Shown: positions 1 through 64,000 of the stretch, piece after piece
How the letters are laid out: every line of letters begins with the position of its first letter
Position numbering within the stretch: the first letter of the stretch is position 1
Assembly (NCBI GenBank): GCA_017525025.1
Contig: JAFXUJ010000007.1
Coordinates: forward strand, 62,001-126,000
Length of the DNA: 64,000 nucleotides
Source: Elusimicrobiaceae bacterium
GTDB taxonomy: Bacteria; Elusimicrobiota; Elusimicrobia; Elusimicrobiales; Elusimicrobiaceae
Direction: 5' to 3'
Position numbers and translations under genes: made by a program
Notes under the pieces: model-generated
Databases searched by the model: none
What the model was told of the DNA's origin: nothing
What the model saw: the letters and a program-made list of their open reading frames with translations, nothing else

Positions 1-2
1 TC

Positions 3-509
3 ACTACGCGTCTTCGTCTAATGGAAACCGAAGGCCGCGCCCAGGTGCTTTCCAACCCTAAGATTGTTACTTCGTCCGGTAACAGCGCTAAGATCTCCGT
101 CGGTGGTAAAGTGCCGATACCGGTAGTAAACAACCAAGGGGTAGGTTCTCAGATGGAAGATTACGGTATTTTGCTCAATGTTCTTCCTACCATCATCCCG
201 GAACGCAACAACATTATTGATTTGCAAGTGCAATTAGCTGTATCCACGGTGGACTATTCCCGTACCGTCGTGATCGGTACGGCTACGGCGCCTTCCTTTA
301 CCAACCGCGACGTGGAAACCCACGTAGAACTTAACAGCGGTGAAACGCTTGTAATCGGGGGTTTAAAAAGCAGTGCCCGTAACGTGTCCGAAGACCGCGT
401 GCCGTTCTTAGGGCGCTTGCCGCTTTTAGGACTTTTATTTAAAAGTAAAGACGTAACGGAAGAACAACGCTCCCTCTTCCTGTTTATTACGGTTGAAATC
501 GTAGAGTAA
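3..509 (+). CDS. Tad pilus secretin (RcpA/CpaC family), 3' part only
   Basis: The reading frame is open from base 3, so the 5' part of this gene lies outside the window; 168 residues are visible. They are the C-terminal half of a secretin domain, the outer-membrane ring that lets the pilus exit. Recognisable features are METEGRAQVLSNPKIVT near the start, VPIPVV in the beta lip, and the conserved end motif VPFLGRLPLLGLLFKSK followed by LFLFITVEIVE. Three bases separate it from the CpaE-CpaF gene, so the two are surely cotranscribed. With the Tad ATPase downstream, the secretin is best assigned to a Tad system rather than to type II secretion. Confidence is high for secretin and good for RcpA/CpaC. 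Confidence 0.9.
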   Translation, partial: TTRLRLMETEGRAQVLSNPKIVTSSGNSAKISVGGKVPIPVVNNQGVGSQMEDYGILLNVLPTIIPERNNIIDLQVQLAVSTVDYSRTVVIGTATAPSFTNRDVETHVELNSGETLVIGGLKSSARNVSEDRVPFLGRLPLLGLLFKSKDVTEEQRSLFLFITVEIVE

Positions 510-512
510 AGT

Positions 513-2876
513 ATGGCAGAAGAAAACGAATCTCTTCAAAGTGATGCAAAAATTATTGCCTTTGCAGGGCCGAAAGAAGGCGCCGGCAAAACTACGCTGG
601 TACTGAATTTGGCTTTGGGTTGGGCCGGTATTCAAAAACGACCGGTGCTTATTGTGCCGCTAGACCCCTTGGCCCGCCAAGAACACAATTTTTATTTAGA
701 TATTGCTAACCCGGTCAGCGTGTCTGACTTATTAAAGGTGTTGGGCAATACCTCTATTGCAGTAGTGGGTGGATTATTACGCGGCAAAATTTCCATGTCC
801 CAATGGGGGGTAGGATTGCTCCCGCTGGGGAACACCCGCGCGCAAGTGGGTGCTATCAGCCCTAAAATTTTAATTCCGATTTTGTCCCGCTTATCTCAAA
901 CTTTTGATATCTTTTTGGACGTAGATTCCAGCTTTCCGATGCAGGCCTTTGCCTTTGATATTGCAGACAAAGTGTTTTGGGTAACGAATGCTACCCGTAC
1001 GCATATCAATTCTACGGTACAGTTGTTTAACGATTATAAAGAACAACATTACCCGATGGACCGCGTCAGCATTATTTGCAACGGGTTTGATATGCCGGGA
1101 TCTATTCCTTACGAAGAAATGGAACGTTTCTACTCGCAATTAGGGCGTGAGGTAGATGTGTTCTTGCCGTGGGACGCCGATGTGATGGCAGCTTCCAACC
1201 GCCGCGAAGTGGAAATTATTTCCAACCCGCAAGCGGAATGGGTAAAGGGCCTCCGGTTAGTGTTGGCCAAAATCCGTGATTTAAAGCCGGCTCCTAAAGA
1301 TTGGACATCTTCCGTTACCGATGAAGAGTTTGCCCAAGCTTCGCAGGAAATCTGGTCGCCGCTTTTGTTAGATGACGGGCAATCTTCTTCCGCCGTGGAT
1401 CATATCCAAACCGAAGAAGAAGGGACCAAGACGAAACTATCCTTTTGGGACGATTTGAAACAAAAAATCCACAAAGAAGTGGTGCATACGCTGGAAATTG
1501 AGCACATCGTTATCAGCGACGAAAGCACCGCCAGCGAACAAACCCGCAAACGGGTGGCGGCCATTGTGGATGATATTTTACAAAAGCAACCCAACTTGCA
1601 ATTCTCGCGTGATCAACGTTCTCGCTTCTCTTCGGAACTGTTAGACGAAATTTTAGGGTTAGGGCCGCTGGAAGTCTTGATGCGCGATCCGGCCGTAACC
1701 GAAATCATGGTCAATGCCTTTGATAAGATCTTCATCGAACAAAAAGGTAAATTAACGCTTACGAAATACAAATTTAGAAATAATGATCAAGTGGTGCAAG
1801 TTATTAAACGTATCGTAGCGCCGTTAGGCCGCCGTATTGATGAATCGGTGCCGCTGGTGGACGCGCGTTTGAAAGACGGTTCCCGTGTAAACGCGATTAT
1901 TTCCCCATTGGCCGTTTCCGGTCCGACGCTGACGATTCGTCGCTTCTCTACCAAGCCGTTTGGCCCGGAAGATTATTACCGCTTTGGTACGATTACTCCG
2001 GCGTGTATGGCCTTTATTGAGAAGTGTGTTAAAATCCGCAAAAACATTATTGTTTGCGGGGGTACCGGTACCGGTAAAACCACTTTCTTAAATGCTATTT
2101 CCGGTTACATTGCGGATGATGAACGTATTATCACCGTAGAAGATACGGCGGAACTTCGGTTGCAGCAACCGCACTGGGTATCGCTGGAAAGCCGTCCGCC
2201 AAACGTAGAAGGAAAAGGGGCGGTAACCATTCAAGATTTAGTTAAAAACTGTTTGCGTATGCGCCCGGACCGTATTGTAGTCGGGGAGTGCCGCGGCGGC
2301 GAAGCGTTAGACATGTTGCAAGCCATGAACACCGGTCACGAAGGTTCACTTACGACCATTCACGCTAACACCCCGCGCGACGGATTATCCCGCTTGGAAG
2401 CGATGTGTATGCAAACGGGGGCCGATTTGCCGATTTTCGCTATTCGCGAGATGATTTCTTCGGCGGTCAACATGATTGTACAACTTTCCCGTTTTTCGGA
2501 CGGTTCCCGTAAAGTTACGTATATTACCGAAATGCACGGCCAAAAAGACGGAGAAATCCAATCTACGGACTTATTCCGCTACGTGCAAACGGGTGTAGAC
2601 GAAAACGGAAAAGTACGAGGGGTGTTTGCCCCCACCGGTAATTTGCCTACTTTCTTTGACGAATTTGCAGCCAAAGGGCAAGCGGTAGATGAGAGTATTT
2701 TTAAAGAAGGAGCGGTGCCGTTAGATGAAAACGGCGAGCCTTCGCTGGATGCTGTTAAACAATTGCAAGAAAAACAACAACAAGAAAAACAGCAACAACA
2801 GCAAAATCAAGAGGCGGATCCGTCGCTTGATTCTCCGACGATTCCGCCCGCGCCGCCGGTTTCACCCGCAGCATAA
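513..2876 (+). CDS. CpaE/TadZ-CpaF/TadA fusion: Tad pilus ATPase
   Basis: This 787-aa protein joins two Tad proteins that are usually separate. Residues 1 to about 260 are a MinD/ParA-like domain with a deviant Walker A ([15 protein letters not shown]), as in CpaE/TadZ, which localises the pilus machine. After a linker, residues about 300-735 are a CpaF/TadA secretion ATPase with [19 protein letters not shown], Walker [11 protein letters not shown] near residue 515, the Walker B region [15 protein letters not shown], and [12 protein letters not shown] Gln-rich, then Pro-rich tail ends the protein. It should act at the cytoplasmic face and power Flp pilus assembly. No stop or frameshift separates the halves. 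TadB follows after 8 nt. Family assignment is very secure. Confidence 0.93.
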
Positions 2877-2884
2877 AAGAGGAT

Positions 2885-4510
2885 ATGAAGAAACATTTGC
2901 ACTTTATATGGACGATATTGATATTGGCAGTGGTCTGTCTGCCGGCAGTGGACAGTCAGGCTCGTGCTTTGTCCTCCCGCGATCGGATTCGTATTCGCTG
3001 TTCGATGGAAAAAATGCGTATCATGGCGGAGTTTTTTGATGTCAATGTCCCTAATGATAAGAAAGTGTATGAATTGCCGGCCGAATGCGGAGGCGGGCAA
3101 GTGCGTAGAGTAACCATGCCTAAATGGTTTGGGGATGAACTAATCCGCATGAATTCCAATAAGGTTGTTTATATCCCCAATGAAGGTACGTATAGCGAAG
3201 TGGATTTGTGGCGTCAGGCGTTTTCTAACGTATATCTATTCTTGGATCGGGCTGATAAATCGTTAGATCCCAACCAACCGATTGTATTAGATCAACTCTC
3301 CCGCGGTTATGTGGGAAACCGCATCAATTTGATGGCTACTTTGGACCGCTTGAATAAGGACTTACTGCGCGGGAAACAGATGCTCATTATGAAGGATAGT
3401 ATGGACGGACGTGCGCGGTCTATGTTATCCACCTTTGAATTGATTAACAATGAGTTTTTTAGTACCATAGAATCCTTTTCCAGCCCTATTTCCAAACGGG
3501 AAGATAAATATCGCCAATCGGTCATGGCCGTAGTGATATTGTCTAACCATTTGTTTTCGCAATTTATGAATTCGGCCATTCCTGCCTATCCGCCGGATCC
3601 GAAGATTTTCCGTACCACCCGGGCGGACCGGGCCGCCAGCCTATTTTTAATCGTATTGGGCTCCTGTTTGGCTGGACTAGCCGTGTATCTGCTCCTGGAA
3701 AACAAACGCGACAGTATTTCCGCCTTAATGGAAGATTATCGGCAGAAGAGTTTGGTTTGGGCCGAAGATTTCAACCGTCAATTCCTTACCATTGATATTA
3801 AATACATTGTGTTTGGCACCATTGCCCTTTTTGGCTTGGGCGGCCTTTTGTTAGGATTTATGGTGGGGGGATTTGTCGGGGTATTTGTCTTTTTATTGGT
3901 ACTCTTGATGGGGGCGGTAATTAGTGTGCGGATGCCGGCAGCGGTGTTGGATTCCCTCAAAAAGAGCCGCGGGCGTAAAGTAAATGCCCAGTTGATGGAT
4001 TCACTTATTTTGTTATCTAACTCACTTCGTTCCGGTATGGATATCGTGCAGGGATTTGAGTTGGTTTCCAAGGATATGCTACCACCCATTGCGGATGAAT
4101 TTGGCTTGGTAGTTAAAAACTACCAATTGGGTACTCCTTTTGAACAAGCCCTGGACGGACTTACCGAGCGGGTAGAAAGCCGGATGCTTTCGTACATTGT
4201 CAAAGCTATTATTATCCAGCGGCAAGTAGGGGGAAACCTAACCATTATTTTCTCGCGTTTGGTAGAAAACATCCGTGAAGAAAGTAAATTGGAAGAAAAA
4301 TTGCAAGCTATGACGGCCCAACAAAAGATTCAGTCTATCGTAGTGAGTATCATGCCGTTTGTGATGATGCTGGTTATGTTTATTTTCAATCCGGAACAGA
4401 TGATTTCGTTCTATCTCAGTCCGTTAGGCATATGCGTATTTTTATTCTGTATCATCTGGATCGGAATTGGCTTAAAAGTCCTCAAAAAGATGGGCGAGGT
4501 GCGGGTGTAA
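2885..4510 (+). CDS. TadB-like inner-membrane platform protein with secreted N-terminal extension
   Basis: The protein has 541 aa, about 200 more than a typical TadB. It starts with a signal-peptide-like stretch (MKKHLHFIWTILILAVVCLP). About 220 residues without a family match follow, then a membrane segment near 255-272 and two more near 308-350. The T2SSF/GspF domain (LILLSNSLRSGMDIVQGFELVS, residues about 370-495) comes next, with C-terminal membrane helices. TadB and TadC form the inner-membrane platform of the Tad pilus. The start has GAGG 5 nt upstream and sits 8 nt after the ATPase gene; TadC follows 3 nt after the stop. The core assignment is secure. The N-terminal extension would lie outside the inner membrane and its role is unknown. 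Confidence 0.87.
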   Translation: MKKHLHFIWTILILAVVCLPAVDSQARALSSRDRIRIRCSMEKMRIMAEFFDVNVPNDKKVYELPAECGGGQVRRVTMPKWFGDELIRMNSNKVVYIPNEGTYSEVDLWRQAFSNVYLFLDRADKSLDPNQPIVLDQLSRGYVGNRINLMATLDRLNKDLLRGKQMLIMKDSMDGRARSMLSTFELINNEFFSTIESFSSPISKREDKYRQSVMAVVILSNHLFSQFMNSAIPAYPPDPKIFRTTRADRAASLFLIVLGSCLAGLAVYLLLENKRDSISALMEDYRQKSLVWAEDFNRQFLTIDIKYIVFGTIALFGLGGLLLGFMVGGFVGVFVFLLVLLMGAVISVRMPAAVLDSLKKSRGRKVNAQLMDSLILLSNSLRSGMDIVQGFELVSKDMLPPIADEFGLVVKNYQLGTPFEQALDGLTERVESRMLSYIVKAIIIQRQVGGNLTIIFSRLVENIREESKLEEKLQAMTAQQKIQSIVVSIMPFVMMLVMFIFNPEQMISFYLSPLGICVFLFCIIWIGIGLKVLKKMGEVRV

Positions 4511-4513
4511 ACT

Positions 4514-5404
4514 ATGAACAACATGGTATTTACCTTAGGACTTAATTTATTATTGGCTATAGGAATGTTTGCTGCCTTTATGGCCGTGTTTGCTTTGCTG
4601 GCCCCTAAGGAGAAAAAAGAAGAAGTGATGGACGTGGCGGTTAAACGGTTTAAATCCGCCTCCAGCTTTGCCCAGTTACAACCGGAAGACAAATTTTTAG
4701 ATAGATTGGCCATGTTCTGCTTGCGTAATTTCCAAGTGGAAGATACGCTTGAAGAAATTCATATGCAGTTGGGAAGCCCGGATAAGCCCCAGCCTGTAGA
4801 TATTTTATATACCAAAATCTTATGTTCGCTTGTTATTCCGGCGGCGATCATGCTATTGTTCCAAGCTTTTTGGCCGGTTATATTAGTACCGTTGTGCTTT
4901 TACGTACCGGATGTGCTGCTGAGAAGCAAAATACAAAAGCGCCAAGCTGAAATTTTGGGTAATTTTTCTACTACGGTAGACTTGGCGGCACTTATTATTG
5001 AGTCCGGGTTGGATTATTTAACGGCCTTTGAAAGAATTATTAAAATAGCTAAAGAAAAAACCATTTTGGAAGAAGAACTGGAAAAAACCATTAACGAAAT
5101 TAAATTGGGTTACTCCCGCCGGGAAGCCTTGGAACATTTTGCCGCCCGTACCGGTGTGCAGGAAGTACGTTCTCTGGTGGGATTAATTATTCAGTCGGAT
5201 GAATTGGGTACCAGTTTGGTGGACTTACTGCGTAATTTTTCAACGGATCTGCGTTCGCGTCGTTTAAGCCGCGCCGAGAAGTTGGCTGCCCAAGCTTCTA
5301 CGAAGATGTTATTTCCGCTTTTTGTGTTCATCTTCCCAACGATTTTTATTTTGATTTTAGCGCCAATGATTATGGGCCTTGTCAACGGCGGTATGGGTTT
5401 TTAG
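4514..5404 (+). CDS. TadC-like inner-membrane platform protein
   Basis: The 296-aa product has an N-terminal membrane helix (residues 5-28), a cytoplasmic part, two helices near 95-135 and a T2SSF domain at about 150-275. Within that domain, TTVDLAALIIESGLDYLTAF and GTSLVDLLRNFSTDLRSRRL are the recognisable stretches, followed by a C-terminal helix. It pairs with TadB as the second platform protein. It lies 3 nt after the TadB stop and just before a TPR gene, all in one operon. Length and order (TadA, TadB, TadC) are as expected for Tad loci. Confidence 0.9.
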   Translation: MNNMVFTLGLNLLLAIGMFAAFMAVFALLAPKEKKEEVMDVAVKRFKSASSFAQLQPEDKFLDRLAMFCLRNFQVEDTLEEIHMQLGSPDKPQPVDILYTKILCSLVIPAAIMLLFQAFWPVILVPLCFYVPDVLLRSKIQKRQAEILGNFSTTVDLAALIIESGLDYLTAFERIIKIAKEKTILEEELEKTINEIKLGYSRREALEHFAARTGVQEVRSLVGLIIQSDELGTSLVDLLRNFSTDLRSRRLSRAEKLAAQASTKMLFPLFVFIFPTIFILILAPMIMGLVNGGMGF

Positions 5405-5414
5405 AGGACAACTT

Positions 5415-6863
5415 ATGAAAAAATATTTATTCTTAGCGTTTGTTTTATTGAGTGCATGGCCGGTGGCGTTTGCGGCTACGTCTACTACCTCCTTCCACCG
5501 GGAAATCCCTGTGCGGCAATATGGCAAAGAGGAAGGCATGTTGCTGGACCTGGGCAAGATTTCCATGGGTACCTTAAATGATGTGGAAGAGAAAAAACAA
5601 TATCTTTCCACCGTACAATTAGAAAAACAACGTATCCAAAACTATACATTGCGCATGGTGTATGAAAACGCCTACCGTCTTTATAAGCAGGGCGATTATC
5701 AACGCGCGCAGGAAATGGCTCAAACCATTTTAAGTATTGACCCCAATTTCAAACAAGCCCAAACATTGGCTTGGCAAGCCCAAAACATGGGGGCGTACGG
5801 GACTACGTCGGAAAAACAAGTCATTGAATCCAAATTCCAAGAGGCCGAGCGGCTTTACGCCAGCGGGCGCTTGGTGGAAGCGAATGATAAATTAAATGAA
5901 ATTTTAACCATTCAACCCGGTAATTCCACGGCGTATTCTTGGAAGCAGAAAATTGATTCCGAGATTGCGCGAGAATACGCCCGCCGGGGGAATGTGGCAG
6001 AAAAAAATGGGGAGTATCAAAAAGCATTGGATGCTTGGTATAACGCTCTTTTGATGCGCAAAGATGACCCGCGGTTAGTGGCTAAGATTTCCGAAGTAGA
6101 AAACAAACTGCGTAAACAACAAGTGGAAGATTCTATGCGGCAAGCGTTAGATTACTACAACAAAGGCAAGTACATAGAATCGTACACGGTATTTGAACGG
6201 ATTATGAAAATTCAACCCGGCGATCCGCGGGTGCAGAAGTATATGTCGCAACTTAAAAATGAAATTGCGGCCGGTTATTACACGGCCGGAACCCGCTCGT
6301 ATAATACCAACCGTTTTGACCAAGCCGTTTCATACTGGAATAATGCCAAAAAATGGGGAGCGGATCCTGTTGTGATAGACGGACTTATCAAACAGGCACG
6401 CAACGCCAAAGAGAGCTATTTACGCAGACAACGTGAATTGCGTTTGTTACGCGAACAGCAAGCCCAGGAAGCCGAGCAAGCCGGTACGGAAACTTCTACT
6501 TCCCAAGAAGAAAATACGGAAACCATTGAAACGGTTACGGTAGAAACCAATGTGCCCGGTGCTACCGGCCAACCGATTACTCCGGGAGTTACTCCGGGTG
6601 GCACAGTGTTGCCTGTGGCCACGCCCGGCACGGAAATCCCCGGCTCCAACGAGCCCTTGCCCGGGATTACTTCTCCGGCAATTGGGCGGGTATCGGCTGA
6701 GGCCAGTGCGGCTTCTCGTACCAAATACATTGAAGGCTTAGACGCTTTTAACCAAGACGATTACGAACGGGCCCGCCAAGCGTGGATTGTGGCCAAGCAG
6801 TTGGATCCGGGTAACAGCGATGCGGACTTGGGTTTACGTAAATTGGAAGAGCTAATGAGATAA
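5415..6863 (+). CDS. Secreted TPR-repeat protein of the Tad locus
   Basis: I chose the ATG at 5415 because AGAGGAC precedes it and a signal peptide follows directly (MKKYLFLAFVLLSAWPVAFA); an in-frame upstream start at 5379 would overlap tadC and mask the signal. The 482-aa product holds several TPR-like units (YENAYRLYKQGDYQRAQEMA, QALDYYNKGKYIESYTVFER, YIEGLDAFNQDDYERARQAW). Between the repeats lies a Glu/Gln-rich charged stretch followed by a Pro/Gly/Thr-rich linker around residues 365-430. Tad loci commonly contain a TPR protein (TadD) that helps assemble the machine in the periplasm or at the outer membrane. This one fits that role by context, but sequence alone does not make it TadD. 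Confidence 0.8.
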   Translation: MKKYLFLAFVLLSAWPVAFAATSTTSFHREIPVRQYGKEEGMLLDLGKISMGTLNDVEEKKQYLSTVQLEKQRIQNYTLRMVYENAYRLYKQGDYQRAQEMAQTILSIDPNFKQAQTLAWQAQNMGAYGTTSEKQVIESKFQEAERLYASGRLVEANDKLNEILTIQPGNSTAYSWKQKIDSEIAREYARRGNVAEKNGEYQKALDAWYNALLMRKDDPRLVAKISEVENKLRKQQVEDSMRQALDYYNKGKYIESYTVFERIMKIQPGDPRVQKYMSQLKNEIAAGYYTAGTRSYNTNRFDQAVSYWNNAKKWGADPVVIDGLIKQARNAKESYLRRQRELRLLREQQAQEAEQAGTETSTSQEENTETIETVTVETNVPGATGQPITPGVTPGGTVLPVATPGTEIPGSNEPLPGITSPAIGRVSAEASAASRTKYIEGLDAFNQDDYERARQAWIVAKQLDPGNSDADLGLRKLEELMR

Positions 6864-6876
6864 CGAGGACAAAACA

Positions 6877-7983
6877 ATGAAACTTACTTCTAAATGGATT
6901 TTGTGGTTTGTATTGGTAACCGTATATGCGGCCATGATTGGCGGGTTGTTCTATTACAATTTGTTTAAATTTGTTTTTGATAAAAAATTACAAAATGAAA
7001 TGGTAGAAATGGTACGTTACCGGGCACCTTCTTTGGTGCAATGGCTGGCCTCCCGTCCCAAAGGAGAGGCTACCTTCCGCGAAGCGGACATTATGAAAGG
7101 GCTTACCCGCAATGATGAACGTATTACCAGCCTCATTTATCTAAATTATGACGGTTCTATCCGTTGGCATGAAAATGCACAGTTCTTGCGCATGTCGTAT
7201 TCGGATTATGATAACTCTGTCGGTTTTGATACGAATGCGGCTGTTCAAGCCATACGGGATCGTTTGCCCCGTGCCATTATGTTTGGTAACGGCAATTATT
7301 ATGATATGGCTATTCCGCTGCTAGCTAAAGACAACGTAGTGGCCGGGGTAGTTAATATCACGGTATCGCGCGAAAGTGCCAAAAAACTTATCCACTCATC
7401 TATGATACGCTATGCGTTTGGCGTAATCGTTATGATTTTGTTGATTGGCGGCGTGTTATATCTATTCTTATTACTTAAAATTATTCGCCCGTTAGAAGCT
7501 TTAAAAGACAGTATTGACGCCGTTTCTTTTAATAATCCGAAACTTTCTTTCCCTGCGCGAAATGACGAGATCGGGGATGTGGGGGAATCGATCAATGCGT
7601 TGCTGGATAAAATTCGGGAAGACCGCCAACTGTTGGAACAAAAAGAAACAATGTCCGAAGAGAAGGAACAGAAATGGTGGGCGTGCATATTAGAAGCCAT
7701 GACTCCGCAAGGCGGAAAAGGTATGGTGTTGGATGAAGAAAACAACATTCTATTTGCTAATTTTGAATTGAATCAATCAAAAAAGAAAGTACACTTGTTA
7801 GATGTATTTGACAGCCGGCAACAAGAAATTATTCAGGCTGTGGGAGAGGCCTTGGAAACCCCAGCAAAGATAGTGCGCCGCTCCGTAGTAGATAAAGATG
7901 TAAAATATATAGTGAAAGCGGTACAATTACCGGATGATGGCGGTAAAAATCGCGTCGTCTTGGTGTTGGAACCTGAAAAATAA
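6877..7983 (+). CDS. HAMP-domain membrane sensor protein without a kinase domain
   Basis: This 368-aa protein has a membrane helix at about residues 8-30, an extracytoplasmic sensory region to about 175, and a second helix near 178-200. A HAMP linker (IIRPLEALKDSIDAV to EIGDVGESINALLDKI) and a short coiled coil rich in Glu and Lys follow. The C-terminal part (MVLDEENNILFANFELN) looks like a PAS fold, but there is no HisKA, HATPase, GGDEF or methyl-accepting module. It may be a partner sensor for the kinases 1.3 kb downstream. It sits 13 nt after the TPR gene with GAGGAC as ribosome site and is part of the tad operon. Confidence 0.72.
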   Translation: MKLTSKWILWFVLVTVYAAMIGGLFYYNLFKFVFDKKLQNEMVEMVRYRAPSLVQWLASRPKGEATFREADIMKGLTRNDERITSLIYLNYDGSIRWHENAQFLRMSYSDYDNSVGFDTNAAVQAIRDRLPRAIMFGNGNYYDMAIPLLAKDNVVAGVVNITVSRESAKKLIHSSMIRYAFGVIVMILLIGGVLYLFLLLKIIRPLEALKDSIDAVSFNNPKLSFPARNDEIGDVGESINALLDKIREDRQLLEQKETMSEEKEQKWWACILEAMTPQGGKGMVLDEENNILFANFELNQSKKKVHLLDVFDSRQQEIIQAVGEALETPAKIVRRSVVDKDVKYIVKAVQLPDDGGKNRVVLVLEPEK

Positions 7984-8006
7984 TCTCACATCAATTAGGA
8001 GAAAAT

Positions 8007-8276
8007 ATGAAAGTAGAAATCAAAAGAGTAAGTATCGTAAAGGTATTGTTTTCAGTATTTCCGCTTGCCGTATTTGCGGTAATGTTGTTAAGCGCATTGA
8101 CGGAGTTGTTTAGCCCGGAAGTGTCTTTTAATTTAACTTCTTTGATGGTTATGATTATGCGCTCTATCCAAGGGACAATTTTGTTCTTGGTTTCTACGGC
8201 ATTGTTTTTACTTGTTTATAACGGATTGTGTGCATTAGGCATTCGTGGCGTACAAGTAGAATTGGAAGATAAATAA
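8007..8276 (+). CDS. Small two-helix membrane protein, DUF3566-like
   Basis: The 89-aa product has two predicted membrane helices (about residues 12-30 and 47-73), separated by a short polar loop, and ends in RGVQVELEDK. The layout and the ending resemble the DUF3566 group of small membrane proteins, but this is an impression from reading, not a search result. A good ribosome site (TAGGAG) lies 7 nt before the ATG. Its place between the HAMP protein and the lipoprotein suggests cotranscription with the tad genes. Function is unknown. Confidence 0.6.
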   Translation: MKVEIKRVSIVKVLFSVFPLAVFAVMLLSALTELFSPEVSFNLTSLMVMIMRSIQGTILFLVSTALFLLVYNGLCALGIRGVQVELEDK

Positions 8277-8295
8277 TAAGGGAGAAAGGCAATTT

Positions 8296-9240
8296 ATGAA
8301 AAAACTTGTAAGTGTGTTGTTAGCTTGTGCGATGGCGGCCGCCTGCGGTTCACCGACTCCGGCCGGAAATACAACTGCTAAAAAAGTAGAGAAAATGGAA
8401 AAAGCGGAATTTATTATTATTGAATCCGATGAATATTCCGCCGGGAAGGAAGATCCCCAATTAACAATGGGTATGGCCAAATTCCTGGAAGTGGAACCAA
8501 ATGTAACCCATCTAACCCCGGCAGAAGCGGCAGAAAATGTTAAATTGAAAGATATAAAATATGATTTCTTACCGCTTTACCTTGTTGAAAAAAAACCGGC
8601 TGTTCATAGCAAAATGGAGCAATATATTAAACAAGGTTACTTCCAAGAAACGGAAGACTATGTAGTTATGCCGCACCAAACCCGCCAAGGGGTGTATATG
8701 AATAAAAAGGCAAAAAAGAACGTCATGGACTTGTTTGTCATGGCGCAATGCCCTTACGGCGTGCGGGCGGAAAATTTTGTCATCCAAGCTAAAAAAGAAG
8801 GCAAATTCCCCTCCGGAAAAACCTTAAACTTGCACTATATCGTGGATTATAACCAAGCCAAAGGTTTTAACAGTATGCATGGTTCCGGTGAATGGGAAGA
8901 AGCCGTTCGCCAATTGCTCATTGCCAAATATTACCCGGGGAAATTCTGGAAATATTTGGAAATCCGCAACAAAGACTACCGCTCCAGCCGCTGGGATAAA
9001 GCCATGGAAGAGGCCGGTGTGGATATGAAAAAAATTCTCAGCAAATTTGATACGGAAGGCTTGGAATTGTTAAAGAAAGAAGCGGCCTACGCCAAGGAAT
9101 TTGGTGTAAGTGCTTCTCCTACCATTATTTGGGAAGGCAAAGTGCAGATGGACTTAGGGTCTGCCTCTAAGCTGGAAGGATTCGGGTTTTTCAACCCCGG
9201 TCAAGCCAGCGGTGTTGCTGCCCCGGCTGGTAGCTGCTAA
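8296..9240 (+). CDS. Thioredoxin-fold (DsbA-like) lipoprotein
   Basis: The 314-aa protein begins with a lipoprotein signal (MKKLVSVLLACAMAAAC), so Cys17 is the likely lipidated residue. Residues from about 145 form a thioredoxin-like fold. MDLFVMAQCPYGVRAE takes the place of the usual CxxC active site, and SASPTIIWEGK carries the cis-proline. The active-site motif is CPYG, so only the first cysteine is kept, as in some thioredoxin-fold proteins of this branch; a last Cys sits at the C-terminus. It would be tethered in the periplasm. Large Cys-rich secreted proteins are encoded further down the locus, so a role in thiol handling is possible but not shown. Confidence 0.75.
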   Translation: MKKLVSVLLACAMAAACGSPTPAGNTTAKKVEKMEKAEFIIIESDEYSAGKEDPQLTMGMAKFLEVEPNVTHLTPAEAAENVKLKDIKYDFLPLYLVEKKPAVHSKMEQYIKQGYFQETEDYVVMPHQTRQGVYMNKKAKKNVMDLFVMAQCPYGVRAENFVIQAKKEGKFPSGKTLNLHYIVDYNQAKGFNSMHGSGEWEEAVRQLLIAKYYPGKFWKYLEIRNKDYRSSRWDKAMEEAGVDMKKILSKFDTEGLELLKKEAAYAKEFGVSASPTIIWEGKVQMDLGSASKLEGFGFFNPGQASGVAAPAGSC

Positions 9241-9263
9241 CAGCTGATTTTTTAGATGTATGG

Positions 9264-9296
9264 GCGGGGGCTGGAAAATGATCCGGCCCCCGCTTT
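9264..9296 (+). terminator. GC-rich hairpin after the lipoprotein gene
   Basis: An 8-bp perfect stem, GCGGGGGC with GCCCCCGC, is extended by TGG/CCG inside and followed by only TTTCCC. It may act as a weak terminator or partial attenuator between the pilus genes and the signalling genes. Confidence 0.5.
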
Positions 9297-9326
9297 CCCA
9301 AAAAACATCAAGCAGGAAAGGATCGG

Positions 9327-11243
9327 ATGAAAAAGAAACGCTTTCGCGGGTTATTTATCAATGCGGTGTTGGTATTGACGCTTATTTCGTTGGTGCCGCT
9401 TGTTTTTATCGGCATTCATTTAACACGCGTCAACAGCCGGATTTTGCAACATGAAATTTTCCAAAAACAACAAACAATTGCCAGCCGGTTAACTTCCTTA
9501 GTTCATTCCTATTTTACACACACTACGCAATATTTTGCTGTTTTTATAGATTTACATACCGACTTTGGCGGACACGCTTCCCTCAATGAGCAGGATTTGA
9601 TTTATTTACAACAAAAAGAGCCCGCGGCGGTGTATTTAGGTGTTTTGGATACGCAGGGGGATCCTGTTTTCTCCGTGGGGGAATCGGTTTTTCCGGATGG
9701 AGATAAAGCCTTTTTGCCGCAAATTTTGCATACCTGCGTGCGCCAACGTGAAGATTATATGGGCAACGCCCACTTTGTGCAAGGGCGCGGTTGGTTTATC
9801 CGGTTTGGTTTCCCCATCTATGAAATGTTGGAAAGGAAACAAGTTACCGGGGTGCTACTGGTAGATTTGAGTTTGACGGATTTAGGGCGCTTGTTATCCT
9901 CGGCATATCCGTTGGAAATGGAAGCCATTATTACAAGTGCTATGGATCAAGTGGTGGCTTACAACGGGGCGCCGGAAGGACTGGTGGAAGCCCCGTCACA
10001 AGAGCTAACCCAAACCGCACATGATTTGCAGATGCAATTAGGAAGTAAAAATACGGGGGAGGCAAAACTTTCTGACGGACGCCGGTGGTTGGTGGCTACG
10101 GCCGATGTATCTGTGCCGGATTGGAAAGTATATATAGCGCAACCGGCCAACCTCGCTTCTAAATTACTTTTTGAAAGTACTATTCATTCCGTCGGGAGTG
10201 TTTTGCGCATTATCCTAATTATGGGATTATTTATTTTAGGGGTAAGTTATTGGGTAATTGTCCCTATTTCCCGCCCGTTGGAACGTTTGCGCAAAGCGGC
10301 ATTGCGTTTGCGTGAAGGAGATGCAATTATCCGTCGGGAAGATGTGGAAATTCCGCAAAATGAAATCGGCGATTTGGCAGAAGTGTTTGTGGAAATGGCA
10401 GAAGTGCTCCATTTTCGTCGGCAGGAGCTTCTGTATGCCCAAAAGCAGCTTTCTATGTCCAATTTAGATTTGGAAAAACGGGTAGAAGAGCGAACACGCG
10501 AATTGAAAGAAACAACTAACGAATTGGTGAAAAAAGAACGGTTGGCCGCTATCGGGCAACTGGCGGCTATTATCAGCCACGAGATTCGCAACCCGTTGGC
10601 AGTTATCAGTAATGCTACGCGCTTAATTAAAATGTCGGTGCAATCTCCCGAACCGCGCGTCGTTAAGCAATTTAGTATTATTGAAACGGAAATTAAACAG
10701 GCCAACAGTATTATCAGTGAAGTTTTGGGTTATGCGCGTTCGCGTGATTTAATTTTAAGTTTGACGGATGTTAGCAGCTACGTGCATGATATTTTGGCTT
10801 CGTATCCGTTTGGTAGCGGTATTAAGGTCAAGGAAGAATTAGCTTCGCAACCGGCACGTATCAAAATAGATACGGAAGAAATGAAACAGGCCTTGCGCAA
10901 TTTGATTGCCAACGCGGTAGAATCCATGCAACAACAGGGGACGATAACGGTAGGCACGAAGGTCGGGCGTAAAGTAGTATGTATTTATGTAGCGGATACC
11001 GGCCCCGGCATACCGGAGGATATCCGCCAAAAAATGTTTACCCCGTTTTTTACCACCAAAGCCCGCGGTACAGGGTTGGGATTGGCGGTAGTGGGCAAAG
11101 CACTTGCCCGCCATTGCGGTAAAATGTTTATCACAAGCGAACCCGGTAAAGGTTCTTGTTTCCAAATTTATTTGAGGATTTATCAAAAAAAGGGAGATAC
11201 GCTATATGGAACAACCGATAAAAATCTTAGTGGTGGACGATGA
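9327..11243 (+). CDS. Membrane sensor histidine kinase
   Basis: The 638-aa protein has a membrane helix at 11-32, a large extracytoplasmic domain (about 33-290) that may be Cache-like, and a second helix at 290-313. A HAMP domain, a coiled coil (LDLEKRVEERTRELKETTNE) and the kinase core follow. His418 lies in SHEIRNPL, the N box is NLIANAVESM, and the G boxes are DTGPGIPEDI and GTGLGLAVVG. It should autophosphorylate and pass phosphate to a receiver, most simply one of the next two gene products. Its 3' end overlaps the next gene by 38 bp, so translation of the pair is likely coupled. Location inside the tad locus suggests control of pilus genes. Confidence 0.92.
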   Translation: MKKKRFRGLFINAVLVLTLISLVPLVFIGIHLTRVNSRILQHEIFQKQQTIASRLTSLVHSYFTHTTQYFAVFIDLHTDFGGHASLNEQDLIYLQQKEPAAVYLGVLDTQGDPVFSVGESVFPDGDKAFLPQILHTCVRQREDYMGNAHFVQGRGWFIRFGFPIYEMLERKQVTGVLLVDLSLTDLGRLLSSAYPLEMEAIITSAMDQVVAYNGAPEGLVEAPSQELTQTAHDLQMQLGSKNTGEAKLSDGRRWLVATADVSVPDWKVYIAQPANLASKLLFESTIHSVGSVLRIILIMGLFILGVSYWVIVPISRPLERLRKAALRLREGDAIIRREDVEIPQNEIGDLAEVFVEMAEVLHFRRQELLYAQKQLSMSNLDLEKRVEERTRELKETTNELVKKERLAAIGQLAAIISHEIRNPLAVISNATRLIKMSVQSPEPRVVKQFSIIETEIKQANSIISEVLGYARSRDLILSLTDVSSYVHDILASYPFGSGIKVKEELASQPARIKIDTEEMKQALRNLIANAVESMQQQGTITVGTKVGRKVVCIYVADTGPGIPEDIRQKMFTPFFTTKARGTGLGLAVVGKALARHCGKMFITSEPGKGSCFQIYLRIYQKKGDTLYGTTDKNLSGGR

Positions 11244-12324
11244 TAATAACTTGCGTGAAACCTTGGCTGATTTACTGGAAATTGAAGGTTATAAAGTTTA
11301 TCAGGCAGCTACTTCCGCAGAATGTTTAGAAATCTGCGCGAGTACATTTTTTAACGTCATTTTGATGGATTATAACTTGCCGGGGGAAAACGGCATGGAG
11401 TTGATCCGTAAAATCCGTTCGTTTAACAAAGATTCCCAAATTATTATGATTACGGCGTATGCTTCGCTCAATGCTATCATGGAAGCAATGCAGGAATCTG
11501 TATACGATTTCTTAATTAAACCGGTTGATTTTGATTATTTAAAACGCACCATCAACCGGGCCTTAGATAAATATTTCCTGGAAGAGAGCAACCGGCAACT
11601 TATGGCCCAGCTCAAAACGCGCAATGCGGACTTGGACCGACTTAACAACATGAAGTCTAAGTTCTTTTCTATCGTTTCACACGATTTATCTAATTCCTTA
11701 ATGACACTTAAAATGAGTTTTGACATGTTGCGCAAAAAAATGGAATTAAATGAAGAACAGCAAAAGAAAATCATGTTTATGGATGAATCTATCAGTCAAA
11801 TCGAACATTTAATTAAGGACCTGGTAGATTGGGCTGCGATTGAAAAAGGCAAACTGCGCATTGAGAAAACGCGCTTTGAATTAACGGAAAGTTTAAAAAA
11901 GACCGCCGAAATTTTTAAGGCCAAAGCCCTCAAACGAAATATTCAAGTTACGTTTGAAAGTTGCGGGTCCGTGCCTGTCTTTGCCGACGAAAAACGTATC
12001 CGGCAAGTAATCTCTAACTTGTTGGAAAATGCCGTCCGCCATACGCCGGAAAACGGAAATATTGCAATTGTTGTTAGCAAAATAGATGAAAAAAATGCTA
12101 AGGTATCGGTAACGGACTCTGGGGATGGTATTGCGCCGGATCAAGCTCCGTTGTTGTTTACCAGCTTTACCCAAGTGGGTGCCAAAGACCGTGTAGGTCG
12201 TTTGGGGCTGGGGTTGTCCATTGCTAAAGATATTATTATCAATCACGGCGGACGTATTTGGGCGCACAGCGAAGGACTCGGCAAAGGGGCCTCATTTAAT
12301 TTTACATTGCCGGTTGCAAACTGA
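11206..12324 (+). CDS. Receiver-histidine kinase hybrid without membrane segments
   Basis: This 372-aa soluble protein has an N-terminal receiver domain with Asp55 in ILMDYNLPGENG. A linker helix leads to a HisKA-like helix pair (His159 in IVSHDLSNSLMTLKM) and a HATPase domain with NLLENAVRHT, DSGDGIAPDQ and GRLGLGLSIA. A receiver in front of a kinase fits a relay protein that takes phosphate from the membrane kinase encoded just upstream, with which it overlaps by 38 bp. No output domain binds DNA, so the next gene (NarL type) is the likely final target. The start is supported by GGGAGAT 9 nt before the ATG. Confidence 0.9.
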   Translation: MEQPIKILVVDDDNNLRETLADLLEIEGYKVYQAATSAECLEICASTFFNVILMDYNLPGENGMELIRKIRSFNKDSQIIMITAYASLNAIMEAMQESVYDFLIKPVDFDYLKRTINRALDKYFLEESNRQLMAQLKTRNADLDRLNNMKSKFFSIVSHDLSNSLMTLKMSFDMLRKKMELNEEQQKKIMFMDESISQIEHLIKDLVDWAAIEKGKLRIEKTRFELTESLKKTAEIFKAKALKRNIQVTFESCGSVPVFADEKRIRQVISNLLENAVRHTPENGNIAIVVSKIDEKNAKVSVTDSGDGIAPDQAPLLFTSFTQVGAKDRVGRLGLGLSIAKDIIINHGGRIWAHSEGLGKGASFNFTLPVAN

Positions 12325-12349
12325 ATTTAAAAAACCAATGGAGTAAAAC

Positions 12350-13036
12350 ATGACTAAGAAAAAAATAACTGTACTGATAGCAGATGATCAAACTTTATTC
12401 CGGGAAGGAATTAAAGATGTTCTGTCTGGTGAGAGATGGATGGAAGTAGTGGGCGAAGCGGCCGACGGAATAGAAGCGGTTGCTAAAGCCAAAAAACTCA
12501 AACCGGATGTGGTATTGATGGATATTAAGCTTCCTAAGTTGGATGGTATCAATGCTACCCGTCAAATCCGCGAAGCTTGCCCGAGCGTCAATGTGCTTAT
12601 GTTGTCCAGCTTTGAAGATGAAGCCCATGTGTTGGATGCGATTCAAGCGGGGGCTAACGGCTATTTGTCCAAGATGCTTCCGGCAGCGGAACTTGTCAAT
12701 TCCATTAAAACCTTTACCAACGAAGGGCTGATGATTCCCCAACAACTTATGGGCAAATTGCTCCACGGCTTACGCAAGATGGGCGATGGGAATGCGCCTT
12801 CTCAATCTACGTTGACGAAAATGGAAATTAAGGTAATGGATTATTTGGGCAAAGGGCTTAGCAATAAGGAACTTGCCAAACAGCTTAACTGCAGTGTTAA
12901 AACAATTAAAAATCACTTAAACAGCGCTTTTCACAAATTAGGTGTCAGCAGCCGTACGGAAGCGGTGGTAAAAGCGATTGAAAAAGGGCTTATTTCTTCC
13001 GAAGGGTCTACCATCCCTGACGAAGAAGAGGAATAA
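12350..13036 (+). CDS. NarL/FixJ-type response regulator
   Basis: The 228-aa protein has a receiver domain (ADDQTLFREGIKDVL, Asp58 in VVLMDIKLPKLDG, Lys105 region YLSKMLP) and a LuxR-type helix-turn-helix at about 158-215. The helix-turn-helix contains TKMEIKVMDYLGKGLSNKELA and VKTIKNHLNSAFHKLGVSSR. It should bind DNA after phosphorylation. A short acidic tail (PDEEEE) ends it. It follows the two kinase genes by 25 nt and directly precedes the Flp pilin gene, so the pilin and the downstream cassette are the natural targets. That link is inference from gene order. Confidence 0.92.
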   Translation: MTKKKITVLIADDQTLFREGIKDVLSGERWMEVVGEAADGIEAVAKAKKLKPDVVLMDIKLPKLDGINATRQIREACPSVNVLMLSSFEDEAHVLDAIQAGANGYLSKMLPAAELVNSIKTFTNEGLMIPQQLMGKLLHGLRKMGDGNAPSQSTLTKMEIKVMDYLGKGLSNKELAKQLNCSVKTIKNHLNSAFHKLGVSSRTEAVVKAIEKGLISSEGSTIPDEEEE

Positions 13037-13045
13037 TACATATCT

Positions 13046-13216
13046 ATGTACAAGAGGGGTGCGAAGTGCCTGCGTGAGCGGCAGGGCCAAGCTACCGTGG
13101 AATATATTTTAATGTTGGCCACGATAGTAGTGGTGTTGTCGGCTTTTTTAACGGCGTTTCATACCGATATTGTACGTTTTTTCTTTACATTTATTGGCCA
13201 GTTGCTCATGAGTTAA
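13046..13216 (+). CDS. Flp-type pilin (56 aa)
   Basis: This short gene encodes 56 aa and fits the Flp class of type IVb pilins. A basic leader ending in Gly is followed by QATVEY and the hydrophobic stretch ILMLATIVVVLSAFLTAF. Cleavage after that Gly would place Glu at +5 and Tyr at +6 of the mature protein, the hallmark of Flp pilins. It is the probable main subunit of the pilus built by the upstream Tad machine. The ribosome site is weak: GAGG lies about 13 nt before the ATG. It lies 9 nt after the response regulator and 3 nt before the next gene. No prepilin peptidase (TadV/CpaA) is seen in this window. Confidence 0.88.
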   Translation: MYKRGAKCLRERQGQATVEYILMLATIVVVLSAFLTAFHTDIVRFFFTFIGQLLMS

Positions 13217-13219
13217 GTT

Positions 13220-14344
13220 ATGTTTACGCACCATTGGTTTTTTAGAAAATGGCAAGACCGCCGGGCACAGATTTTGTTGCCGGCGGTGCTTTTGGCGCCT
13301 ATTTTTATTTTGGTGATTTACTTACTGTTTGAAACGGCCAAAGTATCCATGACCAAAGTGCGCCAACAATTTGCCTTGGATAATGCTGCCTATTCGCAAG
13401 TTTCCGCCGCCAGTACGTATTTAAACGCGGTGGCCATGGTAAACGGGCCGCTCCCTTACCGTGTTTTACAATGGTACGGAACGGAAACCGAACCGTTAAG
13501 GCCCAGAAACGCGCAGGATCCGCCGTTAAGTATATTTGAACTTTTCTATAAAGGGGGCGGCGTACCCAGCATTGGCCCGGATTATGAAACGGGTATCAAC
13601 AAGCCCCCGGTGGCCGAATCTACGGATTGGGGATTAAAATATTACACGGGGGATGAGTTGGATAACGATGCTTCCCGTGAAGAATGGGAAAAAGAAAACC
13701 CCAAATTGCCCGATTCCACCGAAGAAATCCCGGTGATGAGTAGAAAACTGGTGGAAAATTATTATTTCCCGGGGACCAAAGAACTCGGGGTGCCGGTCAT
13801 CGTGCAATATCTGGAAACGTATGCGCGTACGGGCTCTATTTATAAATCACAGGATTATGTGTATAAAGAAGTCAGTAAAAATGCTTTCATGTTCCGCGAG
13901 GCATATTATTTAAACGTAAACGATTGTAAACGTTCGGAATGTGCGCGGCAAAGTGCTTCCCAACTGCGGCAGTATTTAGATTTAAAGACGAAACCCTTTG
14001 AATTGGACGCAATTAAATTTTATGTCTCAGAATCAAATGCCACGGGCACCTATCACGGTGGCGCGTATGATTTGCCGTTTAAAGCGACCGAATTATTGAA
14101 CGGGGACAAACTTTTCCAATTCGCATTTTTGGAACCGGCCAGCCGTAGTCGGTTGAAAGGGTTTTCGCGTGGGGTAATGCTCAAACAACCGTTTAAGTTG
14201 CCCCGTAACCATTTTAATATTAATTTAGAGCAAAAATATAAACCGTACGTACGTAACCGGGTAATCTTGTCTTGCCCGCGTGCCAGCAATAACTGCGTTT
14301 GGCCTAATCCGTTACCTAAATATACGGTTTCATTGGATCCGTAA
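13220..14344 (+). CDS. TadE/TadG-like minor pilin or pilus-associated protein
   Basis: The 374-aa protein has a short basic N-terminus (KWQDRRAQ) and one hydrophobic helix (ILLPAVLLAPIFILVIYLLFE, about residues 18-38). A long polar extracytoplasmic domain follows with four Cys, two near residue 235-240 and two near the end. The helix position and the sequence around RRAQ resemble TadE/TadG proteins, which carry an N-terminal pseudopilin-like segment. TadG proteins often have a vWA domain, which I do not see. It lies 3 nt after the Flp pilin and overlaps the next gene by 1 nt (TAATG), so this is one translational unit. The exact subfamily is uncertain. Confidence 0.68.
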   Translation: MFTHHWFFRKWQDRRAQILLPAVLLAPIFILVIYLLFETAKVSMTKVRQQFALDNAAYSQVSAASTYLNAVAMVNGPLPYRVLQWYGTETEPLRPRNAQDPPLSIFELFYKGGGVPSIGPDYETGINKPPVAESTDWGLKYYTGDELDNDASREEWEKENPKLPDSTEEIPVMSRKLVENYYFPGTKELGVPVIVQYLETYARTGSIYKSQDYVYKEVSKNAFMFREAYYLNVNDCKRSECARQSASQLRQYLDLKTKPFELDAIKFYVSESNATGTYHGGAYDLPFKATELLNGDKLFQFAFLEPASRSRLKGFSRGVMLKQPFKLPRNHFNINLEQKYKPYVRNRVILSCPRASNNCVWPNPLPKYTVSLDP

Positions 14345-14889
14345 TGAATAAACGTTTTTTTTATTTTCATTCACGCCGTGGGCAAGCCACTACCGAAGTG
14401 GTATTGCTGTTCCCGCTCATTGTAATTTTTATTTTATTTATTATTAAAATTTTCGGGCTTTTGGTACTCAGCCAAAAAATGGAAATTGCCGGATATTATG
14501 CCGCGAGGCGTTTCCAGTTGCAATCGCACGAAACGGATTATTACCAACGCACGTGGGATAAGCGTTTCTTGGAAAAAGACATCCAAGAAAAGGTGGAAAA
14601 TTATTTGGGCTTTGATAACCAGGGCATGCGTAAATTTTTAAGTCTTAACGAACTGAAAATGGATATTGCCCGTTCCGGTACCTGGACGAAGATTGTACTT
14701 ACTGCCCGCACCAAACCGCCAAACATTCGTTTTTTGTGCAACTACAATAAGGACCACGTTTGTGACCGCGATTCCAAGTGCTTAAAGGGGTATGCCTTCT
14801 TGTGCGAAACAGGGGGGGAAGTATCCGTCATTAAGTACGTAGGCAAAAACGAACGTCCCAACCCGTACCAACGCCCCGAAGGGAAATAA
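14344..14889 (+). CDS. TadE-like pseudopilin
   Basis: The 181-aa product begins with a short basic leader and RRGQATTEVVLLFPLIVIFILF, a TadE-type N-terminus: a Gly before Q-A-T-T-E with Glu at +5, then a membrane helix. Processing by a prepilin peptidase is plausible. The C-terminal part carries four Cys in a short stretch (FLCNYNKDHVCDRDSKCLKG plus one more), likely disulfides. It overlaps the previous gene by one base. This is the last gene with clear Tad homology; a promoter follows 60 nt downstream and starts the uncharacterised cassette. Confidence 0.8.
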   Translation: MNKRFFYFHSRRGQATTEVVLLFPLIVIFILFIIKIFGLLVLSQKMEIAGYYAARRFQLQSHETDYYQRTWDKRFLEKDIQEKVENYLGFDNQGMRKFLSLNELKMDIARSGTWTKIVLTARTKPPNIRFLCNYNKDHVCDRDSKCLKGYAFLCETGGEVSVIKYVGKNERPNPYQRPEGK

Positions 14890-14951
14890 GATTTACCCTT
14901 TTTGGGCGGCTCGCTTTACAAATAAATTTTGAAAGAGTGAAAAAATTCCTA

Positions 14952-14980
14952 TTGACAAATGGGGTTTTTCCACTTATACT
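14952..14980 (+). promoter_or_regulatory. Near-consensus sigma70 promoter for the 15079-21421 operon
   Basis: TTGACA (14952-14957), a 17-bp spacer and TATACT (14975-14980) form one of the best promoter matches in the window. A transcript would start near 14987 and have a leader of about 90 nt before the ATG at 15079. Confidence 0.82.
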
Positions 14981-14999
14981 TGTAGATAAGAGGAAGTGT

Positions 15000-15068
15000 A
15001 TGAACTCTGTGTTTGAGCGTTTCCCAAAGGGGAATGGGTCAACAAGAGTGATTTTTATTATGATGTAA
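15000..15068 (+). CDS. Possible 22-aa leader peptide upstream of the cassette
   Basis: Just downstream of the promoter an ATG at 15000 is preceded by AGAGGAAG at good spacing and opens a 22-codon frame ending in TAA at 15068, ten bases before the next ATG. The peptide (MNSVFERFPKGNGSTRVIFI then MM) shows no run of regulatory codons. A small hairpin (TTCCC-AAAG-GGGAA) lies inside. It may be a translated leader, or chance. Confidence 0.35.
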   Translation: MNSVFERFPKGNGSTRVIFIMM

Positions 15069-15078
15069 AGGGGTTTTT

Positions 15079-16521
15079 ATGTTTAAATTAAAACCGGGAA
15101 ATGTGTTCCAAAAGATGAATACTATGAACCGCAAACAAGCGTACACTTGGGGCGGTATCATTGTAGTTTGTTTTATCGCTTTGATTACTTTAGCATCCTT
15201 TATGGGAGATGCCGATGATGCCTCTTTTGACGGAATGGATGCCCGCGGGTACGATTTAGCCCAAATGCCATTCGTAAATGACGAAGCCGAACAGTATTTG
15301 TTAGCGGCTAAATATCCGGACATGCAAAATAATAACGCAACGGTTTTATATTCCGCGGCCGAGAAAGAAGCCCGACAAGAAGAAGATGCTGCCCGCGAAG
15401 CCGAAGAAGCCGATGAGGATGTGAGTTCGTATGTTTCTGCGCGTTCCCGGCGTAGTACGGGGGAAAACGACTCCTCCAATTATTCCCGGAGCAGAAACCG
15501 GGGAAGAGGGCGCACGGGAGGAACCGGCGGGCGCACGCAAGTGAATCAATTGAGCTCGGCTAACATGGGGCGCGCCAACGGAAGCGGTGTGAATAGTACG
15601 TTCGGCGCTCCGCGGGGCGATTTCTCCCCTTATAAAAGCCAAGAAAAAGGGAAGGAAACACCCGCCCAACTAAGAAACCAAGATGCTCGCAAAGCTTTGT
15701 ATCAAATGGCTCGCGGAAGCCAAGCCGCCGCCGGACTTAAAGACGGCAAAAGTGCTAACGCCAAAAGAGCCATGATGGGGGGCAATATTCAAGGCAGCGA
15801 AGCGTTTAGTGATAAAGGGGTAGACTTAGCCAAATTAGGTGGTTTAACCTTGGATACCAACGCTCCGATTACCTCTTCCGATTTGAGCAACCTGGACAAA
15901 GACGTCGCGGAAGGGGCCAAAAAAGCGGAAGACAAAAAAGATAAGGAAGATCAATCTTTAAAAGATAAACTGTTGGAACAGTTATATAGCGGTTTAATTA
16001 ACTTAGGCATGCAAGGGTTAGGCAATATGATGAACAAAGGGATTGATGCCATGTGGGAAGGCATTGCCGCTAACCGAGAAGGAAAAGCCTATGCCAACAA
16101 CGTCATTGAATCCATGAATGGAGTAACCCCAAGTCAATGTACCGATCCCGGTTGTCAGGCCATGGCGCGCGGATTTTTAGGAGATAATTATAACGCCTGG
16201 GCCAGCGGGGATTCTTCCTTTGGAGATTTTACGGAATCAAATGGTATAACTAAATATCAAATGCGTCATAATGCTTATGAGGCCGGTGGGTCTATGCCGT
16301 CCAGCATTTCTCCTACCAGAGGTACTGACGGCAACATCATGTATATCGGTGCCCCGGCGGATCCGCAAAACAATTTTGGAAATTCGTATCAAGAAGCCCG
16401 CGGAAGAGGATATTCCAATTATGTGGAACACCATTCCGGCAGCAGTGGGGTTGTGCCGGTAAAATGTAGCAACGGACAAACGGCAACTTACAATTCCCAA
16501 ACAGGGCAGTATGATTGTTAA
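15079..16521 (+). CDS. Uncharacterised anchored envelope protein A (Gly/Ser/Arg-rich)
   Basis: I do not recognise this 480-aa protein. A cytoplasmic N-terminus of about 22 residues precedes one membrane helix (TWGGIIVVCFIALITLASFM). The rest would be extracytoplasmic: an acidic alpha-helical stretch (EKEARQEEDAAREAEEADED), an Arg/Gly-rich region (NRGRGRTGGTGGRTQ), an Ala/Lys-rich region, and a short helical part with LLEQLYSGLINLGMQGLGNM. The C-terminal domain has four Cys and ends CSNGQTATYNSQTGQYDC. The ribosome site is AAGGGG. It is the first large gene of a cassette driven by a strong promoter. Neighbouring proteins share the anchor and low-complexity layout, so a structural surface role is my best guess. 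Confidence 0.75.
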   Translation: MFKLKPGNVFQKMNTMNRKQAYTWGGIIVVCFIALITLASFMGDADDASFDGMDARGYDLAQMPFVNDEAEQYLLAAKYPDMQNNNATVLYSAAEKEARQEEDAAREAEEADEDVSSYVSARSRRSTGENDSSNYSRSRNRGRGRTGGTGGRTQVNQLSSANMGRANGSGVNSTFGAPRGDFSPYKSQEKGKETPAQLRNQDARKALYQMARGSQAAAGLKDGKSANAKRAMMGGNIQGSEAFSDKGVDLAKLGGLTLDTNAPITSSDLSNLDKDVAEGAKKAEDKKDKEDQSLKDKLLEQLYSGLINLGMQGLGNMMNKGIDAMWEGIAANREGKAYANNVIESMNGVTPSQCTDPGCQAMARGFLGDNYNAWASGDSSFGDFTESNGITKYQMRHNAYEAGGSMPSSISPTRGTDGNIMYIGAPADPQNNFGNSYQEARGRGYSNYVEHHSGSSGVVPVKCSNGQTATYNSQTGQYDC

Positions 16522-16542
16522 TGGTTTTTAAGGGAGGGAATT

Positions 16543-18060
16543 ATGAATATCTTTAAATTCTTGAACAAAACGGGCAAAGTCGCACTTTCCGCCATGCAAG
16601 CCGTTGGCATAACGGCCGTGGTGGGGGCGGCCGGCGTGGGAGCGTGGCAGTATTTAAGCGGTCCCGCGGATGACAATAACGCTTTTAACCCGGCCCAATA
16701 TAACCCCGGGGAAGTGGTGTATGTATCGGGTGCCAATACGGGTGGTTATGCCAGCACCAACTACGGAAGCGGTGTGCCGGATTCTTCCGTGAGTGTATCT
16801 GCTCAAAATCTTAAACGCTTAGACCGCCAAGAACAGGCGGAACGGGCGGCGCGTGAAATGGAAGAAGAATCCTCCCAGTTTTATTCTTCCGGTGATTCCG
16901 GCCCCGGAGCATATCAAATGGGCGGTACGGAAGGGTTAGGTATGGGTGCCAATTATGTTGAAAATGCGAACTCGGATAGCAGCCCTATGGGTGCTATGCA
17001 GCAATCTATGGCGGGTATGCAAGCCATGATTAACCAGGCGCAACAACAAGTATCCGGCAAAGTAACCGATGGCACGCAACCGACCGGAAACGGAGCGAAC
17101 GCATTAGGAAGTGCCGCGCACAATTGGTCCCGCGGAACAGGTATTTCTGCCGGTGGCGGTAATGGGGGCGGATCGTCCTTTGCGTTACAAAATAGCGGAA
17201 AGAATAGAACCCGTGGAGGCCGTACCCGTGGCGGTATGGCGGCTGACGGACCGAATGCTTTAAACAATTTGCAAACGCAAGCGGCCGGAATGTTGGAAGG
17301 CCAGCGCATTCGCGGACGCTCCTCTTTTGGCTCTATGGATACGTTAGGGGCCAACCGGGACGCCAGTGTAGATAAAGGGCGTCGCGGTCGTAACGGCAAT
17401 AGTGATTTGGAATTTATCCAAAAGCGCTCGGCAGATGCTGCCGGCGATAGACACCGCTCTGTCAACGAAGGTTCGCGTGCTTTCTTGGCCAGCACACAAG
17501 TATCCGGCGGTATGCGTATCGCGGCGGAAAACTTTACCACGGGGCAAGGCCAAAGCTCTAAAGATTTTGACACCGACACCGAAGTACAGTTGCGCGGTCT
17601 GCGCACTTGGGGTGGTGATGTGGAGGCACGCGAAGCCCAACACGATGCGGATAGACAAGGTTTGTTATGGTTTACCGTCGGAACGGTAGTAGCCTCGTTG
17701 GCGCTTATGCTTACTATTTCGCTTACTAAGAATATTGCTCCTTATGGTTGGATTGCTGCCGTTGCTGCTACACTTGTATTAGCAGGGTTGTTGGTTGTGC
17801 TCGCCATAAAAATTGCCAAATACGCGGAATCGTGGGGCTGGGAAGGTATGACGATTGCCACTACGGTGGTTGCAGGAATCCTTGCGCTTGGAGCGGTAGC
17901 CGCCTGGACGTTTGGGCAGAGTTTCTTCTCTAAGATGGCTATGAAAGTAGCCAAGGCGTTTGGGTTAGGTGGAAAAATTGGAACAATCCTCTTAGGTGGA
18001 ACCAGTGCAGCGGGAGGCGTTGGAGCCGCCGTAGGGGGAGGCATGGATTTGAGGAAATAG
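16543..18060 (+). CDS. Uncharacterised envelope protein B (paralogue of D)
   Basis: The 505-aa product is of unknown family. It has an N-terminal helix (about 17-40) and a long Gly/Ser/Asn/Arg-rich region to about residue 360 with GTEGLGMGANYV and RTRGGRTRGGM. The block IQKRSADAAGDRHRSVNEGS..AFLAS follows, then a C-terminal module of three membrane helices (residues about 370-465) and a Gly-rich tail. The TEGLGMG motif, the KRSAD block and the multi-helix end recur in the protein encoded at 18351, so the two arose by duplication. The ribosome site is AGGGAGG. The low-complexity region would lie outside the inner membrane between two anchors. Confidence 0.75.
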   Translation: MNIFKFLNKTGKVALSAMQAVGITAVVGAAGVGAWQYLSGPADDNNAFNPAQYNPGEVVYVSGANTGGYASTNYGSGVPDSSVSVSAQNLKRLDRQEQAERAAREMEEESSQFYSSGDSGPGAYQMGGTEGLGMGANYVENANSDSSPMGAMQQSMAGMQAMINQAQQQVSGKVTDGTQPTGNGANALGSAAHNWSRGTGISAGGGNGGGSSFALQNSGKNRTRGGRTRGGMAADGPNALNNLQTQAAGMLEGQRIRGRSSFGSMDTLGANRDASVDKGRRGRNGNSDLEFIQKRSADAAGDRHRSVNEGSRAFLASTQVSGGMRIAAENFTTGQGQSSKDFDTDTEVQLRGLRTWGGDVEAREAQHDADRQGLLWFTVGTVVASLALMLTISLTKNIAPYGWIAAVAATLVLAGLLVVLAIKIAKYAESWGWEGMTIATTVVAGILALGAVAAWTFGQSFFSKMAMKVAKAFGLGGKIGTILLGGTSAAGGVGAAVGGGMDLRK

Positions 18061-18063
18061 CCT

Positions 18064-18336
18064 ATGCAAATCGGAAGCTTAGTTATTTTACCTTGGAGTT
18101 GGAAGAATTTTATCCCGCGTGTGCTTGCTTTGGTCCTTGTGTTTGGTTGGCTTGTTTGGGGCCTGGTAATTTTCTATGAAGGCCAACAAATAAAAGCGCA
18201 AATACGCAATCGGCAAGAGCAAGAGATGCGTGTAGAAGAACAACAACGCCGCGAGGCCGCTTACAAACAGCGGATGATGCAAGAACAAAACATTCGCCGT
18301 GGGGTGCGCAACGTAGTGGACGGATTTAAAAGGTAA
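18064..18336 (+). CDS. Small membrane protein C with coiled-coil tail
   Basis: The 90-aa product has a membrane helix at about residues 18-39 (VLALVLVFGWLVWGLVIFYE). A highly charged helical tail rich in Gln, Arg and Glu follows (RNRQEQEMRVEEQQRREAAY), probably a coiled coil. It sits 3 nt after B and 14 nt before D, so it likely works with these two paralogues. The family is unknown to me. Codon use and Gln/Arg content look like its neighbours, which supports a real gene. Confidence 0.7.
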   Translation: MQIGSLVILPWSWKNFIPRVLALVLVFGWLVWGLVIFYEGQQIKAQIRNRQEQEMRVEEQQRREAAYKQRMMQEQNIRRGVRNVVDGFKR

Positions 18337-18350
18337 CAAAGGAGAACCTT

Positions 18351-19826
18351 ATGAAATGGTTTGACTTATTAAAAAATAAAAACGGGAAACTGACCTTCGG
18401 CCTACCGCAAATGGCGGCTATTGCCGGGGTGGGGTTAGTGGTTTCCTTTACCGCTTTTCAGGCGGATAAAAAAGTTGCCGAAGAAGAACGGGTGCGCTCT
18501 CTTTCTGCTATCACAAACGGTTATAATTACGACGGTATGCGCCAGGTAGGCCGGGACGGATTAACCTCCATTAACGTGAAAGACGGTTTGAACCAAGTGG
18601 CCACTGCCGAAGAACGTGCCCGCTTGGAGCAGGGCCGCATGGGTGGCGGCGATTTTGGCCTGTCCGCTGCCGATAATTTAGGCGGTTCGGTTTCTTCTTC
18701 TCTTACCGGGCGTGCGGCCGAAACTACGGCCACGGAAGGGTTAGGCATGGGCCGTAACGCGGTGGTCATGCAAGAAGGGACCGGCACCGGACGTGGGAAC
18801 GGGAGGGGATCTCGTGTAAACACAGGCGCTTTGGGTCGCCGGGGGACAACGGGTCGCGGTAATTCATCTAATACGTTAGCACCCGTGGCCACCAACCATG
18901 CCGGGGGAAAGGGAATTAATGCTTCCTATGGGGGAGCCAATAACGGGAATTCCCAACCGGGTAGCGAAACGGGCGTTGGCAAAGGGGAAGGGTATCACTT
19001 TTCCGGCTCTATGCCCGGGGGCACAGATCCGCTTTCTATGCGCCATATCAATGGGCAGAACTCTACCTTTATGGCCGGCGGCCGTAATGCCACGGTGGGG
19101 CGAGGCCGCCAAACCGGAAGAACCGGTAATGATTTAAAAGATATTTCCAAACGCTCGGCGGATGTTGCCCGCAACGCTAACCGCGCCAGCAACGAAGGCG
19201 CCACCGCTTTCTTGGCCGGCGGCCGAAACTCCGGTGGTATGGATATCAATTCCGGCGTTGAAACCACGCAAACCGGCTCTGCCGATTTCGCGGCGGCGGA
19301 AGTCGGGCACGTGAAAGGTATTAAGAAATGGGGCGAACAAACAAGCGAGAAAACCGATAACATGGAAAAACATATGACGGCTCTATTTGCCTTATTGTTT
19401 GGTTTAATCGGGGTGTCTGCTTGGGCGTGGGGTGTTATCAAAACCGCCCGCAAACTGGGCACCGTACCATACTACGGTATGGCCAGTAATGCCTTGGCCC
19501 TCGGCGTTGCTATCGCGTTGACTGCGTTGTGGGCCGGGTTAGCCGGATATGCCATTTGGTACAACAACAAATTCTTTGCTGATAAGATCAGCAGCTTGGC
19601 GCTTGCTTCGTGGATAGGGGCCGGATTAGGTACACTTATCACGTGGATGGTCTACGCGCTTACCAGTGCGGAAACGAACGAAAAGGCCTTATCGGACTTG
19701 GCCGGATCCTTAACCGGTAAATTAAAAAGCGGAACCAGTTGGGTAGGTATGCAGGCGGCCAATATGGGAAAAACCGCTATTCAAGACTCTATGACCAAGT
19801 CGGATATGAAAGGCCGTAAATCTTAA
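18351..19826 (+). CDS. Uncharacterised envelope protein D (paralogue of B)
   Basis: This 491-aa protein has the same plan as B. It has an N-terminal helix near 20-38, then ATEGLGMGRNAV, a Gly/Arg/Asn-rich central region with repeated GRGNGRGSR-like patches, and the block ISKRSADVARNANRASNEGA followed by TAFLAGGRNSGGMDI. It then has KKWGEQT (B has RTWGGDV) and a C-terminal module of three or four membrane helices (about 345-435) with a polar tail. The shared motifs are spread along the whole length, so B and D are true paralogues. The ribosome site AAGGAG lies 7 nt before the ATG. Function is unknown; the shared block may be a contact site with a common partner. Confidence 0.75.
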   Translation: MKWFDLLKNKNGKLTFGLPQMAAIAGVGLVVSFTAFQADKKVAEEERVRSLSAITNGYNYDGMRQVGRDGLTSINVKDGLNQVATAEERARLEQGRMGGGDFGLSAADNLGGSVSSSLTGRAAETTATEGLGMGRNAVVMQEGTGTGRGNGRGSRVNTGALGRRGTTGRGNSSNTLAPVATNHAGGKGINASYGGANNGNSQPGSETGVGKGEGYHFSGSMPGGTDPLSMRHINGQNSTFMAGGRNATVGRGRQTGRTGNDLKDISKRSADVARNANRASNEGATAFLAGGRNSGGMDINSGVETTQTGSADFAAAEVGHVKGIKKWGEQTSEKTDNMEKHMTALFALLFGLIGVSAWAWGVIKTARKLGTVPYYGMASNALALGVAIALTALWAGLAGYAIWYNNKFFADKISSLALASWIGAGLGTLITWMVYALTSAETNEKALSDLAGSLTGKLKSGTSWVGMQAANMGKTAIQDSMTKSDMKGRKS

Positions 19827-19837
19827 AAGATATTTTT

Positions 19838-19867
19838 GGAGGGGAGGCCGGTTGCTTTCTCCCCTCC
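19838..19867 (+). other. Strong intercistronic hairpin between D and E
   Basis: GGAGGGGAG (19838-19846) pairs perfectly with CTCCCCTCC (19859-19867) around a 12-nt loop. No T run follows, so it is not a standard terminator. It may protect mRNA ends or lower readthrough between D and E, whose ATG lies 15 nt downstream. Confidence 0.6.
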
Positions 19868-19882
19868 GTCTAAAGGTACATT

Positions 19883-21421
19883 ATGAGCGAGCAACAAACA
19901 CCACAAGAACAAAACGAGAAACCGATAATAACACCGCGGGTCCCCAGTATGGGGGATCGGATCGCGGGGTTGTTTTATTCCAAGCGGGCCTGGTTAATTT
20001 TGGCTGCACTGGTTTTCTTGTTTGGTATTGGTGTGTTGGTGCCGGTGGGGAAGATTCCGCTCCTACGTCATTTGGTTTATGCGATGGGATACTCACGGGA
20101 TGAAGCCTCACACCTTTCTCTTTTAAAAGCTCTTTTCTCTTGGAATGATCATGCCGCTATGGCGCGCGGAGAACGGCCGGATCCGGATGGCCTTTCCGTA
20201 TTTGGAGAAGGGGGTGGATTTTTAAATAGTAAATCCGAAAAAGCAAAGAATAAACTGTTTGATTTACGCTCGGTCAATTCTTCTTTGGCTAAAAGAGGCC
20301 AACGGGGGGAGAATGTGCGGAATGCTTCCGGCCGCCCGGAAGGGGAAAACCGCCGCGCTTCCAATGTGCGGGTAGGAAACCCGGATGCTGCCGTTAATAC
20401 ACAAGCCAATCAAGCCAAACAAAGAGAAGTCTTTTTCGGTACGGACGCGGGGGAAATTGCCCGCGGTAAAACGGACGGTTTTAACTCGGTTAATTCCCTT
20501 AAAAAAATCAAAAACCCGAACATTGCCCGCGGTAGCGGCGGTTCTAATAGTTGGATGGACCGTTTGGTGGATAAAGCTGTCCGCACAGATTCCAATTTGG
20601 AAAATATCATGAAAAATGTGGATAAAAGCAGCAGTTCACTGGCCAAATTCAGCGATATTGATTCCATTGGCGATTCGCGTGCCAAACGCGATATGTATTA
20701 CGCTTGGCTTACCGGCCGTACTGCCCGACGTACCCCGCAAGTTGTATTAAAGAAAACGTTGGCCGCATCCGGTTTTAACGGGGCGGAAATGCCGCGCAGC
20801 GTATTTACCTCAACGGGATTTTCCGGCGTGGGGATCAACCCGGATGATGTAGTGGCCGATATGGACAGTGTGCAAAAATATTTAGATTTGGATAAAAATT
20901 GCCGGGAAGCTATTGAAAACGGATCCAATGAGGTGCCGACGTTTGATGAAATTAATCAAATAAAGGGTTCTATTATATCGTCTTTTGATAATGCCACCTG
21001 TCAAAGTGGTTTAGGTGGGTATAGAAATCATTTAACGGCCATGGCGACTAGATGTTCTCTAATGCTTCCTGCATACCAACATATTCAACAGGGTTGTGCA
21101 ACCCTTTCCATCGTTTTGAGTGATAGTCAGTGTCAATCTCTAACGCTAACGGCGTATGCAGATGCTTTTGAAAATTTTTGCCAGGACGAACTGAATACAT
21201 GTGAAACAAACTACCACGATGATCCCGAGGCCTTGCAAAATTGTATTAATCATGTCAATGCCTATACTACACATGAGAATTTTGATACTTATTACAGTGC
21301 GGCTAATTTGCCGTCGGTGGCCAATTCTATTTTCTTTAGAAATGGGGGGTTCAACACCGATTATTTCCCCGGTGTAGATTGGGCGCACAGCTTATGGGTG
21401 GATGAAGATGCCGGTAACTAG
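19883..21421 (+). CDS. Uncharacterised anchored Cys-rich envelope protein E
   Basis: The 512-aa product matches no family I know. A polar N-terminus of about 32 residues is followed by one membrane helix (AWLILAALVFLFGIGVLVPVG). A polar region rich in Asn, Arg and Ser follows (NVRNASGRPEGENRRASNVR). The C-terminal half, from about residue 330, carries eight Cys in regular spacing, consistent with four disulfides. Orientation is likely N-in, C-out. No good Shine-Dalgarno precedes the ATG (TAAAGGTACATT). It follows D by 56 nt with a hairpin between, and the next gene has its own promoter. Confidence 0.74.
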   Translation: MSEQQTPQEQNEKPIITPRVPSMGDRIAGLFYSKRAWLILAALVFLFGIGVLVPVGKIPLLRHLVYAMGYSRDEASHLSLLKALFSWNDHAAMARGERPDPDGLSVFGEGGGFLNSKSEKAKNKLFDLRSVNSSLAKRGQRGENVRNASGRPEGENRRASNVRVGNPDAAVNTQANQAKQREVFFGTDAGEIARGKTDGFNSVNSLKKIKNPNIARGSGGSNSWMDRLVDKAVRTDSNLENIMKNVDKSSSSLAKFSDIDSIGDSRAKRDMYYAWLTGRTARRTPQVVLKKTLAASGFNGAEMPRSVFTSTGFSGVGINPDDVVADMDSVQKYLDLDKNCREAIENGSNEVPTFDEINQIKGSIISSFDNATCQSGLGGYRNHLTAMATRCSLMLPAYQHIQQGCATLSIVLSDSQCQSLTLTAYADAFENFCQDELNTCETNYHDDPEALQNCINHVNAYTTHENFDTYYSAANLPSVANSIFFRNGGFNTDYFPGVDWAHSLWVDEDAGN

Positions 21422-21448
21422 GGGGCTTGCATATGAATAAATTACCCC

Positions 21449-21476
21449 TTGAAAAAATGAAATATATTGTTATAAT
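21449..21476 (+). promoter_or_regulatory. Promoter for the 1168-aa protein gene
   Basis: TTGAAA (21449-21454), a 16-bp spacer and a perfect TATAAT (21471-21476) lie just after the stop of E. Transcription would start near 21483 and give a leader of about 160 nt. Confidence 0.75.
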
Positions 21477-21501
21477 AAGAGTAAGAAGTGTTGGTGCGTG
21501 A

Positions 21502-21614
21502 GTTGTTACGGAGTGGGGGACCATCTCCGAACAACCGAATTTTATTATTGTGGTAATTGTTGTAAAGCGGGAAAGCGGCCGACGTACAACCGCTATCCCC
21601 GGGGGAAACCCCAA
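21502..21614 (+). promoter_or_regulatory. Structured 5' leader RNA of the 1168-aa protein gene
   Basis: The leader contains a long hairpin at 21502-21535: GTTGTT/AACAAC, CGGAG/CTCCG and TGG/CCA around GGGA, 14 pairs with two single-base bulges. A second possible stem joins GTTGTA and TACAAC further on. A third hairpin, GGGG-GAAA-CCCC with a GNRA loop, lies near 21601-21613, followed by the ribosome site AGAGGAGG. I recognise no known riboswitch class. It may control translation or mRNA stability. Confidence 0.55.
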
Positions 21615-21643
21615 AGCAGTTTTTATAGTAAGAGGAGGCTTTT

Positions 21644-24600
21644 ATGCCAGAAGAAAAAAAGAAGGAGAACTTTACGTTTAGCGATAAGATTAAAGATAGC
21701 AAGCAAACGGCTTCTAAATCTTTCGCCAAACGGTTTTCTTCTAAAATCGGGAGCGATGGCAAGCCGCGTCAAACGCTTTTTGAGCGTACCAAACGCGATG
21801 CACCATTCTTTATTGCCGCGCTGGTGGCGCTTTTGTTACTGCCGTTCTTGTATAAATACAGCGGCCAAGTGAACGAAGACGCCTCTATGGTTACGCCCGG
21901 TTATGAAGATGCTATTTTGAACCCGGATCGCTCCGGCTTTGATTTTACCGGCGATGCGGAAGGGCAAATTTCCCAACTTGCGGGACGCGATTCCATGGAT
22001 TTAATTGTCGGCTTCGGGAAAAAGAAAGACGAAGAATCCGACGAATCTTTAGATGAACTCTACCGTAGCGGCTTGTCGGATGAGGCTGCTGCGGCGGCTT
22101 CCTCTTATTCGCGCGATGATATGGATGAGGAAATCAACAATACCAACATCTATAAATACCGCAAGAACGCCCCGCGCCAAACGCGGGCGGCATTCCGCCG
22201 GGCGGCTACGAAAATTAACCGCTTGGGTAACGCCGGGCTGAAAGGCCGCGAAGGGGGAGTAAATATACAACCTTGGGGTGGCGGTTTAAAGAATGCCGCG
22301 CAGAAAGTAAAGGCTGACAGACCGCGCACGGCTCCTAAGCCGGTTTCCTTGCAGCCGTTAACGGCTACCGGTAAACCATCCCGTTCCTCCTTTGGTCAAG
22401 GCGCCGCGGCCGAAGCACGCCGCTCCAAAGACGCCATGGGTAAAAACAACCCGCTTCAAGCTCTTATGGACGCTCAAATGCGCCCGGTTGAACCGCATAA
22501 AATCGGCGGTATCGGCTCCGGCAATTTTGGCGGCCCGGGGGGCGGAAACGGCAGTTTACAGCGTCAATTTGCTTTTAACGGTAAAGAACCCTGGTGGTGG
22601 GATTTGATGAAAACCCGCTCCCAAATGGAATGGGAACGCCACTTCAACCGCAAATGGAAATACATTGATGCGTTGGATGATATCATCTTGGGTTTGGCTC
22701 GCTGTTTAATTACCGGTAACTCCGATGGCGACCCGGATACCTTCTTGGGTTCCGGTGGTGGTGCCGGCGGTAAAGAACCCAAATGTTGTGGTATGAAAGA
22801 AAAACGATGGAAGGCTATTCATCCTGAGATTGGATTCAATGAAAATGCTTGTAAGGGGTGGATGACTAGCCAGTTTGGAGAGAAATATAAAGAAAAATGT
22901 CCTAGTGGTTGGGAGGCCGGTCATGGCGGTGGTGAAGTTCGCTTAGGTTTCTTCGGAACTCGCTGGAATTGTTTGGGCGGATTAGTCCTGGGTGCTGAAA
23001 GAGGTTCCTTTGAGGACGGCGCCAACTGCGAAATGTTTGCCTCTCAAGGTATTTATGAGGCGAATTTCTCCAGCACGAAAGGGAAATCTTGGTATATTTG
23101 GCACTATGTAGTAGGGGTAGAAGCTAAAAACTTAGAAAAGTATTATAAAGCTTCTCCTTCCCAACAACAAGATTTACTTGAAATCTTGTACGTGGGAGAG
23201 GGCCCTGTTTATAACTTGGATTCCGATCCGGCCAGAAATATCAAAGGCATTCCGTTATTCGTGGAAAGCTTGGCTATCAGAGCCTGGAAAAAAGGAATTG
23301 ATTATAAACGGATTAGATTTGACTTGGAATCCGGCGCCGGTGTTGGCAGCACGTACCGCGAATTTGTAGGAAACTTGCGTAAACGTGGTGTGATCATCGC
23401 CGGTGATGGTTCGGACGCGGATCCGTATAGCGACATGTTTATTAAGAGAAGAGGCAAAGAAGGCAAGAGCTGGATTATCGGCGGCCGTTGCGACTACCCG
23501 CTCGCCCGCATCAGCTGCGAAACGCTTGCTACCGTCAGCCTTGGTGAAGGCGAAGCTACGGTGCAAGGGGTTCCGTTTGCCCACTTGTCCTTCTACAACG
23601 CTATGCAGGCGAACAATATCTACAACCAGATGAAGCATCGGTTTATCGTTGCTTATCATATCCAAGGTATAGATGATAATAGTGCTCCTACGGCGTTGTC
23701 GTCCAACTCCAATATTTCTACGGGACAATGGTATCAAGTGCCGTTGTACGATATCAAACCGTTTGATAAAACGGCAGATGATATATATCGTAACGAAAAT
23801 GAGTATGTGCGGGGCCAGGGTAAAGTAAAGGTTACCACGAACCGCTTGATGGATGAACGGGCCAACCTGCCGGGACAACAATACCAGGTATTGGCTACCA
23901 ATAAGGCGGTGGTAAACCAGATTAACTCTAACCAATCCCGGGTGGTTATCACGTGGGAAGTGCGCCAGTGCCCCGACGTGGAAATCAACGGTGCCAGTAT
24001 TACAAACGGCGGTTGTACAAATGGTAAGATTGCTACCTTTGACGGAGACGGCAACATCACTGGCTGGAAAGGACACTCTTTACCGGGTGTGGTAGTCAGT
24101 ACAGCTACCTGCGTCTACTCCAACGGCGAAGATGCCATCGGCCACCAACCGGGTGTGGAAACTTGTGAAGAAGGCGCTAAGAGTTTCTCACCCGATCCCA
24201 AAAAACCGGGAGAATGCCAAAAAGTGCGTGAATGTAAAGAAGGCGTTTGGACGGACTGGGTAAACAACCCGGACGATTCGGATTGTGACAAACCCGATGC
24301 CCCGTCCAGCGTGGAGCACTTTAAAGACCGTGTATCCAGAATCCCCGGCCATAATTGGGATCACTGTCTCTTGACGGTAGATAACCGCTTGTTACTGCCC
24401 AAAGACAGAGAAACACTTGAATATGTGGCTGCGGCCAAGGCTAAATTTGATGCTGAACATAAAGCGGAAAATAAAACCTTGGAATATAATGAGAACGAGT
24501 TGACAGTAGCCAACTTGGTGGATGCTATCCACATGGATCCGCAAAACGGAACGGTGCCGGCCAATACCGTCTGCTTGTTAGCTAAGACGATCGGCGCCGC

Positions 24601-25150
24601 CGCGCGTGACCCGCAAGTGTCGGACTTTGATAACTTGTTCGGCGCGTTCTTGGCGTTCATTGGGTATGATGCGGCATCTTTCCCCAGCCAGAAAACGACG
24701 GATTGTGACGGCCACATCATCACGGATAGACGCTTCCCCTGTAAGTTATATAGCTCGCAGTATTACTGGGGCGGATACGTCAACCAAACGGAACGTTTGA
24801 AATACGAGCAACAAGTCAGTGCGGCTGATAGCCCGTGGAGAGGATTCCCGCTCCGTGGTTTGATGCGCAACCCGTTGCCGCAAGTGAGAACCGGATATAT
24901 GAGCTTAACGGATAAAGAAAACCGTAAGCGCTTCCACAAAGAGTATGCGGACCTTATGGACAGAAATCCGTGTAATTATCCGGCCGGGCAAAAGTTGAAC
25001 CGTGCGGATGTGTTGGAATACATTTCCCGCCTCTGCGAATACGGCGAACATATTAAGCCCAAAGCCACTCGTAAATACAACTGTGACAGGATGTATTCTG
25101 ATGGGAATTTCCATAGCAAACGTGTAGATTGCTATCCGAACTGTCCCTAG
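21644..25150 (+). CDS. Giant uncharacterised Cys-rich anchored protein F (1168 aa)
   Basis: This is the largest protein of the window. It has a basic cytoplasmic N-terminus of about 48 residues, one membrane helix (APFFIAALVALLLLPFLY) and an acidic Ser/Ala-rich stretch. A basic Arg/Ala-rich region and a Gly-rich hinge (GGIGSGNFGGPGGGNGS) follow near residue 290. About 860 residues of complex sequence with roughly 27 Cys come next, including VRECKEGVWTDWVNNPDDSDC, which looks like a thrombospondin-like turn but is too short to assign. The end is VDCYPNCP. I recognise no family. Disulfides are likely, so it should be periplasmic or exposed. Own promoter, structured leader and strong terminator indicate separate control. 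Confidence 0.78.
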   Translation: MPEEKKKENFTFSDKIKDSKQTASKSFAKRFSSKIGSDGKPRQTLFERTKRDAPFFIAALVALLLLPFLYKYSGQVNEDASMVTPGYEDAILNPDRSGFDFTGDAEGQISQLAGRDSMDLIVGFGKKKDEESDESLDELYRSGLSDEAAAAASSYSRDDMDEEINNTNIYKYRKNAPRQTRAAFRRAATKINRLGNAGLKGREGGVNIQPWGGGLKNAAQKVKADRPRTAPKPVSLQPLTATGKPSRSSFGQGAAAEARRSKDAMGKNNPLQALMDAQMRPVEPHKIGGIGSGNFGGPGGGNGSLQRQFAFNGKEPWWWDLMKTRSQMEWERHFNRKWKYIDALDDIILGLARCLITGNSDGDPDTFLGSGGGAGGKEPKCCGMKEKRWKAIHPEIGFNENACKGWMTSQFGEKYKEKCPSGWEAGHGGGEVRLGFFGTRWNCLGGLVLGAERGSFEDGANCEMFASQGIYEANFSSTKGKSWYIWHYVVGVEAKNLEKYYKASPSQQQDLLEILYVGEGPVYNLDSDPARNIKGIPLFVESLAIRAWKKGIDYKRIRFDLESGAGVGSTYREFVGNLRKRGVIIAGDGSDADPYSDMFIKRRGKEGKSWIIGGRCDYPLARISCETLATVSLGEGEATVQGVPFAHLSFYNAMQANNIYNQMKHRFIVAYHIQGIDDNSAPTALSSNSNISTGQWYQVPLYDIKPFDKTADDIYRNENEYVRGQGKVKVTTNRLMDERANLPGQQYQVLATNKAVVNQINSNQSRVVITWEVRQCPDVEINGASITNGGCTNGKIATFDGDGNITGWKGHSLPGVVVSTATCVYSNGEDAIGHQPGVETCEEGAKSFSPDPKKPGECQKVRECKEGVWTDWVNNPDDSDCDKPDAPSSVEHFKDRVSRIPGHNWDHCLLTVDNRLLLPKDRETLEYVAAAKAKFDAEHKAENKTLEYNENELTVANLVDAIHMDPQNGTVPANTVCLLAKTIGAAARDPQVSDFDNLFGAFLAFIGYDAASFPSQKTTDCDGHIITDRRFPCKLYSSQYYWGGYVNQTERLKYEQQVSAADSPWRGFPLRGLMRNPLPQVRTGYMSLTDKENRKRFHKEYADLMDRNPCNYPAGQKLNRADVLEYISRLCEYGEHIKPKATRKYNCDRMYSDGNFHSKRVDCYPNCP

Positions 25151-25163
25151 TAATCAGTAATTT

Positions 25164-25198
25164 AACCCCCGAAAGCTTGAAGCTTTCGGGGGTTTTTT
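25164..25198 (+). terminator. Strong intrinsic terminator of the cassette
   Basis: CCCCCGAAAGCTT and AGCTTTCGGGGG form a near-perfect 12-bp stem around GA, followed by TTTTTT. It ends the transcript of the 1168-aa protein gene. Confidence 0.92.
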
Positions 25199-25206
25199 CT
25201 TATGAT
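25177..25206 (+). promoter_or_regulatory. Promoter overlapping the terminator, giving a leaderless start at 25213
   Basis: TTGAAG (25177-25182), an 18-bp spacer and TATGAT (25201-25206) lie 6 nt before the ATG at 25213. Transcription would then begin at or next to the start codon. No Shine-Dalgarno is present. Confidence 0.55.
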
Positions 25207-25212
25207 ATAAAT

Positions 25213-26883
25213 ATGCGTAAGTGGGGTTTACTTTTTATTCTTTTTTTGTGCGTAGGGGCCGTGCCTGTACAAGCGCGGTTTCCGTTTTCGTTTCGCAAAG
25301 CAGAAATCAAAACCGATTATTCCCAAACCGTGTGGGATCAAATCATGCAAGACCAAGCCCGCACCGATATCCGCCGTGGTATGGGGGAAATGAGCCAAAC
25401 CCGCTATAAAGAAGCGTCTAACAGTTTTGCCAAAGCCGTTATCAAAAATGCAAAAGATCCGTTGGGGTATTTGCTGTTGGGGGCATCGTTATATTGGGAG
25501 GGCAAAGTAGATGATGCTATCAGCGAATATAAGGAGGCCCTGCGCTTGGACCCCAATAACGCCATGGCCTATCAACTCTTAGGTATTGCCGCCGGGTGGA
25601 AGGGCGATATTCAAACTGCGCAAGAAAATTTCCTGGAAGCAAACCGCTTGGACCCGAATAAAGCCGATACACATATGAACTTGGGCTCTACTTATGCCGT
25701 ACAAAATGATTTGGAAAAATCATTGGAGCACTTCCGCCGCTCAACTGAGCTTGCTCCGCGAGAACCGCTTTATCATCATCAGTTGGGCACTTTGTACGAA
25801 GCCCTCGGACGAGATGAACAAGCCGAAGAATCTTTTAAAAAAGCACTTCATTATTTTGCCGCCTACGAAGATGCCCAGCTCAGTTTGGGAGCTTTGTACG
25901 AAAAAATGAATCAGCCGCAAGAGGCACTCAAATTTTATAAAAAAGCCGTTAAAACAAAACCCGGTGATTATGTGGCGCGGCTGCGTTATGCGTTTTTGCT
26001 TTTGCGCCAAGGGCAAGAAAAACAAGCGCGCGAAATTCTGGAAGAAGCATTTTCTATCTCTAAATTTAAAGCGGACGGTTTGGCACTTAATGCGGTCTAT
26101 CGCGCCAGCGGCACCACCCCGCAAGCATTTGAAAAACAAATTGAAAAATTTACGGATAATCTCTCTAAGGTGGCGCCGTCCAAACCGGTGCAAATAGAAG
26201 TGGAAGTGCAGTATGAGCCGCCCTCTACCGCCAGAACCGGCAATAAGAAAAGCGGTTCTTTTGAGCGCGAATATCAAAAATTCCGGGCAGCCCAGTCTCT
26301 GCAAACGGCCGGGGATAGCCGTACCTTTAAACGCATGTTTACTTTGCCTTCTGCCTCGGCGCAAGAGCGCGCGGAGCAGATTGATCGGTTTGCGCAGGGG
26401 TTGCGGGAAGTTGTTTCACAAGGGGAAAAAGGATATAAAGTGAATTTATCGTTGCAAGGCCGCACGGCGGATCATGCGGCTCCGCATGCGCTTACCCAAA
26501 ACGGCACGGTACCTAAGGCTGTATACGATCCGCGTATCGTGGGTAACGATATGGGCTTATGGGTCATGGGGCGATCTTGGTTGGAATTTGTAACAGATGC
26601 CCAGGAAGAATTGCAGGAATATACGTGTTCAAATGGAAATTTGTGTGAGCTGTTAAAGGGGTTGGCCGGTTTGGCACAAGGAAACGGCGCCGCCGCCCAA
26701 ACGTATTTTGAACGGGCAGTACAAATTTCATCTACGGACGAGTTGGCTGAATTGGGCTTAGGTACGGTGTACGTGGTAGAGGGGGAAGATGAAAAAGCGC
26801 GCGAACATTATTTACGTGCCTTGGAATTAGATCCTCATAACAAAACAGCCGCGCGGAATTTAAAAGTATTGGCAGATGATTAG
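25213..26883 (+). CDS. Secreted TPR-repeat protein
   Basis: I chose ATG 25213, which opens directly onto a signal peptide (MRKWGLLFILFLCVGAVPVQA); a longer in-frame start at 25129 would run through the upstream terminator. The 556-aa protein has at least six TPR units in its first 300 residues (YLLLGASLYWEGKVDDAISEY, AYQLLGIAAGWKGDIQTAQE and others) and one or two near the end (LGLGTVYVVEGEDEKAREHY). A middle part without repeats separates them. It should be periplasmic and serve as a scaffold for protein contacts. It stands alone after the cassette and before rsmA; a link to the surface system is possible but unproven. Confidence 0.85.
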   Translation: MRKWGLLFILFLCVGAVPVQARFPFSFRKAEIKTDYSQTVWDQIMQDQARTDIRRGMGEMSQTRYKEASNSFAKAVIKNAKDPLGYLLLGASLYWEGKVDDAISEYKEALRLDPNNAMAYQLLGIAAGWKGDIQTAQENFLEANRLDPNKADTHMNLGSTYAVQNDLEKSLEHFRRSTELAPREPLYHHQLGTLYEALGRDEQAEESFKKALHYFAAYEDAQLSLGALYEKMNQPQEALKFYKKAVKTKPGDYVARLRYAFLLLRQGQEKQAREILEEAFSISKFKADGLALNAVYRASGTTPQAFEKQIEKFTDNLSKVAPSKPVQIEVEVQYEPPSTARTGNKKSGSFEREYQKFRAAQSLQTAGDSRTFKRMFTLPSASAQERAEQIDRFAQGLREVVSQGEKGYKVNLSLQGRTADHAAPHALTQNGTVPKAVYDPRIVGNDMGLWVMGRSWLEFVTDAQEELQEYTCSNGNLCELLKGLAGLAQGNGAAAQTYFERAVQISSTDELAELGLGTVYVVEGEDEKAREHYLRALELDPHNKTAARNLKVLADD

Positions 26884-26885
26884 CT

Positions 26886-27653
26886 ATGCAAAAGTACGGG
26901 CAGCATTTTTTGACCGATAATAATATCATCACGCAAATTGTGGATGCGGCCTTACTCCTGCGTGCGGACCGGTTGGTAGAAATCGGCCCCGGTAAAGGAG
27001 CCCTTACTCAAGCTTTGATAGCGCGGGGGGAAAGGGACTTTTCCGTCATAGAGATTGATCCGGAAATGGTTGCTTATTTGTCTGCCCGCTTACCCGCGGC
27101 GGCCCAAATAAAGATTATACAAGCGAATTTTTTAGATTTTAATTTAACCTCTTTCCCCGCGGCCAACACCACCTTTGTGAGCAATTTGCCCTATATAGAT
27201 GCGGCGGATATTTTAGATAAAGTCCTTGCGTGGCCCCATTTTAAGACGGCAGTATTTATGTTCCAAAAAGAACATACACAAAAAATTCGGGCCCAAGCCG
27301 GAGAAGAATTTTACGGGCCACTGAGTATTTTTAGCCAGTTGCGAGCACGGGTGAGTTTGATTTGCAAAGTCGGCCGGAGTGCTTTTGCGCCTCCTCCCAA
27401 GGTGGAGAGTGCGGTGTTGGCTTTTGAAAAAAGAGCCCTTCCTCAAATCCCGTGGGAAAGTATACATAAATTGGTATCGGTTGCGTTTTTACACCGCCGA
27501 AAAACATTATTAAATGCCCTTTGTCTGGCCGGATATGATAAGGAAAAAGTGTTGGCGGCACTTACGAGTTTGAAATTGTCGCCTACTGTCCGTCCGGAGC
27601 AGGTAACGCCTACGTTGTATGTTTCTCTTACGGCAGAACTATTGAAGAGATAA
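26886..27653 (+). CDS. rsmA: 16S rRNA adenine(1518/1519)-N6-dimethyltransferase
   Basis: The 255-aa protein is RsmA/KsgA, which dimethylates two adjacent adenines near the 3' end of 16S rRNA during 30S maturation. It begins KYGQHFLTDNNII, as in the family. The SAM site motif is VEIGPGKGALTQAL, the acidic loop is VIEIDPEM, and the catalytic motif NLPYIDAADIL replaces the more common NLPYNI. FQKEHTQKI and a C-terminal helical domain with FLHRRKTLLNAL follow. It starts 2 nt after the TPR gene with no clear Shine-Dalgarno. Its 3' end overlaps the convergent formimidoyltransferase gene by 15 bp. Confidence 0.95.
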   Translation: MQKYGQHFLTDNNIITQIVDAALLLRADRLVEIGPGKGALTQALIARGERDFSVIEIDPEMVAYLSARLPAAAQIKIIQANFLDFNLTSFPAANTTFVSNLPYIDAADILDKVLAWPHFKTAVFMFQKEHTQKIRAQAGEEFYGPLSIFSQLRARVSLICKVGRSAFAPPPKVESAVLAFEKRALPQIPWESIHKLVSVAFLHRRKTLLNALCLAGYDKEKVLAALTSLKLSPTVRPEQVTPTLYVSLTAELLKR

Positions 27654-28601
27654 GAGAGATTCTAAGATCCTTTCTTGGATAACAAACGGACGGATCTTAT
27701 TTAATAATAATTTTTCTACCGCAACTTTGATTAAGGTTGCGGTATTTTCTTCATTCGGTGTGTAAAAACGGCCCGCCTGTACCAGCGCGTCTTGCGGAAG
27801 TAACCCAATAAGTTCCCCGGCCGTAACGGATGCATTTTGTTCGGCAGCTAATTTTTTGCACGTTTCAAAAACTTCGGCCAGTCCCGTTTGGGTATAATCG
27901 GTTAGATTGCAGGAGACTTGCGCACAGCGGTAATGTTCCATGTACCAACCGATGGCTTTAACAGCTTTTAAACCGCCGTTTTTTTCACGTAATTGAGAAG
28001 CAATCTTACGTGCTTTTTGCACGTCTTGGGTATTAAGGGATAGGTTAAATGCTATTAAAATCTTGCGTGCGCCTATTACCGTAGCGCCCGTTTGGGCCAC
28101 CTGTTTATTGTATTGAATGGGCCCGAAATCCGGCGGTAGAATTTCTAATTTTCGCGGCAAACTTTCATATTCCCCTTGCCGGATAAAAGCTAAATTTTTG
28201 CGTGACGGGGTGGAAGCATTTTCTTCATATAGATAAACGGGTATTTGTAGGGTTTGTCCCACTTGCTGGGCGAGCATTTGAGCATAACGGGCGGTCCCCT
28301 CCAAAGAAATATTTTGTATCGGTATCAGCGGGCATACATCCACCGCTCCCAGGCGCGGATGCACTCCGTGATGTAGGCGCATGTCTATTTGCCGGGCCGC
28401 TTCTTGAAAGAGTAGAAAAAGGCTTCGTATGAGTGCTTGCGGTTCCCCGGCCAAGGTAATAACGGAGCGGTTGGCATCGGGGTTGCTGTCTATATGCAAA
28501 ACATGTACACCTTGCACCGAAGCAGCCGCCTGCACCACCCGGCGGATCACTTCCGAGCGGCGCCCTTCGGATACATTAGGAACGGCCTCTAAAATTTGCA
28601 T
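27639..28601 (-). CDS. ftcD: Glutamate formimidoyltransferase
   Basis: The 320-aa protein covers the formimidoyltransferase domains of FtcD, which pass a formimino group from formiminoglutamate to tetrahydrofolate (histidine breakdown and one-carbon supply). The N-terminus ILEAVPNVSEGR, then HIDSNPDANRSVITLAG, HHGVHPRLGAVDVCPLIP and GARKILIAFNLSLNT are family signatures. The cyclodeaminase domain of the bifunctional enzyme is absent, the normal state in many bacteria. No other histidine-utilisation gene is near. It overlaps rsmA tail to tail by 15 bp. TATAAT lies 6 nt before the ATG and no Shine-Dalgarno is seen, so a leaderless mRNA is likely. Confidence 0.92.
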   Translation of the reverse strand: MQILEAVPNVSEGRRSEVIRRVVQAAASVQGVHVLHIDSNPDANRSVITLAGEPQALIRSLFLLFQEAARQIDMRLHHGVHPRLGAVDVCPLIPIQNISLEGTARYAQMLAQQVGQTLQIPVYLYEENASTPSRKNLAFIRQGEYESLPRKLEILPPDFGPIQYNKQVAQTGATVIGARKILIAFNLSLNTQDVQKARKIASQLREKNGGLKAVKAIGWYMEHYRCAQVSCNLTDYTQTGLAEVFETCKKLAAEQNASVTAGELIGLLPQDALVQAGRFYTPNEENTATLIKVAVEKLLLNKIRPFVIQERILESLLSLQ

Positions 28602-28607
28602 ATTTTT

Positions 28608-28613
28608 ATTATA
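28608..28613 (-). promoter_or_regulatory. -10 box 6 nt before the ftcD start codon
   Basis: Read on the minus strand the sequence is TATAAT-AAAAAT-ATG. The start codon would be at or next to the transcription start. No clear -35 is seen. Confidence 0.5.
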
Positions 28614-28669
28614 ACCTTTTTATTTACATAAAAATAAAAAAGAGTTGTGTTATTTTTAAATATTTATAG

Positions 28670-28707
28670 TATAATAATGATAGGTAACCCAGTTGTTTTG
28701 GATACCT
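28670..28707 (+). promoter_or_regulatory. -10 box and leader hairpin of the cold-shock gene
   Basis: A perfect TATAAT (28670-28675) lies in a very AT-rich stretch with only a weak -35. At the expected RNA 5' end (28682-28707) AGGTA and TACCT pair, with CCA/TGG inside. A 5'-terminal hairpin like this could stabilise the mRNA or respond to temperature. Confidence 0.55.
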
Positions 28708-28733
28708 AATTTAATTAAGGAAGTATTTGTAAC

Positions 28734-28937
28734 ATGCCTAAAGGAAAAGTAAAGTGGTTTAACGATCAAAAAGGTTACGGTTTCGTAACCCCCGAAGATG
28801 GTTCTAAAGATCTCTTTGTTCACTATCAAGAAATTCAGGGTGACGGTTTCAAAACCTTGGCCGAAGGTCAAGAAGTAGAATTTGAAGTCGTAGAATCTGA
28901 AAAAGGCCCGAAGGCCGTAAAAGTCGTCAAACTATAA
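28734..28937 (+). CDS. Cold-shock protein (CspA family)
   Basis: The 67-aa protein is a single cold-shock domain with both RNA-binding motifs: KGYGFVTPE (RNP1-like) and DLFVHYQEI (RNP2-like). It begins [11 protein letters not shown], the usual start. Such proteins bind single-stranded RNA and melt structures at low temperature or act as general RNA chaperones. It is a single-gene unit with its own -10 box, a hairpin at the 5' end and an intrinsic terminator. An AAGGA element sits about 14 nt before the ATG. The family is certain; whether it is cold-induced cannot be told. Confidence 0.96.
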
Positions 28938-28955
28938 GTTTTGAAAGACTTTCAA

Positions 28956-28983
28956 AAGGGCCCCGTCACAGGGGCTCTTTTTT
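28956..28983 (+). terminator. Terminator of the cold-shock gene
   Basis: AGGGCCCC and GGGGCTCT pair around GTCACA and are followed by T6. Confidence 0.88.
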
Positions 28984-28993
28984 GCGGAATAAA

Positions 28994-30364
28994 ATGAAGA
29001 AAAAACAAACACCTGCTCAAGCATCTTTAAAGGAATTGTGGTTACTGTCTTACCCGTTAATTGTGTTAATGGGGGCGCAGATGGTCATGCAGTTTATAGA
29101 CCGTATGTTTCTGGCTTGGTACTCGCCCGAGGCATTGGCCGCGTGTGTTCCGGCCGGGTTATTGGCGTTTACCTTTGGTAGTTTGTTTATGGGACTGTCC
29201 GGATATACCAGTGTATTTATCTCCCAATTTTATGCCAAGAAAAAAACAGCTTCCGTCACACTTTCTTTGTGGCAAGGAGTTTGGCTGTCGCTTATTTCGG
29301 CTGCCTTACTGGCGGCCTTGACGCCGCTTGGACGGGCCTTGATTACTTCTTTCGGGCACGAACTGGCCGTGCGGAAATTGGAACTTTCTTACTTCACTAT
29401 TTTAAATATCTTCGGCGGATTTGCGGTAACTAATAACGCGCTGGGCAGTTTTTTCAGCGGGCGTGGCAATACCAAAGTGCCTATGTACACCGCATTGACA
29501 GGGATTGTCATTAACATTGTGCTGGACTATATTTTTATCTTTGGGAAATTAGGCATGCCCGGTTTAGGGATTCAGGGCGCGGCTTGGGCAACGGTTATCA
29601 GTTGTGCGTGTACCACGCTTATGTTTTGCGGGCTTATTTATACGCGCAAGAACCGGTATACTTTTAAAATTTCCCGTTTGGCTGGTTTTTATAAACCTAT
29701 TTTTGTACAGATGGTACGTTTCGGCGTACCGAACGGATTTGGGTTTTTAATGGATGTCCTTTCCTTTACTTTATTTACCTTTATGATCGGAAATATTGAT
29801 ACGCTTTCCTTGCAGGCCAGTAACATTGTGATGTCTATGCAGCCGGTAGTGTTTATGGTTATAGTGGGGTTGGGTGGCGGAATTCAAATTCTAGTAAGTA
29901 AATACCAAGGTCTTAAACGGCCGGACTTAACGGTGCAGGTAGTTAAAAATGCCTGCAAATTGGGGTATGGGTATGCGGCAACAATATCGGTTTTGTTTTT
30001 CTTTGGAGCCCCTTTATTTTTACACTTATTTATTCCGGCGAATACGCCACACGGGGCGGAAATCGCCGCGTTAACTTTGCCGCTTATGAAACTGGTAAGT
30101 TGTTTTGTGCTTATGGATGCGACGTATTTAATCTTCGGGGATGCTATCCGCGGGGCAGGGGATACCAAGTTTTATATGTACGTGATGATGATATGTGCGT
30201 GGGGACTCCTAATTCCGGGTACCTGGGTAATTGTATATAGGTTGCATTTATCGGTTTTTTGGGTGTGGAGTTGGTTGACGTTCTATGCCGGCTTGACGGC
30301 TGTTTTAATGCTTTGGCGTTTTTGGCAAGGTAAGTGGAAAAAACTTGAAGTTACTAAGGCTTGA
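28994..30364 (+). CDS. MATE-family efflux transporter
   Basis: The 456-aa protein has about twelve hydrophobic helices in two similar halves, as in MATE (multidrug and toxin extrusion) antiporters. ELWLLSYPLIVLMGAQMVMQFIDRMFLAW at the N-terminus and the second-half restart PIFVQMVRFGVPNGFGFLMD are family signatures. It would export cationic drugs or metabolites using a sodium or proton gradient. I start at ATG 28994; an in-frame TTG at 28982 lies in the T run of the upstream terminator and is unlikely. No clear promoter or Shine-Dalgarno is visible, so expression may be low or depend on readthrough. Confidence 0.9.
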   Translation: MKKKQTPAQASLKELWLLSYPLIVLMGAQMVMQFIDRMFLAWYSPEALAACVPAGLLAFTFGSLFMGLSGYTSVFISQFYAKKKTASVTLSLWQGVWLSLISAALLAALTPLGRALITSFGHELAVRKLELSYFTILNIFGGFAVTNNALGSFFSGRGNTKVPMYTALTGIVINIVLDYIFIFGKLGMPGLGIQGAAWATVISCACTTLMFCGLIYTRKNRYTFKISRLAGFYKPIFVQMVRFGVPNGFGFLMDVLSFTLFTFMIGNIDTLSLQASNIVMSMQPVVFMVIVGLGGGIQILVSKYQGLKRPDLTVQVVKNACKLGYGYAATISVLFFFGAPLFLHLFIPANTPHGAEIAALTLPLMKLVSCFVLMDATYLIFGDAIRGAGDTKFYMYVMMICAWGLLIPGTWVIVYRLHLSVFWVWSWLTFYAGLTAVLMLWRFWQGKWKKLEVTKA

Positions 30365-30378
30365 TATTGCATCTTCCG

Positions 30379-30418
30379 GTACAAAAAGTTTGTACATTTT
30401 ACGTTGAATTTGTACAAT
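30379..30418 (+). promoter_or_regulatory. Promoter and inverted-repeat operator of mtnP
   Basis: TTGTAC (30390-30395), a 17-bp spacer and TACAAT (30413-30418) form the promoter. A perfect inverted repeat, GTACAAA-aag-TTTGTAC (30379-30395), covers the -35 box, and TTTGTAC recurs at 30409-30415, 20 bp on. This looks like a repressor site. Confidence 0.6.
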
Positions 30419-30444
30419 ACTGGTACGTTATAAGGAGGCGGTTT

Positions 30445-31260
30445 ATGGAAATACTTAATCAAGCAGATATCGGTGTTTTTGGCGGCTCGGGTTTTTACAA
30501 TTTTTTGAGTGATGTAAAAGAAGTGAAAATAGATACGCCGTATGGCCCGACGAGTGATAGCGTATTTATCGGCACGATCGGAGCGCACAAAGTAGCTTTT
30601 ATGCCGCGCCACCGTCGGGACCATTCCATTCCTCCTCATCAAGTCAACTATCGCGCCAACGTGTGGGCCATGAAACATTTAGGTTGCACGCGTGTGCTTT
30701 CCCCTTGTGCAGCGGGCAGTTTACAAAAAGAAGTAGAACCCGGGCACTTTGTGTTTTGCGATCAATTTATAGATTGGACAGACGGCCGCAAAAATACATT
30801 TTTTGAAAATTCGCCCGTCTTTGAAGGAATTTCCGTTCAACACCCTTCTCCGGCAGAAACATATTGCCCGCAACTGCGGGAGTTGGCCACCGCTACCGCG
30901 CAAGAACTCCATTTGCCGTTTCACAAAACGGGCACAGTGGTAGTGATCAACGGGCCGCGATTTTCCACCAAGGCCGAGTCTGCCTTCTTCACCCGTCAAG
31001 GGTGGCATGTTATCAGCATGACGGCGTTTCCGGAGGCGTATTTGGTAAAAGAACTCAACATGTGCCCGCTGAATATTTCACTTATTACCGATTATGATGC
31101 CGGGCTGGTGGGGGATGTTCCGCCCGTATCGCACGAAACAGTGCTGAAAGTATTTAATGAAAATATTGAAAAGATGAAGGCACTGCTTTTCAAACTGATT
31201 GAAAAAATCCCCATGGAACATACGTGTTCCTGCGAGCACTCCACTAAACTTGATTTTTAG
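30445..31260 (+). CDS. mtnP: S-methyl-5'-thioadenosine phosphorylase
   Basis: The 271-aa enzyme splits methylthioadenosine with phosphate to adenine and methylthioribose-1-phosphate, which recycles the by-product of polyamine synthesis and other SAM-dependent reactions. The signatures are IGVFGGSGFYNF, MPRHRRDHSIPPHQVNYRAN, SPCAAGSL, FCDQFIDWT, NGPRFSTKAES and SMTAFPEAYLVKELN. The ATG at 30445 has a perfect TAAGGAGG 8 nt upstream; a start 28 codons earlier lies inside the promoter and is rejected. It is a single-gene unit between its own promoter and a terminator. Other methionine-salvage genes are not seen here, although metK lies 11 kb away. Confidence 0.94.
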   Translation: MEILNQADIGVFGGSGFYNFLSDVKEVKIDTPYGPTSDSVFIGTIGAHKVAFMPRHRRDHSIPPHQVNYRANVWAMKHLGCTRVLSPCAAGSLQKEVEPGHFVFCDQFIDWTDGRKNTFFENSPVFEGISVQHPSPAETYCPQLRELATATAQELHLPFHKTGTVVVINGPRFSTKAESAFFTRQGWHVISMTAFPEAYLVKELNMCPLNISLITDYDAGLVGDVPPVSHETVLKVFNENIEKMKALLFKLIEKIPMEHTCSCEHSTKLDF

Positions 31261-31275
31261 TTGGATCGGTTGTAA

Positions 31276-31303
31276 TAAAAAGGCCCCGGAAAGGGGCTTT
31301 TTT
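31276..31303 (+). terminator. Terminator of mtnP
   Basis: AAAAAGGCCCC and GGGGCTTTTTT pair around GGAAA, ending in a T run. Confidence 0.9.
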
Positions 31304-31389
31304 ATTGTAAAAGACATGGTCCCTCAACAGAATTGGTATAATTTTGTGATACTTTTCTTCCCCATGCGTATACTGGGTGGAGGCCGACT

Positions 31390-31884
31390 ATGAACGTGGA
31401 ACAGGTTTATAACGACTATTTCTCACGGGTGTATGCATATATCCGGTCCCGGGTGTACAATGAAACCCATGCCGATGATATTTGCTGTGAAGTCTTTCAA
31501 ACCGTGTTTGAAAAACACGAATCGTTTGACCCGAAAAAAGGCAATATAGAGCAGTGGCTCTTTACGATTGCTCGCAACAAAGTAAACAGTCATTTGCGCC
31601 TTTACCATATACGGAATTTCTTTTCGTTTAGCGGTAAAGAAGAAATCATTCCTTTGCCAGAGAAAAAACCGTTAGATAAACTGGGACAAGATGAGGAAAT
31701 TAATCAACTGCATGCGGCACTGGCTGTATTAAGCAGTAAAGAGCGGGATTTAATTTCGCTTAAGTTTTTTTCCTCTTTGAATAACCGCGAAATTGCCGCT
31801 GCAACTTCGCTGAGTGAAAGTAACGTCGGTACTCTACTTTACCGGGCTATGCAAAAATTACGGGCCGTATTGGAGGATTTATGA
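31390..31884 (+). CDS. ECF-type RNA polymerase sigma factor
   Basis: The 164-aa protein has region 2 (YNDYFSRVYAYIRSRVYNET, then ADDICCEVFQTVFEK and IEQWLFTIARNKVNSHLR) and region 4 (ALAVLSSKERDLISLKFFSS, LNNREIAAATSLSESNVGTL), with no regions 1 or 3, so it is an extracytoplasmic-function sigma factor. GGAGG precedes the ATG. The stop overlaps the next start (ATGA), so the partner vWA membrane protein is translated together with it. A TATAAT at 31337 may serve basal transcription. Stimulus and target genes are unknown. Confidence 0.93.
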   Translation: MNVEQVYNDYFSRVYAYIRSRVYNETHADDICCEVFQTVFEKHESFDPKKGNIEQWLFTIARNKVNSHLRLYHIRNFFSFSGKEEIIPLPEKKPLDKLGQDEEINQLHAALAVLSSKERDLISLKFFSSLNNREIAAATSLSESNVGTLLYRAMQKLRAVLEDL

Positions 31885-33902
31885 AATACACAGATCAAGA
31901 AATTATTGATAAATTTTCCAAGGTGGATTTTGACAAAACCGGCCTTAAAAAGCAGGCTATCCTTACCCGGATAACCCAGGCATGCGCCCAAAGGAGAACG
32001 ATTATGTTTAAAAAGTATCGTCCGATTGTTGCAACGGCCGTTGTCGTGCTGGTAGTGATTCCGGTCGTCATGTTAACTTCCGGCAAAAAGGAAGAAACAA
32101 AAGCTCCGGTGACGCAGGAAACTTCCTTGCCTTCGAAAGTGCCTTCGCTGTCTACCCAAACCACGATCACACCCAGTGTGCCGTTTGATGCGGTAGTTCC
32201 TACGGCTATGGTTGAAAAAAGGGCATCCCGCGCATTTTTGGCGGATGGATCATCCCGTGCAAGCGGTTATAACACCTCAGCCATGAGGATAGCCAATGCG
32301 GCTGGCTCGGCCGGTTATTCGTACAAGGGTTTAGCGAGAGGATCCTCTTTCCCGACCCGAACCCGGGTAGTGGCACCTGTTTATATACAAGAAGCCGGCT
32401 CGGTATCCAAAGATAGTAAAGGATACGAAGAAAACGGATTTAAAAAGGCCGTTTTAGATCCGTTGTCTACCTTCTCGGCGGATGTGGATACCGCTTCTTA
32501 TAATATGGTTAAAGAGCAAATTACCCGCGGTTGGCCGATTCAAAAGGACGGGGTGCGTACCGAAGCGTTTATCAATAACTTTGCGTACAATTATCCCGCC
32601 CCGCAAGGGAAAGACCCCGTGAACATTGTGATAGAATATGCCAATTCTCCGTGGGATGAACATAGCCAATTGGTTAAGATTGGCGTAAAGGCCCGGGAAT
32701 TAGACCGTGCGCAATTACCGCGTAGCAACTTGGTATTTTTGATTGACGTATCCGGTTCTATGTCGGGGCAAAACCGTCTGCCTTTGGTAAAGCAAGCATT
32801 TAAAATGCTGTTAAACCAACTGGATGAAAAAGATCTGGTATCCATTGTTACATATGCTTCGGGCGTGGAGGTAAAATTAGACGGGACAAAAGTGAAAGAT
32901 AAAAAGAAAATTGTGGAGACCATTGATGCGCTGCGGGCCGGCGGGTCCACTTCCGGAGAGGAAGGACTCAAACGTGCCTATGAAATAGCCAAAAAGAACT
33001 TTCTGCGTAAAGGAAATAACCGCATCATTATTGCCAGTGACGGAGATTTCAATGTGGGTAATTCTACCGCTGCGGCCTTAGAAAAACAAGTGAGCGAGGC
33101 CAAAGAAAGCGGTGTGTTTATCAGCGCGTTGGGATTTGGAATGGGCAACTACCGCGACCACATGATGGAAACGATTGCCGATAAAGGAAATGGTAACTAT
33201 GCCTATATTAATGACTTAAAAGCCGCTCAAAAGGCATTGGTGCGGGAATTCGGAGCTACCATGTTTACGGTGGCCAAAGACGTTAAATTCCAGGTGGAGT
33301 TTAACCCGACCTTAGTAGAAGAGTATCGCCTAATCGGTTATGAAAAACGGCTACTTAACGACGAGGATTTCAACGACGATACCAAAGACGCCGGCGAAAT
33401 GGGTTCCGGTCATACGGTTACGGTATTTTATGAAATCCGTCCCAAAGGAGCGGAAGGCAAAGCGCATTTGGATATAGATGCACTGAAATATACCCGGACC
33501 GAACACGACGACACCAACGAAGTGCTAACCGTTAAAATGCGTTATAAAGAGCCGCAGGGTGACGAGAGCAAATTACTCAACAAGGTGCTCTTCAAAAGGG
33601 AGCTGAAGCCCTTTGAAAAAATGTCAAATGATTTCCGCTTTGCAACGGCGGCTGCGGCTTTCGGTCAGCTCTTACGCGACGGAAAATTCTTAAACGGCTT
33701 TACAGCTAAACAAATTGCGGATATCGCCGCACATGCCAAAGGCGAAGATGACGGCGGTGACCGGGCGGAATTTGTACAGCTGATTCGCACTTACGCGGAT
33801 ACGCCGCAAGTACAGCCCAAAGAAGATTTTGTCCCGGAGCATGGGCATCCGGTGCCTGTGAGACCTATTTGCCGTGGCCGTGGTTGCATGGTGCGTGGCT
33901 AA
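31881..33902 (+). CDS. vWA-domain membrane protein coupled to the ECF sigma factor (YfbK type)
   Basis: The 673-aa protein has a short cytoplasmic N-terminus (about 40 residues) and one membrane helix (IVATAVVVLVVIPVVMLTSG). A low-complexity stretch follows, then the N-terminal vWA-associated domain (DPLSTFSADVDTASYNMV). The von Willebrand A domain has the metal-site motif DVSGSMS at about residue 288, and a C-terminal DUF3520-like region follows. This domain order is that of YfbK-type proteins. The overlap with the sigma gene suggests that its cytoplasmic tail restrains the sigma factor. That would make it sensor and anti-sigma in one, which is inference. A Cys-containing tail (RPICRGRGCMVRG) ends the protein. 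Confidence 0.88.
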   Translation: MKYTDQEIIDKFSKVDFDKTGLKKQAILTRITQACAQRRTIMFKKYRPIVATAVVVLVVIPVVMLTSGKKEETKAPVTQETSLPSKVPSLSTQTTITPSVPFDAVVPTAMVEKRASRAFLADGSSRASGYNTSAMRIANAAGSAGYSYKGLARGSSFPTRTRVVAPVYIQEAGSVSKDSKGYEENGFKKAVLDPLSTFSADVDTASYNMVKEQITRGWPIQKDGVRTEAFINNFAYNYPAPQGKDPVNIVIEYANSPWDEHSQLVKIGVKARELDRAQLPRSNLVFLIDVSGSMSGQNRLPLVKQAFKMLLNQLDEKDLVSIVTYASGVEVKLDGTKVKDKKKIVETIDALRAGGSTSGEEGLKRAYEIAKKNFLRKGNNRIIIASDGDFNVGNSTAAALEKQVSEAKESGVFISALGFGMGNYRDHMMETIADKGNGNYAYINDLKAAQKALVREFGATMFTVAKDVKFQVEFNPTLVEEYRLIGYEKRLLNDEDFNDDTKDAGEMGSGHTVTVFYEIRPKGAEGKAHLDIDALKYTRTEHDDTNEVLTVKMRYKEPQGDESKLLNKVLFKRELKPFEKMSNDFRFATAAAAFGQLLRDGKFLNGFTAKQIADIAAHAKGEDDGGDRAEFVQLIRTYADTPQVQPKEDFVPEHGHPVPVRPICRGRGCMVRG

Positions 33903-33916
33903 AAAATATACAAAGA

Positions 33917-33945
33917 AATCCCCGGGTACAAACCCGGGGATTTTT
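33917..33945 (+). terminator. Terminator after the sigma-vWA operon
   Basis: AAATCCCCGGGT and ACCCGGGGATTT pair perfectly around ACAA, with T5. The symmetric stem may also serve the convergent dacB transcript. Confidence 0.92.
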
Positions 33946-33967
33946 GTTCAACAAAATTGGGCATTTC

Positions 33968-35431
33968 CTATGGCGTTTTTAGTAACTCTTTAATAATATC
34001 TTCGTGGATACGGAAAAGGGCTTCATCTTTCCCGGCCAAATTGTTAGCCATCAGTACAAAGGAAATTAACTGTCCGTTTTCGCCGCGCACATAGCCGGCG
34101 GCGGCCTTTACGTTATCAATGGTGCCCCCTTTTACGCGCACTTCTTCCACTTTTTTAAGCGGTTTTAAAAATTTGCGTAAGAGGAGCAAATCGCCCCGGT
34201 CATCCGGCGTAGCGAGTGATTTATAATAGTAGTCAAAATGTGGACTTTGCGTCATATAATTTAACACGTTAGCCAGGGTGAGGGGGGTAATTAAATTATC
34301 ACGTGCCAGGCCACTTCCGTCGTACACAATGATATCATTGGGCCCGGCCAAATGGCGGTCCAATAGAAATTTTTTCAATTGTTGCACTCCGTTTTCCACG
34401 CTGCCTTTTTGCCCGGCATGCAAAGCCAAATGCCTTAGTAACATGTCGGCATATAAATTAAAACTTCGTTTATTTACAATAAGCACAATGTCTTTTAACT
34501 CGGGAGATTGATACGTATGCAACAAAGACATGGCGGAATAATCAGGCTTTTGTGAAAGTTTTTTTAAATTTCCTTCCACGATAATGCCCTTGTCTTGCAA
34601 CCCTTGGCGTAAAGCTTGTAGTGCAAAAAGGGCGGGATCGGGTAAGGCCCCTTTAATCATAAATCCGCGTAGGGAAGTCGGGATCGTGCCGAAGATTTTT
34701 AATTCATATTGTTCCGGTGCTCCGTAGACATAAGCGTTGTCTTTTTTGGATTTGCCATCTGTGGTAACAAAACTTTGCAACTGTAAACCCGAAAGTTGCG
34801 GAACGGTGTAATCTACTTCGGCCGGTTGGTCCCCGCGTAATTGCGGTTTAAAGTGAATTTCAAACAGATTATCATTAAAACACAGCGGACTTGCCGGCGC
34901 GGCGTAATAATTGCCTATATTTTCCCAATTTACTTTGGGGGTAACGGCCGGCCCTTCAAAAATAGAAACATCCGCATATAAATTCCCTTTTATTTGTTTA
35001 ATGCCTGCTTTTTGGACGGCTTGTACCCACTTGTTCACGACCGTTTGCCAGGTTTCGGCTCCTGTTACCCGGGTGGAACCCAAGGTCATGTCGCCGCCCC
35101 CTTGCAAGTAAAGGGAACCGGTTAAAATACCTTTTTCATCGGGGATGTTTTGAGCGTAGAGTTTCGTTTCAAATCGGTGGTGCGGGCCGAAAGCTTCCAA
35201 CGCGGCTGCTGTGGTAACTAATTTGAGCGTGCTGGCCGGAGTAAGGCGGGTGTTTTCGTTAATAGCAAACAACGGTTTTGATTGGATATCCAACGCAACG
35301 CCGCCCCACAAGGCACCTTGTAACACGGGGTGGTGTATTTTTTCTTGTACAAAATCTTGTAACGGTTGGGCTGAAACTGACAAAGAGAGTCCGGTAGCCA
35401 GTATGAATAATAAAAAGCGTGCAAAAATCAT
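33968..35431 (-). CDS. dacB: D-alanyl-D-alanine carboxypeptidase/endopeptidase (PBP4, class C)
   Basis: The 487-aa protein has a signal peptide (ends VSA-Q near residue 21) and the three penicillin-binding motifs. These are STLK with Ser67 and Lys70 (TPASTLKLVTTAAALEAFG), SFN in NKRSFNLYADML, and KGGT in VKGGTIDNVKAAAGYV in place of KTG. It should trim or cleave cross-links of peptidoglycan in the periplasm. The long insertion between the first two motifs is normal for PBP4. No Shine-Dalgarno is clear. The unknown membrane protein lies 30 nt upstream in the same direction, so both may share a transcript. Confidence 0.92.
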   Translation of the reverse strand: MIFARFLLFILATGLSLSVSAQPLQDFVQEKIHHPVLQGALWGGVALDIQSKPLFAINENTRLTPASTLKLVTTAAALEAFGPHHRFETKLYAQNIPDEKGILTGSLYLQGGGDMTLGSTRVTGAETWQTVVNKWVQAVQKAGIKQIKGNLYADVSIFEGPAVTPKVNWENIGNYYAAPASPLCFNDNLFEIHFKPQLRGDQPAEVDYTVPQLSGLQLQSFVTTDGKSKKDNAYVYGAPEQYELKIFGTIPTSLRGFMIKGALPDPALFALQALRQGLQDKGIIVEGNLKKLSQKPDYSAMSLLHTYQSPELKDIVLIVNKRSFNLYADMLLRHLALHAGQKGSVENGVQQLKKFLLDRHLAGPNDIIVYDGSGLARDNLITPLTLANVLNYMTQSPHFDYYYKSLATPDDRGDLLLLRKFLKPLKKVEEVRVKGGTIDNVKAAAGYVRGENGQLISFVLMANNLAGKDEALFRIHEDIIKELLKTP

Positions 35432-35461
35432 GTTGTAAACTCTTTAATCCGGAAATAGAAA

Positions 35462-37111
35462 TCAGTTAAACCACGGATACCATTTATCCCGGTCGCGGAT
35501 GTTAATTAACAGAGCTGTTACTAACAAATCGCGGGCGTTGACGGCTTGCGGTTTATCTAGCGTGCATATAAAAGAATTGAACGCTCCGTGCTCATTGCAA
35601 ATGGCACCGGTGCTATCCATTTGTCCGCTAATCGCATAATCTGTGTGTAAAAATCCCCATAAATGCCCGAATAGCTTGCGGAACAAAATTTTATGCCAGC
35701 TGGATGTTTCGTATATGTGGGCTAATAACAAATGTTCCTGATTAAACAAATGCCAATCCCGCCGCCACGAAAAACGTTTGCGTGTTACAAAAAGTGTTTC
35801 CTGGGAGCGCGCAAAGAAAATCTCATACCGTTCATGCGTCCAACCGAAACCTTTTTGTAACGCCAAGACTACTTTTTGGCCTTTGCGGTCAAAAAGGCTT
35901 ACTTCCCGTAATACCAACTGGGACCATAACACACCGCAGAAGAAAAGGATTAATCCAAGCGGGATCAGTAAGGAGCAGATAGAATAAACCGTATTATATG
36001 TGAACGTGGATAAAGATATTAGATGGGCTTGTTCTACAAATCCTAAACCGGCTAATAAGAAAGCCGTTAAAATGGCTAGCAAGCATCCCATAAACATAAA
36101 CAGACTATCCCACCGACTGGATAAAGAAAGCAACGTGTTTCCCTGATTGTCTTTAGCCCGGAAGATTAAAGACGGCGTGCCGTACAACCGGGTAAAGCGT
36201 ATCGGATAAAGAGAATTGGGGTTGGCCGGAGCGGGTTGCCCTTGGGGGCGTTTGCATAAACGTACCACTAAAGCACCGCCCATAACGAATAAATACACAA
36301 CCGCTAATAAAATAAACAAATCAAAAATATGTCCTAAATGGCGGATGTAAGGGGGCATTTGTTGTGCCACCAGGGTATTAACCCGCAAACGAGCCAAGTG
36401 CTTTTTCAAAGAGGTCCAGTAGCGGTTGAAATGAGAAACGGCGGGTTTGGGTTGAACGGCTTTGGTTACTTTTTCCGTTTCCGGAGCCGGCGCGGGTGTG
36501 TTTTCATCTAAAGCAGGAAGCAGTATTTCTTCATCTACTTGCGGAAGCGCGGCAATGGAATAGACGCGCGGATCTTGCAAGTTCACTTCCAGAGCCGGAG
36601 TGGCCGTTGGGAGGGGCTCTTTGGAAGAAACGGGCGAGATAAAAGAGAAAATGAGGTCCGTTTCCGCATACGTTAGGTTGCGCGCTAAGATAGAATAAGA
36701 TTGTCCGTTAATTAAAAAATATCCGGCGCCGAAATCATTTTTAGCCGAGAAAAAACTGATATAGAAAAAAGGCTCCCCGGTGGAAAATTCAATGCGTTTA
36801 ATATCTTCCCCTGTGTAAGAGTTGCCGACGACCTGCATTTTTTTACGTTTAATTTCAGCCAGATCATTATTGATTTTATTTTCAATACACGTCTCGGTGG
36901 AACATTCGGCTGTCCGGATGTCAATGCGGGACGATCCTTTTTCAATAGCCAACACATTATTGGGTTGGGGCTTGGCAGCGGTGTGCCATCCGGCGGGCAT
37001 ATCCAGCGTGAAAGCCTTATCCGCGGAGATAAAGGACTCAGCCTGTACCCCCGGGGTAATAAAGAGTAATCCTACACAAGCAAGTAATGTATTAAAATGT
37101 GTACGCGCCAT
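35462..37111 (-). CDS. Uncharacterised secreted and membrane-spanning protein
   Basis: I do not recognise this 549-aa protein as a whole. It has a signal peptide (ends PGVQA near residue 24) and a globular part to about 170 that starts FTLDMPAGWHTA, a pattern seen in PsbP/DUF1795-like domains. A Pro/Glu/Thr-rich stretch and three hydrophobic helices follow (about 265-287, 335-360, 375-400). The 150-residue C-terminal part has many Trp and Phe (FGWTHERYEIFFARSQETLF, KLFGHLWGFLHTDYAI). On the minus strand TATAAT lies 8 nt before the ATG and no Shine-Dalgarno is seen. It stands upstream of dacB, so a cell-wall link is possible. Confidence 0.7.
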   Translation of the reverse strand: MARTHFNTLLACVGLLFITPGVQAESFISADKAFTLDMPAGWHTAAKPQPNNVLAIEKGSSRIDIRTAECSTETCIENKINNDLAEIKRKKMQVVGNSYTGEDIKRIEFSTGEPFFYISFFSAKNDFGAGYFLINGQSYSILARNLTYAETDLIFSFISPVSSKEPLPTATPALEVNLQDPRVYSIAALPQVDEEILLPALDENTPAPAPETEKVTKAVQPKPAVSHFNRYWTSLKKHLARLRVNTLVAQQMPPYIRHLGHIFDLFILLAVVYLFVMGGALVVRLCKRPQGQPAPANPNSLYPIRFTRLYGTPSLIFRAKDNQGNTLLSLSSRWDSLFMFMGCLLAILTAFLLAGLGFVEQAHLISLSTFTYNTVYSICSLLIPLGLILFFCGVLWSQLVLREVSLFDRKGQKVVLALQKGFGWTHERYEIFFARSQETLFVTRKRFSWRRDWHLFNQEHLLLAHIYETSSWHKILFRKLFGHLWGFLHTDYAISGQMDSTGAICNEHGAFNSFICTLDKPQAVNARDLLVTALLINIRDRDKWYPWFN

Positions 37112-37119
37112 ATTTTATT

Positions 37120-37125
37120 ATTATA
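37120..37125 (-). promoter_or_regulatory. -10 box 8 nt before the start of the 549-aa protein
   Basis: On the minus strand the sequence reads TATAAT-AATAAAAT-ATG. The transcript would have almost no leader. Confidence 0.45.
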
Positions 37126-37197
37126 GTAAATTATGCATTAAAAAAACGATTAAGTGGCGGGGAAAATGGGAATTTCCATTGTAGCAGCGGAATAAAA

Positions 37198-37227
37198 TTG
37201 TTATCATATACTATATTGGTATATTAT
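37198..37227 (+). promoter_or_regulatory. Promoter of the M24 peptidase pair
   Basis: TTGTTA (37198-37203), an 18-bp spacer and TATTAT (37222-37227) lie 14 nt before the first ATG. Confidence 0.5.
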
Positions 37228-37241
37228 AGAGGGTATGAGAT

Positions 37242-38294
37242 ATGTCTAGTAGGAACGTCCGCTTGGACTCCGTTCGCAATTTGTTACGTAAATATCACGT
37301 TAAAACTTTAGTGCTTACTAACCCCGCCGATCAGTTCTTTGTAACGGGATTCCCCTTTTACGCCGGGGAAGCTGTTTTTATTTTGCACCCCAAAGGAATG
37401 GTGGGGATCATGCGCAGCTTGTATGTAGAGCCTTTCCGCCGATTTGCTCCGAAAGTAGAAGCCATTGCTTGTGATGAGGACCGCTTGGGGAAAGCGTTGG
37501 CGTATGTGGCAGAAAAAAAACTCCCCTGCCCGGGGTTTGACGCAGATAAAGAAGCATATATCGCCGGTAAACGGATGGTAGAAGCCGGTTTTGCGGAATT
37601 ACCCAGTTTGGTTTCTTCTTTGCGGCAGACAAAAGACGCAAGTGAATTAAAATTGATGCGTCAGTCTAACCGGATTGCTTATTTGGCCTATGAATATGTA
37701 AAACCCCGTGTTAGAACCGGCATGATGGAATGTGAAGTGGCATCTATGTTGGAGCAATTTATGCGGGCGCGCGGGGCCTCGGCTACTTCGTTTGATACCA
37801 TCGTGGCTTTTGGCGAGAATGCGGCCAATCCGCATCACGTGACCGGTACGCGCAAACTCAAAAAAGAAGATGCGGTACTTATGGATTTCGGTTGTGTGTA
37901 CGGGGGGTATTGTTCGGATATTACCCGCTCGTGGTGGCACGGAAATCGGGAGCCGGAAGAATATAAGAAAATTTGGAAATTAGTAGATAATGCCCGTCGT
38001 ACAGGGATCAATGCGGTTCGCATAGGGACTGCAACCCGAAACGTAGATGCCCAAGCGCGGGAAGTGATTGCCCGCGCCGGATACGGAGAATATTTTACGC
38101 ATCGCACGGGGCATGGAGTAGGAATTGAAATCCACGAAGAACCGTGTAACAGTGCCGATTCCAAAGCTATTTTGCGTGAAGGAAATGTGGTCACGGTGGA
38201 GCCGGGTATTTATTTGCCGGGCAAATTTGGAGTTCGTTTGGAAGACACTGTAGTGGTTACCAAAACAAAAGCTAATATTTTAACGAGAAAATGA
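37242..38294 (+). CDS. M24 aminopeptidase (Xaa-Pro peptidase type), copy 1
   Basis: The 350-aa protein has a creatinase-like N-terminal domain (residues 1-125) and a pita-bread M24 domain. The five metal ligands are visible: two Asp in LMDFGCVYGGYCSDITRSWW, His in TGHGVGIEIHEEP, Glu in VEPGIYLPGKFG and Glu in VRLEDTVV. It should remove an N-terminal residue next to proline in peptides, in the cytoplasm, with manganese or cobalt. The stop overlaps the next start (ATGA); the second gene encodes a clear relative. An AGAGGG site lies about 7 nt before the ATG. Confidence 0.9.
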   Translation: MSSRNVRLDSVRNLLRKYHVKTLVLTNPADQFFVTGFPFYAGEAVFILHPKGMVGIMRSLYVEPFRRFAPKVEAIACDEDRLGKALAYVAEKKLPCPGFDADKEAYIAGKRMVEAGFAELPSLVSSLRQTKDASELKLMRQSNRIAYLAYEYVKPRVRTGMMECEVASMLEQFMRARGASATSFDTIVAFGENAANPHHVTGTRKLKKEDAVLMDFGCVYGGYCSDITRSWWHGNREPEEYKKIWKLVDNARRTGINAVRIGTATRNVDAQAREVIARAGYGEYFTHRTGHGVGIEIHEEPCNSADSKAILREGNVVTVEPGIYLPGKFGVRLEDTVVVTKTKANILTRK

Positions 38295-39361
38295 GTATGA
38301 AAATACAAAATTTATCTTCTGCTCGTATGACGCGTGTGCGGCAACTGATTAAAAAGGCCGGGTTAGATGGATATTTAACCGTTAGCGCTATGGAGCAGCG
38401 TTATTTATCCGGCATTGAGCTCTCCGACGGAGAAGCTGTGTTTTTAATTACGCCCGGCAAAGCCTACTGCATTACCAAAGAATTGATTGTTTCTAAAATG
38501 ACTCCGGCGCGTACCTTCTTAAAAACGGAAGCCGTAGCCTTTGGAAGTATGCTGGCCGGGGCTGTGGAAAAAGCCGCTAAACTGAACTTAAAGAAAGTGG
38601 CTTTTGATCCGTCTTTTGTAGATTTAGCCGCCGGAGAAGTGCTATTAAAAGCCGGTTTTGAGCGCAAAGAAGGATTTGTTACCCAACTTCGCATGGGAAA
38701 AGATGCGGATGAAGTAGCTAAATTACGCAAGGCATGTAAAATCGCCTGGGAATCTTTTAACGAAGTAAAACCGAAAATCAAAACCGGCATGACGGAAGAA
38801 GAAGTCCGGATTTTGATGGCGGTGGCTATGCATAAGCGTGGGGCGGATAGTGTGCCGTTTAACATTGTGTGCTTTGGCGAGAACACCGCAGATGCCCACC
38901 ATACGCCTTCTAAAACGCGTAAGTTGAAAAAAAATGAAGCGGTACTGATGGATTTTGGTTGTTTTTATGAAGGATATACCTCGGATATGACGCGCAGTTG
39001 GTGGCATGGCCCTGTTGTACCTGCGCAGTACACAAAGATTTGGAACTTAGTAGATAAGGCCCGTCGGGCCGGGATTAATGTCTTGCGGGCCGGTGTAACG
39101 GCCGGCGCCGTGGATAAAGCCGCTCGGGACGTAATTGCGGCGGCCGGGTACGGAAAAGAATTTTTCCATACCACCGGGCACGGTATCGGGCTGGTTGTAC
39201 ACGATGCGCCGATTTTGCGTTCCGGCTCCAAAGCCGTTTTACCGCCAAACGCAGTTGTAACGGTAGAACCGGGTATTTATTTTGCCGGCAAATGGGGCAT
39301 TCGGTTGGAAGATAGCTTTTTAGTAACCAAAACTGGTTCCAAAAAATTGACACAAAAATAA
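38291..39361 (+). CDS. M24 aminopeptidase (Xaa-Pro peptidase type), copy 2
   Basis: The 356-aa protein has the same two-domain plan as its upstream neighbour, with metal ligands in LMDFGCFYEGYTSDMTRSWW, TGHGIGLVVHDAP, VEPGIYFAGKWG and IRLEDSFLV. The two are tandem paralogues with many shared stretches (EAVLMDFGC, SDMTRSWWHG, IWNLVDKARRAGIN). They diverge more in the N-terminal domain, so substrate range may differ. Translation is coupled through the 4-nt overlap. The efp promoter starts inside its last codons. Confidence 0.9.
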   Translation: MSMKIQNLSSARMTRVRQLIKKAGLDGYLTVSAMEQRYLSGIELSDGEAVFLITPGKAYCITKELIVSKMTPARTFLKTEAVAFGSMLAGAVEKAAKLNLKKVAFDPSFVDLAAGEVLLKAGFERKEGFVTQLRMGKDADEVAKLRKACKIAWESFNEVKPKIKTGMTEEEVRILMAVAMHKRGADSVPFNIVCFGENTADAHHTPSKTRKLKKNEAVLMDFGCFYEGYTSDMTRSWWHGPVVPAQYTKIWNLVDKARRAGINVLRAGVTAGAVDKAARDVIAAAGYGKEFFHTTGHGIGLVVHDAPILRSGSKAVLPPNAVVTVEPGIYFAGKWGIRLEDSFLVTKTGSKKLTQK

Positions 39362-39374
39362 TTTCGGGTAAAAT
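39347..39374 (+). promoter_or_regulatory. Promoter of efp
   Basis: A perfect TTGACA (39347-39352), a 16-bp spacer and TAAAAT (39369-39374) overlap the end of the M24 gene. The leader is about 15 nt and holds AAGGAG. Confidence 0.75.
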
Positions 39375-39395
39375 CCGCAATACAAGGAGTAAGTT

Positions 39396-39962
39396 ATGTT
39401 GAGTACCACTGAATTTAGAGAAGGACTTATTTTTGAAGATGAAAACGGGCAACTCGTTGAAATTATTGAATTTCAACACCATCGCAAAAGCCAAGCCCGT
39501 GCCGTCGTTCGCGTAAAATTACGCAACATCAATACGGGTTCCATGATTGAAACTTCTTACCGTCCGGAAGATAAATTTAAAGAAGTAGAAGTGGAAAAAC
39601 GTCCGTTTACGTACTTATATACGTCGGGAGATATGGCCACTTTTATGAATGCGGAAACCTATGACCAAATAGAAGTTCCCACCAGCAAACTGGGAGATTT
39701 GGCTAAATATTTAAAAGATAATATGGATGCTACCGGTATTTATATTAACGATAAGCTTTTTAATGTGGAACTCCCGATTAAAGTACCGCTCAAAATCGCG
39801 TCTACCGTTCCGGGTGTAAAAGGCGATACCGTTGCCAACACGACTAAAGAAGCCACGTTGGAAACGGGTGCTGTTATCAAAGTACCGCTTTTTATCAACG
39901 AAGGAGATACGGTGTTGGTGGATACCCGCACGGGTTCTTACGTGGAACGCGTAACCGCGTAA
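39396..39962 (+). CDS. efp: Elongation factor P with atypical loop
   Basis: The 188-aa protein has all three EF-P domains. The KOW-like domain I ends in VRVKLRNINTGS, then come TYLYTSGDMATFMNAETYDQ and the C-terminal OB fold (PGVKGDTVANTTKEATLETGA, VPLFINEGDTVLVDTRTG). EF-P relieves ribosome stalling at proline runs. In domain I the usual loop PGKG, whose Lys is modified in many bacteria, is replaced by HHRKSQAR. In my alignment Gln33 falls where the modified Lys normally sits, and Lys31 is two residues before. No modification gene (epmA, earP, ymfI type) is recognisable here. The rest of the protein is regular, so it should be functional. Confidence 0.95.
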   Translation: MLSTTEFREGLIFEDENGQLVEIIEFQHHRKSQARAVVRVKLRNINTGSMIETSYRPEDKFKEVEVEKRPFTYLYTSGDMATFMNAETYDQIEVPTSKLGDLAKYLKDNMDATGIYINDKLFNVELPIKVPLKIASTVPGVKGDTVANTTKEATLETGAVIKVPLFINEGDTVLVDTRTGSYVERVTA

Positions 39963-39963
39963 T

Positions 39964-40425
39964 ATGGCTAGGTTGCGCCAAGCCGCCGTTGTTATTTTGT
40001 GTTTGTTAAGTGTAAGCGGCGGGTTTGCTTTTGATGTGCAATATGGTTCTTTGTTTAAGGTAAAGGGGATTAAGCTAAAAAACGGTTTGCCTGTCTTACC
40101 CCTTTCCCGCAATAAATATGCCAATGTGCGTGTTTTAGATAAAGAGACCTTTGAATGGCTAAAAGGGTGTGCTTTGTTTTGCAAACAAACAGAGGCACCC
40201 GGTAAGATACGTATATTGTCCGTTCGGGCGGCTAAGACGCGCCCCGGCATGTGGATAAGTGAAGTGGCTGTAGACCAAAAATGGTTATTTTCATTTTTAG
40301 TCTTTCAACGTGAAAAGCAAGTAGATGTAGTTGACCCCGAAGGGGTGGAAATACTGGATAAAGCTTGGACCGACCGGATTTACAAGGAATTACAAGGCCG
40401 TATATCGGGCCCGCAAGAGGAATAA
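39964..40425 (+). CDS. Uncharacterised secreted protein
   Basis: The 153-aa product has a signal peptide (MARLRQAAVVILCLLSVSGG, cleavage near residue 22) and a small mixed domain with two Cys close together (KGCALFCKQ). I recognise no family. It starts 1 nt after efp and is followed after 3 nt by a DUF192 gene, so it is cotranscribed with both. No Shine-Dalgarno is evident, and translation may be coupled to efp. It is probably periplasmic. Confidence 0.65.
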   Translation: MARLRQAAVVILCLLSVSGGFAFDVQYGSLFKVKGIKLKNGLPVLPLSRNKYANVRVLDKETFEWLKGCALFCKQTEAPGKIRILSVRAAKTRPGMWISEVAVDQKWLFSFLVFQREKQVDVVDPEGVEILDKAWTDRIYKELQGRISGPQEE

Positions 40426-40428
40426 GGT

Positions 40429-40806
40429 ATGCAATGTGCATTGCGTCGTAACGGAGATAAAATTGCCTTAAAACTAGAAGTAGCCGATACGTTATGGGCG
40501 CGGTTGCGCGGCCTGATGGGGCGTAAACAATTGCCGGCGGGGGAGGGGCTTTTGTTGGTGCCTTGTCCGCAAATTCACACTTGTTTTATGCGTTTTAATA
40601 TAGACGTTATCTTTTGTGACAAGACCGGTAGAGTTCTTTATGTAAAAGAAAAAATGGAGCCGTGGCGACTGGGCCGGTTTGTACGCGGCGGATATTATAC
40701 GTTGGAATTACCCGGCGGCAGTTTGGCCGGGCGTGTGCAAGCAGGAGACGAACTTCTGTTTGCGGATCATTTTAATAATTTAACACCTGGGGAGAATAAT
40801 AAATGA
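40429..40806 (+). CDS. DUF192 family protein, cytoplasmic form
   Basis: The 125-aa protein matches the DUF192 pattern: RLRGLMGRKQLPAGEGLLLV, then a His-Thr-Cys-Phe-Met stretch (IHTCFMRFNIDVIFCD), WRLGRFV and a Leu-Glu-Leu-Pro-Gly-Gly turn before RVQAGDEL. The function of the family is not established. Most members are secreted, but this one has no signal peptide; the upstream gene supplies a separate secreted protein. A second DUF192 gene in this window (44930-45376) encodes a lipoprotein form. Confidence 0.85.
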   Translation: MQCALRRNGDKIALKLEVADTLWARLRGLMGRKQLPAGEGLLLVPCPQIHTCFMRFNIDVIFCDKTGRVLYVKEKMEPWRLGRFVRGGYYTLELPGGSLAGRVQAGDELLFADHFNNLTPGENNK

Positions 40807-41570
40807 GCATTAGGAAAATAGCAATAGCTTTTATTTTTTGTATGTTAGCATCATTTCCGGCCGTAGCTACCCCGACATGGGATACGTTTGGAGATAACGT
40901 AACGGAAAACAATTTGCGTGCTTTTACAAAAGATTTGGGGGGGCTTATCGGTTCGGGTACGTACACGACGGGCCGTATTTTAGGTTGGGGCGGTTTCCAG
41001 ATTGGGCCGCGGGCCGGCATGCTTTTTAAAATGAGCCAGGGGTTAGGATCAACGGAAGATGAAAAAAATCATACCGCCTTGGGGGACCGGGACGAAGTCG
41101 GCGCAGTATTCAGTCCATGGCTACAGGCGGACATAGGGCTTCCTTTCCGTATTGACGGTTTTATCCGCGCCAGCAGTTATGACGGCTTAACGATAGCGGG
41201 GGGCGGACTGCGTTGGGGGGTTACGCGCCCGAGTGAAGTATTAGGATCTTTTCAACCGATGTTAGTAGTGGCTGCGCATAGCGCCACCGCAAAGGATTTT
41301 TCTGCTACGCACTATAATGCCAGTTTAGTACTGTCTATGAAATTCAAATACTTTGTCCCCTACGTAGGCGGTGGGGTAGATTATACCACTGTTACCGTCG
41401 GTAATGGGGTGGCCAGTGCGGCTATTCGCGGGGAACGTGAATATGCGGCTACGGCGCGTGCAACGGCCGGCTTTAATTTTAAACTGCCATCTTATATGGA
41501 TTTAAGTTTAGCCGCCAATTATGCCCATTACGGAATGGGCGCGGAAGCGTCGCTTTCCTTACGGTTCTAG
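40803..41570 (+). CDS. Putative outer-membrane beta-barrel protein
   Basis: The 255-aa product has a signal peptide (MSIRKIAIAFIFCMLASFPA) and then alternating polar and hydrophobic strands with many Gly and Tyr (GLTIAGGGLRWGVTRPSEVL, YFVPYVGGGVDYTTVTVGNG). It ends in Phe (SLSLRF), the usual C-terminal signal for outer-membrane insertion. It overlaps the DUF192 gene by 4 nt. This supports a small barrel of about eight to ten strands, but no family is identified. Confidence 0.75.
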   Translation: MSIRKIAIAFIFCMLASFPAVATPTWDTFGDNVTENNLRAFTKDLGGLIGSGTYTTGRILGWGGFQIGPRAGMLFKMSQGLGSTEDEKNHTALGDRDEVGAVFSPWLQADIGLPFRIDGFIRASSYDGLTIAGGGLRWGVTRPSEVLGSFQPMLVVAAHSATAKDFSATHYNASLVLSMKFKYFVPYVGGGVDYTTVTVGNGVASAAIRGEREYAATARATAGFNFKLPSYMDLSLAANYAHYGMGAEASLSLRF

Positions 41571-41597
41571 TAAAAAGTTTTAGAATAAAATAATAAA

Positions 41598-41626
41598 TTA
41601 ACCCCCGGCGATAAGCTGGGGGTTAA
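41598..41626. terminator. Bidirectional terminator between convergent genes
   Basis: TTAACCCCCGGC and GCTGGGGGTTAA pair around GATAA, flanked by A/T-rich tails on both sides. It can stop both the barrel-gene operon and the DJ-1-like gene. Confidence 0.85.
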
Positions 41627-41648
41627 TTTAAAATAAAACGAAGTATTT

Positions 41649-42191
41649 TTATTTTTTATAATAGATACTCTTTTTGACTTGATCGGCTTTTTCTTTGCCT
41701 AATAATTTTTCAATAATCGCCAGTCCAAAGTCCACCGTAGCCGCGGCACTTTGCCCGGTGATGATGTTGCCGTCCACGGCCACATATTCACCGGTAAATG
41801 CCCCGCCGAAATCGTCATTCATAGAAGTGAAACACGTGTATTTTTTGCCTTGCAAATAGCCGGCCCGGCCTAAAATGGTGGGGCTGGCGCAAATAGCCGC
41901 TACCACGCGTCCACTATCCATGAATTGTTCTAGAATTTTTTGCACATGTTCATTTTTTTCCAAGAGTTCATATCCCGGTCCGCCCGGCAACACAAGTGCA
42001 TCATAGTACGAGGCATTTAGGGCGCTGAACGAGTGTAGTTTGCTACACGTTAAGCCAAAGCGTCCGGTAGTGTCTTTATCACTAAGTGCATAAATATCCA
42101 CATCCAACCCACCGCGGCTGAGCATGGCATACGTACCCACGGCTTCCAATTCTTCAAATCCGTCTGCCAAAAGTAAGGCTACTTTTTTCAT
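41649..42191 (-). CDS. DJ-1/PfpI (YajL-like) family protein
   Basis: The 180-aa protein is a DJ-1/ThiJ type: LLADGFEELEAVGTYAML at the N-terminus, YDALVLPGGPGYELL, and the nucleophile elbow AAICASPTILG with Cys101. TSMNDDFGGAFTGE and the end of the fold with DGNIITGQSAAATVDFGLAI follow. Relatives act as stress chaperones or in repair of glyoxal damage; the true activity of DJ-1 proteins is debated. It has its own ribosome site (TAGGAG) and lies downstream of metK, separated by a terminator, so it may depend on readthrough or on an unseen promoter. Confidence 0.92.
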   Translation of the reverse strand: MKKVALLLADGFEELEAVGTYAMLSRGGLDVDIYALSDKDTTGRFGLTCSKLHSFSALNASYYDALVLPGGPGYELLEKNEHVQKILEQFMDSGRVVAAICASPTILGRAGYLQGKKYTCFTSMNDDFGGAFTGEYVAVDGNIITGQSAAATVDFGLAIIEKLLGKEKADQVKKSIYYKK

Positions 42192-42201
42192 ATTCTCTCC
42201 T

Positions 42202-42228
42202 AAAAAAGCCCCGCTTCTGGGCGGGGTC
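42202..42228 (-). terminator. Terminator of metK
   Basis: On the minus strand ACCCCGCCC and GGGGCTTTTTT surround a hairpin with stem CCCCGC/GCGGGG and a T6 tail. Confidence 0.88.
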
Positions 42229-42232
42229 TAAA

Positions 42233-43393
42233 TTACTTAACAGACGCCTTTAAGGTGGCTACTTTGTCGGTCTTTTCCCATGGAAAGCCCTCCCGACCGA
42301 AGTGCCCAAATGCGGCTGTTTGCAAATAAATGGGATTGCGCAATTTAAAATGCTCTATAATGCCGCGCGGCGTCATCGGGAAAATTTTGCGTGCTACTTG
42401 CGCTAATTTTTCATCGGGCAAAATTCCCGTTCCGTCCGTATCTACATAAAAACCGACGGGTTCTTCACGCCCGATCGCATAGGCAATTTGTACGGTGCAC
42501 TCCCGGGCCAATTGGGCCGCTACGATATTCTTGGCAATGTAACGGGCCATGTACGCAGCAGAGCGGTCCACTTTGGTTGGGTCCTTGCCGGAAAAAGCAC
42601 CGCCGCCGTGCGGGCAGCGTCCGCCATAGGTATCTACAATAATTTTCCTTCCGGTGAGTCCGGTGTCGGATTGCGGCCCGCCGATGACAAATTTGCCTGT
42701 CGGATTGATATAAATTTTGGTATTTTTATCCATCCATTTGCCCAATACGGGTAAAATGGCCGCGGCGGCGATTTCTTTTTTGGATTTTTCGGTAATTTGG
42801 TTGCCCGATTTATCTAAAATTTTTTCGGTATGTTGGGTGGATAAAACGACGGTATCTACACGCACCGGGCGACCGTTTTTATATTCCACGGTAACTTGGC
42901 TTTTGGCGTCCGGACCTAAGTAATCTAATTTTTTAGATTTGCGTACGGATTCTAATTTTTTCAAAATTTTGTGGGACAGCACGAGGGATAGCGGCATGTA
43001 TTCCGGTGTTTCATCTACGGCGTAGCCCACCATGAGCCCTTGGTCGCCCGCACCGCCTACGTCTACTCCTTGGCTGATGTCCGGCGATTGTTTGCCGATT
43101 ACGTTGATTACTGCGCATGTATGGTAATTAAAACCGTATTTGGCGTCGTCATAGCCAATATCTTTAATAACGTCTCGGGCAATTTGTTCCACGTCTACCC
43201 AGGTACGGGTGGTGATTTCTCCGCCAACAATTACCAATCCGCGGGTAATATACGTTTCACATGCCACGCGGGCGGTTTTGTCTTTGCGTAAAATTTCATC
43301 TAAAATCGCATCGGAAATTTGGTCACACACTTTGTCCGGGTGTCCTTTGGAGACCGATTCGGAAGTAAAAAAACAAGTTCCTTGTTTAATCAT
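42233..43393 (-). CDS. metK: S-adenosylmethionine synthetase
   Basis: The 386-aa enzyme makes SAM from methionine and ATP. Signatures are [32 protein letters not shown] (ATP site), and the P-loop-like [16 protein letters not shown] with the later stretch [13 protein letters not shown]. The length is typical. A GGAG ribosome site lies 13 nt before the ATG, and a TATAAT overlaps the end of the upstream M20 gene (minus strand, 43448-43443). The 55-nt upstream gap is too short for a SAM riboswitch and I see none. Confidence 0.97.
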
Positions 43394-43442
43394 ATACTAC
43401 AACTCCTAACTTTTAAATTTGAGGGGAAAACGGTGTTTTTAC

Positions 43443-43448
43443 ATTATA
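43443..43448 (-). promoter_or_regulatory. -10 box of metK
   Basis: A TATAAT on the minus strand, with TGTTGA 16 bp upstream as weak -35, lies about 50 nt before the metK start. It overlaps the stop region of the M20 peptidase gene. Confidence 0.45.
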
Positions 43449-44933
43449 TCATTTGGCGGAGGATTCAACATCCGGGGAAGATTCCTTCGCAGGGGTGTTT
43501 TCCTCCGGGTTTTCGGTTTGCAACGGTAACAGGTCTTGGCCGTAGGCAAAATCAAATAGTACTCCCGCTACAAATTTTAACTGGTTATTAAAACTTTCTT
43601 CGCTGATAAATTCGTTAGCCGTATGTGCGGTATTTTCTTCCAGCGGGTTCATTTCCGGGCCCAAGCCGTACGTGATAACCCCCAATTTACGTAAAAATTC
43701 ATTATCTCCCGAGGCCGGGCTTAAGCCCGGTACCGTGATGGAATTGGGTAATAATTTTTGTGCAGTTTTTTCGATGGAAGCAAATAAGGGGTCTGTGCCG
43801 TCCATCGGCGTAGGAAAGGGTAGTTGCGGGCGTTCCAAAATTTCCAACGAAATATTATCCTGGGCGTTAAATAAGGAACGGAGTTGTTCCAGTAATTTAT
43901 CCGGATCTGAATCGGGGAGCAGACGCACATTGATAATGGCGGAGGCTTCATCACTGGCGACGCCGGTGTCTTTACTGGCGGATAAAATAGTGGGGTTTAA
44001 CGTATCTTTAAGCTGGGTGCGGAAAAAGGGATCTTGCGACATAATTTCCGCCGCGGCTTGTTGTTTTTGCGGCGTTCCGCTTAATAGAAAATCAATGGTA
44101 GTTTGGCCGTCTTCATCTTGTAAGGGACGGATTGCTTTAAAAAAGGTGCGTACCGTCGGTGTAATGCGGGCGGGCAACGGATGTGCCTCTATTTTGGCTA
44201 GGGCCTGGGAGAGTGAATAAACGGCATTATCATTGACCGGCAGAGAAGAGTGAACCCCGGTGCCGTAAGCCGTTATTTTAATGTCCATATACATTTTGGT
44301 GGAAGCTTCTGCAAAGACGATGTTATTGGAATCATCCTGGATAATGCCACCCCCTTCATTTAGGGCGTAGCCGGGGTTGATTTTATCCCAGTGGGTGGTC
44401 CCCAGCCATTGCAACCCGGTAATACTGCCGACTTCTTCCCCGGAAGTAGCTAAGAAAATAATATCACGTTTTGGCGTGTAATTGTGTTGCTTCAACCACG
44501 TAAGCAACGCTAGATAAATAGCGGTATAGTTTTTCGCATCAGTAGAACCCAATCCATAAATGCGGCCGTCCTTTTCCGTTGCCCGAAGCGGAGGAACGGT
44601 CCATCCTTCTCCAATGGGGGCGGTATCCAAATGAGAAATAAGGAGGATAGGCTTTTGGGTGGGATCACTTCCTTTCAAGCGGGCCAGCAAATTGGCGTGG
44701 TTCTTATCCGGACGGTAGATATCCCAATCAATATGATACTTATTGAGTTGTTTATAAAGATAGCGGGTAGCTTGCAATTCTTGCGGTTCCGGTTGAGAAG
44801 TGTCTATTTGAATTAAATTGATTAAATGGCGTTTAGCTTCGCGGTTGAGTTCGTCCCAGCCGGGATTAGCGACTTGGGCCAAAAGCCAGCCCGGTAGCAA
44901 CAATAAGGAGGCCAAGAAAAAAGTTTTTCTCAT
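43449..44933 (-). CDS. Secreted M20-family metallopeptidase
   Basis: The 494-aa protein has a signal peptide (MRKTFFLASLLLLPGWLLAQ) and an M20 peptidase fold. ILLISHLDTAPIGEG carries the first metal His and Asp, YGLGSTDAKNY the bridging Asp, and FLATSGEEVGS the catalytic Glu pair. The dimerisation domain follows, then the last metal His in AHTANEFISEESF. It belongs to the ArgE/DapE/carboxypeptidase group; substrates are likely small peptides or acylated amino acids in the periplasm. The acidic, Ser-rich tail (NPEENTPAKESSPDVESS) is unusual. It overlaps the upstream lipoprotein gene by 4 nt. Confidence 0.9.
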   Translation of the reverse strand: MRKTFFLASLLLLPGWLLAQVANPGWDELNREAKRHLINLIQIDTSQPEPQELQATRYLYKQLNKYHIDWDIYRPDKNHANLLARLKGSDPTQKPILLISHLDTAPIGEGWTVPPLRATEKDGRIYGLGSTDAKNYTAIYLALLTWLKQHNYTPKRDIIFLATSGEEVGSITGLQWLGTTHWDKINPGYALNEGGGIIQDDSNNIVFAEASTKMYMDIKITAYGTGVHSSLPVNDNAVYSLSQALAKIEAHPLPARITPTVRTFFKAIRPLQDEDGQTTIDFLLSGTPQKQQAAAEIMSQDPFFRTQLKDTLNPTILSASKDTGVASDEASAIINVRLLPDSDPDKLLEQLRSLFNAQDNISLEILERPQLPFPTPMDGTDPLFASIEKTAQKLLPNSITVPGLSPASGDNEFLRKLGVITYGLGPEMNPLEENTAHTANEFISEESFNNQLKFVAGVLFDFAYGQDLLPLQTENPEENTPAKESSPDVESSAK

Positions 44934-45376
44934 TTTTCCTCCGGTACAGAAAATTCCAGTAGGGTACCGGGTTTTAATCCGTGTTGTGCGGCCGATTTGG
45001 ATGGAATTTCCAACACATATTTCCCATATCCGTCAGCAAAAGCCACTTCGCTATCGGGGGTATAAGTGTAAGAGTGCGGCACCTCCGCAGCTACCGAGGT
45101 AACCCGTTTGTCCGCCCCTATGAATACCATATCTAAATCAATCAATGTGTTTTTCATCCAGAAAGAAAGGGGTTCTTCATTGTCAAACACAAAAAGCATA
45201 CCTTCGTTTTCGGGCAGGTGTTTTACAAACATGAGCCCCCGGGCATGTTTTTCCGGTGTATCTGCTAAAGCGGCCGATACTTTAAATCCGTCGGGCAATG
45301 TAATAGATACGGTCGTCTCTTGTGTACAAGCCGCTAATAAAAATCCCATAGCAAAAAATAAGAAAAAACGCTTCAT
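44930..45376 (-). CDS. DUF192 lipoprotein
   Basis: The 148-aa protein has a lipoprotein signal (FLLAACTQE, lipid Cys at 17) followed by a DUF192 domain: ADTPEKHARGLMFVKHLPEN, FDNEEPLSFWMKNTLIDLD and YVLEIPSKSAAQHGL. The FWMKNT core is the family hallmark. It is likely tethered in the periplasm. Its 3' end overlaps the M20 peptidase gene by 4 nt, so the pair is one transcript. It differs clearly from the signal-free DUF192 protein encoded at 40429. Confidence 0.88.
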   Translation of the reverse strand: MKRFFLFFAMGFLLAACTQETTVSITLPDGFKVSAALADTPEKHARGLMFVKHLPENEGMLFVFDNEEPLSFWMKNTLIDLDMVFIGADKRVTSVAAEVPHSYTYTPDSEVAFADGYGKYVLEIPSKSAAQHGLKPGTLLEFSVPEEK

Positions 45377-45447
45377 ATACTATTAGTTTACTAAATTAAA
45401 AGAGGCTTGTATCGGTTAATTATACTCAGTAAATAAGTCCAAATTAG

Positions 45448-45453
45448 TATAAT
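45448..45453 (+). promoter_or_regulatory. -10 box 6 nt before the oppD-like start
   Basis: The sequence reads TATAAT-AAATAT-ATG with no Shine-Dalgarno and no good -35, which again suggests a leaderless mRNA. Confidence 0.5.
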
Positions 45454-45459
45454 AAATAT

Positions 45460-46431
45460 ATGGTTGTTTCACCTGTATTACAAGTCTGCGATTTGCAAGT
45501 TAGTTTTATGATGCAAAAACGCGCTTATCCTGTGCTTCGGGAGTTGTCTTATAACCTCCTGCCCGGGCGGATTTTAGCCGTGGTGGGAGAATCCGGTAGC
45601 GGGAAGACTGTCCACGCACTTTCTTTACTTGGTTTATTACCTCCGGCTGCTCACGTGAGCAGAGGGAAAATTTTGTACAGGGACACGGATTTGCTTACGA
45701 TGCCACGGGCCCGGTTGCGGGACGTGCGGGGCAGCAAAATTTCTATGATTTTCCAAGATCCGTCAGCCAGCTTAAATCCCGTACTGACGGTGGGGGAACA
45801 ACTCATAGAAACGTTGCGGGCCCACAAGCCAATGTCTAAACAACAAGCACGGGAAGAAGCCGTCCGTTTATTGGAAAAAGTTGGCATTGCGGATGCACCT
45901 GCGCGCCTGAGCGCCTATCCGTTTGAATTTTCCGGCGGAATGTGCCAACGGGTGATGATTGCGATGGCATTAGCTCTTTCCCCGGATATCCTTATTGCAG
46001 ACGAGCCTACGACCGCTTTAGATGTAACGATTCAAGCCCAAATTTTACACTTAATAAGAGAATTGCAACAAAAAGAAAAAATGGCAGTCATTTTCATTAC
46101 GCATAACTTGGCTTTAGCCAGCGAAATCGCGGATGAGGTGCTCGTTTTATACGGCGGCCTGTGCATGGAACAAGCCCCGGCAAAGGACTTGTTTGAGGAT
46201 CCTCACCACCCATATACGAAGGGACTTTTGGCCTCTTTGGTCAGCATGGACCGACGCGTAGAACGTTTGCCTGCCATTGCCGGACAACCGCCTATGGCGG
46301 GGGAGATTACAAAAGGCTGCCCGTTTGCATCCCGATGTCCGCAAGCCCAAGAAAAGTGCCGTCAGCAACTTCCGCCGCTTACGCAACAAGGTATCCGGAT
46401 GGTGCGTTGTTTTGAGGAGAAAACCCTATGA
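45460..46431 (+). CDS. Peptide ABC transporter ATP-binding protein (OppD/DppD type)
   Basis: The 323-aa ATPase has Walker A GESGSGKT, the Q-loop [12 protein letters not shown], the signature [10 protein letters not shown], Walker [13 protein letters not shown] and the switch His in FITHNLA. The OppD/F-type C-terminal domain follows, with Cys residues ([15 protein letters not shown]) that in relatives bind an Fe-S cluster. It energises import of oligo- or dipeptides with the OppF-like partner 4 nt downstream and the two permeases further on. It is the first gene of the operon and probably has a leaderless start. Confidence 0.94.
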
Positions 46432-47390
46432 ATGCGGCTATAGAGATACAGCATTTGTATAAAACGTATTCTCGCGGCCAGTGGTTTGGGGGCGGGCACG
46501 AAACCCCCGTCTTAAAAGATGTCTCTCTTGTGTTACCGGCTAACCGGGTATTGGGGTTAGTGGGAGAATCCGGTTGTGGAAAAAGCACCCTGTGTAAAGT
46601 GCTGCTTGGGATAGAAAAACCGACGAGTGGCACGGTGTTGGTAGAAAATCAAAATGTAGCCAAAATTTCCAAGACACAGTTTAAAAATTTACGTCGGGTA
46701 ATGCAAGTAGTATACCAGGATCCGTATTCCAGCTTAGATCCGCGCATGACGGTGCGCCAGCTTCTTTCCGAACCGCTTGATATTCACGGATTGTACCCGC
46801 AAAAAACGGCCCGTACGAAATTTTTGAAAGAGTTACTTAGTGCCGTAGGGTTAGCTCCTAATTATTTAGAGCGTTATCCACATGAGTTTTCCGGCGGACA
46901 ACGGCAACGTATCAGCATTGCCCGTGCTTTGACTCTGGACCCTAAAATTTTAATTGCAGACGAGCCGGTTTCTGCCTTAGACGTGTCCGTCCAAGCGCAA
47001 ATTTTAAATTTATTGCGGGATATCAGCCGGGCACGTAAGTTAGCTATGCTTTTTGTTACTCATGACTTTGCTGTCGCACGTTTTTTGTGTGATGATATTG
47101 CCGTGATGTATCAAGGGCGCATTGTGGAAAAAGCTCCCGCTCAAGAATTATTTACCCACCCGCTTCACCCCTATACCCGGATGTTACTGGCGGCCGTGCC
47201 GCAAGTGGGTAAAAAAATGAGAGGGGCCTCCACTCCTGCTGCCGCGTGTGGACCGAATACGGAAGGGGCTTGTTCGTTTGCTTCCCGGTGTCCCCAGGCC
47301 GGCTCCGCTTGCCGACAGACTCAATTACAAGAAATTACCCCACAACACTGGTGTGCCTGTTCACACTTGCCAGAAGGAGAAAATAAATGA
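46428..47390 (+). CDS. Peptide ABC transporter ATP-binding protein (OppF/DppF type)
   Basis: The 320-aa partner ATPase has Walker A GESGCGKS, YQDPYSSLDPRMTV, signature FSGGQRQRIS, Walker B ILIADEPVSALD and His in FVTHDFA. The C-terminal domain again carries spaced Cys ([17 protein letters not shown]). It forms a heterodimer with the upstream ATPase. The start overlaps the previous stop by 4 nt, and the stop overlaps the M20 peptidase start by 4 nt, so expression is tightly linked. Confidence 0.94.
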   Translation: MNAAIEIQHLYKTYSRGQWFGGGHETPVLKDVSLVLPANRVLGLVGESGCGKSTLCKVLLGIEKPTSGTVLVENQNVAKISKTQFKNLRRVMQVVYQDPYSSLDPRMTVRQLLSEPLDIHGLYPQKTARTKFLKELLSAVGLAPNYLERYPHEFSGGQRQRISIARALTLDPKILIADEPVSALDVSVQAQILNLLRDISRARKLAMLFVTHDFAVARFLCDDIAVMYQGRIVEKAPAQELFTHPLHPYTRMLLAAVPQVGKKMRGASTPAAACGPNTEGACSFASRCPQAGSACRQTQLQEITPQHWCACSHLPEGENK

Positions 47391-48535
47391 AACTCAATTC
47401 AAAAAGATTATTGGATACTTTCGTGCAGTTGGTACAAATAGACAGTGAATCTTTCACGGAAAAGAAGATACAGGAATTTGTCAGCAAAGAACTGAAGAAA
47501 ATCGGTTGCCGTGTTATGGTGGACAAGGCCGGGAGTAAATTTGATACCAATGCCCGGGGAAATGTGTTGGGTTTTTTGCCCGGCACGGTGGCCAGCCAAC
47601 CTTTTGTATTGGTAGCCCACTTAGATACCGTTCGGCCCGGACGCGGGGTAAAGCCTCAAGTTAAAAAAGATTGCGTTACTTCTGACGGTACGACCATTTT
47701 GGGTGCGGATGATAAAGCCGGCGTGGCCATTATTTTAGAAGTGCTACGCGTGCTTCAAGAGCAAAAAATACCCCATCCGCCGGTTGAAGTGCTTTTTACA
47801 CTTTGTGAAGAACGCGGAATGTACGGTTCTAAAAATTTAGATTACCGGAAACTCAAAGGGCGCGAAGGATTGATTTTAGATAACGAAGAAGTAGGGGAAC
47901 TTTTGATACAAGGGCCCCGGGTAAACGATATTAAAGTAGAGGTAATCGGTTTGGCGGCTCATGCCGGAGTTTGCCCGGAGAAAGGAATTTCGGCGTTGGA
48001 AGTGGCCGCGTACGCTTTATCTCACATAAAATTAGGGCGCATTGATAAAGAAACGGTTGCCAATTTCGGTGTGGTACAAGGCGGACAAGTAACCAATATC
48101 GTGATGGACCGTTGCACGTTGCTGGGGGAAGCCCGCAGTTTAAGCGACCGCAAATTAGATATTCAAACCGCCCAAATGAAACGTGCGTTTGAGCAAGCCG
48201 TCAAACATTTCACGCGCCGCATTGACGGGCGCGTTTGCAAACCTAAAATAAATTTCTCGGTTTCTACGCGGTATGCGGCGGTGTGTGTGTCTAAATCTCA
48301 CCCGATTGTATCTTCCGTACTGGCGGCCGCGAAGCGTTTGCATTTGCCGTTGCGCTTGGCATCTTCCGGCGGAGGATGTGATGCTAACGTACTTAGCGGC
48401 CTCGGTTTTACATTACCTAATTTGGGCGTAGGTGTGCGTGATTGTCACACGGTAAAAGAAAAATTAATTTTAAAAGAATTTTATGCTGCTTTTGAGTTAG
48501 TATTATCTACGGTTACAGCATATAGGAAGAAATAA
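47387..48535 (+). CDS. M20-family cytoplasmic peptidase (PepT-like)
   Basis: The 382-aa protein lacks a signal peptide and has the M20 motifs VAHLDTVRPG, TTILGADDKAGVAII (bridging Asp), LFTLCEERGMYGS (catalytic Glu pair) and LDNEEVGE. The dimerisation domain with AAHAGVCPEKGISALE is followed by SSGGGCDANVLSGLG. This pattern is closest to PepT-like aminopeptidases, which remove the N-terminal residue of short peptides. Being encoded between the ATPases and permeases of a peptide importer, it likely digests the imported peptides. The overlap with the upstream gene is 4 nt. Confidence 0.9.
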   Translation: MKLNSKRLLDTFVQLVQIDSESFTEKKIQEFVSKELKKIGCRVMVDKAGSKFDTNARGNVLGFLPGTVASQPFVLVAHLDTVRPGRGVKPQVKKDCVTSDGTTILGADDKAGVAIILEVLRVLQEQKIPHPPVEVLFTLCEERGMYGSKNLDYRKLKGREGLILDNEEVGELLIQGPRVNDIKVEVIGLAAHAGVCPEKGISALEVAAYALSHIKLGRIDKETVANFGVVQGGQVTNIVMDRCTLLGEARSLSDRKLDIQTAQMKRAFEQAVKHFTRRIDGRVCKPKINFSVSTRYAAVCVSKSHPIVSSVLAAAKRLHLPLRLASSGGGCDANVLSGLGFTLPNLGVGVRDCHTVKEKLILKEFYAAFELVLSTVTAYRKK

Positions 48536-48541
48536 ATAAAA

Positions 48542-49567
48542 ATGGTTCGTTACATTATTAGAAGGCTCCTTTTATTACCTTTGGTTATCCTGGGCGTTAC
48601 CTTTTTGCTTTTCTTTTTAACGCAGCGGCTTAGCCCGGAGATGCGTGCTTCCTTATATGTAAAAGATCCGCGTCAAATGGGCGCCTTGGAAGAAGTTATC
48701 CGCCAGTATGGTTTGCGAGATAATGTGTTTAAACAATATGGCCGGTGGTTGGGGCAAGTAGTGCGGGGGGATTTGGGGTATAGTCCCAGTGCCAATATGC
48801 CGGTAGCCAAAGCGATCAAAGAATACTTGCCGGCAACAGTTCAATTGGCGTTGGTTACTATGATATTGGTCGTGCTTTTTGGCGTATGGTTTGGGGTGTT
48901 TTCAGCCGTGCATAAAGACAAATGGCCGGATACGATTGCCCGCTTCGTTAGCGTGGGGGGCTTTTCGTTACCGATATTTGTGTTGGGGTTACTGCTTTTA
49001 ATGCTTTTCTACGGAAAACTCGGTTGGTTTGCCCCGGGGGGATATTCCTTTCAAACCGATTTGATTGTTCACGGGCCTAGCTTTAAAATGTATACGGGTT
49101 TCTTGCTAATAGATGCTTTGTTAAACGGAAATATGCGCGTCTTCATGGATGTGTTATCCCACTTGGTGTTGCCGGCCGTTACCTTGTGCATCGGATCGTT
49201 TGCTTTGATGGTGCGGGTGATGCGGTCCAGTATGTTGGAAGAATTGGGTAAAGATTACGTCCGCACGGCCCGGGCCAAAGGCCTTGCCGAATGGCAAGTG
49301 GTGTATAAACACGCAGGTAAAAATGCCATTATCCCGGTGATCACCTTAGCCAGTATTCAATTTATCCGGTTACTGGGCGGAACGGTTATTGTGGAAACTA
49401 TTTTTGATTACCCCGGCATAGGCCGTTTTGGGGTAATGGCCGCCCAACAGTTGGATATTGCCGGCATTTTGGGGTTTTCACTCATGGTAGCGGTACTGTT
49501 TGTGGTAGGGAATTTAGTGTCTGATATTTTATATACGGCGGTAGATCCGCGTATTCGCTTGGATTAA
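48542..49567 (+). CDS. Peptide ABC transporter permease (OppB/DppB type)
   Basis: The 341-aa inner-membrane protein has six predicted helices. The N-terminus is VRYIIRRLLLLPLVILGVTF, typical for OppB. The coupling motif is EELGKDYVRTARAKGLAEWQ, followed by VETIFDYPGIGRFGV. With the permease encoded next it forms the pore. It follows the peptidase gene by 6 nt. Confidence 0.94.
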   Translation: MVRYIIRRLLLLPLVILGVTFLLFFLTQRLSPEMRASLYVKDPRQMGALEEVIRQYGLRDNVFKQYGRWLGQVVRGDLGYSPSANMPVAKAIKEYLPATVQLALVTMILVVLFGVWFGVFSAVHKDKWPDTIARFVSVGGFSLPIFVLGLLLLMLFYGKLGWFAPGGYSFQTDLIVHGPSFKMYTGFLLIDALLNGNMRVFMDVLSHLVLPAVTLCIGSFALMVRVMRSSMLEELGKDYVRTARAKGLAEWQVVYKHAGKNAIIPVITLASIQFIRLLGGTVIVETIFDYPGIGRFGVMAAQQLDIAGILGFSLMVAVLFVVGNLVSDILYTAVDPRIRLD

Positions 49568-49570
49568 CGT

Positions 49571-50446
49571 ATGTTTAAAAACCGTATTTTCAAACGTATT
49601 TATACAAATAAAACTTCCTTGGCGGGGTTTATGTTGGTGGCGTTTTTTGCTTTGGTGGCGCTATTTGCCCCGTGGTTGGCTCCGGTGCACAATTCCAACA
49701 ATCCGTATCAAATGCCCCAACGTAGCTACGAGATTGCTCCGCAGCCGCCGTCCGGCCAAAATTGGTTCGGTACCACCGAGCAACAATATGATCTATACTA
49801 CGGGGTGGTGTGGGGAGCCCGGCTGGCTTTTGAAATAGGCGTAACGGTTACATTTTTTGCATTTTTGATTGGTTTGTGTGTGGGGACAATAGCCGCTTAT
49901 TTCGGCGGAAAGATAGATGAGCTACTCATGCGGTTAACCGATATCGTTTTTGCGGTGCCTTCTTTAGTACTGGCTATGGTAATTGCCGCTATGTTGGGGC
50001 CGGATATTAAAAATATGATGATAGCACTGACGGCGGTGGCCTGGCCTTCGTATGCACGGCTTATCCGCGGGGATATTTTATCTGTTAAGCGGCGTGATTA
50101 TGTGACGGCGGCCCGCACGTTAGGCGCGCGCGGCCCACGCATTTTATTACGGCACATTCTGCCTAATTCTATTTATCCGTCTGTAGTGGTGGCCAGTTTG
50201 GATATTGGCTACGTAGTATTAACAGCGGCCTCCCTTTCCTTTTTGGGACTGGGCGCACAACCGGGCACGGCCGATTGGGGTCAGCTGATAGCCATGGCCC
50301 GTAATTGGGTGTTGGGTACATCACAAAACCCGTTGGCGTATTGGTATACCGTCGCAATACCGGGAGGGGCTATTTTCCTGTTTGTGCTCGGTTGGAATTT
50401 ACTGGGGGATGCTTTCCGCGATATTTTAGACCCCAGACAGGTTTGA
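49571..50446 (+). CDS. Peptide ABC transporter permease (OppC/DppC type)
   Basis: The 291-aa permease has the OppC N-terminal domain (ALFAPWLAPV, IAPQPPSGQNWFGTTEQQ) and five or six helices. The coupling motif is VKRRDYVTAARTLGARG and the end AYWYTVAIPGGAIFLFVLG. It closes the operon; no extracellular solute-binding protein gene is present here. The substrate-binding protein must come from elsewhere or be shared. The gene starts 3 nt after its partner. Confidence 0.94.
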   Translation: MFKNRIFKRIYTNKTSLAGFMLVAFFALVALFAPWLAPVHNSNNPYQMPQRSYEIAPQPPSGQNWFGTTEQQYDLYYGVVWGARLAFEIGVTVTFFAFLIGLCVGTIAAYFGGKIDELLMRLTDIVFAVPSLVLAMVIAAMLGPDIKNMMIALTAVAWPSYARLIRGDILSVKRRDYVTAARTLGARGPRILLRHILPNSIYPSVVVASLDIGYVVLTAASLSFLGLGAQPGTADWGQLIAMARNWVLGTSQNPLAYWYTVAIPGGAIFLFVLGWNLLGDAFRDILDPRQV

Positions 50447-50489
50447 TTTTTATACAATAATAGAAAGTCCTAATTTAAAAGAGGTGCTT

Positions 50490-52118
50490 ATGATTCGTCG
50501 CAAAGATTTATATACTTCCTTAGCTGATAGCGCTTTCCGGTTCCCTGACCGGGTGGCCCTGGTAGAAACCAGCACCGGGAAAAAAGTTTCTTATCACGAA
50601 CTCTTAATGCAAGTGGATCGCGCGGCCGATATGTTTTTTGAACACGGTATCCGCAAAGGGGACCGTGTTGGTATTGTACACCGTAACGCGATTGATACCG
50701 TGGTAGCCAACTACGGTCTCTATAAATTGGGTGCTGTCAGTATTCCCATAAACTTTATGGTTACCAAGCAGGAAGAAATCCAATTTATTTTAAATAATGC
50801 CGGGGCCAAAGCTGTTGTAACGCAAGCCGAATTCTTACGCCACTATGTAAAAGCTGCTCCGGATACACCCACGGTTAATTACATTTTTACCACGGATGAA
50901 ATCCCTTCTTCTGCCGCCGGTTGTGATAAAGTGCAAAAGTTTTGGGAAGAAATTGAGAAGTCTACCTTCCATGAAGAGACCGCTTCTCCGCAGGCCGAAT
51001 TAGAAGATTTGGCTTTTATTTTATATACGTCCGGTACTACCGGGCTTCCTAAGGGGGCGATGCTTTCTCACGGGAATTTGGCCTCTAATGTAATTTCCTG
51101 TGCGCAGATTTTCCGCATTGACGATAACGATGTATTCCTGTGTCTGCTGCCGATGTTCCACTCTTTTGCGTGGACGACCTGTGTGGTAATCCCGCTTTAT
51201 TTGGGATTAAAGGTAGTGGTGGTAGCCAACGTGATGCCGGCCAGCAAATGGTTGGGGGCTATGGGCTCGGAAAACGTAACGCTCATGTTAGCCGTTCCGC
51301 AGATTTATGCGGTCCTGTCTAAAGAAGCAAAAGGACTTAAACAATTGTACTTGCGCTTCTGGCCGTTTAAAAATATACGTTTTTGTGTGTCCGGCGCCGC
51401 TCCGCTCACGCAGGAAATTAAAGACCGTTTTGAACAGAAATTTAATGTGCCGATATTGGAAGGCTACGGTCTTACCGAAACCAGTCCGGTTGTCAGTGTA
51501 AATACCGAGGAATTACAGAAAATCAAGTCGGTCGGTCCGGCCATTCCGGCGGTAAGTACCATCGTGTTGGATGAAGACGGCAAAGAAGTGCCCCGCAAGC
51601 ACGAGGGGGAATTGTGTGTAAAAGGCCCCAACGTATTCCGCGGATATTGGGGAAATGAAGCAGCTTCCAAAGACGCTTTTACTGCCGACGGTTGGTTTAA
51701 AACAGGAGACATTGTGGAAGTGGATGATGACGGATTTATCTTCATTAAAGATCGCAAAAAAGACATGATTATCATTAAAGGGCTTAAAGTATTTTCTGCC
51801 CAAGTAGAAGCTATTATTTGCGAATATCCCGCCATTGCCGAGTGCGCTATTATCGGCGTGCCGGACGGACGTGGCGGAGAATTTATTAAGCTCTATGCGG
51901 TGAAGAAGGAAGGCGTAGAGTTGAACGAAAAAGAATTTCGCATGTTCTTAAAGACGCATTTGGACAATTACAAACGTCCGCGCGATTTTGAATTTGTTGA
52001 AAAACTTCCTAAAAATGCGTTGCAAAAAGTATTAAAACGCGAACTGCGCAAAGATGCAGTAGCCAAATTAGCTGCCCGCACGGCTGTTGCGGCGGGAGCG
52101 GAGGAAAGCGTTGACTAA
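50490..52118 (+). CDS. Long-chain acyl-CoA synthetase (AMP-binding)
   Basis: The 542-aa protein is an adenylate-forming enzyme: FILYTSGTTGLPKGAMLSHG (phosphate-binding motif), EGYGLTETSPVVSVN, DGWFKTGDIVEVDDDGFI, DRKKDMIIIKGLKVF, and the catalytic Lys near KNALQKVLKREL. It should activate a fatty acid to its CoA thioester (FadD-like), probably for lipid synthesis or turnover. I use ATG 50490, 6 nt after AAAGAGG; a GTG two codons earlier is less likely. The gene overlaps the downstream CCA-adding enzyme gene by 8 nt. Substrate length cannot be told. Confidence 0.9.
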   Translation: MIRRKDLYTSLADSAFRFPDRVALVETSTGKKVSYHELLMQVDRAADMFFEHGIRKGDRVGIVHRNAIDTVVANYGLYKLGAVSIPINFMVTKQEEIQFILNNAGAKAVVTQAEFLRHYVKAAPDTPTVNYIFTTDEIPSSAAGCDKVQKFWEEIEKSTFHEETASPQAELEDLAFILYTSGTTGLPKGAMLSHGNLASNVISCAQIFRIDDNDVFLCLLPMFHSFAWTTCVVIPLYLGLKVVVVANVMPASKWLGAMGSENVTLMLAVPQIYAVLSKEAKGLKQLYLRFWPFKNIRFCVSGAAPLTQEIKDRFEQKFNVPILEGYGLTETSPVVSVNTEELQKIKSVGPAIPAVSTIVLDEDGKEVPRKHEGELCVKGPNVFRGYWGNEAASKDAFTADGWFKTGDIVEVDDDGFIFIKDRKKDMIIIKGLKVFSAQVEAIICEYPAIAECAIIGVPDGRGGEFIKLYAVKKEGVELNEKEFRMFLKTHLDNYKRPRDFEFVEKLPKNALQKVLKRELRKDAVAKLAARTAVAAGAEESVD

Positions 52119-53631
52119 AACAGCGCGCATAGATTTAGCGCGCATCTTGCAAGAGACAGTGCCCCAGGCGTATTACGTGGGAGGCATTGTGCGTAGCAGT
52201 TTGCTAAAACGTTTTTCTACCGATATTGATTTATGCTTACCTGCCCGAGAGGTAAAAGACGCTGCTTTTGCCCTGGCTAAAAAACTGCGTGCTGCGGTGT
52301 TTGAAATGGATGCCGAGTACGGTGTGTGGCGATTGGTAACTCACCGAGATAAAATACAAATTGATTTAACCGCTTTCCAGGGGCGCGATTTAAAAGAAGA
52401 TTTGTTGCGCCGGGACTTTGCCTTTAACGCACTGGCTTATCCGGTAAGTGCGTGCCCGCAAATTCAAGTTGTTGCGCAGAAAGAAGGAACCGCGCAAATC
52501 CTGTTAAAACGTCTCAAACGCGACCAAATTGTAGATTATGCTAACGGATTAGAAGATGTTAAGCATAAACTCATTCGCATGACCAACCCACGTGTGTTTA
52601 AAGAGGATCCGTTACGCATGTTGCGGGCTTTTCGTTCGGCAGCGGAATTGGGGTTTGTTATTTCCGCTTCTACACTTAGACAAATTAAAAAAGATGCTCC
52701 GCTTATCACGCAACCTGCCGGAGAGCGCGTGCATGAGGAATTATCCCGCTTGTTCAATACCTCTAAGGCATATGAAAATTTAGTGCAGATGGACGCATGC
52801 GGTTTGCTGACGGCGTTACTGCCGGAATTGGAACCCCAACGCACTTGTGCCGAGGTATATTACGGCAAAGGAGGCGTGCTTAAGCATACCTTATTGGTAT
52901 TTGAGCGGATGGAATATTTGTTGGACCATTTAGATAAAGCTTTCCCTAAATATGCTCGCAAATTGTCGTTTGCCGAGAAACAAAAACCACTTTATAAAAT
53001 GGCATCTTTGTTGCATGATGTGGCTAAGCCTGCTACGGCCAAGATGAAAGAGGGGCGTTTGCGCTTTTTTTACCACGAACAAAAAGGAGCCAAAATGGCC
53101 AAAGCGATTTTGGAGCGTTTGCATTACAGCCGGGCAGATATACGGTTAATTGGAGCCATAATCGGCGAGCATTTGCGGCCCAGTAATTTAGCGAGTAATG
53201 ATGTGATTACCGACCGGGGGGCGTATCACTTTTTTCGTGATTTGGGTGAAGCAGCTTTGCCGCTGCTGCTGCTTTGTTGGGCGGACTATACCAGTTATAT
53301 TACGCCTGCCCAGTTAAAACGCATTTTGCCTAAAAGCCACGCTCCTATGATGAATTTGGAACAGGCTAAAAAAACGGCCAATGTGGGCAAGACGTTACGT
53401 CATATGCAAGTACTTTCGTTGCTATTTAAAAAATATTTTGAACATCCCAGGAAAATCCAGCCGCCCCGATTGATTACCGGGCGGGATGTGATGGACTTAT
53501 TACATTTACCGCCGAGCCCCCAAATTGGTGAACTTTTGGAAGCTGTGGCGGTAGCGCAAGTGGAAGGAAAAGTAACGGATCGCGAAAGTGCTCTCGCTTT
53601 TTTAAAAGAACTGAAGCCGGATCATAGCTAG
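52111..53631 (+). CDS. CCA-adding enzyme or poly(A) polymerase family, with HD domain
   Basis: The 506-aa protein starts best at TTG 52111, 6 nt after GGAGG. It has the nucleotidyltransferase head YVGGIVRSSLLKRFSTDIDL, with both catalytic Asp in DID; the usual VRD reads VRS. LRRDFAFNALAY and the second domain DPLRMLRAFRSAAELGF follow, then an HD phosphohydrolase domain (MASLLHDVAKPATAK). Together these define class II tRNA nucleotidyltransferases, which add or repair 3' CCA. The next gene is a tRNA-Gly that lacks encoded CCA, so this activity is needed. Poly(A) polymerase is the alternative. It overlaps the upstream gene by 8 nt. Confidence 0.9.
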   Translation: MTKTARIDLARILQETVPQAYYVGGIVRSSLLKRFSTDIDLCLPAREVKDAAFALAKKLRAAVFEMDAEYGVWRLVTHRDKIQIDLTAFQGRDLKEDLLRRDFAFNALAYPVSACPQIQVVAQKEGTAQILLKRLKRDQIVDYANGLEDVKHKLIRMTNPRVFKEDPLRMLRAFRSAAELGFVISASTLRQIKKDAPLITQPAGERVHEELSRLFNTSKAYENLVQMDACGLLTALLPELEPQRTCAEVYYGKGGVLKHTLLVFERMEYLLDHLDKAFPKYARKLSFAEKQKPLYKMASLLHDVAKPATAKMKEGRLRFFYHEQKGAKMAKAILERLHYSRADIRLIGAIIGEHLRPSNLASNDVITDRGAYHFFRDLGEAALPLLLLCWADYTSYITPAQLKRILPKSHAPMMNLEQAKKTANVGKTLRHMQVLSLLFKKYFEHPRKIQPPRLITGRDVMDLLHLPPSPQIGELLEAVAVAQVEGKVTDRESALAFLKELKPDHS

Positions 53632-53651
53632 TTTTCTCGTTTAAAAAACAG

Positions 53652-53680
53652 TTGTACATAGTTGTAAACTTTGCTACAAT
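53652..53680 (+). promoter_or_regulatory. Promoter of tRNA-Gly
   Basis: TTGTAC (53652-53657), a 17-bp spacer and TACAAT (53675-53680) lie about 27 nt before the tRNA. The hexamers match those at mtnP exactly. Confidence 0.7.
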
Positions 53681-53707
53681 AGAAAAGCGGTAAACGCTTA
53701 CGTTTAT

Positions 53708-53778
53708 GCGGGCGTGGTTCAATGGTAGAATGGAAGCTTCCCAAGCTTTAGACGAGGGTTCGATTCCCTTCGCCCGCT
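53708..53778 (+). tRNA. tRNA-Gly (anticodon CCC)
   Basis: All four arms fold: acceptor GCGGGCG/CGCCCGC, D arm GTTC/GAAT, anticodon stem GAAGC/GCTTT with loop TTCCCAA, and T arm GAGGG/CCCTT with loop TTCGATT. The anticodon CCC (53740-53742) reads GGG. The discriminator base is T and no CCA is encoded; a T run follows directly. Confidence 0.95.
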
Positions 53779-53800
53779 TTTTTAATCTTAGGGTACTTTT

Positions 53801-54451
53801 ATGGAAAATGAAACTCCGGATTTAGACGTAAAACCTGCAGGAAATAAAGATTTGTGGTTGTTTTTGGTTATTGTAGATATCGTGCTGTTGTGCGTATTTG
53901 GGTTCTTTATCTACAATCATTTTTGTGCGGGCTTGTTCCAATTGCGTGCCCCGGCCGAAGAGACAGCGGCGGTTTCCGATGGAAATGCAACGCCGGAAGT
54001 GATCTCTGTTCCTCAAGCACCCGCTCCGCAAGAAGAGCCCGCGCCTGAAGTGCCCGTGTTGGAAGTGCAAGAAATCTCGGTAGCGCAAGTGTTGGCCCAA
54101 GAAGCCAAGGCCGCTGAAAAGGCCGCGGCAGCCGCACAAAGCCAGGCTGTGGCTCAAGAACAATCTGCCACTCCCGAGCCGACTAAAGAAAGTATCATTA
54201 TAGAGAAAAACCCTAAAAGCAAATACCGTAAAGTAACTTTCCGTTGGTATGGAGAAGGGGAAAAAGTAGCTCTTGTCAGTGGGTTTACCAACCGTAAACC
54301 GCAAGCCCTTACCCAAAAGGCAGAGTATTGGGAAATTACGCTTTCCATTTCTCCCGGTACCTATAAATTCTTATACGTGATAGATGGTAAAAATCGGCGC
54401 GATCCATACAGCCCGGAACAGGACGGACGTTCCGTAGTAGTGGTGGAATAA
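53801..54451 (+). CDS. Membrane-anchored protein with C-terminal CBM48/AMPK-type glycogen-binding domain
   Basis: The 216-aa protein has a short cytoplasmic N-terminus and one membrane helix (LWLFLVIVDIVLLCVFGFFIY). A Pro/Glu/Ala/Gln-rich linker of about 85 residues follows, then a C-terminal domain of about 80 residues (FRWYGEGEKVALVSGFTN, WEITLSISPGTYKFLYVIDG, RRDPYSPEQDGRSVVVV). That domain matches the AMPK-beta/isoamylase N-terminal fold. Such domains bind alpha-glucans or mediate protein contacts. The linker and anchor would place it outside the inner membrane, which is unusual for a glycogen-binding module. It follows the tRNA by 22 nt and ends with its own terminator. Confidence 0.78.
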   Translation: MENETPDLDVKPAGNKDLWLFLVIVDIVLLCVFGFFIYNHFCAGLFQLRAPAEETAAVSDGNATPEVISVPQAPAPQEEPAPEVPVLEVQEISVAQVLAQEAKAAEKAAAAAQSQAVAQEQSATPEPTKESIIIEKNPKSKYRKVTFRWYGEGEKVALVSGFTNRKPQALTQKAEYWEITLSISPGTYKFLYVIDGKNRRDPYSPEQDGRSVVVVE

Positions 54452-54462
54452 AAATTTTCTAT

Positions 54463-54492
54463 AAATCCCCGGAGACCCCCGGGGATTTTTTT
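54463..54492 (+). terminator. Terminator after the CBM48-like gene
   Basis: AAATCCCCGG and CCGGGGATTT pair around AGACCC, with a T7 tail. Confidence 0.88.
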
Positions 54493-54496
54493 GCCT

Positions 54497-54525
54497 AAAA
54501 AAACCGGGACCTTTTGGGCCCCGGG
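54497..54525 (-). terminator. Terminator of the LexA-like gene
   Basis: On the minus strand CCGGGGCC and GGTCCCGG pair around CAAAA and are followed by T7. It lies back to back with the previous terminator. Confidence 0.75.
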
Positions 54526-54577
54526 TGAGGTTACGACCAGTTGCCCCAGGTGTGCGCCCGGGGTTTCAGGAAGAAGG

Positions 54578-55186
54578 TTAGCAAGTTACGTTGCGTTTAA
54601 TAATACTGCGCACAATGCCTTCTATGTGGAAGGATGTTTTATCGGCCACAATCGGGTTATAGTATGGATTTTCCGATTGTAAAATGACGTTTTCTCCGTC
54701 TTGCGTAAACCGTTTGACCATTACTTCCCCGTTGTTGACACATACGACTACGTCTTTATTTTTGGCCTGGCGGCTCTGTTCCACAATTAACCAGTCTTTG
54801 GGCGAAATCAAATTTTCCATGGAATCGCCCTTGGCTTCTACCATAAACCCCTTGCACGCCGGAAAATAAATCATGCTTGGATCTACCGGTACAATGCGGG
54901 TGGGGGTTCCGTCTAAAATAGTTCCTTCCGGGCCGCATTTGGCCATGCCGTACATGTTTAAATAAATGACGTTGCGTTCCGGATCTTTTAGTACGATATA
55001 ATCGCGCGGATTAGCCGGATTTCGTTTTAGGTATCCCTTTTTTTCTAATTGTTTAATATGGTGGAATACAACGCTTTTGCTGCTTACGCGGAGGCGGTCT
55101 GCCAATTCTTCCATGGTTAACGGATCGGAAATATTTGTTTTCAAAATTTCCAGTAATTGCATTTGTTTAGGATGAAGAACTCTCAT
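54578..55186 (-). CDS. lexA: LexA-like self-cleaving repressor (S24 peptidase)
   Basis: The 202-aa protein has an N-terminal winged helix (KQMQLLEILKTNISDPLTME, SVVFHHIKQLEKKGYLKR) and a C-terminal S24 domain. The cleavage site reads MAKCGPEG, that is Cys84-Gly85, the bond type used by UmuD rather than the Ala-Gly of most LexA proteins, but at the same residue number as in E. coli LexA. The catalytic Ser122 (KGDSMENL) and Lys158 (EVMVKRF) are present. It should repress SOS genes until RecA-DNA triggers cleavage. AAAGGAGG precedes the start. Tandem repeats upstream are probable operators. Another S24 repressor role cannot be excluded. Confidence 0.88.
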   Translation of the reverse strand: MRVLHPKQMQLLEILKTNISDPLTMEELADRLRVSSKSVVFHHIKQLEKKGYLKRNPANPRDYIVLKDPERNVIYLNMYGMAKCGPEGTILDGTPTRIVPVDPSMIYFPACKGFMVEAKGDSMENLISPKDWLIVEQSRQAKNKDVVVCVNNGEVMVKRFTQDGENVILQSENPYYNPIVADKTSFHIEGIVRSIIKRNVTC

Positions 55187-55194
55187 GTCGCCTC

Positions 55195-55252
55195 CTTTAC
55201 TTTCTAATTTGTTCTATAATTTGTTCTATAATTTTTAAAGCAAAAAGTAAAG
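55195..55252. promoter_or_regulatory. Candidate operator of the LexA-like gene: tandem 12-mers inside an inverted repeat
   Basis: TTGTTCTATAAT occurs twice in direct tandem (55209-55220 and 55221-55232). The pair is flanked by a perfect 9-bp inverted repeat, CTTTACTTT (55195-55203) and AAAGTAAAG (55244-55252). The region lies directly before the lexA-like start and between two divergent genes. Confidence 0.6.
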
Positions 55253-55302
55253 TAAATTTGCCAAAGTCTTTAAAAATTAATTATTTTTAGGGGGGTTTTG
55301 TG

Positions 55303-55332
55303 TTGCATTTAAACAAATTTTCTTGCTAAAAT
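55303..55332 (+). promoter_or_regulatory. Promoter of the flavoprotein gene
   Basis: TTGCAT (55303-55308), an 18-bp spacer and TAAAAT (55327-55332) lie about 24 nt before the ATG at 55357. Confidence 0.55.
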
Positions 55333-55356
55333 CTAAACAGATTTTAAGGAGTGTTT

Positions 55357-55974
55357 ATGAAGATACTAATGTTAAACGGAAGTCCGCATGCTAACGGAAA
55401 TACCGCCTTAGCACTAGCGGAAATGAAAAAAATTTTTGATCAAGAAAATATAGAAACAGAAATCGTCCACGTCGGGAACCAACCCGTACGTGGTTGTATG
55501 GCTTGCTACGGGTGCTCGTCCAAAGGAAGGTGTGTGTTTGAAGATGTAGTGAACGAGTTGGCCCCTAAATTTGAACAAGCCGACGGACTGGTGGTAGCCA
55601 GCCCGGTCTATTATGCTTCGGCCAATGCCACTCTTGCGGCGGTGTTAGATCGGTTATTTTTAAGTACGCCCTTTGATAAAACCATGAAGGCAGGCGCCAG
55701 TGTGGTAGTAGCCCGACGGGGGGGATTATCTGCCACGTTTGACCAACTTAATAAATATTTTACGATTAGCGGTATGCCGGTAGTGTCCAGCCAGTATTGG
55801 AATAGTGTGCACGGCCGCACTCCCGGAGAGGCTGCCCGGGATGAAGAAGGATTGCAAACCATGCGTGCTCTGGCCCGGAATATGGTTTTCTTGTTACGAT
55901 CTATTCAACTGGGCAAAGAAAAATACGGCCTACCTAAGAAGGAAGATATTGTGCGAACCAATTTTATCCGTTAA
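55357..55974 (+). CDS. NAD(P)H-dependent FMN reductase-like flavoprotein with Cys cluster
   Basis: The 205-aa protein has the flavodoxin-like fold of the NADPH-dependent FMN reductase family: MLNGSPHANGNTALAL (phosphate loop), DGLVVASPVYYASANATLAA and SVVVARRGGLSATFDQL. The stretch RGCMACYGCSSKGRC gives CX2CX2CX5C, the compact motif of iron-sulfur flavoproteins, so a 4Fe-4S cluster is possible. It may serve in redox defence of an anaerobe. ATG 55357 is chosen for AAGGA 6 nt upstream; a GTG two codons earlier is less likely. It is divergent from lexA. Confidence 0.88.
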   Translation: MKILMLNGSPHANGNTALALAEMKKIFDQENIETEIVHVGNQPVRGCMACYGCSSKGRCVFEDVVNELAPKFEQADGLVVASPVYYASANATLAAVLDRLFLSTPFDKTMKAGASVVVARRGGLSATFDQLNKYFTISGMPVVSSQYWNSVHGRTPGEAARDEEGLQTMRALARNMVFLLRSIQLGKEKYGLPKKEDIVRTNFIR

Positions 55975-55983
55975 TAGCGTAAT

Positions 55984-56841
55984 ATGAATTATCCAAACAC
56001 ACGTGCACTGGCTTTGTTGGGAAATTATCTCAACGAACGGGCCGATTTTGCGAAGGCGCGCGAGATCGCCGTGCTAACGGATCTGGGCCTTTCCAAAGCG
56101 GCTGCTATGGCGCAGTTGGTGGCGGCTTCCTGTGGATTGGATGTAGAAAAAAACGCAGCGGACCGGGTGTTATTTCAAACCTATTTTCTTCCCGCATTTA
56201 AAGAGTTAGATCCTTCGTTTTATCAACAAGACGCATATTATACTTGCTGGGAAAAAGCTCCTGTGCAGGAAGGAAACTTCTGTCTCAAGCTTCTTTCTTA
56301 TAAACCGTATGAATGTTTTGTGTGGAACGATTTAAAACGTGGCCCCAACGGAGAGGCCTTGGCGCAAATTGGCTTTTTTTCACAGGAGTTTGTTTATCCG
56401 GCTGTACTTGAAAATAATCGCATTTGGATGAGTGTTACGCCTAATGAAATAGAAACTATGCGGGCTCCCTTAAGGCGGGCACACGGCCGGGTATTAACTT
56501 GCGGGTTAGGAATGGGATATTTTGCTTTCTATGCCAGCCAAAAGCAAGAGGTGCATTCCGTTACGGTGGTGGAGCGGAGTGCGGAAGCGATAGCGCTTTT
56601 CAGTAAATATCTCTTGCCCCGTTTCCCTTTGGCACAAAAAATCCGTTTAGTGCAAGCGGATGCCTTTGATTTTGCTGCGCAGGAAACGAACCTGAGTCTG
56701 TTTGATTATTTGTTTGTAGATTTATGGCGGGATGTATCGGATGGGCTCACTTTATATAAACGTTTCAAAGCACTAAAATCGGTGCAAAAAAAAGAATGGG
56801 TGGACTATTGGATTGAGCCTACCTTACAATTTTATTTATAA
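55984..56841 (+). CDS. Methyltransferase-like protein of unknown substrate
   Basis: The 285-aa protein has no clear family. Its C-terminal half shows a class I SAM-binding pattern: VLTCGLGMGYFAFYAS (glycine loop), VTVVERSAEAIALF (acidic end of strand 2), RLVQADAFDF and FDYLFVDLWRDVSDG. The layout resembles spermidine-synthase-like proteins. The N-terminal 160 residues look helical and unfamiliar (LSKAAAMAQLVAASCG). It starts 9 nt after the flavoprotein gene and is likely cotranscribed. Reaction and substrate are unknown. Confidence 0.7.
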   Translation: MNYPNTRALALLGNYLNERADFAKAREIAVLTDLGLSKAAAMAQLVAASCGLDVEKNAADRVLFQTYFLPAFKELDPSFYQQDAYYTCWEKAPVQEGNFCLKLLSYKPYECFVWNDLKRGPNGEALAQIGFFSQEFVYPAVLENNRIWMSVTPNEIETMRAPLRRAHGRVLTCGLGMGYFAFYASQKQEVHSVTVVERSAEAIALFSKYLLPRFPLAQKIRLVQADAFDFAAQETNLSLFDYLFVDLWRDVSDGLTLYKRFKALKSVQKKEWVDYWIEPTLQFYL

Positions 56842-56872
56842 AAGCGCTTGGCTTTTTGACAAGTAAATTTTA

Positions 56873-56878
56873 TATAAT
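56873..56878 (+). promoter_or_regulatory. -10 box upstream of the kinase-like gene
   Basis: A perfect TATAAT lies 38 nt before the ATG. TTGACA is only 11 bp upstream, too close; TTGGCT at 19 bp is a weak alternative -35. Confidence 0.4.
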
Positions 56879-56916
56879 AAGATTTTCCCACACGTAATCA
56901 GATAAAGGAAATACTG

Positions 56917-57696
56917 ATGAAAAATAAAATTTCCTACAAGATGGTTGAGAACCCTTCTTCCCCGCTACCCAAAGGATTTTTGGCAGAACTCCCGCGGATT
57001 TTTGAGGAACAAGGTGCCATTATCTACCAAAAACGGAATAAAATTAAACTTTTTGAATTGAACGGACACAAAATAAGTGTGAAAGAATACGGGGTTCCGC
57101 CCTTATTAAACCGTTTTTTATATTCCGTCGGTTTGCGCACGCCAAAAGCCAAGCGTACTTATGAAAATGCCGCCAAAATTTTAGAACGCGGTTTTTGTAC
57201 GCCGCGTCAATACGGTTATATTTTGGTGTATAAAAACGGTTGGCTGGCGGAAAGTTTTTCTGCGGGGGAATTTATAGAAAATGTCCAATCGGTTGAGGAC
57301 GCTCATCACGACGAAGAATTGCAGCAAGCTTTTGCCCACTATACGGCCGACTTACATGCCCGGGGTTTAATGCACCGAGACTATATTTTAAATAATATTT
57401 TATATGTTCATGACGATAAGGGCTATAAATTTATACTCATTGATATTAACCGTTTTGTTTTCCGTAATAAACCCATTCGCGGCTTTTTGCAATATGTAAA
57501 TTTGATGCAACCTTTTTCCAATCACACAGAGTTGCAAAAGTTCGTGTCAGACTATGCTAAATTCGCCCAAGCACCCTCTTCCTTATGTCGGCGAGTCACT
57601 TTTTGCCGCAAGTGGCGTACCCGGTATAGCGAGTTAAAACACTTATTAAAAAAAATACCTGGAATAAGATCTTTTTACGAGTATCACTGCAAATGA
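56917..57696 (+). CDS. WaaP/Kdo-type lipopolysaccharide kinase-like protein
   Basis: The 259-aa protein has a small-kinase fold like WaaP, KdkA and InaA: SVKEYGVPPLLNRFLYSVG with the ATP Lys, a long hinge, LHARGLMHRDYILNNILYV as catalytic loop (Asp in HRD, Asn downstream) and ILIDINRF as the metal-binding Asp motif. Members phosphorylate sugars of the lipopolysaccharide core at the inner membrane. An AAAGGA site precedes the start, and a terminator follows the stop. An alternative is a related aminoglycoside-type kinase. O-antigen-ligase-like sequence at the end of the window supports LPS synthesis in this organism. Confidence 0.8.
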   Translation: MKNKISYKMVENPSSPLPKGFLAELPRIFEEQGAIIYQKRNKIKLFELNGHKISVKEYGVPPLLNRFLYSVGLRTPKAKRTYENAAKILERGFCTPRQYGYILVYKNGWLAESFSAGEFIENVQSVEDAHHDEELQQAFAHYTADLHARGLMHRDYILNNILYVHDDKGYKFILIDINRFVFRNKPIRGFLQYVNLMQPFSNHTELQKFVSDYAKFAQAPSSLCRRVTFCRKWRTRYSELKHLLKKIPGIRSFYEYHCK

Positions 57697-57707
57697 TTTT
57701 TACCAAT

Positions 57708-57738
57708 AAAAACCCCCAACTTTTCAGTTGGGGGTTTT
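57708..57738. terminator. Bidirectional terminator
   Basis: AAAACCCCCAAC and GTTGGGGGTTTT pair perfectly around TTTTCA between two convergent genes. Confidence 0.92.
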
Positions 57739-57754
57739 GCTTGCCGGTGTATAT

Positions 57755-58171
57755 TTAGTTAATTTCTTTAATTTCTACATCAAAGGTAAGTTCTTTACCG
57801 GCCAAGGGATGGTTGAAATCCAGGACCACTTCCGTATCGGTAATCTCTTTGACTACTGCCCGGAAAGTATGCCCGGCATTGCTGGCGCCCACCATATCGC
57901 CTACTTTTAGATTTTCGGCTCCGCCAATGGCGGTTTTGGGTACGCGGCGGATGGCTTCTTCCAATACCTTTCCGTATCCTTCTTCCGGCGCCACCGTAAC
58001 GGTTTTCTTATCGCCTACTTTCATGCCCGATAATTCTTTTTCTAATCCCGGGATAATGTTTCCGGCCCCATGGGTGTATTCCAATGGGCCGCGACCGGCA
58101 GAGGTATCTGCTACTTTTCCGTCAACCGTCAAGGTGTAATCAAATTTTACTTTAGAACCTTCTTTTATCAT
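57755..58171 (-). CDS. FKBP-type peptidyl-prolyl isomerase (SlyD-like)
   Basis: The 138-aa protein is an FKBP with the SlyD-type inserted flap. VKFDYTLTVDGKVADTSAG, GPLEYTHGAGNIIPGLEKEL and KKTVTVAPEEGYGKVLEEAI are seen, followed by FRAVVKEITDTEVVLDFNHPLAGKEL. It speeds proline isomerisation and acts as a chaperone in the cytoplasm. The His/Cys-rich metal tail of E. coli SlyD is missing. I start at 58171 (AAGGAG 7 nt upstream); a start 19 codons earlier gives a stretch unlike the family. A TTTACG-17-TACAAT promoter lies upstream on the minus strand. Confidence 0.93.
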   Translation of the reverse strand: MIKEGSKVKFDYTLTVDGKVADTSAGRGPLEYTHGAGNIIPGLEKELSGMKVGDKKTVTVAPEEGYGKVLEEAIRRVPKTAIGGAENLKVGDMVGASNAGHTFRAVVKEITDTEVVLDFNHPLAGKELTFDVEIKEIN

Positions 58172-58208
58172 AATGTTCTCCTTCGGCCCAGGCTGGGGCA
58201 ACAAATAT

Positions 58209-58237
58209 ATTGTAACAGTTTTTTGCAATTACGTAAA
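58209..58237 (-). promoter_or_regulatory. Promoter of the FKBP gene
   Basis: On the minus strand TTTACG, a 17-bp spacer and TACAAT lie about 38 nt before the start. Confidence 0.5.
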
Positions 58238-58276
58238 AAAACTTTTAATATAAAAAATTTTAAGTTATAATGGATA

Positions 58277-58304
58277 TTGTAAAAGAAAATAAAACCGTTA
58301 TACT
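58277..58304 (+). promoter_or_regulatory. Promoter of the pilin gene cluster
   Basis: TTGTAA (58277-58282), a 16-bp spacer and TATACT (58299-58304) lie about 43 nt before the first pilin ATG. Confidence 0.6.
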
Positions 58305-58346
58305 TAGAATAAGTGGTTGTTTGGGAGTATGCCTAAAGGAGGCTTT

Positions 58347-58844
58347 ATGCGCAAACGAGGTTTTACGTTGATTGAATTGTTGGCAGTTGTGTTGATTATT
58401 GGGATTTTGACAAGCGTGGCTTTGCCCCAGTACCGTCGGAGCTTGGAGCGCTCTCGCGCGACGGAAGCGTATCAGCTTTTGACGGCTATTTACGATTCTC
58501 GCGAACGCGTGGAAGTGGAATTAACTAATGCAGGAAACAACGTGCTTCCTACGACCATAACGTTTCCTATGTTGGATATCGCGATGAAAGGCCATGCAGT
58601 GGCCGGCTCCAACAACTTGCAATGGGATACGGATTCCTTTCGGTATGCTTTTTCAACCAATCCTAGAGGCGTTTCGGCTACTATGCTTAGAGGACGGTTT
58701 GCAGACACGGTTTTCTATTACGATGGGGCCAGGATAACTTGTTGCGATAGCCAAAGCGGGGAACATGTCTGCGAGTTTTTTAACGTAGATAGAGACGGCA
58801 GCTGCCCGATGGCAGTTCACCCGGGTGGTGGCCTGGCCTGGTAA
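58347..58844 (+). CDS. Type IV pilin-like protein 1
   Basis: The 165-aa protein has a classic prepilin N-terminus, KRG then [20 protein letters not shown], with cleavage after Gly and Glu at +5 of the mature protein. The long helix continues to PQYRRSLERSRATEAYQLL. The globular part has four Cys (TCCDSQSGEHVC and one near the end). It is a GspG/PilA-like pilin or pseudopilin. ATG 58347 has AAGGAGG 6 nt upstream. The first of three tandem pilin genes, it is likely processed by PilD, which is not encoded here. Confidence 0.9.
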   Translation: MRKRGFTLIELLAVVLIIGILTSVALPQYRRSLERSRATEAYQLLTAIYDSRERVEVELTNAGNNVLPTTITFPMLDIAMKGHAVAGSNNLQWDTDSFRYAFSTNPRGVSATMLRGRFADTVFYYDGARITCCDSQSGEHVCEFFNVDRDGSCPMAVHPGGGLAW

Positions 58845-58865
58845 TCCATCAAGGAGCAATTAATT

Positions 58866-59384
58866 ATGTTAAAAAAAGGATTCACATTGATAGAGTTATT
58901 AACGGTAGTATTGATTATCGGCATTTTAACGGCGGTAGCCTTGCCGCAGTATCAAAATGTAATTGCGCGCTCACGCATATCGGAGGCGCAATCCATCATG
59001 CGTACCATTTACGATACCAGCGAACGTTTGGCGGCGGAATTTGGATATCGTTCGTACGAAAAAATGATACAAGATCCGGCCAGACCGGAAGCAGACTATT
59101 CATTTCCTCGTACGGATATGTTTGACAGAAACAATTTGCCGGCGGGGTGTACGTTGGGAAATCCTCCGGTAGAATTAAAATGCACGCGCTTTGTGTATAG
59201 AATGTTAGTTCAGGGCTCGGATGGGCAACCGTATGTGGCAGCCAAAGTGTGGACCGGTACGTATCGAGGGACTTACTTGTTATTAAATCGCAACACTGCG
59301 CAGATGTCTTGTATCGGGACAGAAAAAGCTTGCGACGTCTTTAACATAGAAAAGACGAATGTAGAGATTCCGCCGTTTTTTTAA
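58866..59384 (+). CDS. Type IV pilin-like protein 2
   Basis: The 172-aa protein starts KKG then [20 protein letters not shown] and shares the first 60 residues in pattern with its neighbours ([29 protein letters not shown]). The C-terminal domain differs, with Cys pairs near 105-113 and 155-160. It follows pilin 1 by 21 nt, with AAGGAG before the start. The divergent tails suggest different subunits rather than simple copies. Confidence 0.9.
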
Positions 59385-59396
59385 AGGAGTTTACTT

Positions 59397-59954
59397 ATGA
59401 AAAAAGGTTTTACGCTAGTGGAAATTTTAATTGCTGTAATGATTGTTGCTATTTTGGTGGCCATGGCGGTTCCTATGTATGAAAAGACGATTGAAAAGTC
59501 CCGCATGGCAGAGGTCCGTACGGTGCTTAAACGGATTTATGACTCCAAAATGCGCCTTATGGAAGATATGGAAGTATTTAATTACTTGGATGGTAGCAAT
59601 CGCCCGCGCTTTGGGTTTGAAAATTTGGACTATACCTTCAGGTGTTCTGGCGGTACATCTTCCTCCAACGGGCACGTAGTCAAATGCGCCACGAAAGACT
59701 TTACTTATGTTTTAAATCCTAACGGTGCGCAAAATTCCGTTTGTGCGGCGCGGCGCAGCGGGGATAACGAAGGGGTTAATATTTTGTACGGTCTGGTAGG
59801 CGTAAATAAAGTGGTTCAGTGTAACCGGGCCAATGTGCCGGCCAACCAAGATGGCTGTGGAGCGTATGGTATGCCGGATACGCCGGGTAATGCTTGGTGT
59901 ACGCCGGGGGTGGACGTTGCCCCGGTGCAGCCCGAAGAACCCGCCCAAAACTAG
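59397..59954 (+). CDS. Type IV pilin-like protein 3
   Basis: The 185-aa protein starts KKG then FTLVEILIAVMIVAILVAMA, again a prepilin signal with Glu at +5. EKSRMAEVRTVLKRIYDSKM matches the helix pattern of the other two. The C-terminal part holds six Cys and ends in a Pro/Glu-rich tail (DVAPVQPEEPAQN). It lies 12 nt after pilin 2 and ends with a terminator, so the three genes form one operon. Confidence 0.9.
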   Translation: MKKGFTLVEILIAVMIVAILVAMAVPMYEKTIEKSRMAEVRTVLKRIYDSKMRLMEDMEVFNYLDGSNRPRFGFENLDYTFRCSGGTSSSNGHVVKCATKDFTYVLNPNGAQNSVCAARRSGDNEGVNILYGLVGVNKVVQCNRANVPANQDGCGAYGMPDTPGNAWCTPGVDVAPVQPEEPAQN

Positions 59955-59965
59955 ATGAGTTTTTT

Positions 59966-59994
59966 AAATCCCGGTTTTAATACCGGGATTTTTA
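59966..59994 (+). terminator. Terminator of the pilin operon
   Basis: AAATCCCGGT and ACCGGGATTT pair around TTTAAT, followed by a short T run. Confidence 0.88.
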
Positions 59995-60097
59995 AGGCAA
60001 AAAATCTTTACAACATAACGGAAAATTTTTATAATGAAAAAAGTTGTGTAACAGCCTGCCGTTTGGGCTTCATTTAGTAAATTAAAAAGAGGTGCTT

Positions 60098-60664
60098 ATG
60101 ACCGGAATGGTAATACTGTTGGTAGTGGTTGGCATATTGGTTGCATATGGCGTGGTAACGTATAACGGATTTATTACGTTGCGTAACCGGGTAAAGGAAG
60201 CGTGGAGCGATATAGAAGTGCAAATGAAACGCCGCTACGATTTGATTCCTAATTTAGTAGAAACGGTAAAAGGGTATGCCTCGCATGAAAGCGGTACGTT
60301 GGAAAAAGTAATTCAAGCCCGCAACATGGCTATGGCCGTGAATCCTTCCGATATGAAAAAATTAGCCAATTCCGAAAATGTACTTTCCGGTGCGCTGAAA
60401 TCCTTGTTTGCCTTAAGTGAAAATTATCCCACCTTGCAAGCTAACGAAAACTTTTTGGAATTGCAACGCGAATTGCGTGATACCGAAGATAAACTGCAAG
60501 CAGCTCGTCGTTTTTATAACGGAAATGTGTTATCTTTTAATACCAAGGCTGAAACTTTCCCCAGCAACTTAGTGGCCGCTTTGTTTCACATTGAAAAAGG
60601 TGAATTCTTTGAAATTGAAGAGACGGATGCTGCTGCGCGTCAGCCGGTACAAGTTAAATTTTAA
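60098..60664 (+). CDS. LemA family protein
   Basis: The 188-aa protein has one N-terminal membrane helix (MVILLVVVGILVAYGVVTYN) and the LemA core: LRNRVKEAWSDIEVQMKRRYDLIPNLVETVKGYA and ELQRELRDTEDKLQAARRFYNGNV, ending NTKAETFPSNLVAALF. LemA proteins have a four-helix extracytoplasmic domain; their function is not settled, but they often stand beside M48 peptidases, as here. ATG 60098 has AAAGAGG upstream; a GTG two codons earlier is less likely. The next gene starts 11 nt later. Confidence 0.93.
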   Translation: MTGMVILLVVVGILVAYGVVTYNGFITLRNRVKEAWSDIEVQMKRRYDLIPNLVETVKGYASHESGTLEKVIQARNMAMAVNPSDMKKLANSENVLSGALKSLFALSENYPTLQANENFLELQRELRDTEDKLQAARRFYNGNVLSFNTKAETFPSNLVAALFHIEKGEFFEIEETDAAARQPVQVKF

Positions 60665-60675
60665 GTAGGGGCCTT

Positions 60676-61662
60676 ATGGCTACTATCTACGAACATATTG
60701 AAGAAAACAAGCGGCGCACTGTGCTGCTTGTTTTGTTATTCCCCTTTGTGTTTGCTTTGCTGGCAGCTCTATCTTTGGGCTTGTTGGTATGGTTTAGCGG
60801 AGCGGGGGAGGGCCCTTCTGTCGTTCTTTACGGGCAAGCCCTTACCGCAACGCAAGCTTCCCTCGTACAGACGGCTATTTTGGTCATCCCGATTTGCTGG
60901 GTGTTGGCTATTGCGTGGATTTGTTTCTCCTATTTTTCCGGCGATAAATGGATGTTATCCAGTGCCGGGGCCATAGCTGTAACCCGCCGGGATCAACCGG
61001 AAATTTACCGTTTAGTGGAAAATTTGTGCATTACCCGCGGATTACCCGTACCGCGTATTTATATCATGGATGATGAATCGCTAAATGCTTTTGCGACGGG
61101 GCGCGACCCGGATCATGCCTCCATTGCTTTAACAAAGGGAATTGTAAAACGCTTGGAGCGTACGGAGTTGGAGGGCGTTATTGCGCATGAACTGGCGCAC
61201 GTGGAAAACCGGGATATTCGTTTAATGTTAATTACCGTGGCGGGTATTTCGTTTTGTACGTTAGCCGGGGAGTGGTTGTTACGCAGCAGCCTTCGCCGTC
61301 GCAGCGGTAAAAATAATGGGGGCGCTTTTTTAGTAGTATTGGGATTGGTATTTTTAGTCTATGGATATTTACTGGCTCCGTTAATTCGTTTGGCGGTTTC
61401 CCGCCAACGGGAATATCAAGCCGACGCAACGGCCGCTTTAACGACGCGCAATCCGCGCGCTTTGGCCAGTGCACTGCAAAAAATATCGGGCGATAGCCGG
61501 GTAGAAGCTTTGGATTATCGGGAGAGTATGGCCGCGATGTGCATTGTAAATCCGCTGGGCAAGATGGGGCTTTTTTCAAGCTTGTCCGGTTTAATGGCCA
61601 CGCATCCGCCTATCCAAAAACGCATTGCGGCCTTGTTGGATATGGACCGTGCTTATCATTAG
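60676..61662 (+). CDS. M48 membrane metallopeptidase (HtpX-like), copy 1
   Basis: The 328-aa protein has two N-terminal helices (about 15-42 and 65-92), then RLVENLCITRGLPVPRIYIM, the zinc motif HELAHVENRD (HEXXH) and two further helices. The third zinc ligand region is RQREYQADATAALTTRNPRALAS. It should degrade or trim membrane proteins at the cytoplasmic face. It lies between lemA and a second M48 gene in one operon. Confidence 0.92.
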   Translation: MATIYEHIEENKRRTVLLVLLFPFVFALLAALSLGLLVWFSGAGEGPSVVLYGQALTATQASLVQTAILVIPICWVLAIAWICFSYFSGDKWMLSSAGAIAVTRRDQPEIYRLVENLCITRGLPVPRIYIMDDESLNAFATGRDPDHASIALTKGIVKRLERTELEGVIAHELAHVENRDIRLMLITVAGISFCTLAGEWLLRSSLRRRSGKNNGGAFLVVLGLVFLVYGYLLAPLIRLAVSRQREYQADATAALTTRNPRALASALQKISGDSRVEALDYRESMAAMCIVNPLGKMGLFSSLSGLMATHPPIQKRIAALLDMDRAYH

Positions 61663-61670
61663 GAGAGTGA

Positions 61671-62702
61671 ATGGCAGTAGCTTATACATATATTCGCCGG
61701 AACCAACTTCGTAGCCAAGTATTTATTGTGCTATTTGCGTTGTCGCTCATGATTTTTATTTATTTATCGACGTTCGGCTTTTATGTGTTGGCTGGTATCT
61801 TGGCTTATGCACGCTCCACCGGATTTCTAACATGGGGGAGTACGTTTTCATTGGCGATGATGAAATCAATTGATGCTTGTCGGTGGTTATTGCCGCTGAG
61901 TGTGTTGATTTCTGTGTTTTGGGCGCGTCTCGCGATTAAAGAAGGCGTGGATTTTGTTTTAGCACGGGTTCGTCGGGTACGGCCGTTACTGAAATGGGAC
62001 GCTTACGAGGCGTATACCATACTGGAGACTTTGTGCATACGTACCGGGGATCCGTTGCCGCAACTCTATGAGATAAGAGATTCTGCCCTGAATGTTTTTT
62101 CTGTAGGGGCCAACCCGGAAGAGTCCGCCATTGTCATTTCTTCTGCCGCGCTGGAAAAATTATCACGTACGGAATTAGAAGGTGTGTTTGCACATGAATT
62201 GGCACACATTCGCAACTATGATGTGCGAACAATGACGGTAATGGTAACTTGTTTGGCTTTCTTTACTTTTGCCGGTGAGTATTTTTTCTACGGGATGGAA
62301 AAATACGACATCTACGAACAAAGCAGTGTAGACTGGCGAGATATCCGTCCTATGGGCCCGTTGGCATACGTAGGGTTGATGCTCATGATTTATGGCTATG
62401 TGGTGGCTCCTTTGTTGCGTTTAGGTTTGTCGCGCACGCGCGAACGCTTGGCCGATGCCGAGGCAGCCTTGACTACACGTTATCCGCGCGGACTGGCGCG
62501 AGCATTGTGGCACATGAGTGCCAATTGCCGTTTGACGGCCATGAAGAACTCCATGTTGTTTGGAGCTTTATGTATTGTTGTACCGGAAGATAAACCTAAT
62601 TTGTTTGAGATGTTAAGCGGATTGGCTTACTCCCATCCGCCGGTGGAAGAGCGTATTTGTGCCCTCAATGATATGGACGGGATGTTTTCCCCGGTTAAAT
62701 AA
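61671..62702 (+). CDS. M48 membrane metallopeptidase (HtpX-like), copy 2
   Basis: The 343-aa protein repeats the plan of its neighbour: two N-terminal helices, ILETLCIRTGDPLPQLYEI, the zinc motif HELAHIRNYD, two helices, and RTRERLADAEAALTTRYPRGL with the distal Glu/Asp region. Zinc ligands are kept, so it should be active. The two M48 proteins are clear paralogues but differ over most of their length. The gap to copy 1 is 8 nt with AGGAG before the start. Confidence 0.9.
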   Translation: MAVAYTYIRRNQLRSQVFIVLFALSLMIFIYLSTFGFYVLAGILAYARSTGFLTWGSTFSLAMMKSIDACRWLLPLSVLISVFWARLAIKEGVDFVLARVRRVRPLLKWDAYEAYTILETLCIRTGDPLPQLYEIRDSALNVFSVGANPEESAIVISSAALEKLSRTELEGVFAHELAHIRNYDVRTMTVMVTCLAFFTFAGEYFFYGMEKYDIYEQSSVDWRDIRPMGPLAYVGLMLMIYGYVVAPLLRLGLSRTRERLADAEAALTTRYPRGLARALWHMSANCRLTAMKNSMLFGALCIVVPEDKPNLFEMLSGLAYSHPPVEERICALNDMDGMFSPVK

Positions 62703-62714
62703 TTAAATTCCCCT

Positions 62715-62742
62715 TTGCCAATATCCTCTAAAAAACTACAAT
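62715..62742 (+). promoter_or_regulatory. Promoter of the O-antigen-ligase-like gene
   Basis: TTGCCA (62715-62720), a 16-bp spacer and TACAAT (62737-62742) lie 26 nt before the ATG. Confidence 0.55.
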
Positions 62743-62768
62743 ATAAGAAATAGTTTTAGGAAGGTACT

Positions 62769-64000
62769 ATGCTTAATTTAACAAAATCCGTGAAAGAAAC
62801 AATTTATATGAAAATAGTGCGTGTGCTGTTAGCCATGTGCTTTTTAATTGTGCCTTTGATTTTTTTTACCGATTTAACGTCCAATCCTTTTTTTATTCAA
62901 AATAGTTTGCTTTATGTACTCTTGGCTTTAATTTATGCAACATTGGCCATTAAATTTTTGCGCTCGCAAAATATTGATTTTACTAAAACTTTTTTTGATT
63001 TGGCTTTCTTCCTTTATGTGTTGGCTTGCGTAGTGGGGTGGTTGTCGGCCGTGTCATCGGCGCCGCAAGCTATGCGTCAAACTATGTTTTACGGACTTCT
63101 CAACAACGGCAGTTTGTTGTTGCTGGTTTGCGTGGGAGCGTATGTAATTAGCAAAAATATTGTTTTCACCGGCACGATTGAAAGTAAAACAAACTACATT
63201 TTATTATTCTTGGGCTGGGGAGGATTATGGTTTCTCTCTCCGTTACTGAAAACACATTTATCTTCTCAAGGACTGGTGGCGCAATTGTTTGATTGGTATG
63301 GTTTGGCTATGTGGGTAGTCGGAGTGTGGTTGGCGGTGCGGGTGCTGCGTAAACTGGTGCAGGAAAATATTTTAGTATTGCTTTTTGTGGCCGTATTTTT
63401 GGCTTGTTGTTACGGCGTTTTACAGGCGTTGGGGCTTGAATTTTTGTGGCCGTTTGAAATAAACCAGTTTGCAACGCGGGCTTTTTCTACCTTTGGAAAT
63501 CCTAACTTTTTATCTTCTGCGGTTGTTATGTTGTTGCCGGCTTTGCTGGTATATTACATGCGTACCGAAAGCAAAAAAGATTTGTTTGTTTACGGTTTAT
63601 TAGTATTGGTATATATTTTGTTTTTATCGTTTGGGTTAGCCCGTTCTTGTTGGTTAGGCGCGGCCAGCGCGTTAATCATGATGTGGATGTTTGGAACGTT
63701 GCGTTCTTTGATTTGGCGCCGCAAAGGCCGGGTGTTTTTGCTAGCCTTGTTGGCCGTGGGAGTTGGTTGGAGTTCTGTATATGTGGATGGGAAATCGGGC
63801 GGCCCGAGTCCGGTAGCGGCCCGCATGCAGGAGCTAACGCAAGTAACGCCTTCCAATTTTACGCTCAACGTGGACAAAGATAAAATTTTTCAATCCATGC
63901 ACCAACGCCTTTTTATGTGGGACGTATCCAAAGATATTTTCCTCGTTCGCCCGGTGCTAGGGATCGGGTTGGGGAATTTCCAAATGGCTTTTGCACAAAA
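62769..64000 (+). CDS. O-antigen ligase/polymerase-like membrane protein, 3' end outside the window
   Basis: From ATG 62769 (AGGAAGG upstream) the frame stays open to the last base, giving at least 410 residues. About ten hydrophobic helices are seen. FSTFGNPNFLSSAVVMLLPA and the later RLFMWDVSKDIFLVRPVLGI with GLGNF match the O-antigen ligase (WaaL/Wzy, PF04932-type) family, in which an Arg-containing periplasmic loop lies before a PxxGxG-like helix. It would join or polymerise O-antigen or another glycan at the periplasmic face. Ligase and polymerase cannot be told apart by sequence here. Confidence 0.85.
   Translation, partial: MLNLTKSVKETIYMKIVRVLLAMCFLIVPLIFFTDLTSNPFFIQNSLLYVLLALIYATLAIKFLRSQNIDFTKTFFDLAFFLYVLACVVGWLSAVSSAPQAMRQTMFYGLLNNGSLLLLVCVGAYVISKNIVFTGTIESKTNYILLFLGWGGLWFLSPLLKTHLSSQGLVAQLFDWYGLAMWVVGVWLAVRVLRKLVQENILVLLFVAVFLACCYGVLQALGLEFLWPFEINQFATRAFSTFGNPNFLSSAVVMLLPALLVYYMRTESKKDLFVYGLLVLVYILFLSFGLARSCWLGAASALIMMWMFGTLRSLIWRRKGRVFLLALLAVGVGWSSVYVDGKSGGPSPVAARMQELTQVTPSNFTLNVDKDKIFQSMHQRLFMWDVSKDIFLVRPVLGIGLGNFQMAFAQ

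What the first reader, a model, noticed from the sequence alone, without database searches (positions are those of the whole stretch)
14952..25198. Six-gene uncharacterised envelope cassette appended to a Tad pilus locus
After the last TadE-like gene, a near-consensus promoter drives genes for five large proteins and one small protein that match no family I know. Seen directly: each has an N-terminal membrane helix after a short cytoplasmic tail, long Gly/Ser/Asn/Arg-rich or Cys-rich outside parts, tight spacing and the same strand as the tad genes. Inference: they form a surface or envelope-spanning assembly that works with the Flp pilus, perhaps an anchor, sheath or adhesin. The window also encodes a signalling relay just upstream that could control it.
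Basis: partly seen in the sequence, partly recalled or inferred. Interest (0 to 1): 0.82.

Follow-up and report, generated by a model that had tools for sequence, protein, structure and literature searches.

The report
Pilus-linked envelope operon with new RNA
Gut Elusimicrobia carry a conserved set of unrecognised membrane proteins next to or alongside their Tad pilus genes, and the set is preceded by a folded leader RNA, absent from the public RNA library, that goes with these genes even when they have moved elsewhere in the genome.

Summary
A consensus promoter (14952-14980), six ORFs (A-F, 15079-25150) and a strong terminator (25164-25194) form one transcription unit downstream of the Tad genes.

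Relatives show a conserved set (A, B/D, E, F), found by profile throughout the family and in a few genomes of a sister family. It sits directly after TadE in 24 of 31 checked family genomes and is relocated or dispersed in 7. F is in 88 of 341 phylum genomes; 86 of those carry TadZ-TadA.

The main new finding is a ~60-nt structured leader RNA at 15003-15061: 96.8% of its paired positions form standard pairs in 37 sequences, 11 of 18 pairs show compensatory changes, and Rfam lacks it. It occurs in 81 of 341 genomes. Every strong copy I located lies before A, A' or F, including unlinked A and F units of one genome. It appears dedicated to this regulon.

Best reading: a Tad-associated, inner-membrane-anchored envelope complex controlled by a new cis-regulatory RNA. 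The proteins' function is inferred.

The parts
14952..14980 (+). sigma-70-type promoter TTGACA-17-TATACT of the cassette
   Evidence: conserved upstream of the leader RNA in 30 of 30 loci and upstream of A in the aligned loci
15003..15061 (+). structured leader RNA (stacked helices with conserved internal-loop bases) followed by a U-rich tail
   Evidence: 72.2 bits, 18 pairs, 96.8% of cells paired, 11 pairs with compensatory changes; no Rfam match
15079..16521 (+). gene A: N-terminal TM, conserved RGYDLAQMPFVNDEAEQYLLAxKYPDM motif after the TM, Gly/Arg/Ser-rich ectodomain
16543..18060 (+). gene B: N-terminal TM, long Gly/Ser-rich segment, three C-terminal TM helices; paralogue of D
18064..18336 (+). 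gene C: 90-aa single-TM protein with charged helical tail
   Evidence: weak Rz-spanin-like PHROG match
18351..19826 (+). gene D: paralogue of B, same topology
19883..21421 (+). gene E: single TM, ectodomain with invariant cysteines
21449..21476 (+). promoter-like site TTGAAA-16-TATAAT in the 222-nt E-F gap, possible internal promoter for F
   Evidence: not tested further
21644..25150 (+). gene F: 51-aa basic cytoplasmic tail, TM, conserved N-terminal half (about 490 residues), variable Cys-rich C-terminal half
   Evidence: OmpA-like C-terminal domain in genera g2 and g3 only
25164..25194 (+). strong intrinsic terminator ending the A-F unit
   Evidence: hairpin after F in 15 of 15 loci folded
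25213..26883 (+). gene T: TPR repeat protein with hydrophobic N-terminus; conserved neighbour of F and ksgA, beyond the terminator
513..14889 (+). Tad operon: TadZ-TadA fusion, TadB, TadC, TadD, HAMP protein, thioredoxin-like lipoprotein, histidine kinase, hybrid kinase, LuxR-type regulator, TadG-like, TadE

Best explanation
A-F encode one co-regulated, inner-membrane-anchored envelope complex that serves the Tad pilus machine of Elusimicrobiaceae. Shown: a single transcription unit bounded by promoter and terminator; a conserved gene set (A, B/D, E, F, often C) that stays with Tad in the genome even when dispersed; N-terminal membrane anchors with long outer parts; a dedicated structured leader RNA before A (or A' or F) and, as far as I could find, nowhere else. 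Inferred: the proteins assemble with each other around the Tad apparatus, B/D forming a membrane platform and F reaching the cell wall (OmpA-like domain in two genera) with a variable outer part; expression of the set is gated after initiation by the leader, a hairpin followed by a U-rich tail that looks like an attenuator whose conserved internal loop is read by an unknown ligand or protein.
For: Synteny TadE-A-B-C-D-E-F-T-ksgA across the genus, with A-A'-B-C-E-F-T in genus g2. 86 of 88 F-bearing genomes carry TadZ-A. Dispersed but retained set in the 1,643,562-bp genome G034: A-B at 711 kb, E-T-ksgA at 772 kb, F at 646 kb, Tad at 1.30 Mb. Gene order A-B-B-E-F again in sister-family genome G210, the two B genes there by position and appearance only. 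Leader RNA: 37 sequences, 96.8% of cells paired, 118 compensatory cells against 36.2 in shuffles, none of 500 shuffles reaching those values, slid controls 38-49%; before both the unlinked A and F units of G034. Next-best hits in the 11 genomes searched less strictly were 24.8 bits or less, against 38-72 bits for cassette copies. 36 of 37 leaders have 6 or more U in an 8-nt stretch after the stem. OmpA-like domain in F of g2/g3: PF00691 in 4 of 8 members, PDB OmpA domains at best E 2.4e-5.
Against: No biochemical or expression data. Tad operons occur without detectable F in most of the phylum (265 against 88 genomes), so the cassette is not part of the core machine, unless very divergent versions were missed. 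Adjacency to Tad is lost in 7 of 31 family genomes. No OmpA-like domain is detectable in the window's own F. Single-sequence structure models of E and B were poor (pLDDT 42 and 48), so no fold supports the complex. Folding energy of the window leader with flanks is only moderately unusual (z -1.6); the case rests on covariation.
Confidence: 0.55

Rival explanations
1. The cassette is a separate envelope or surface system that merely sits next to Tad genes; co-occurrence reflects common ancestry within one family, since almost every member has both.
For: Cassette or parts of it unlinked from Tad in G019, G103, G040, G042, G013, G095 and G034; own promoter, leader and terminator; most Tad genomes of the phylum have no detectable F.
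Against: Adjacency to TadE in 24 of 31 family genomes across three genera; F without TadZ-A only in two fragmented MAGs, G176 and G193.
Confidence: 0.3
2. The leader is a metabolite-binding riboswitch, for example for a second messenger, that controls the envelope set. (This concerns the leader only and can be true together with the best explanation.)
For: Conserved internal-loop and bulge bases around covarying stems; 5' UTR position between promoter and start codon; U-rich tail.
Against: No similarity to any Rfam riboswitch; controls only structural genes, no enzyme or transporter that would name a ligand; a protein-binding leader fits equally well.
Confidence: 0.3
3. The inverted repeat is a DNA operator for the LuxR-type regulator of the Tad operon, not an RNA.
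For: Palindromic outer segments and a response regulator encoded about 2 kb upstream.
Against: Distance between the half sites varies widely with the variable stem while pairing is kept; many G-U pairs; located downstream of the promoter; found before unlinked A and F.
Confidence: 0.05
4. The proteins are minor pilins or secreted substrates of the Tad system.
For: Synteny with TadE and TadG.
Against: No prepilin peptidase motif (GxxxxE) near the N-terminus of any of the six, while TadE has one; B and D are polytopic.
Confidence: 0.07

Closest known systems
Tad (Flp, type IVc) pilus system
   Same: Same locus; TadZ-A, B, C, D, E, secretin and two Flp-like pilin ORFs are present
   Different: None of A-F matches a Tad component family. 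The in situ model of the Caulobacter machine (PMC13170226, outline and abstract read only) was not compared part by part
Kil system of Myxococcus (PMC8460266, PMC12075869; titles and abstract starts seen)
   Same: A Tad-like machine with specialised parts and adaptable tips, a possible parallel for F's variable half
   Different: Kil tips are described as part of the pilus; A-F carry no prepilin motif; no sequence relation was tested
OmpA/Pal peptidoglycan-binding domain proteins (PF00691)
   Same: C-terminal domain of F in genera g2 and g3
   Different: Attached to a long protein with an N-terminal membrane anchor; not detectable in the window's F
cis-regulatory leader RNAs (riboswitches, attenuators, protein-binding leaders)
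   Same: 5' UTR position, covarying structure with conserved loop bases, U-rich tail
   Different: No match in Rfam 15; ligand unknown; found only with this gene set in one bacterial family

Membership tests
Tad pilus core components | Sequence match to a Tad family, or type IV prepilin signal | tested here: not met
   No Pfam/NCBIfam match for A-F; no GxxxxE near the N-terminus of A-F
Tad-associated accessory system | Conserved synteny or co-occurrence with Tad | tested here: met
   24 of 31 family genomes adjacent to TadE; 86 of 88 F genomes have TadZ-A
Tad-associated accessory system | Physical or functional dependence on Tad | not testable with these tools
   needs mutants or purification
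cis-regulatory structured RNA | Conserved secondary structure with covariation | tested here: met
cis-regulatory structured RNA | Sits in the 5' UTR of homologous genes at independent loci | tested here: met
   before A, A' and the unlinked F of G034; F also follows a copy in G195 and G196
cis-regulatory structured RNA | Recognisable expression platform | tested here: inconclusive
   U-rich tail after the hairpin in 36 of 37, but the terminator scan did not call it
Known Rfam RNA family | Covariance model match | tested here: not met
Riboswitch | Binds a metabolite | not testable with these tools
   needs in-line probing
OmpA-like peptidoglycan-binding protein (F) | OmpA C-terminal domain | tested here: inconclusive
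   supported for g2/g3 members (below Pfam's curated cut-off in the member shown), not detected in the window's F
Conjugation or other secretion system component | Family match | tested here: not met

The most novel reading that the evidence does not exclude
The leader is a new riboswitch class or antitermination target that by itself defines a regulon for an unknown type of envelope machine working with Tad pili; the A-B-E-F proteins are a multi-subunit system found so far only in one order of Elusimicrobiota.
Probability: 0.3. Interest if true: 0.85.

Novelty: new variant of a known kind. Interest (0 to 1): 0.72.

Why it matters
Tad pili are widespread, and accessory parts that adapt them to lineages are poorly known. 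Here a conserved set of unrecognised envelope proteins travels with Tad and carries its own RNA label. The label makes the set testable: it picks out members even when they have moved, links unlinked genes into one regulon, and offers a concrete RNA to probe for a ligand or a protein partner. A new leader RNA with strong covariation, absent from Rfam and dedicated to one surface system, would interest both RNA and cell-envelope specialists.

Tried and rejected
Known families for A-F: Pfam, NCBIfam, PHROGs, and PDB sequence searches with profiles gave nothing beyond chance, apart from the OmpA-like domain in distant F members and a weak spanin-like match for C. Phage and plasmid collections: no match for F and B respectively.

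A common origin of A, B/D, E and F through a shared ~45-residue module: suggested by eye and by weak profile matches (A-F 87%, gB-gE 76% probability), but other pairs failed, so it is not claimed.

Absence of Flp pilins: PF04964 found none over its cut-off, but two Flp-like ORFs lie upstream of the Tad genes, so that idea was dropped.

Leader RNA in sister family f2 and in genera g5/g6: no convincing hit; f2 genomes G210 and G028 share only a similar promoter upstream of A. Leader before the unlinked F of G013 and G095 and before E of G034: not found.

A 24.8-bit hit in the own genome (G000:C2:139183) lies just past the 3' end of an ORF on the other strand and looks like a terminator.
Full report
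What is there. The window lies in a 1.55-Mb genome of 17 contigs; its close relatives in genome contigs are mostly titled uncultured Elusimicrobium, Elusimicrobiaceae or Elusimicrobiales, many from animal gut. Downstream of a Tad operon whose first window genes are a secretin domain, a fused TadZ-TadA, TadB, TadC and TadD, and whose last two are TadG-like and TadE, six ORFs A-F run from 15079 to 25150. They are bounded by a near-consensus promoter at 14952-14980 and a 14-pair terminator at 25164-25194. The following TPR gene T starts at its ATG near 25213, beyond the terminator. None of A-F matches Pfam or NCBIfam.

Anatomy. Hydropathy gives one N-terminal membrane helix for A, C, E and F after short tails with net positive charge (12-51 residues over all six). 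B and D have four helices, one N-terminal and three C-terminal, and are paralogues (hhalign 100%, E 1.7e-56). None of A-F has a prepilin motif; TadE does. E has 8 and F 25 cysteines, several of them invariant. F has a well conserved N-terminal half, including the cytoplasmic tail FTFSDKIKxSK, and a fast-changing C-terminal half. In genera g2 and g3 that half holds an OmpA-like domain: PF00691 in 4 of 8 segments (best 9.7e-5, just under the curated cut-off) and many OmpA/Pal structures by profile, best E 2.4e-5. The window's own F shows no such domain.

Distribution. A profile of F finds 88 of 341 genomes of the phylum, nearly all in the window's family f1, with weak matches in five genomes of sister family f2. 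In f1 the order TadE-A-B-C-D-E-F-T-ksgA is conserved across the genus, and A-A'-B-C-E-F-T in genus g2. Counting fetched genomes where the position of A can be judged, A follows TadE in 24 of 31 (18 in g1, 5 in g2, 1 in g4). The cassette or its parts lie elsewhere in G019, G103, G040, G042, G013, G095 and G034. G034 is a single contig of 1,643,562 bp, which I remember as the size of the E. minutum Pei191 chromosome (own knowledge, not checked). It keeps A-B, E-T-ksgA and F at three separate places, and a Tad operon that ends at TadE at a fourth. In f2 genome G210 the order A-B-B-E-F reappears at low identity; A and E there match by profile and F weakly, while the two B calls rest on position and appearance. 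TadZ-A is in 265 of 341 genomes at E below 1e-100; of the 88 F genomes only the fragmented MAGs G176 and G193 lack it. The cassette is thus an accessory that goes with Tad, not part of its core.

The leader RNA. Aligning the sequence upstream of A in 22 loci showed a conserved promoter, then a conserved element with a variable middle. A pattern search found 37 distinct copies. Their alignment folds into one long interrupted hairpin: P1 of five pairs, an inner helix with conserved loop bases (GUGUUUGAG / GGUCARCA), and a variable outer helix P3. Of the 18 pairs, 11 have compensatory changes; 96.8% of cells pair against 81.2% in shuffles; the covariation score is 0.564 against 0.240. No shuffle of 500 reached the observed share paired, compensatory cells, pair types or score; 12 of 500 reached the count of pairs with a double change. 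Slid registers pair at 38-49%. P1 changes from ACUCU/AGAGU to GCUCC/GGRGC between genera. Variable half-site distance and frequent G-U pairs argue for RNA rather than a DNA operator. Each core folds more stably than its own shuffles (mean z -2.9, weakest -1.5), and 36 of 37 have at least six U in eight bases after the stem. The shuffle control does not remove relatedness of the sequences, as the tool warns; the slid control keeps relatedness, though it favours a structure taken from the same alignment.

Specificity of the leader. A covariance model found it in 81 of 341 genomes, all in f1. Each g1 genome with a hit has one copy. In five g2 genomes with both A and A' there are two. In three g3 genomes there are two; in G034 one precedes F (646150, F at 646294) and one precedes A (711418), 65 kb apart, each behind its own promoter; in G195 and G196 a copy also lies just upstream of F (compare). 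Of 30 loci checked, all have the promoter and 29 are followed by A, the last ending near a contig edge; more than half come from genomes not used to build the model. With laxer filters in 11 genomes the next-best hits are 24.8 bits or less, while true copies score 38-72. Rfam 15 has no match for the window copy or for other loci carrying the element. I found no paper describing it; a large human-microbiome RNA survey does not mention Elusimicrobia in its main text, and only two open papers in the library mention both the phylum and Tad pili.

How it probably works. Shown: one transcription unit by its signals, one conserved gene set tied to Tad, one dedicated leader. Inferred: A-F are made together when the leader permits elongation or translation, insert in the inner membrane, and build a periplasmic structure that reaches the cell wall and supports or positions the Tad machine, with F's outer half adapting quickly. 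The conserved loop of the leader is where a ligand or protein would be read. The signalling genes in the Tad operon are conserved even where the cassette has moved away, so they are not the obvious controller.

Comparison. Tad systems in Elusimicrobia have been noted in a survey (PMC6668835), but I found no description of this cassette or its leader. The Kil system is a parallel for a Tad machine with specialised parts; no relation to it was tested here.

Limits. Relatives are mostly metagenome-assembled genomes. Gene starts were picked mechanically. Sequence divergence may hide further members outside the order. Adjacency counts use the genomes fetched, not all 341. No expression, localisation or binding data exist here, and no usable structure model was obtained.

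Noticed in passing
L137 10030-10212 and 10237-10473 (G000:C7 about 60029-60472, upstream of the window): Two small Flp-like pilin ORFs (GQTAVEY..., GQNTIEYVLMLVVVV...) that the Flp_Fap Pfam model does not find above its cut-off in this phylum sample.
   Followed up: partly
L137 3503-10027 (G000:C7 53502-60026): An 1813-aa ORF and a 326-aa protein resembling PorV/PorQ outer-membrane proteins (recalled, not tested) lie just upstream of the Tad genes; similar genes are seen at other Tad loci of the family.
   Followed up: no
window 513-2876: TadZ (CbiA/MinD-like) and TadA are fused in one 787-aa protein; this protein matches in 265 of 341 phylum genomes at E below 1e-100.
   Followed up: partly
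window 21-509 and the sequence before the window: The Tad secretin is short (open frames of about 250 aa in relatives), little more than the secretin domain.
   Followed up: no
window 8296-9240: Thioredoxin/DsbA-like lipoprotein in the Tad operon with CPYG in place of a CxxC active site (weak Pfam match, E 0.047); conserved in the family.
   Followed up: no
L150/L157/L160 (G133:C10, minus strand): In genus g6 TadE is followed by six long Gly/Ser-rich ORFs, several with B-like topology, then an E-like and an F-like gene.
   Followed up: partly
L104 5161-9164 (G042:C11): F is split into two frames (304 and 1023 aa) in this genome, so it may be broken there or carry an assembly error.
   Followed up: no
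L184 5690-5730 and G028:C11 upstream of the A-like ORF: Sister-family A genes share a promoter of similar type (CTTGAMA...CTATAACATAG) but no detectable leader RNA.
   Followed up: partly
window 18064-18336: Small protein C has a weak match to a phage Rz-like spanin family (phrog_214, E 3.7e-5), probably from its helix plus charged coil.
   Followed up: no
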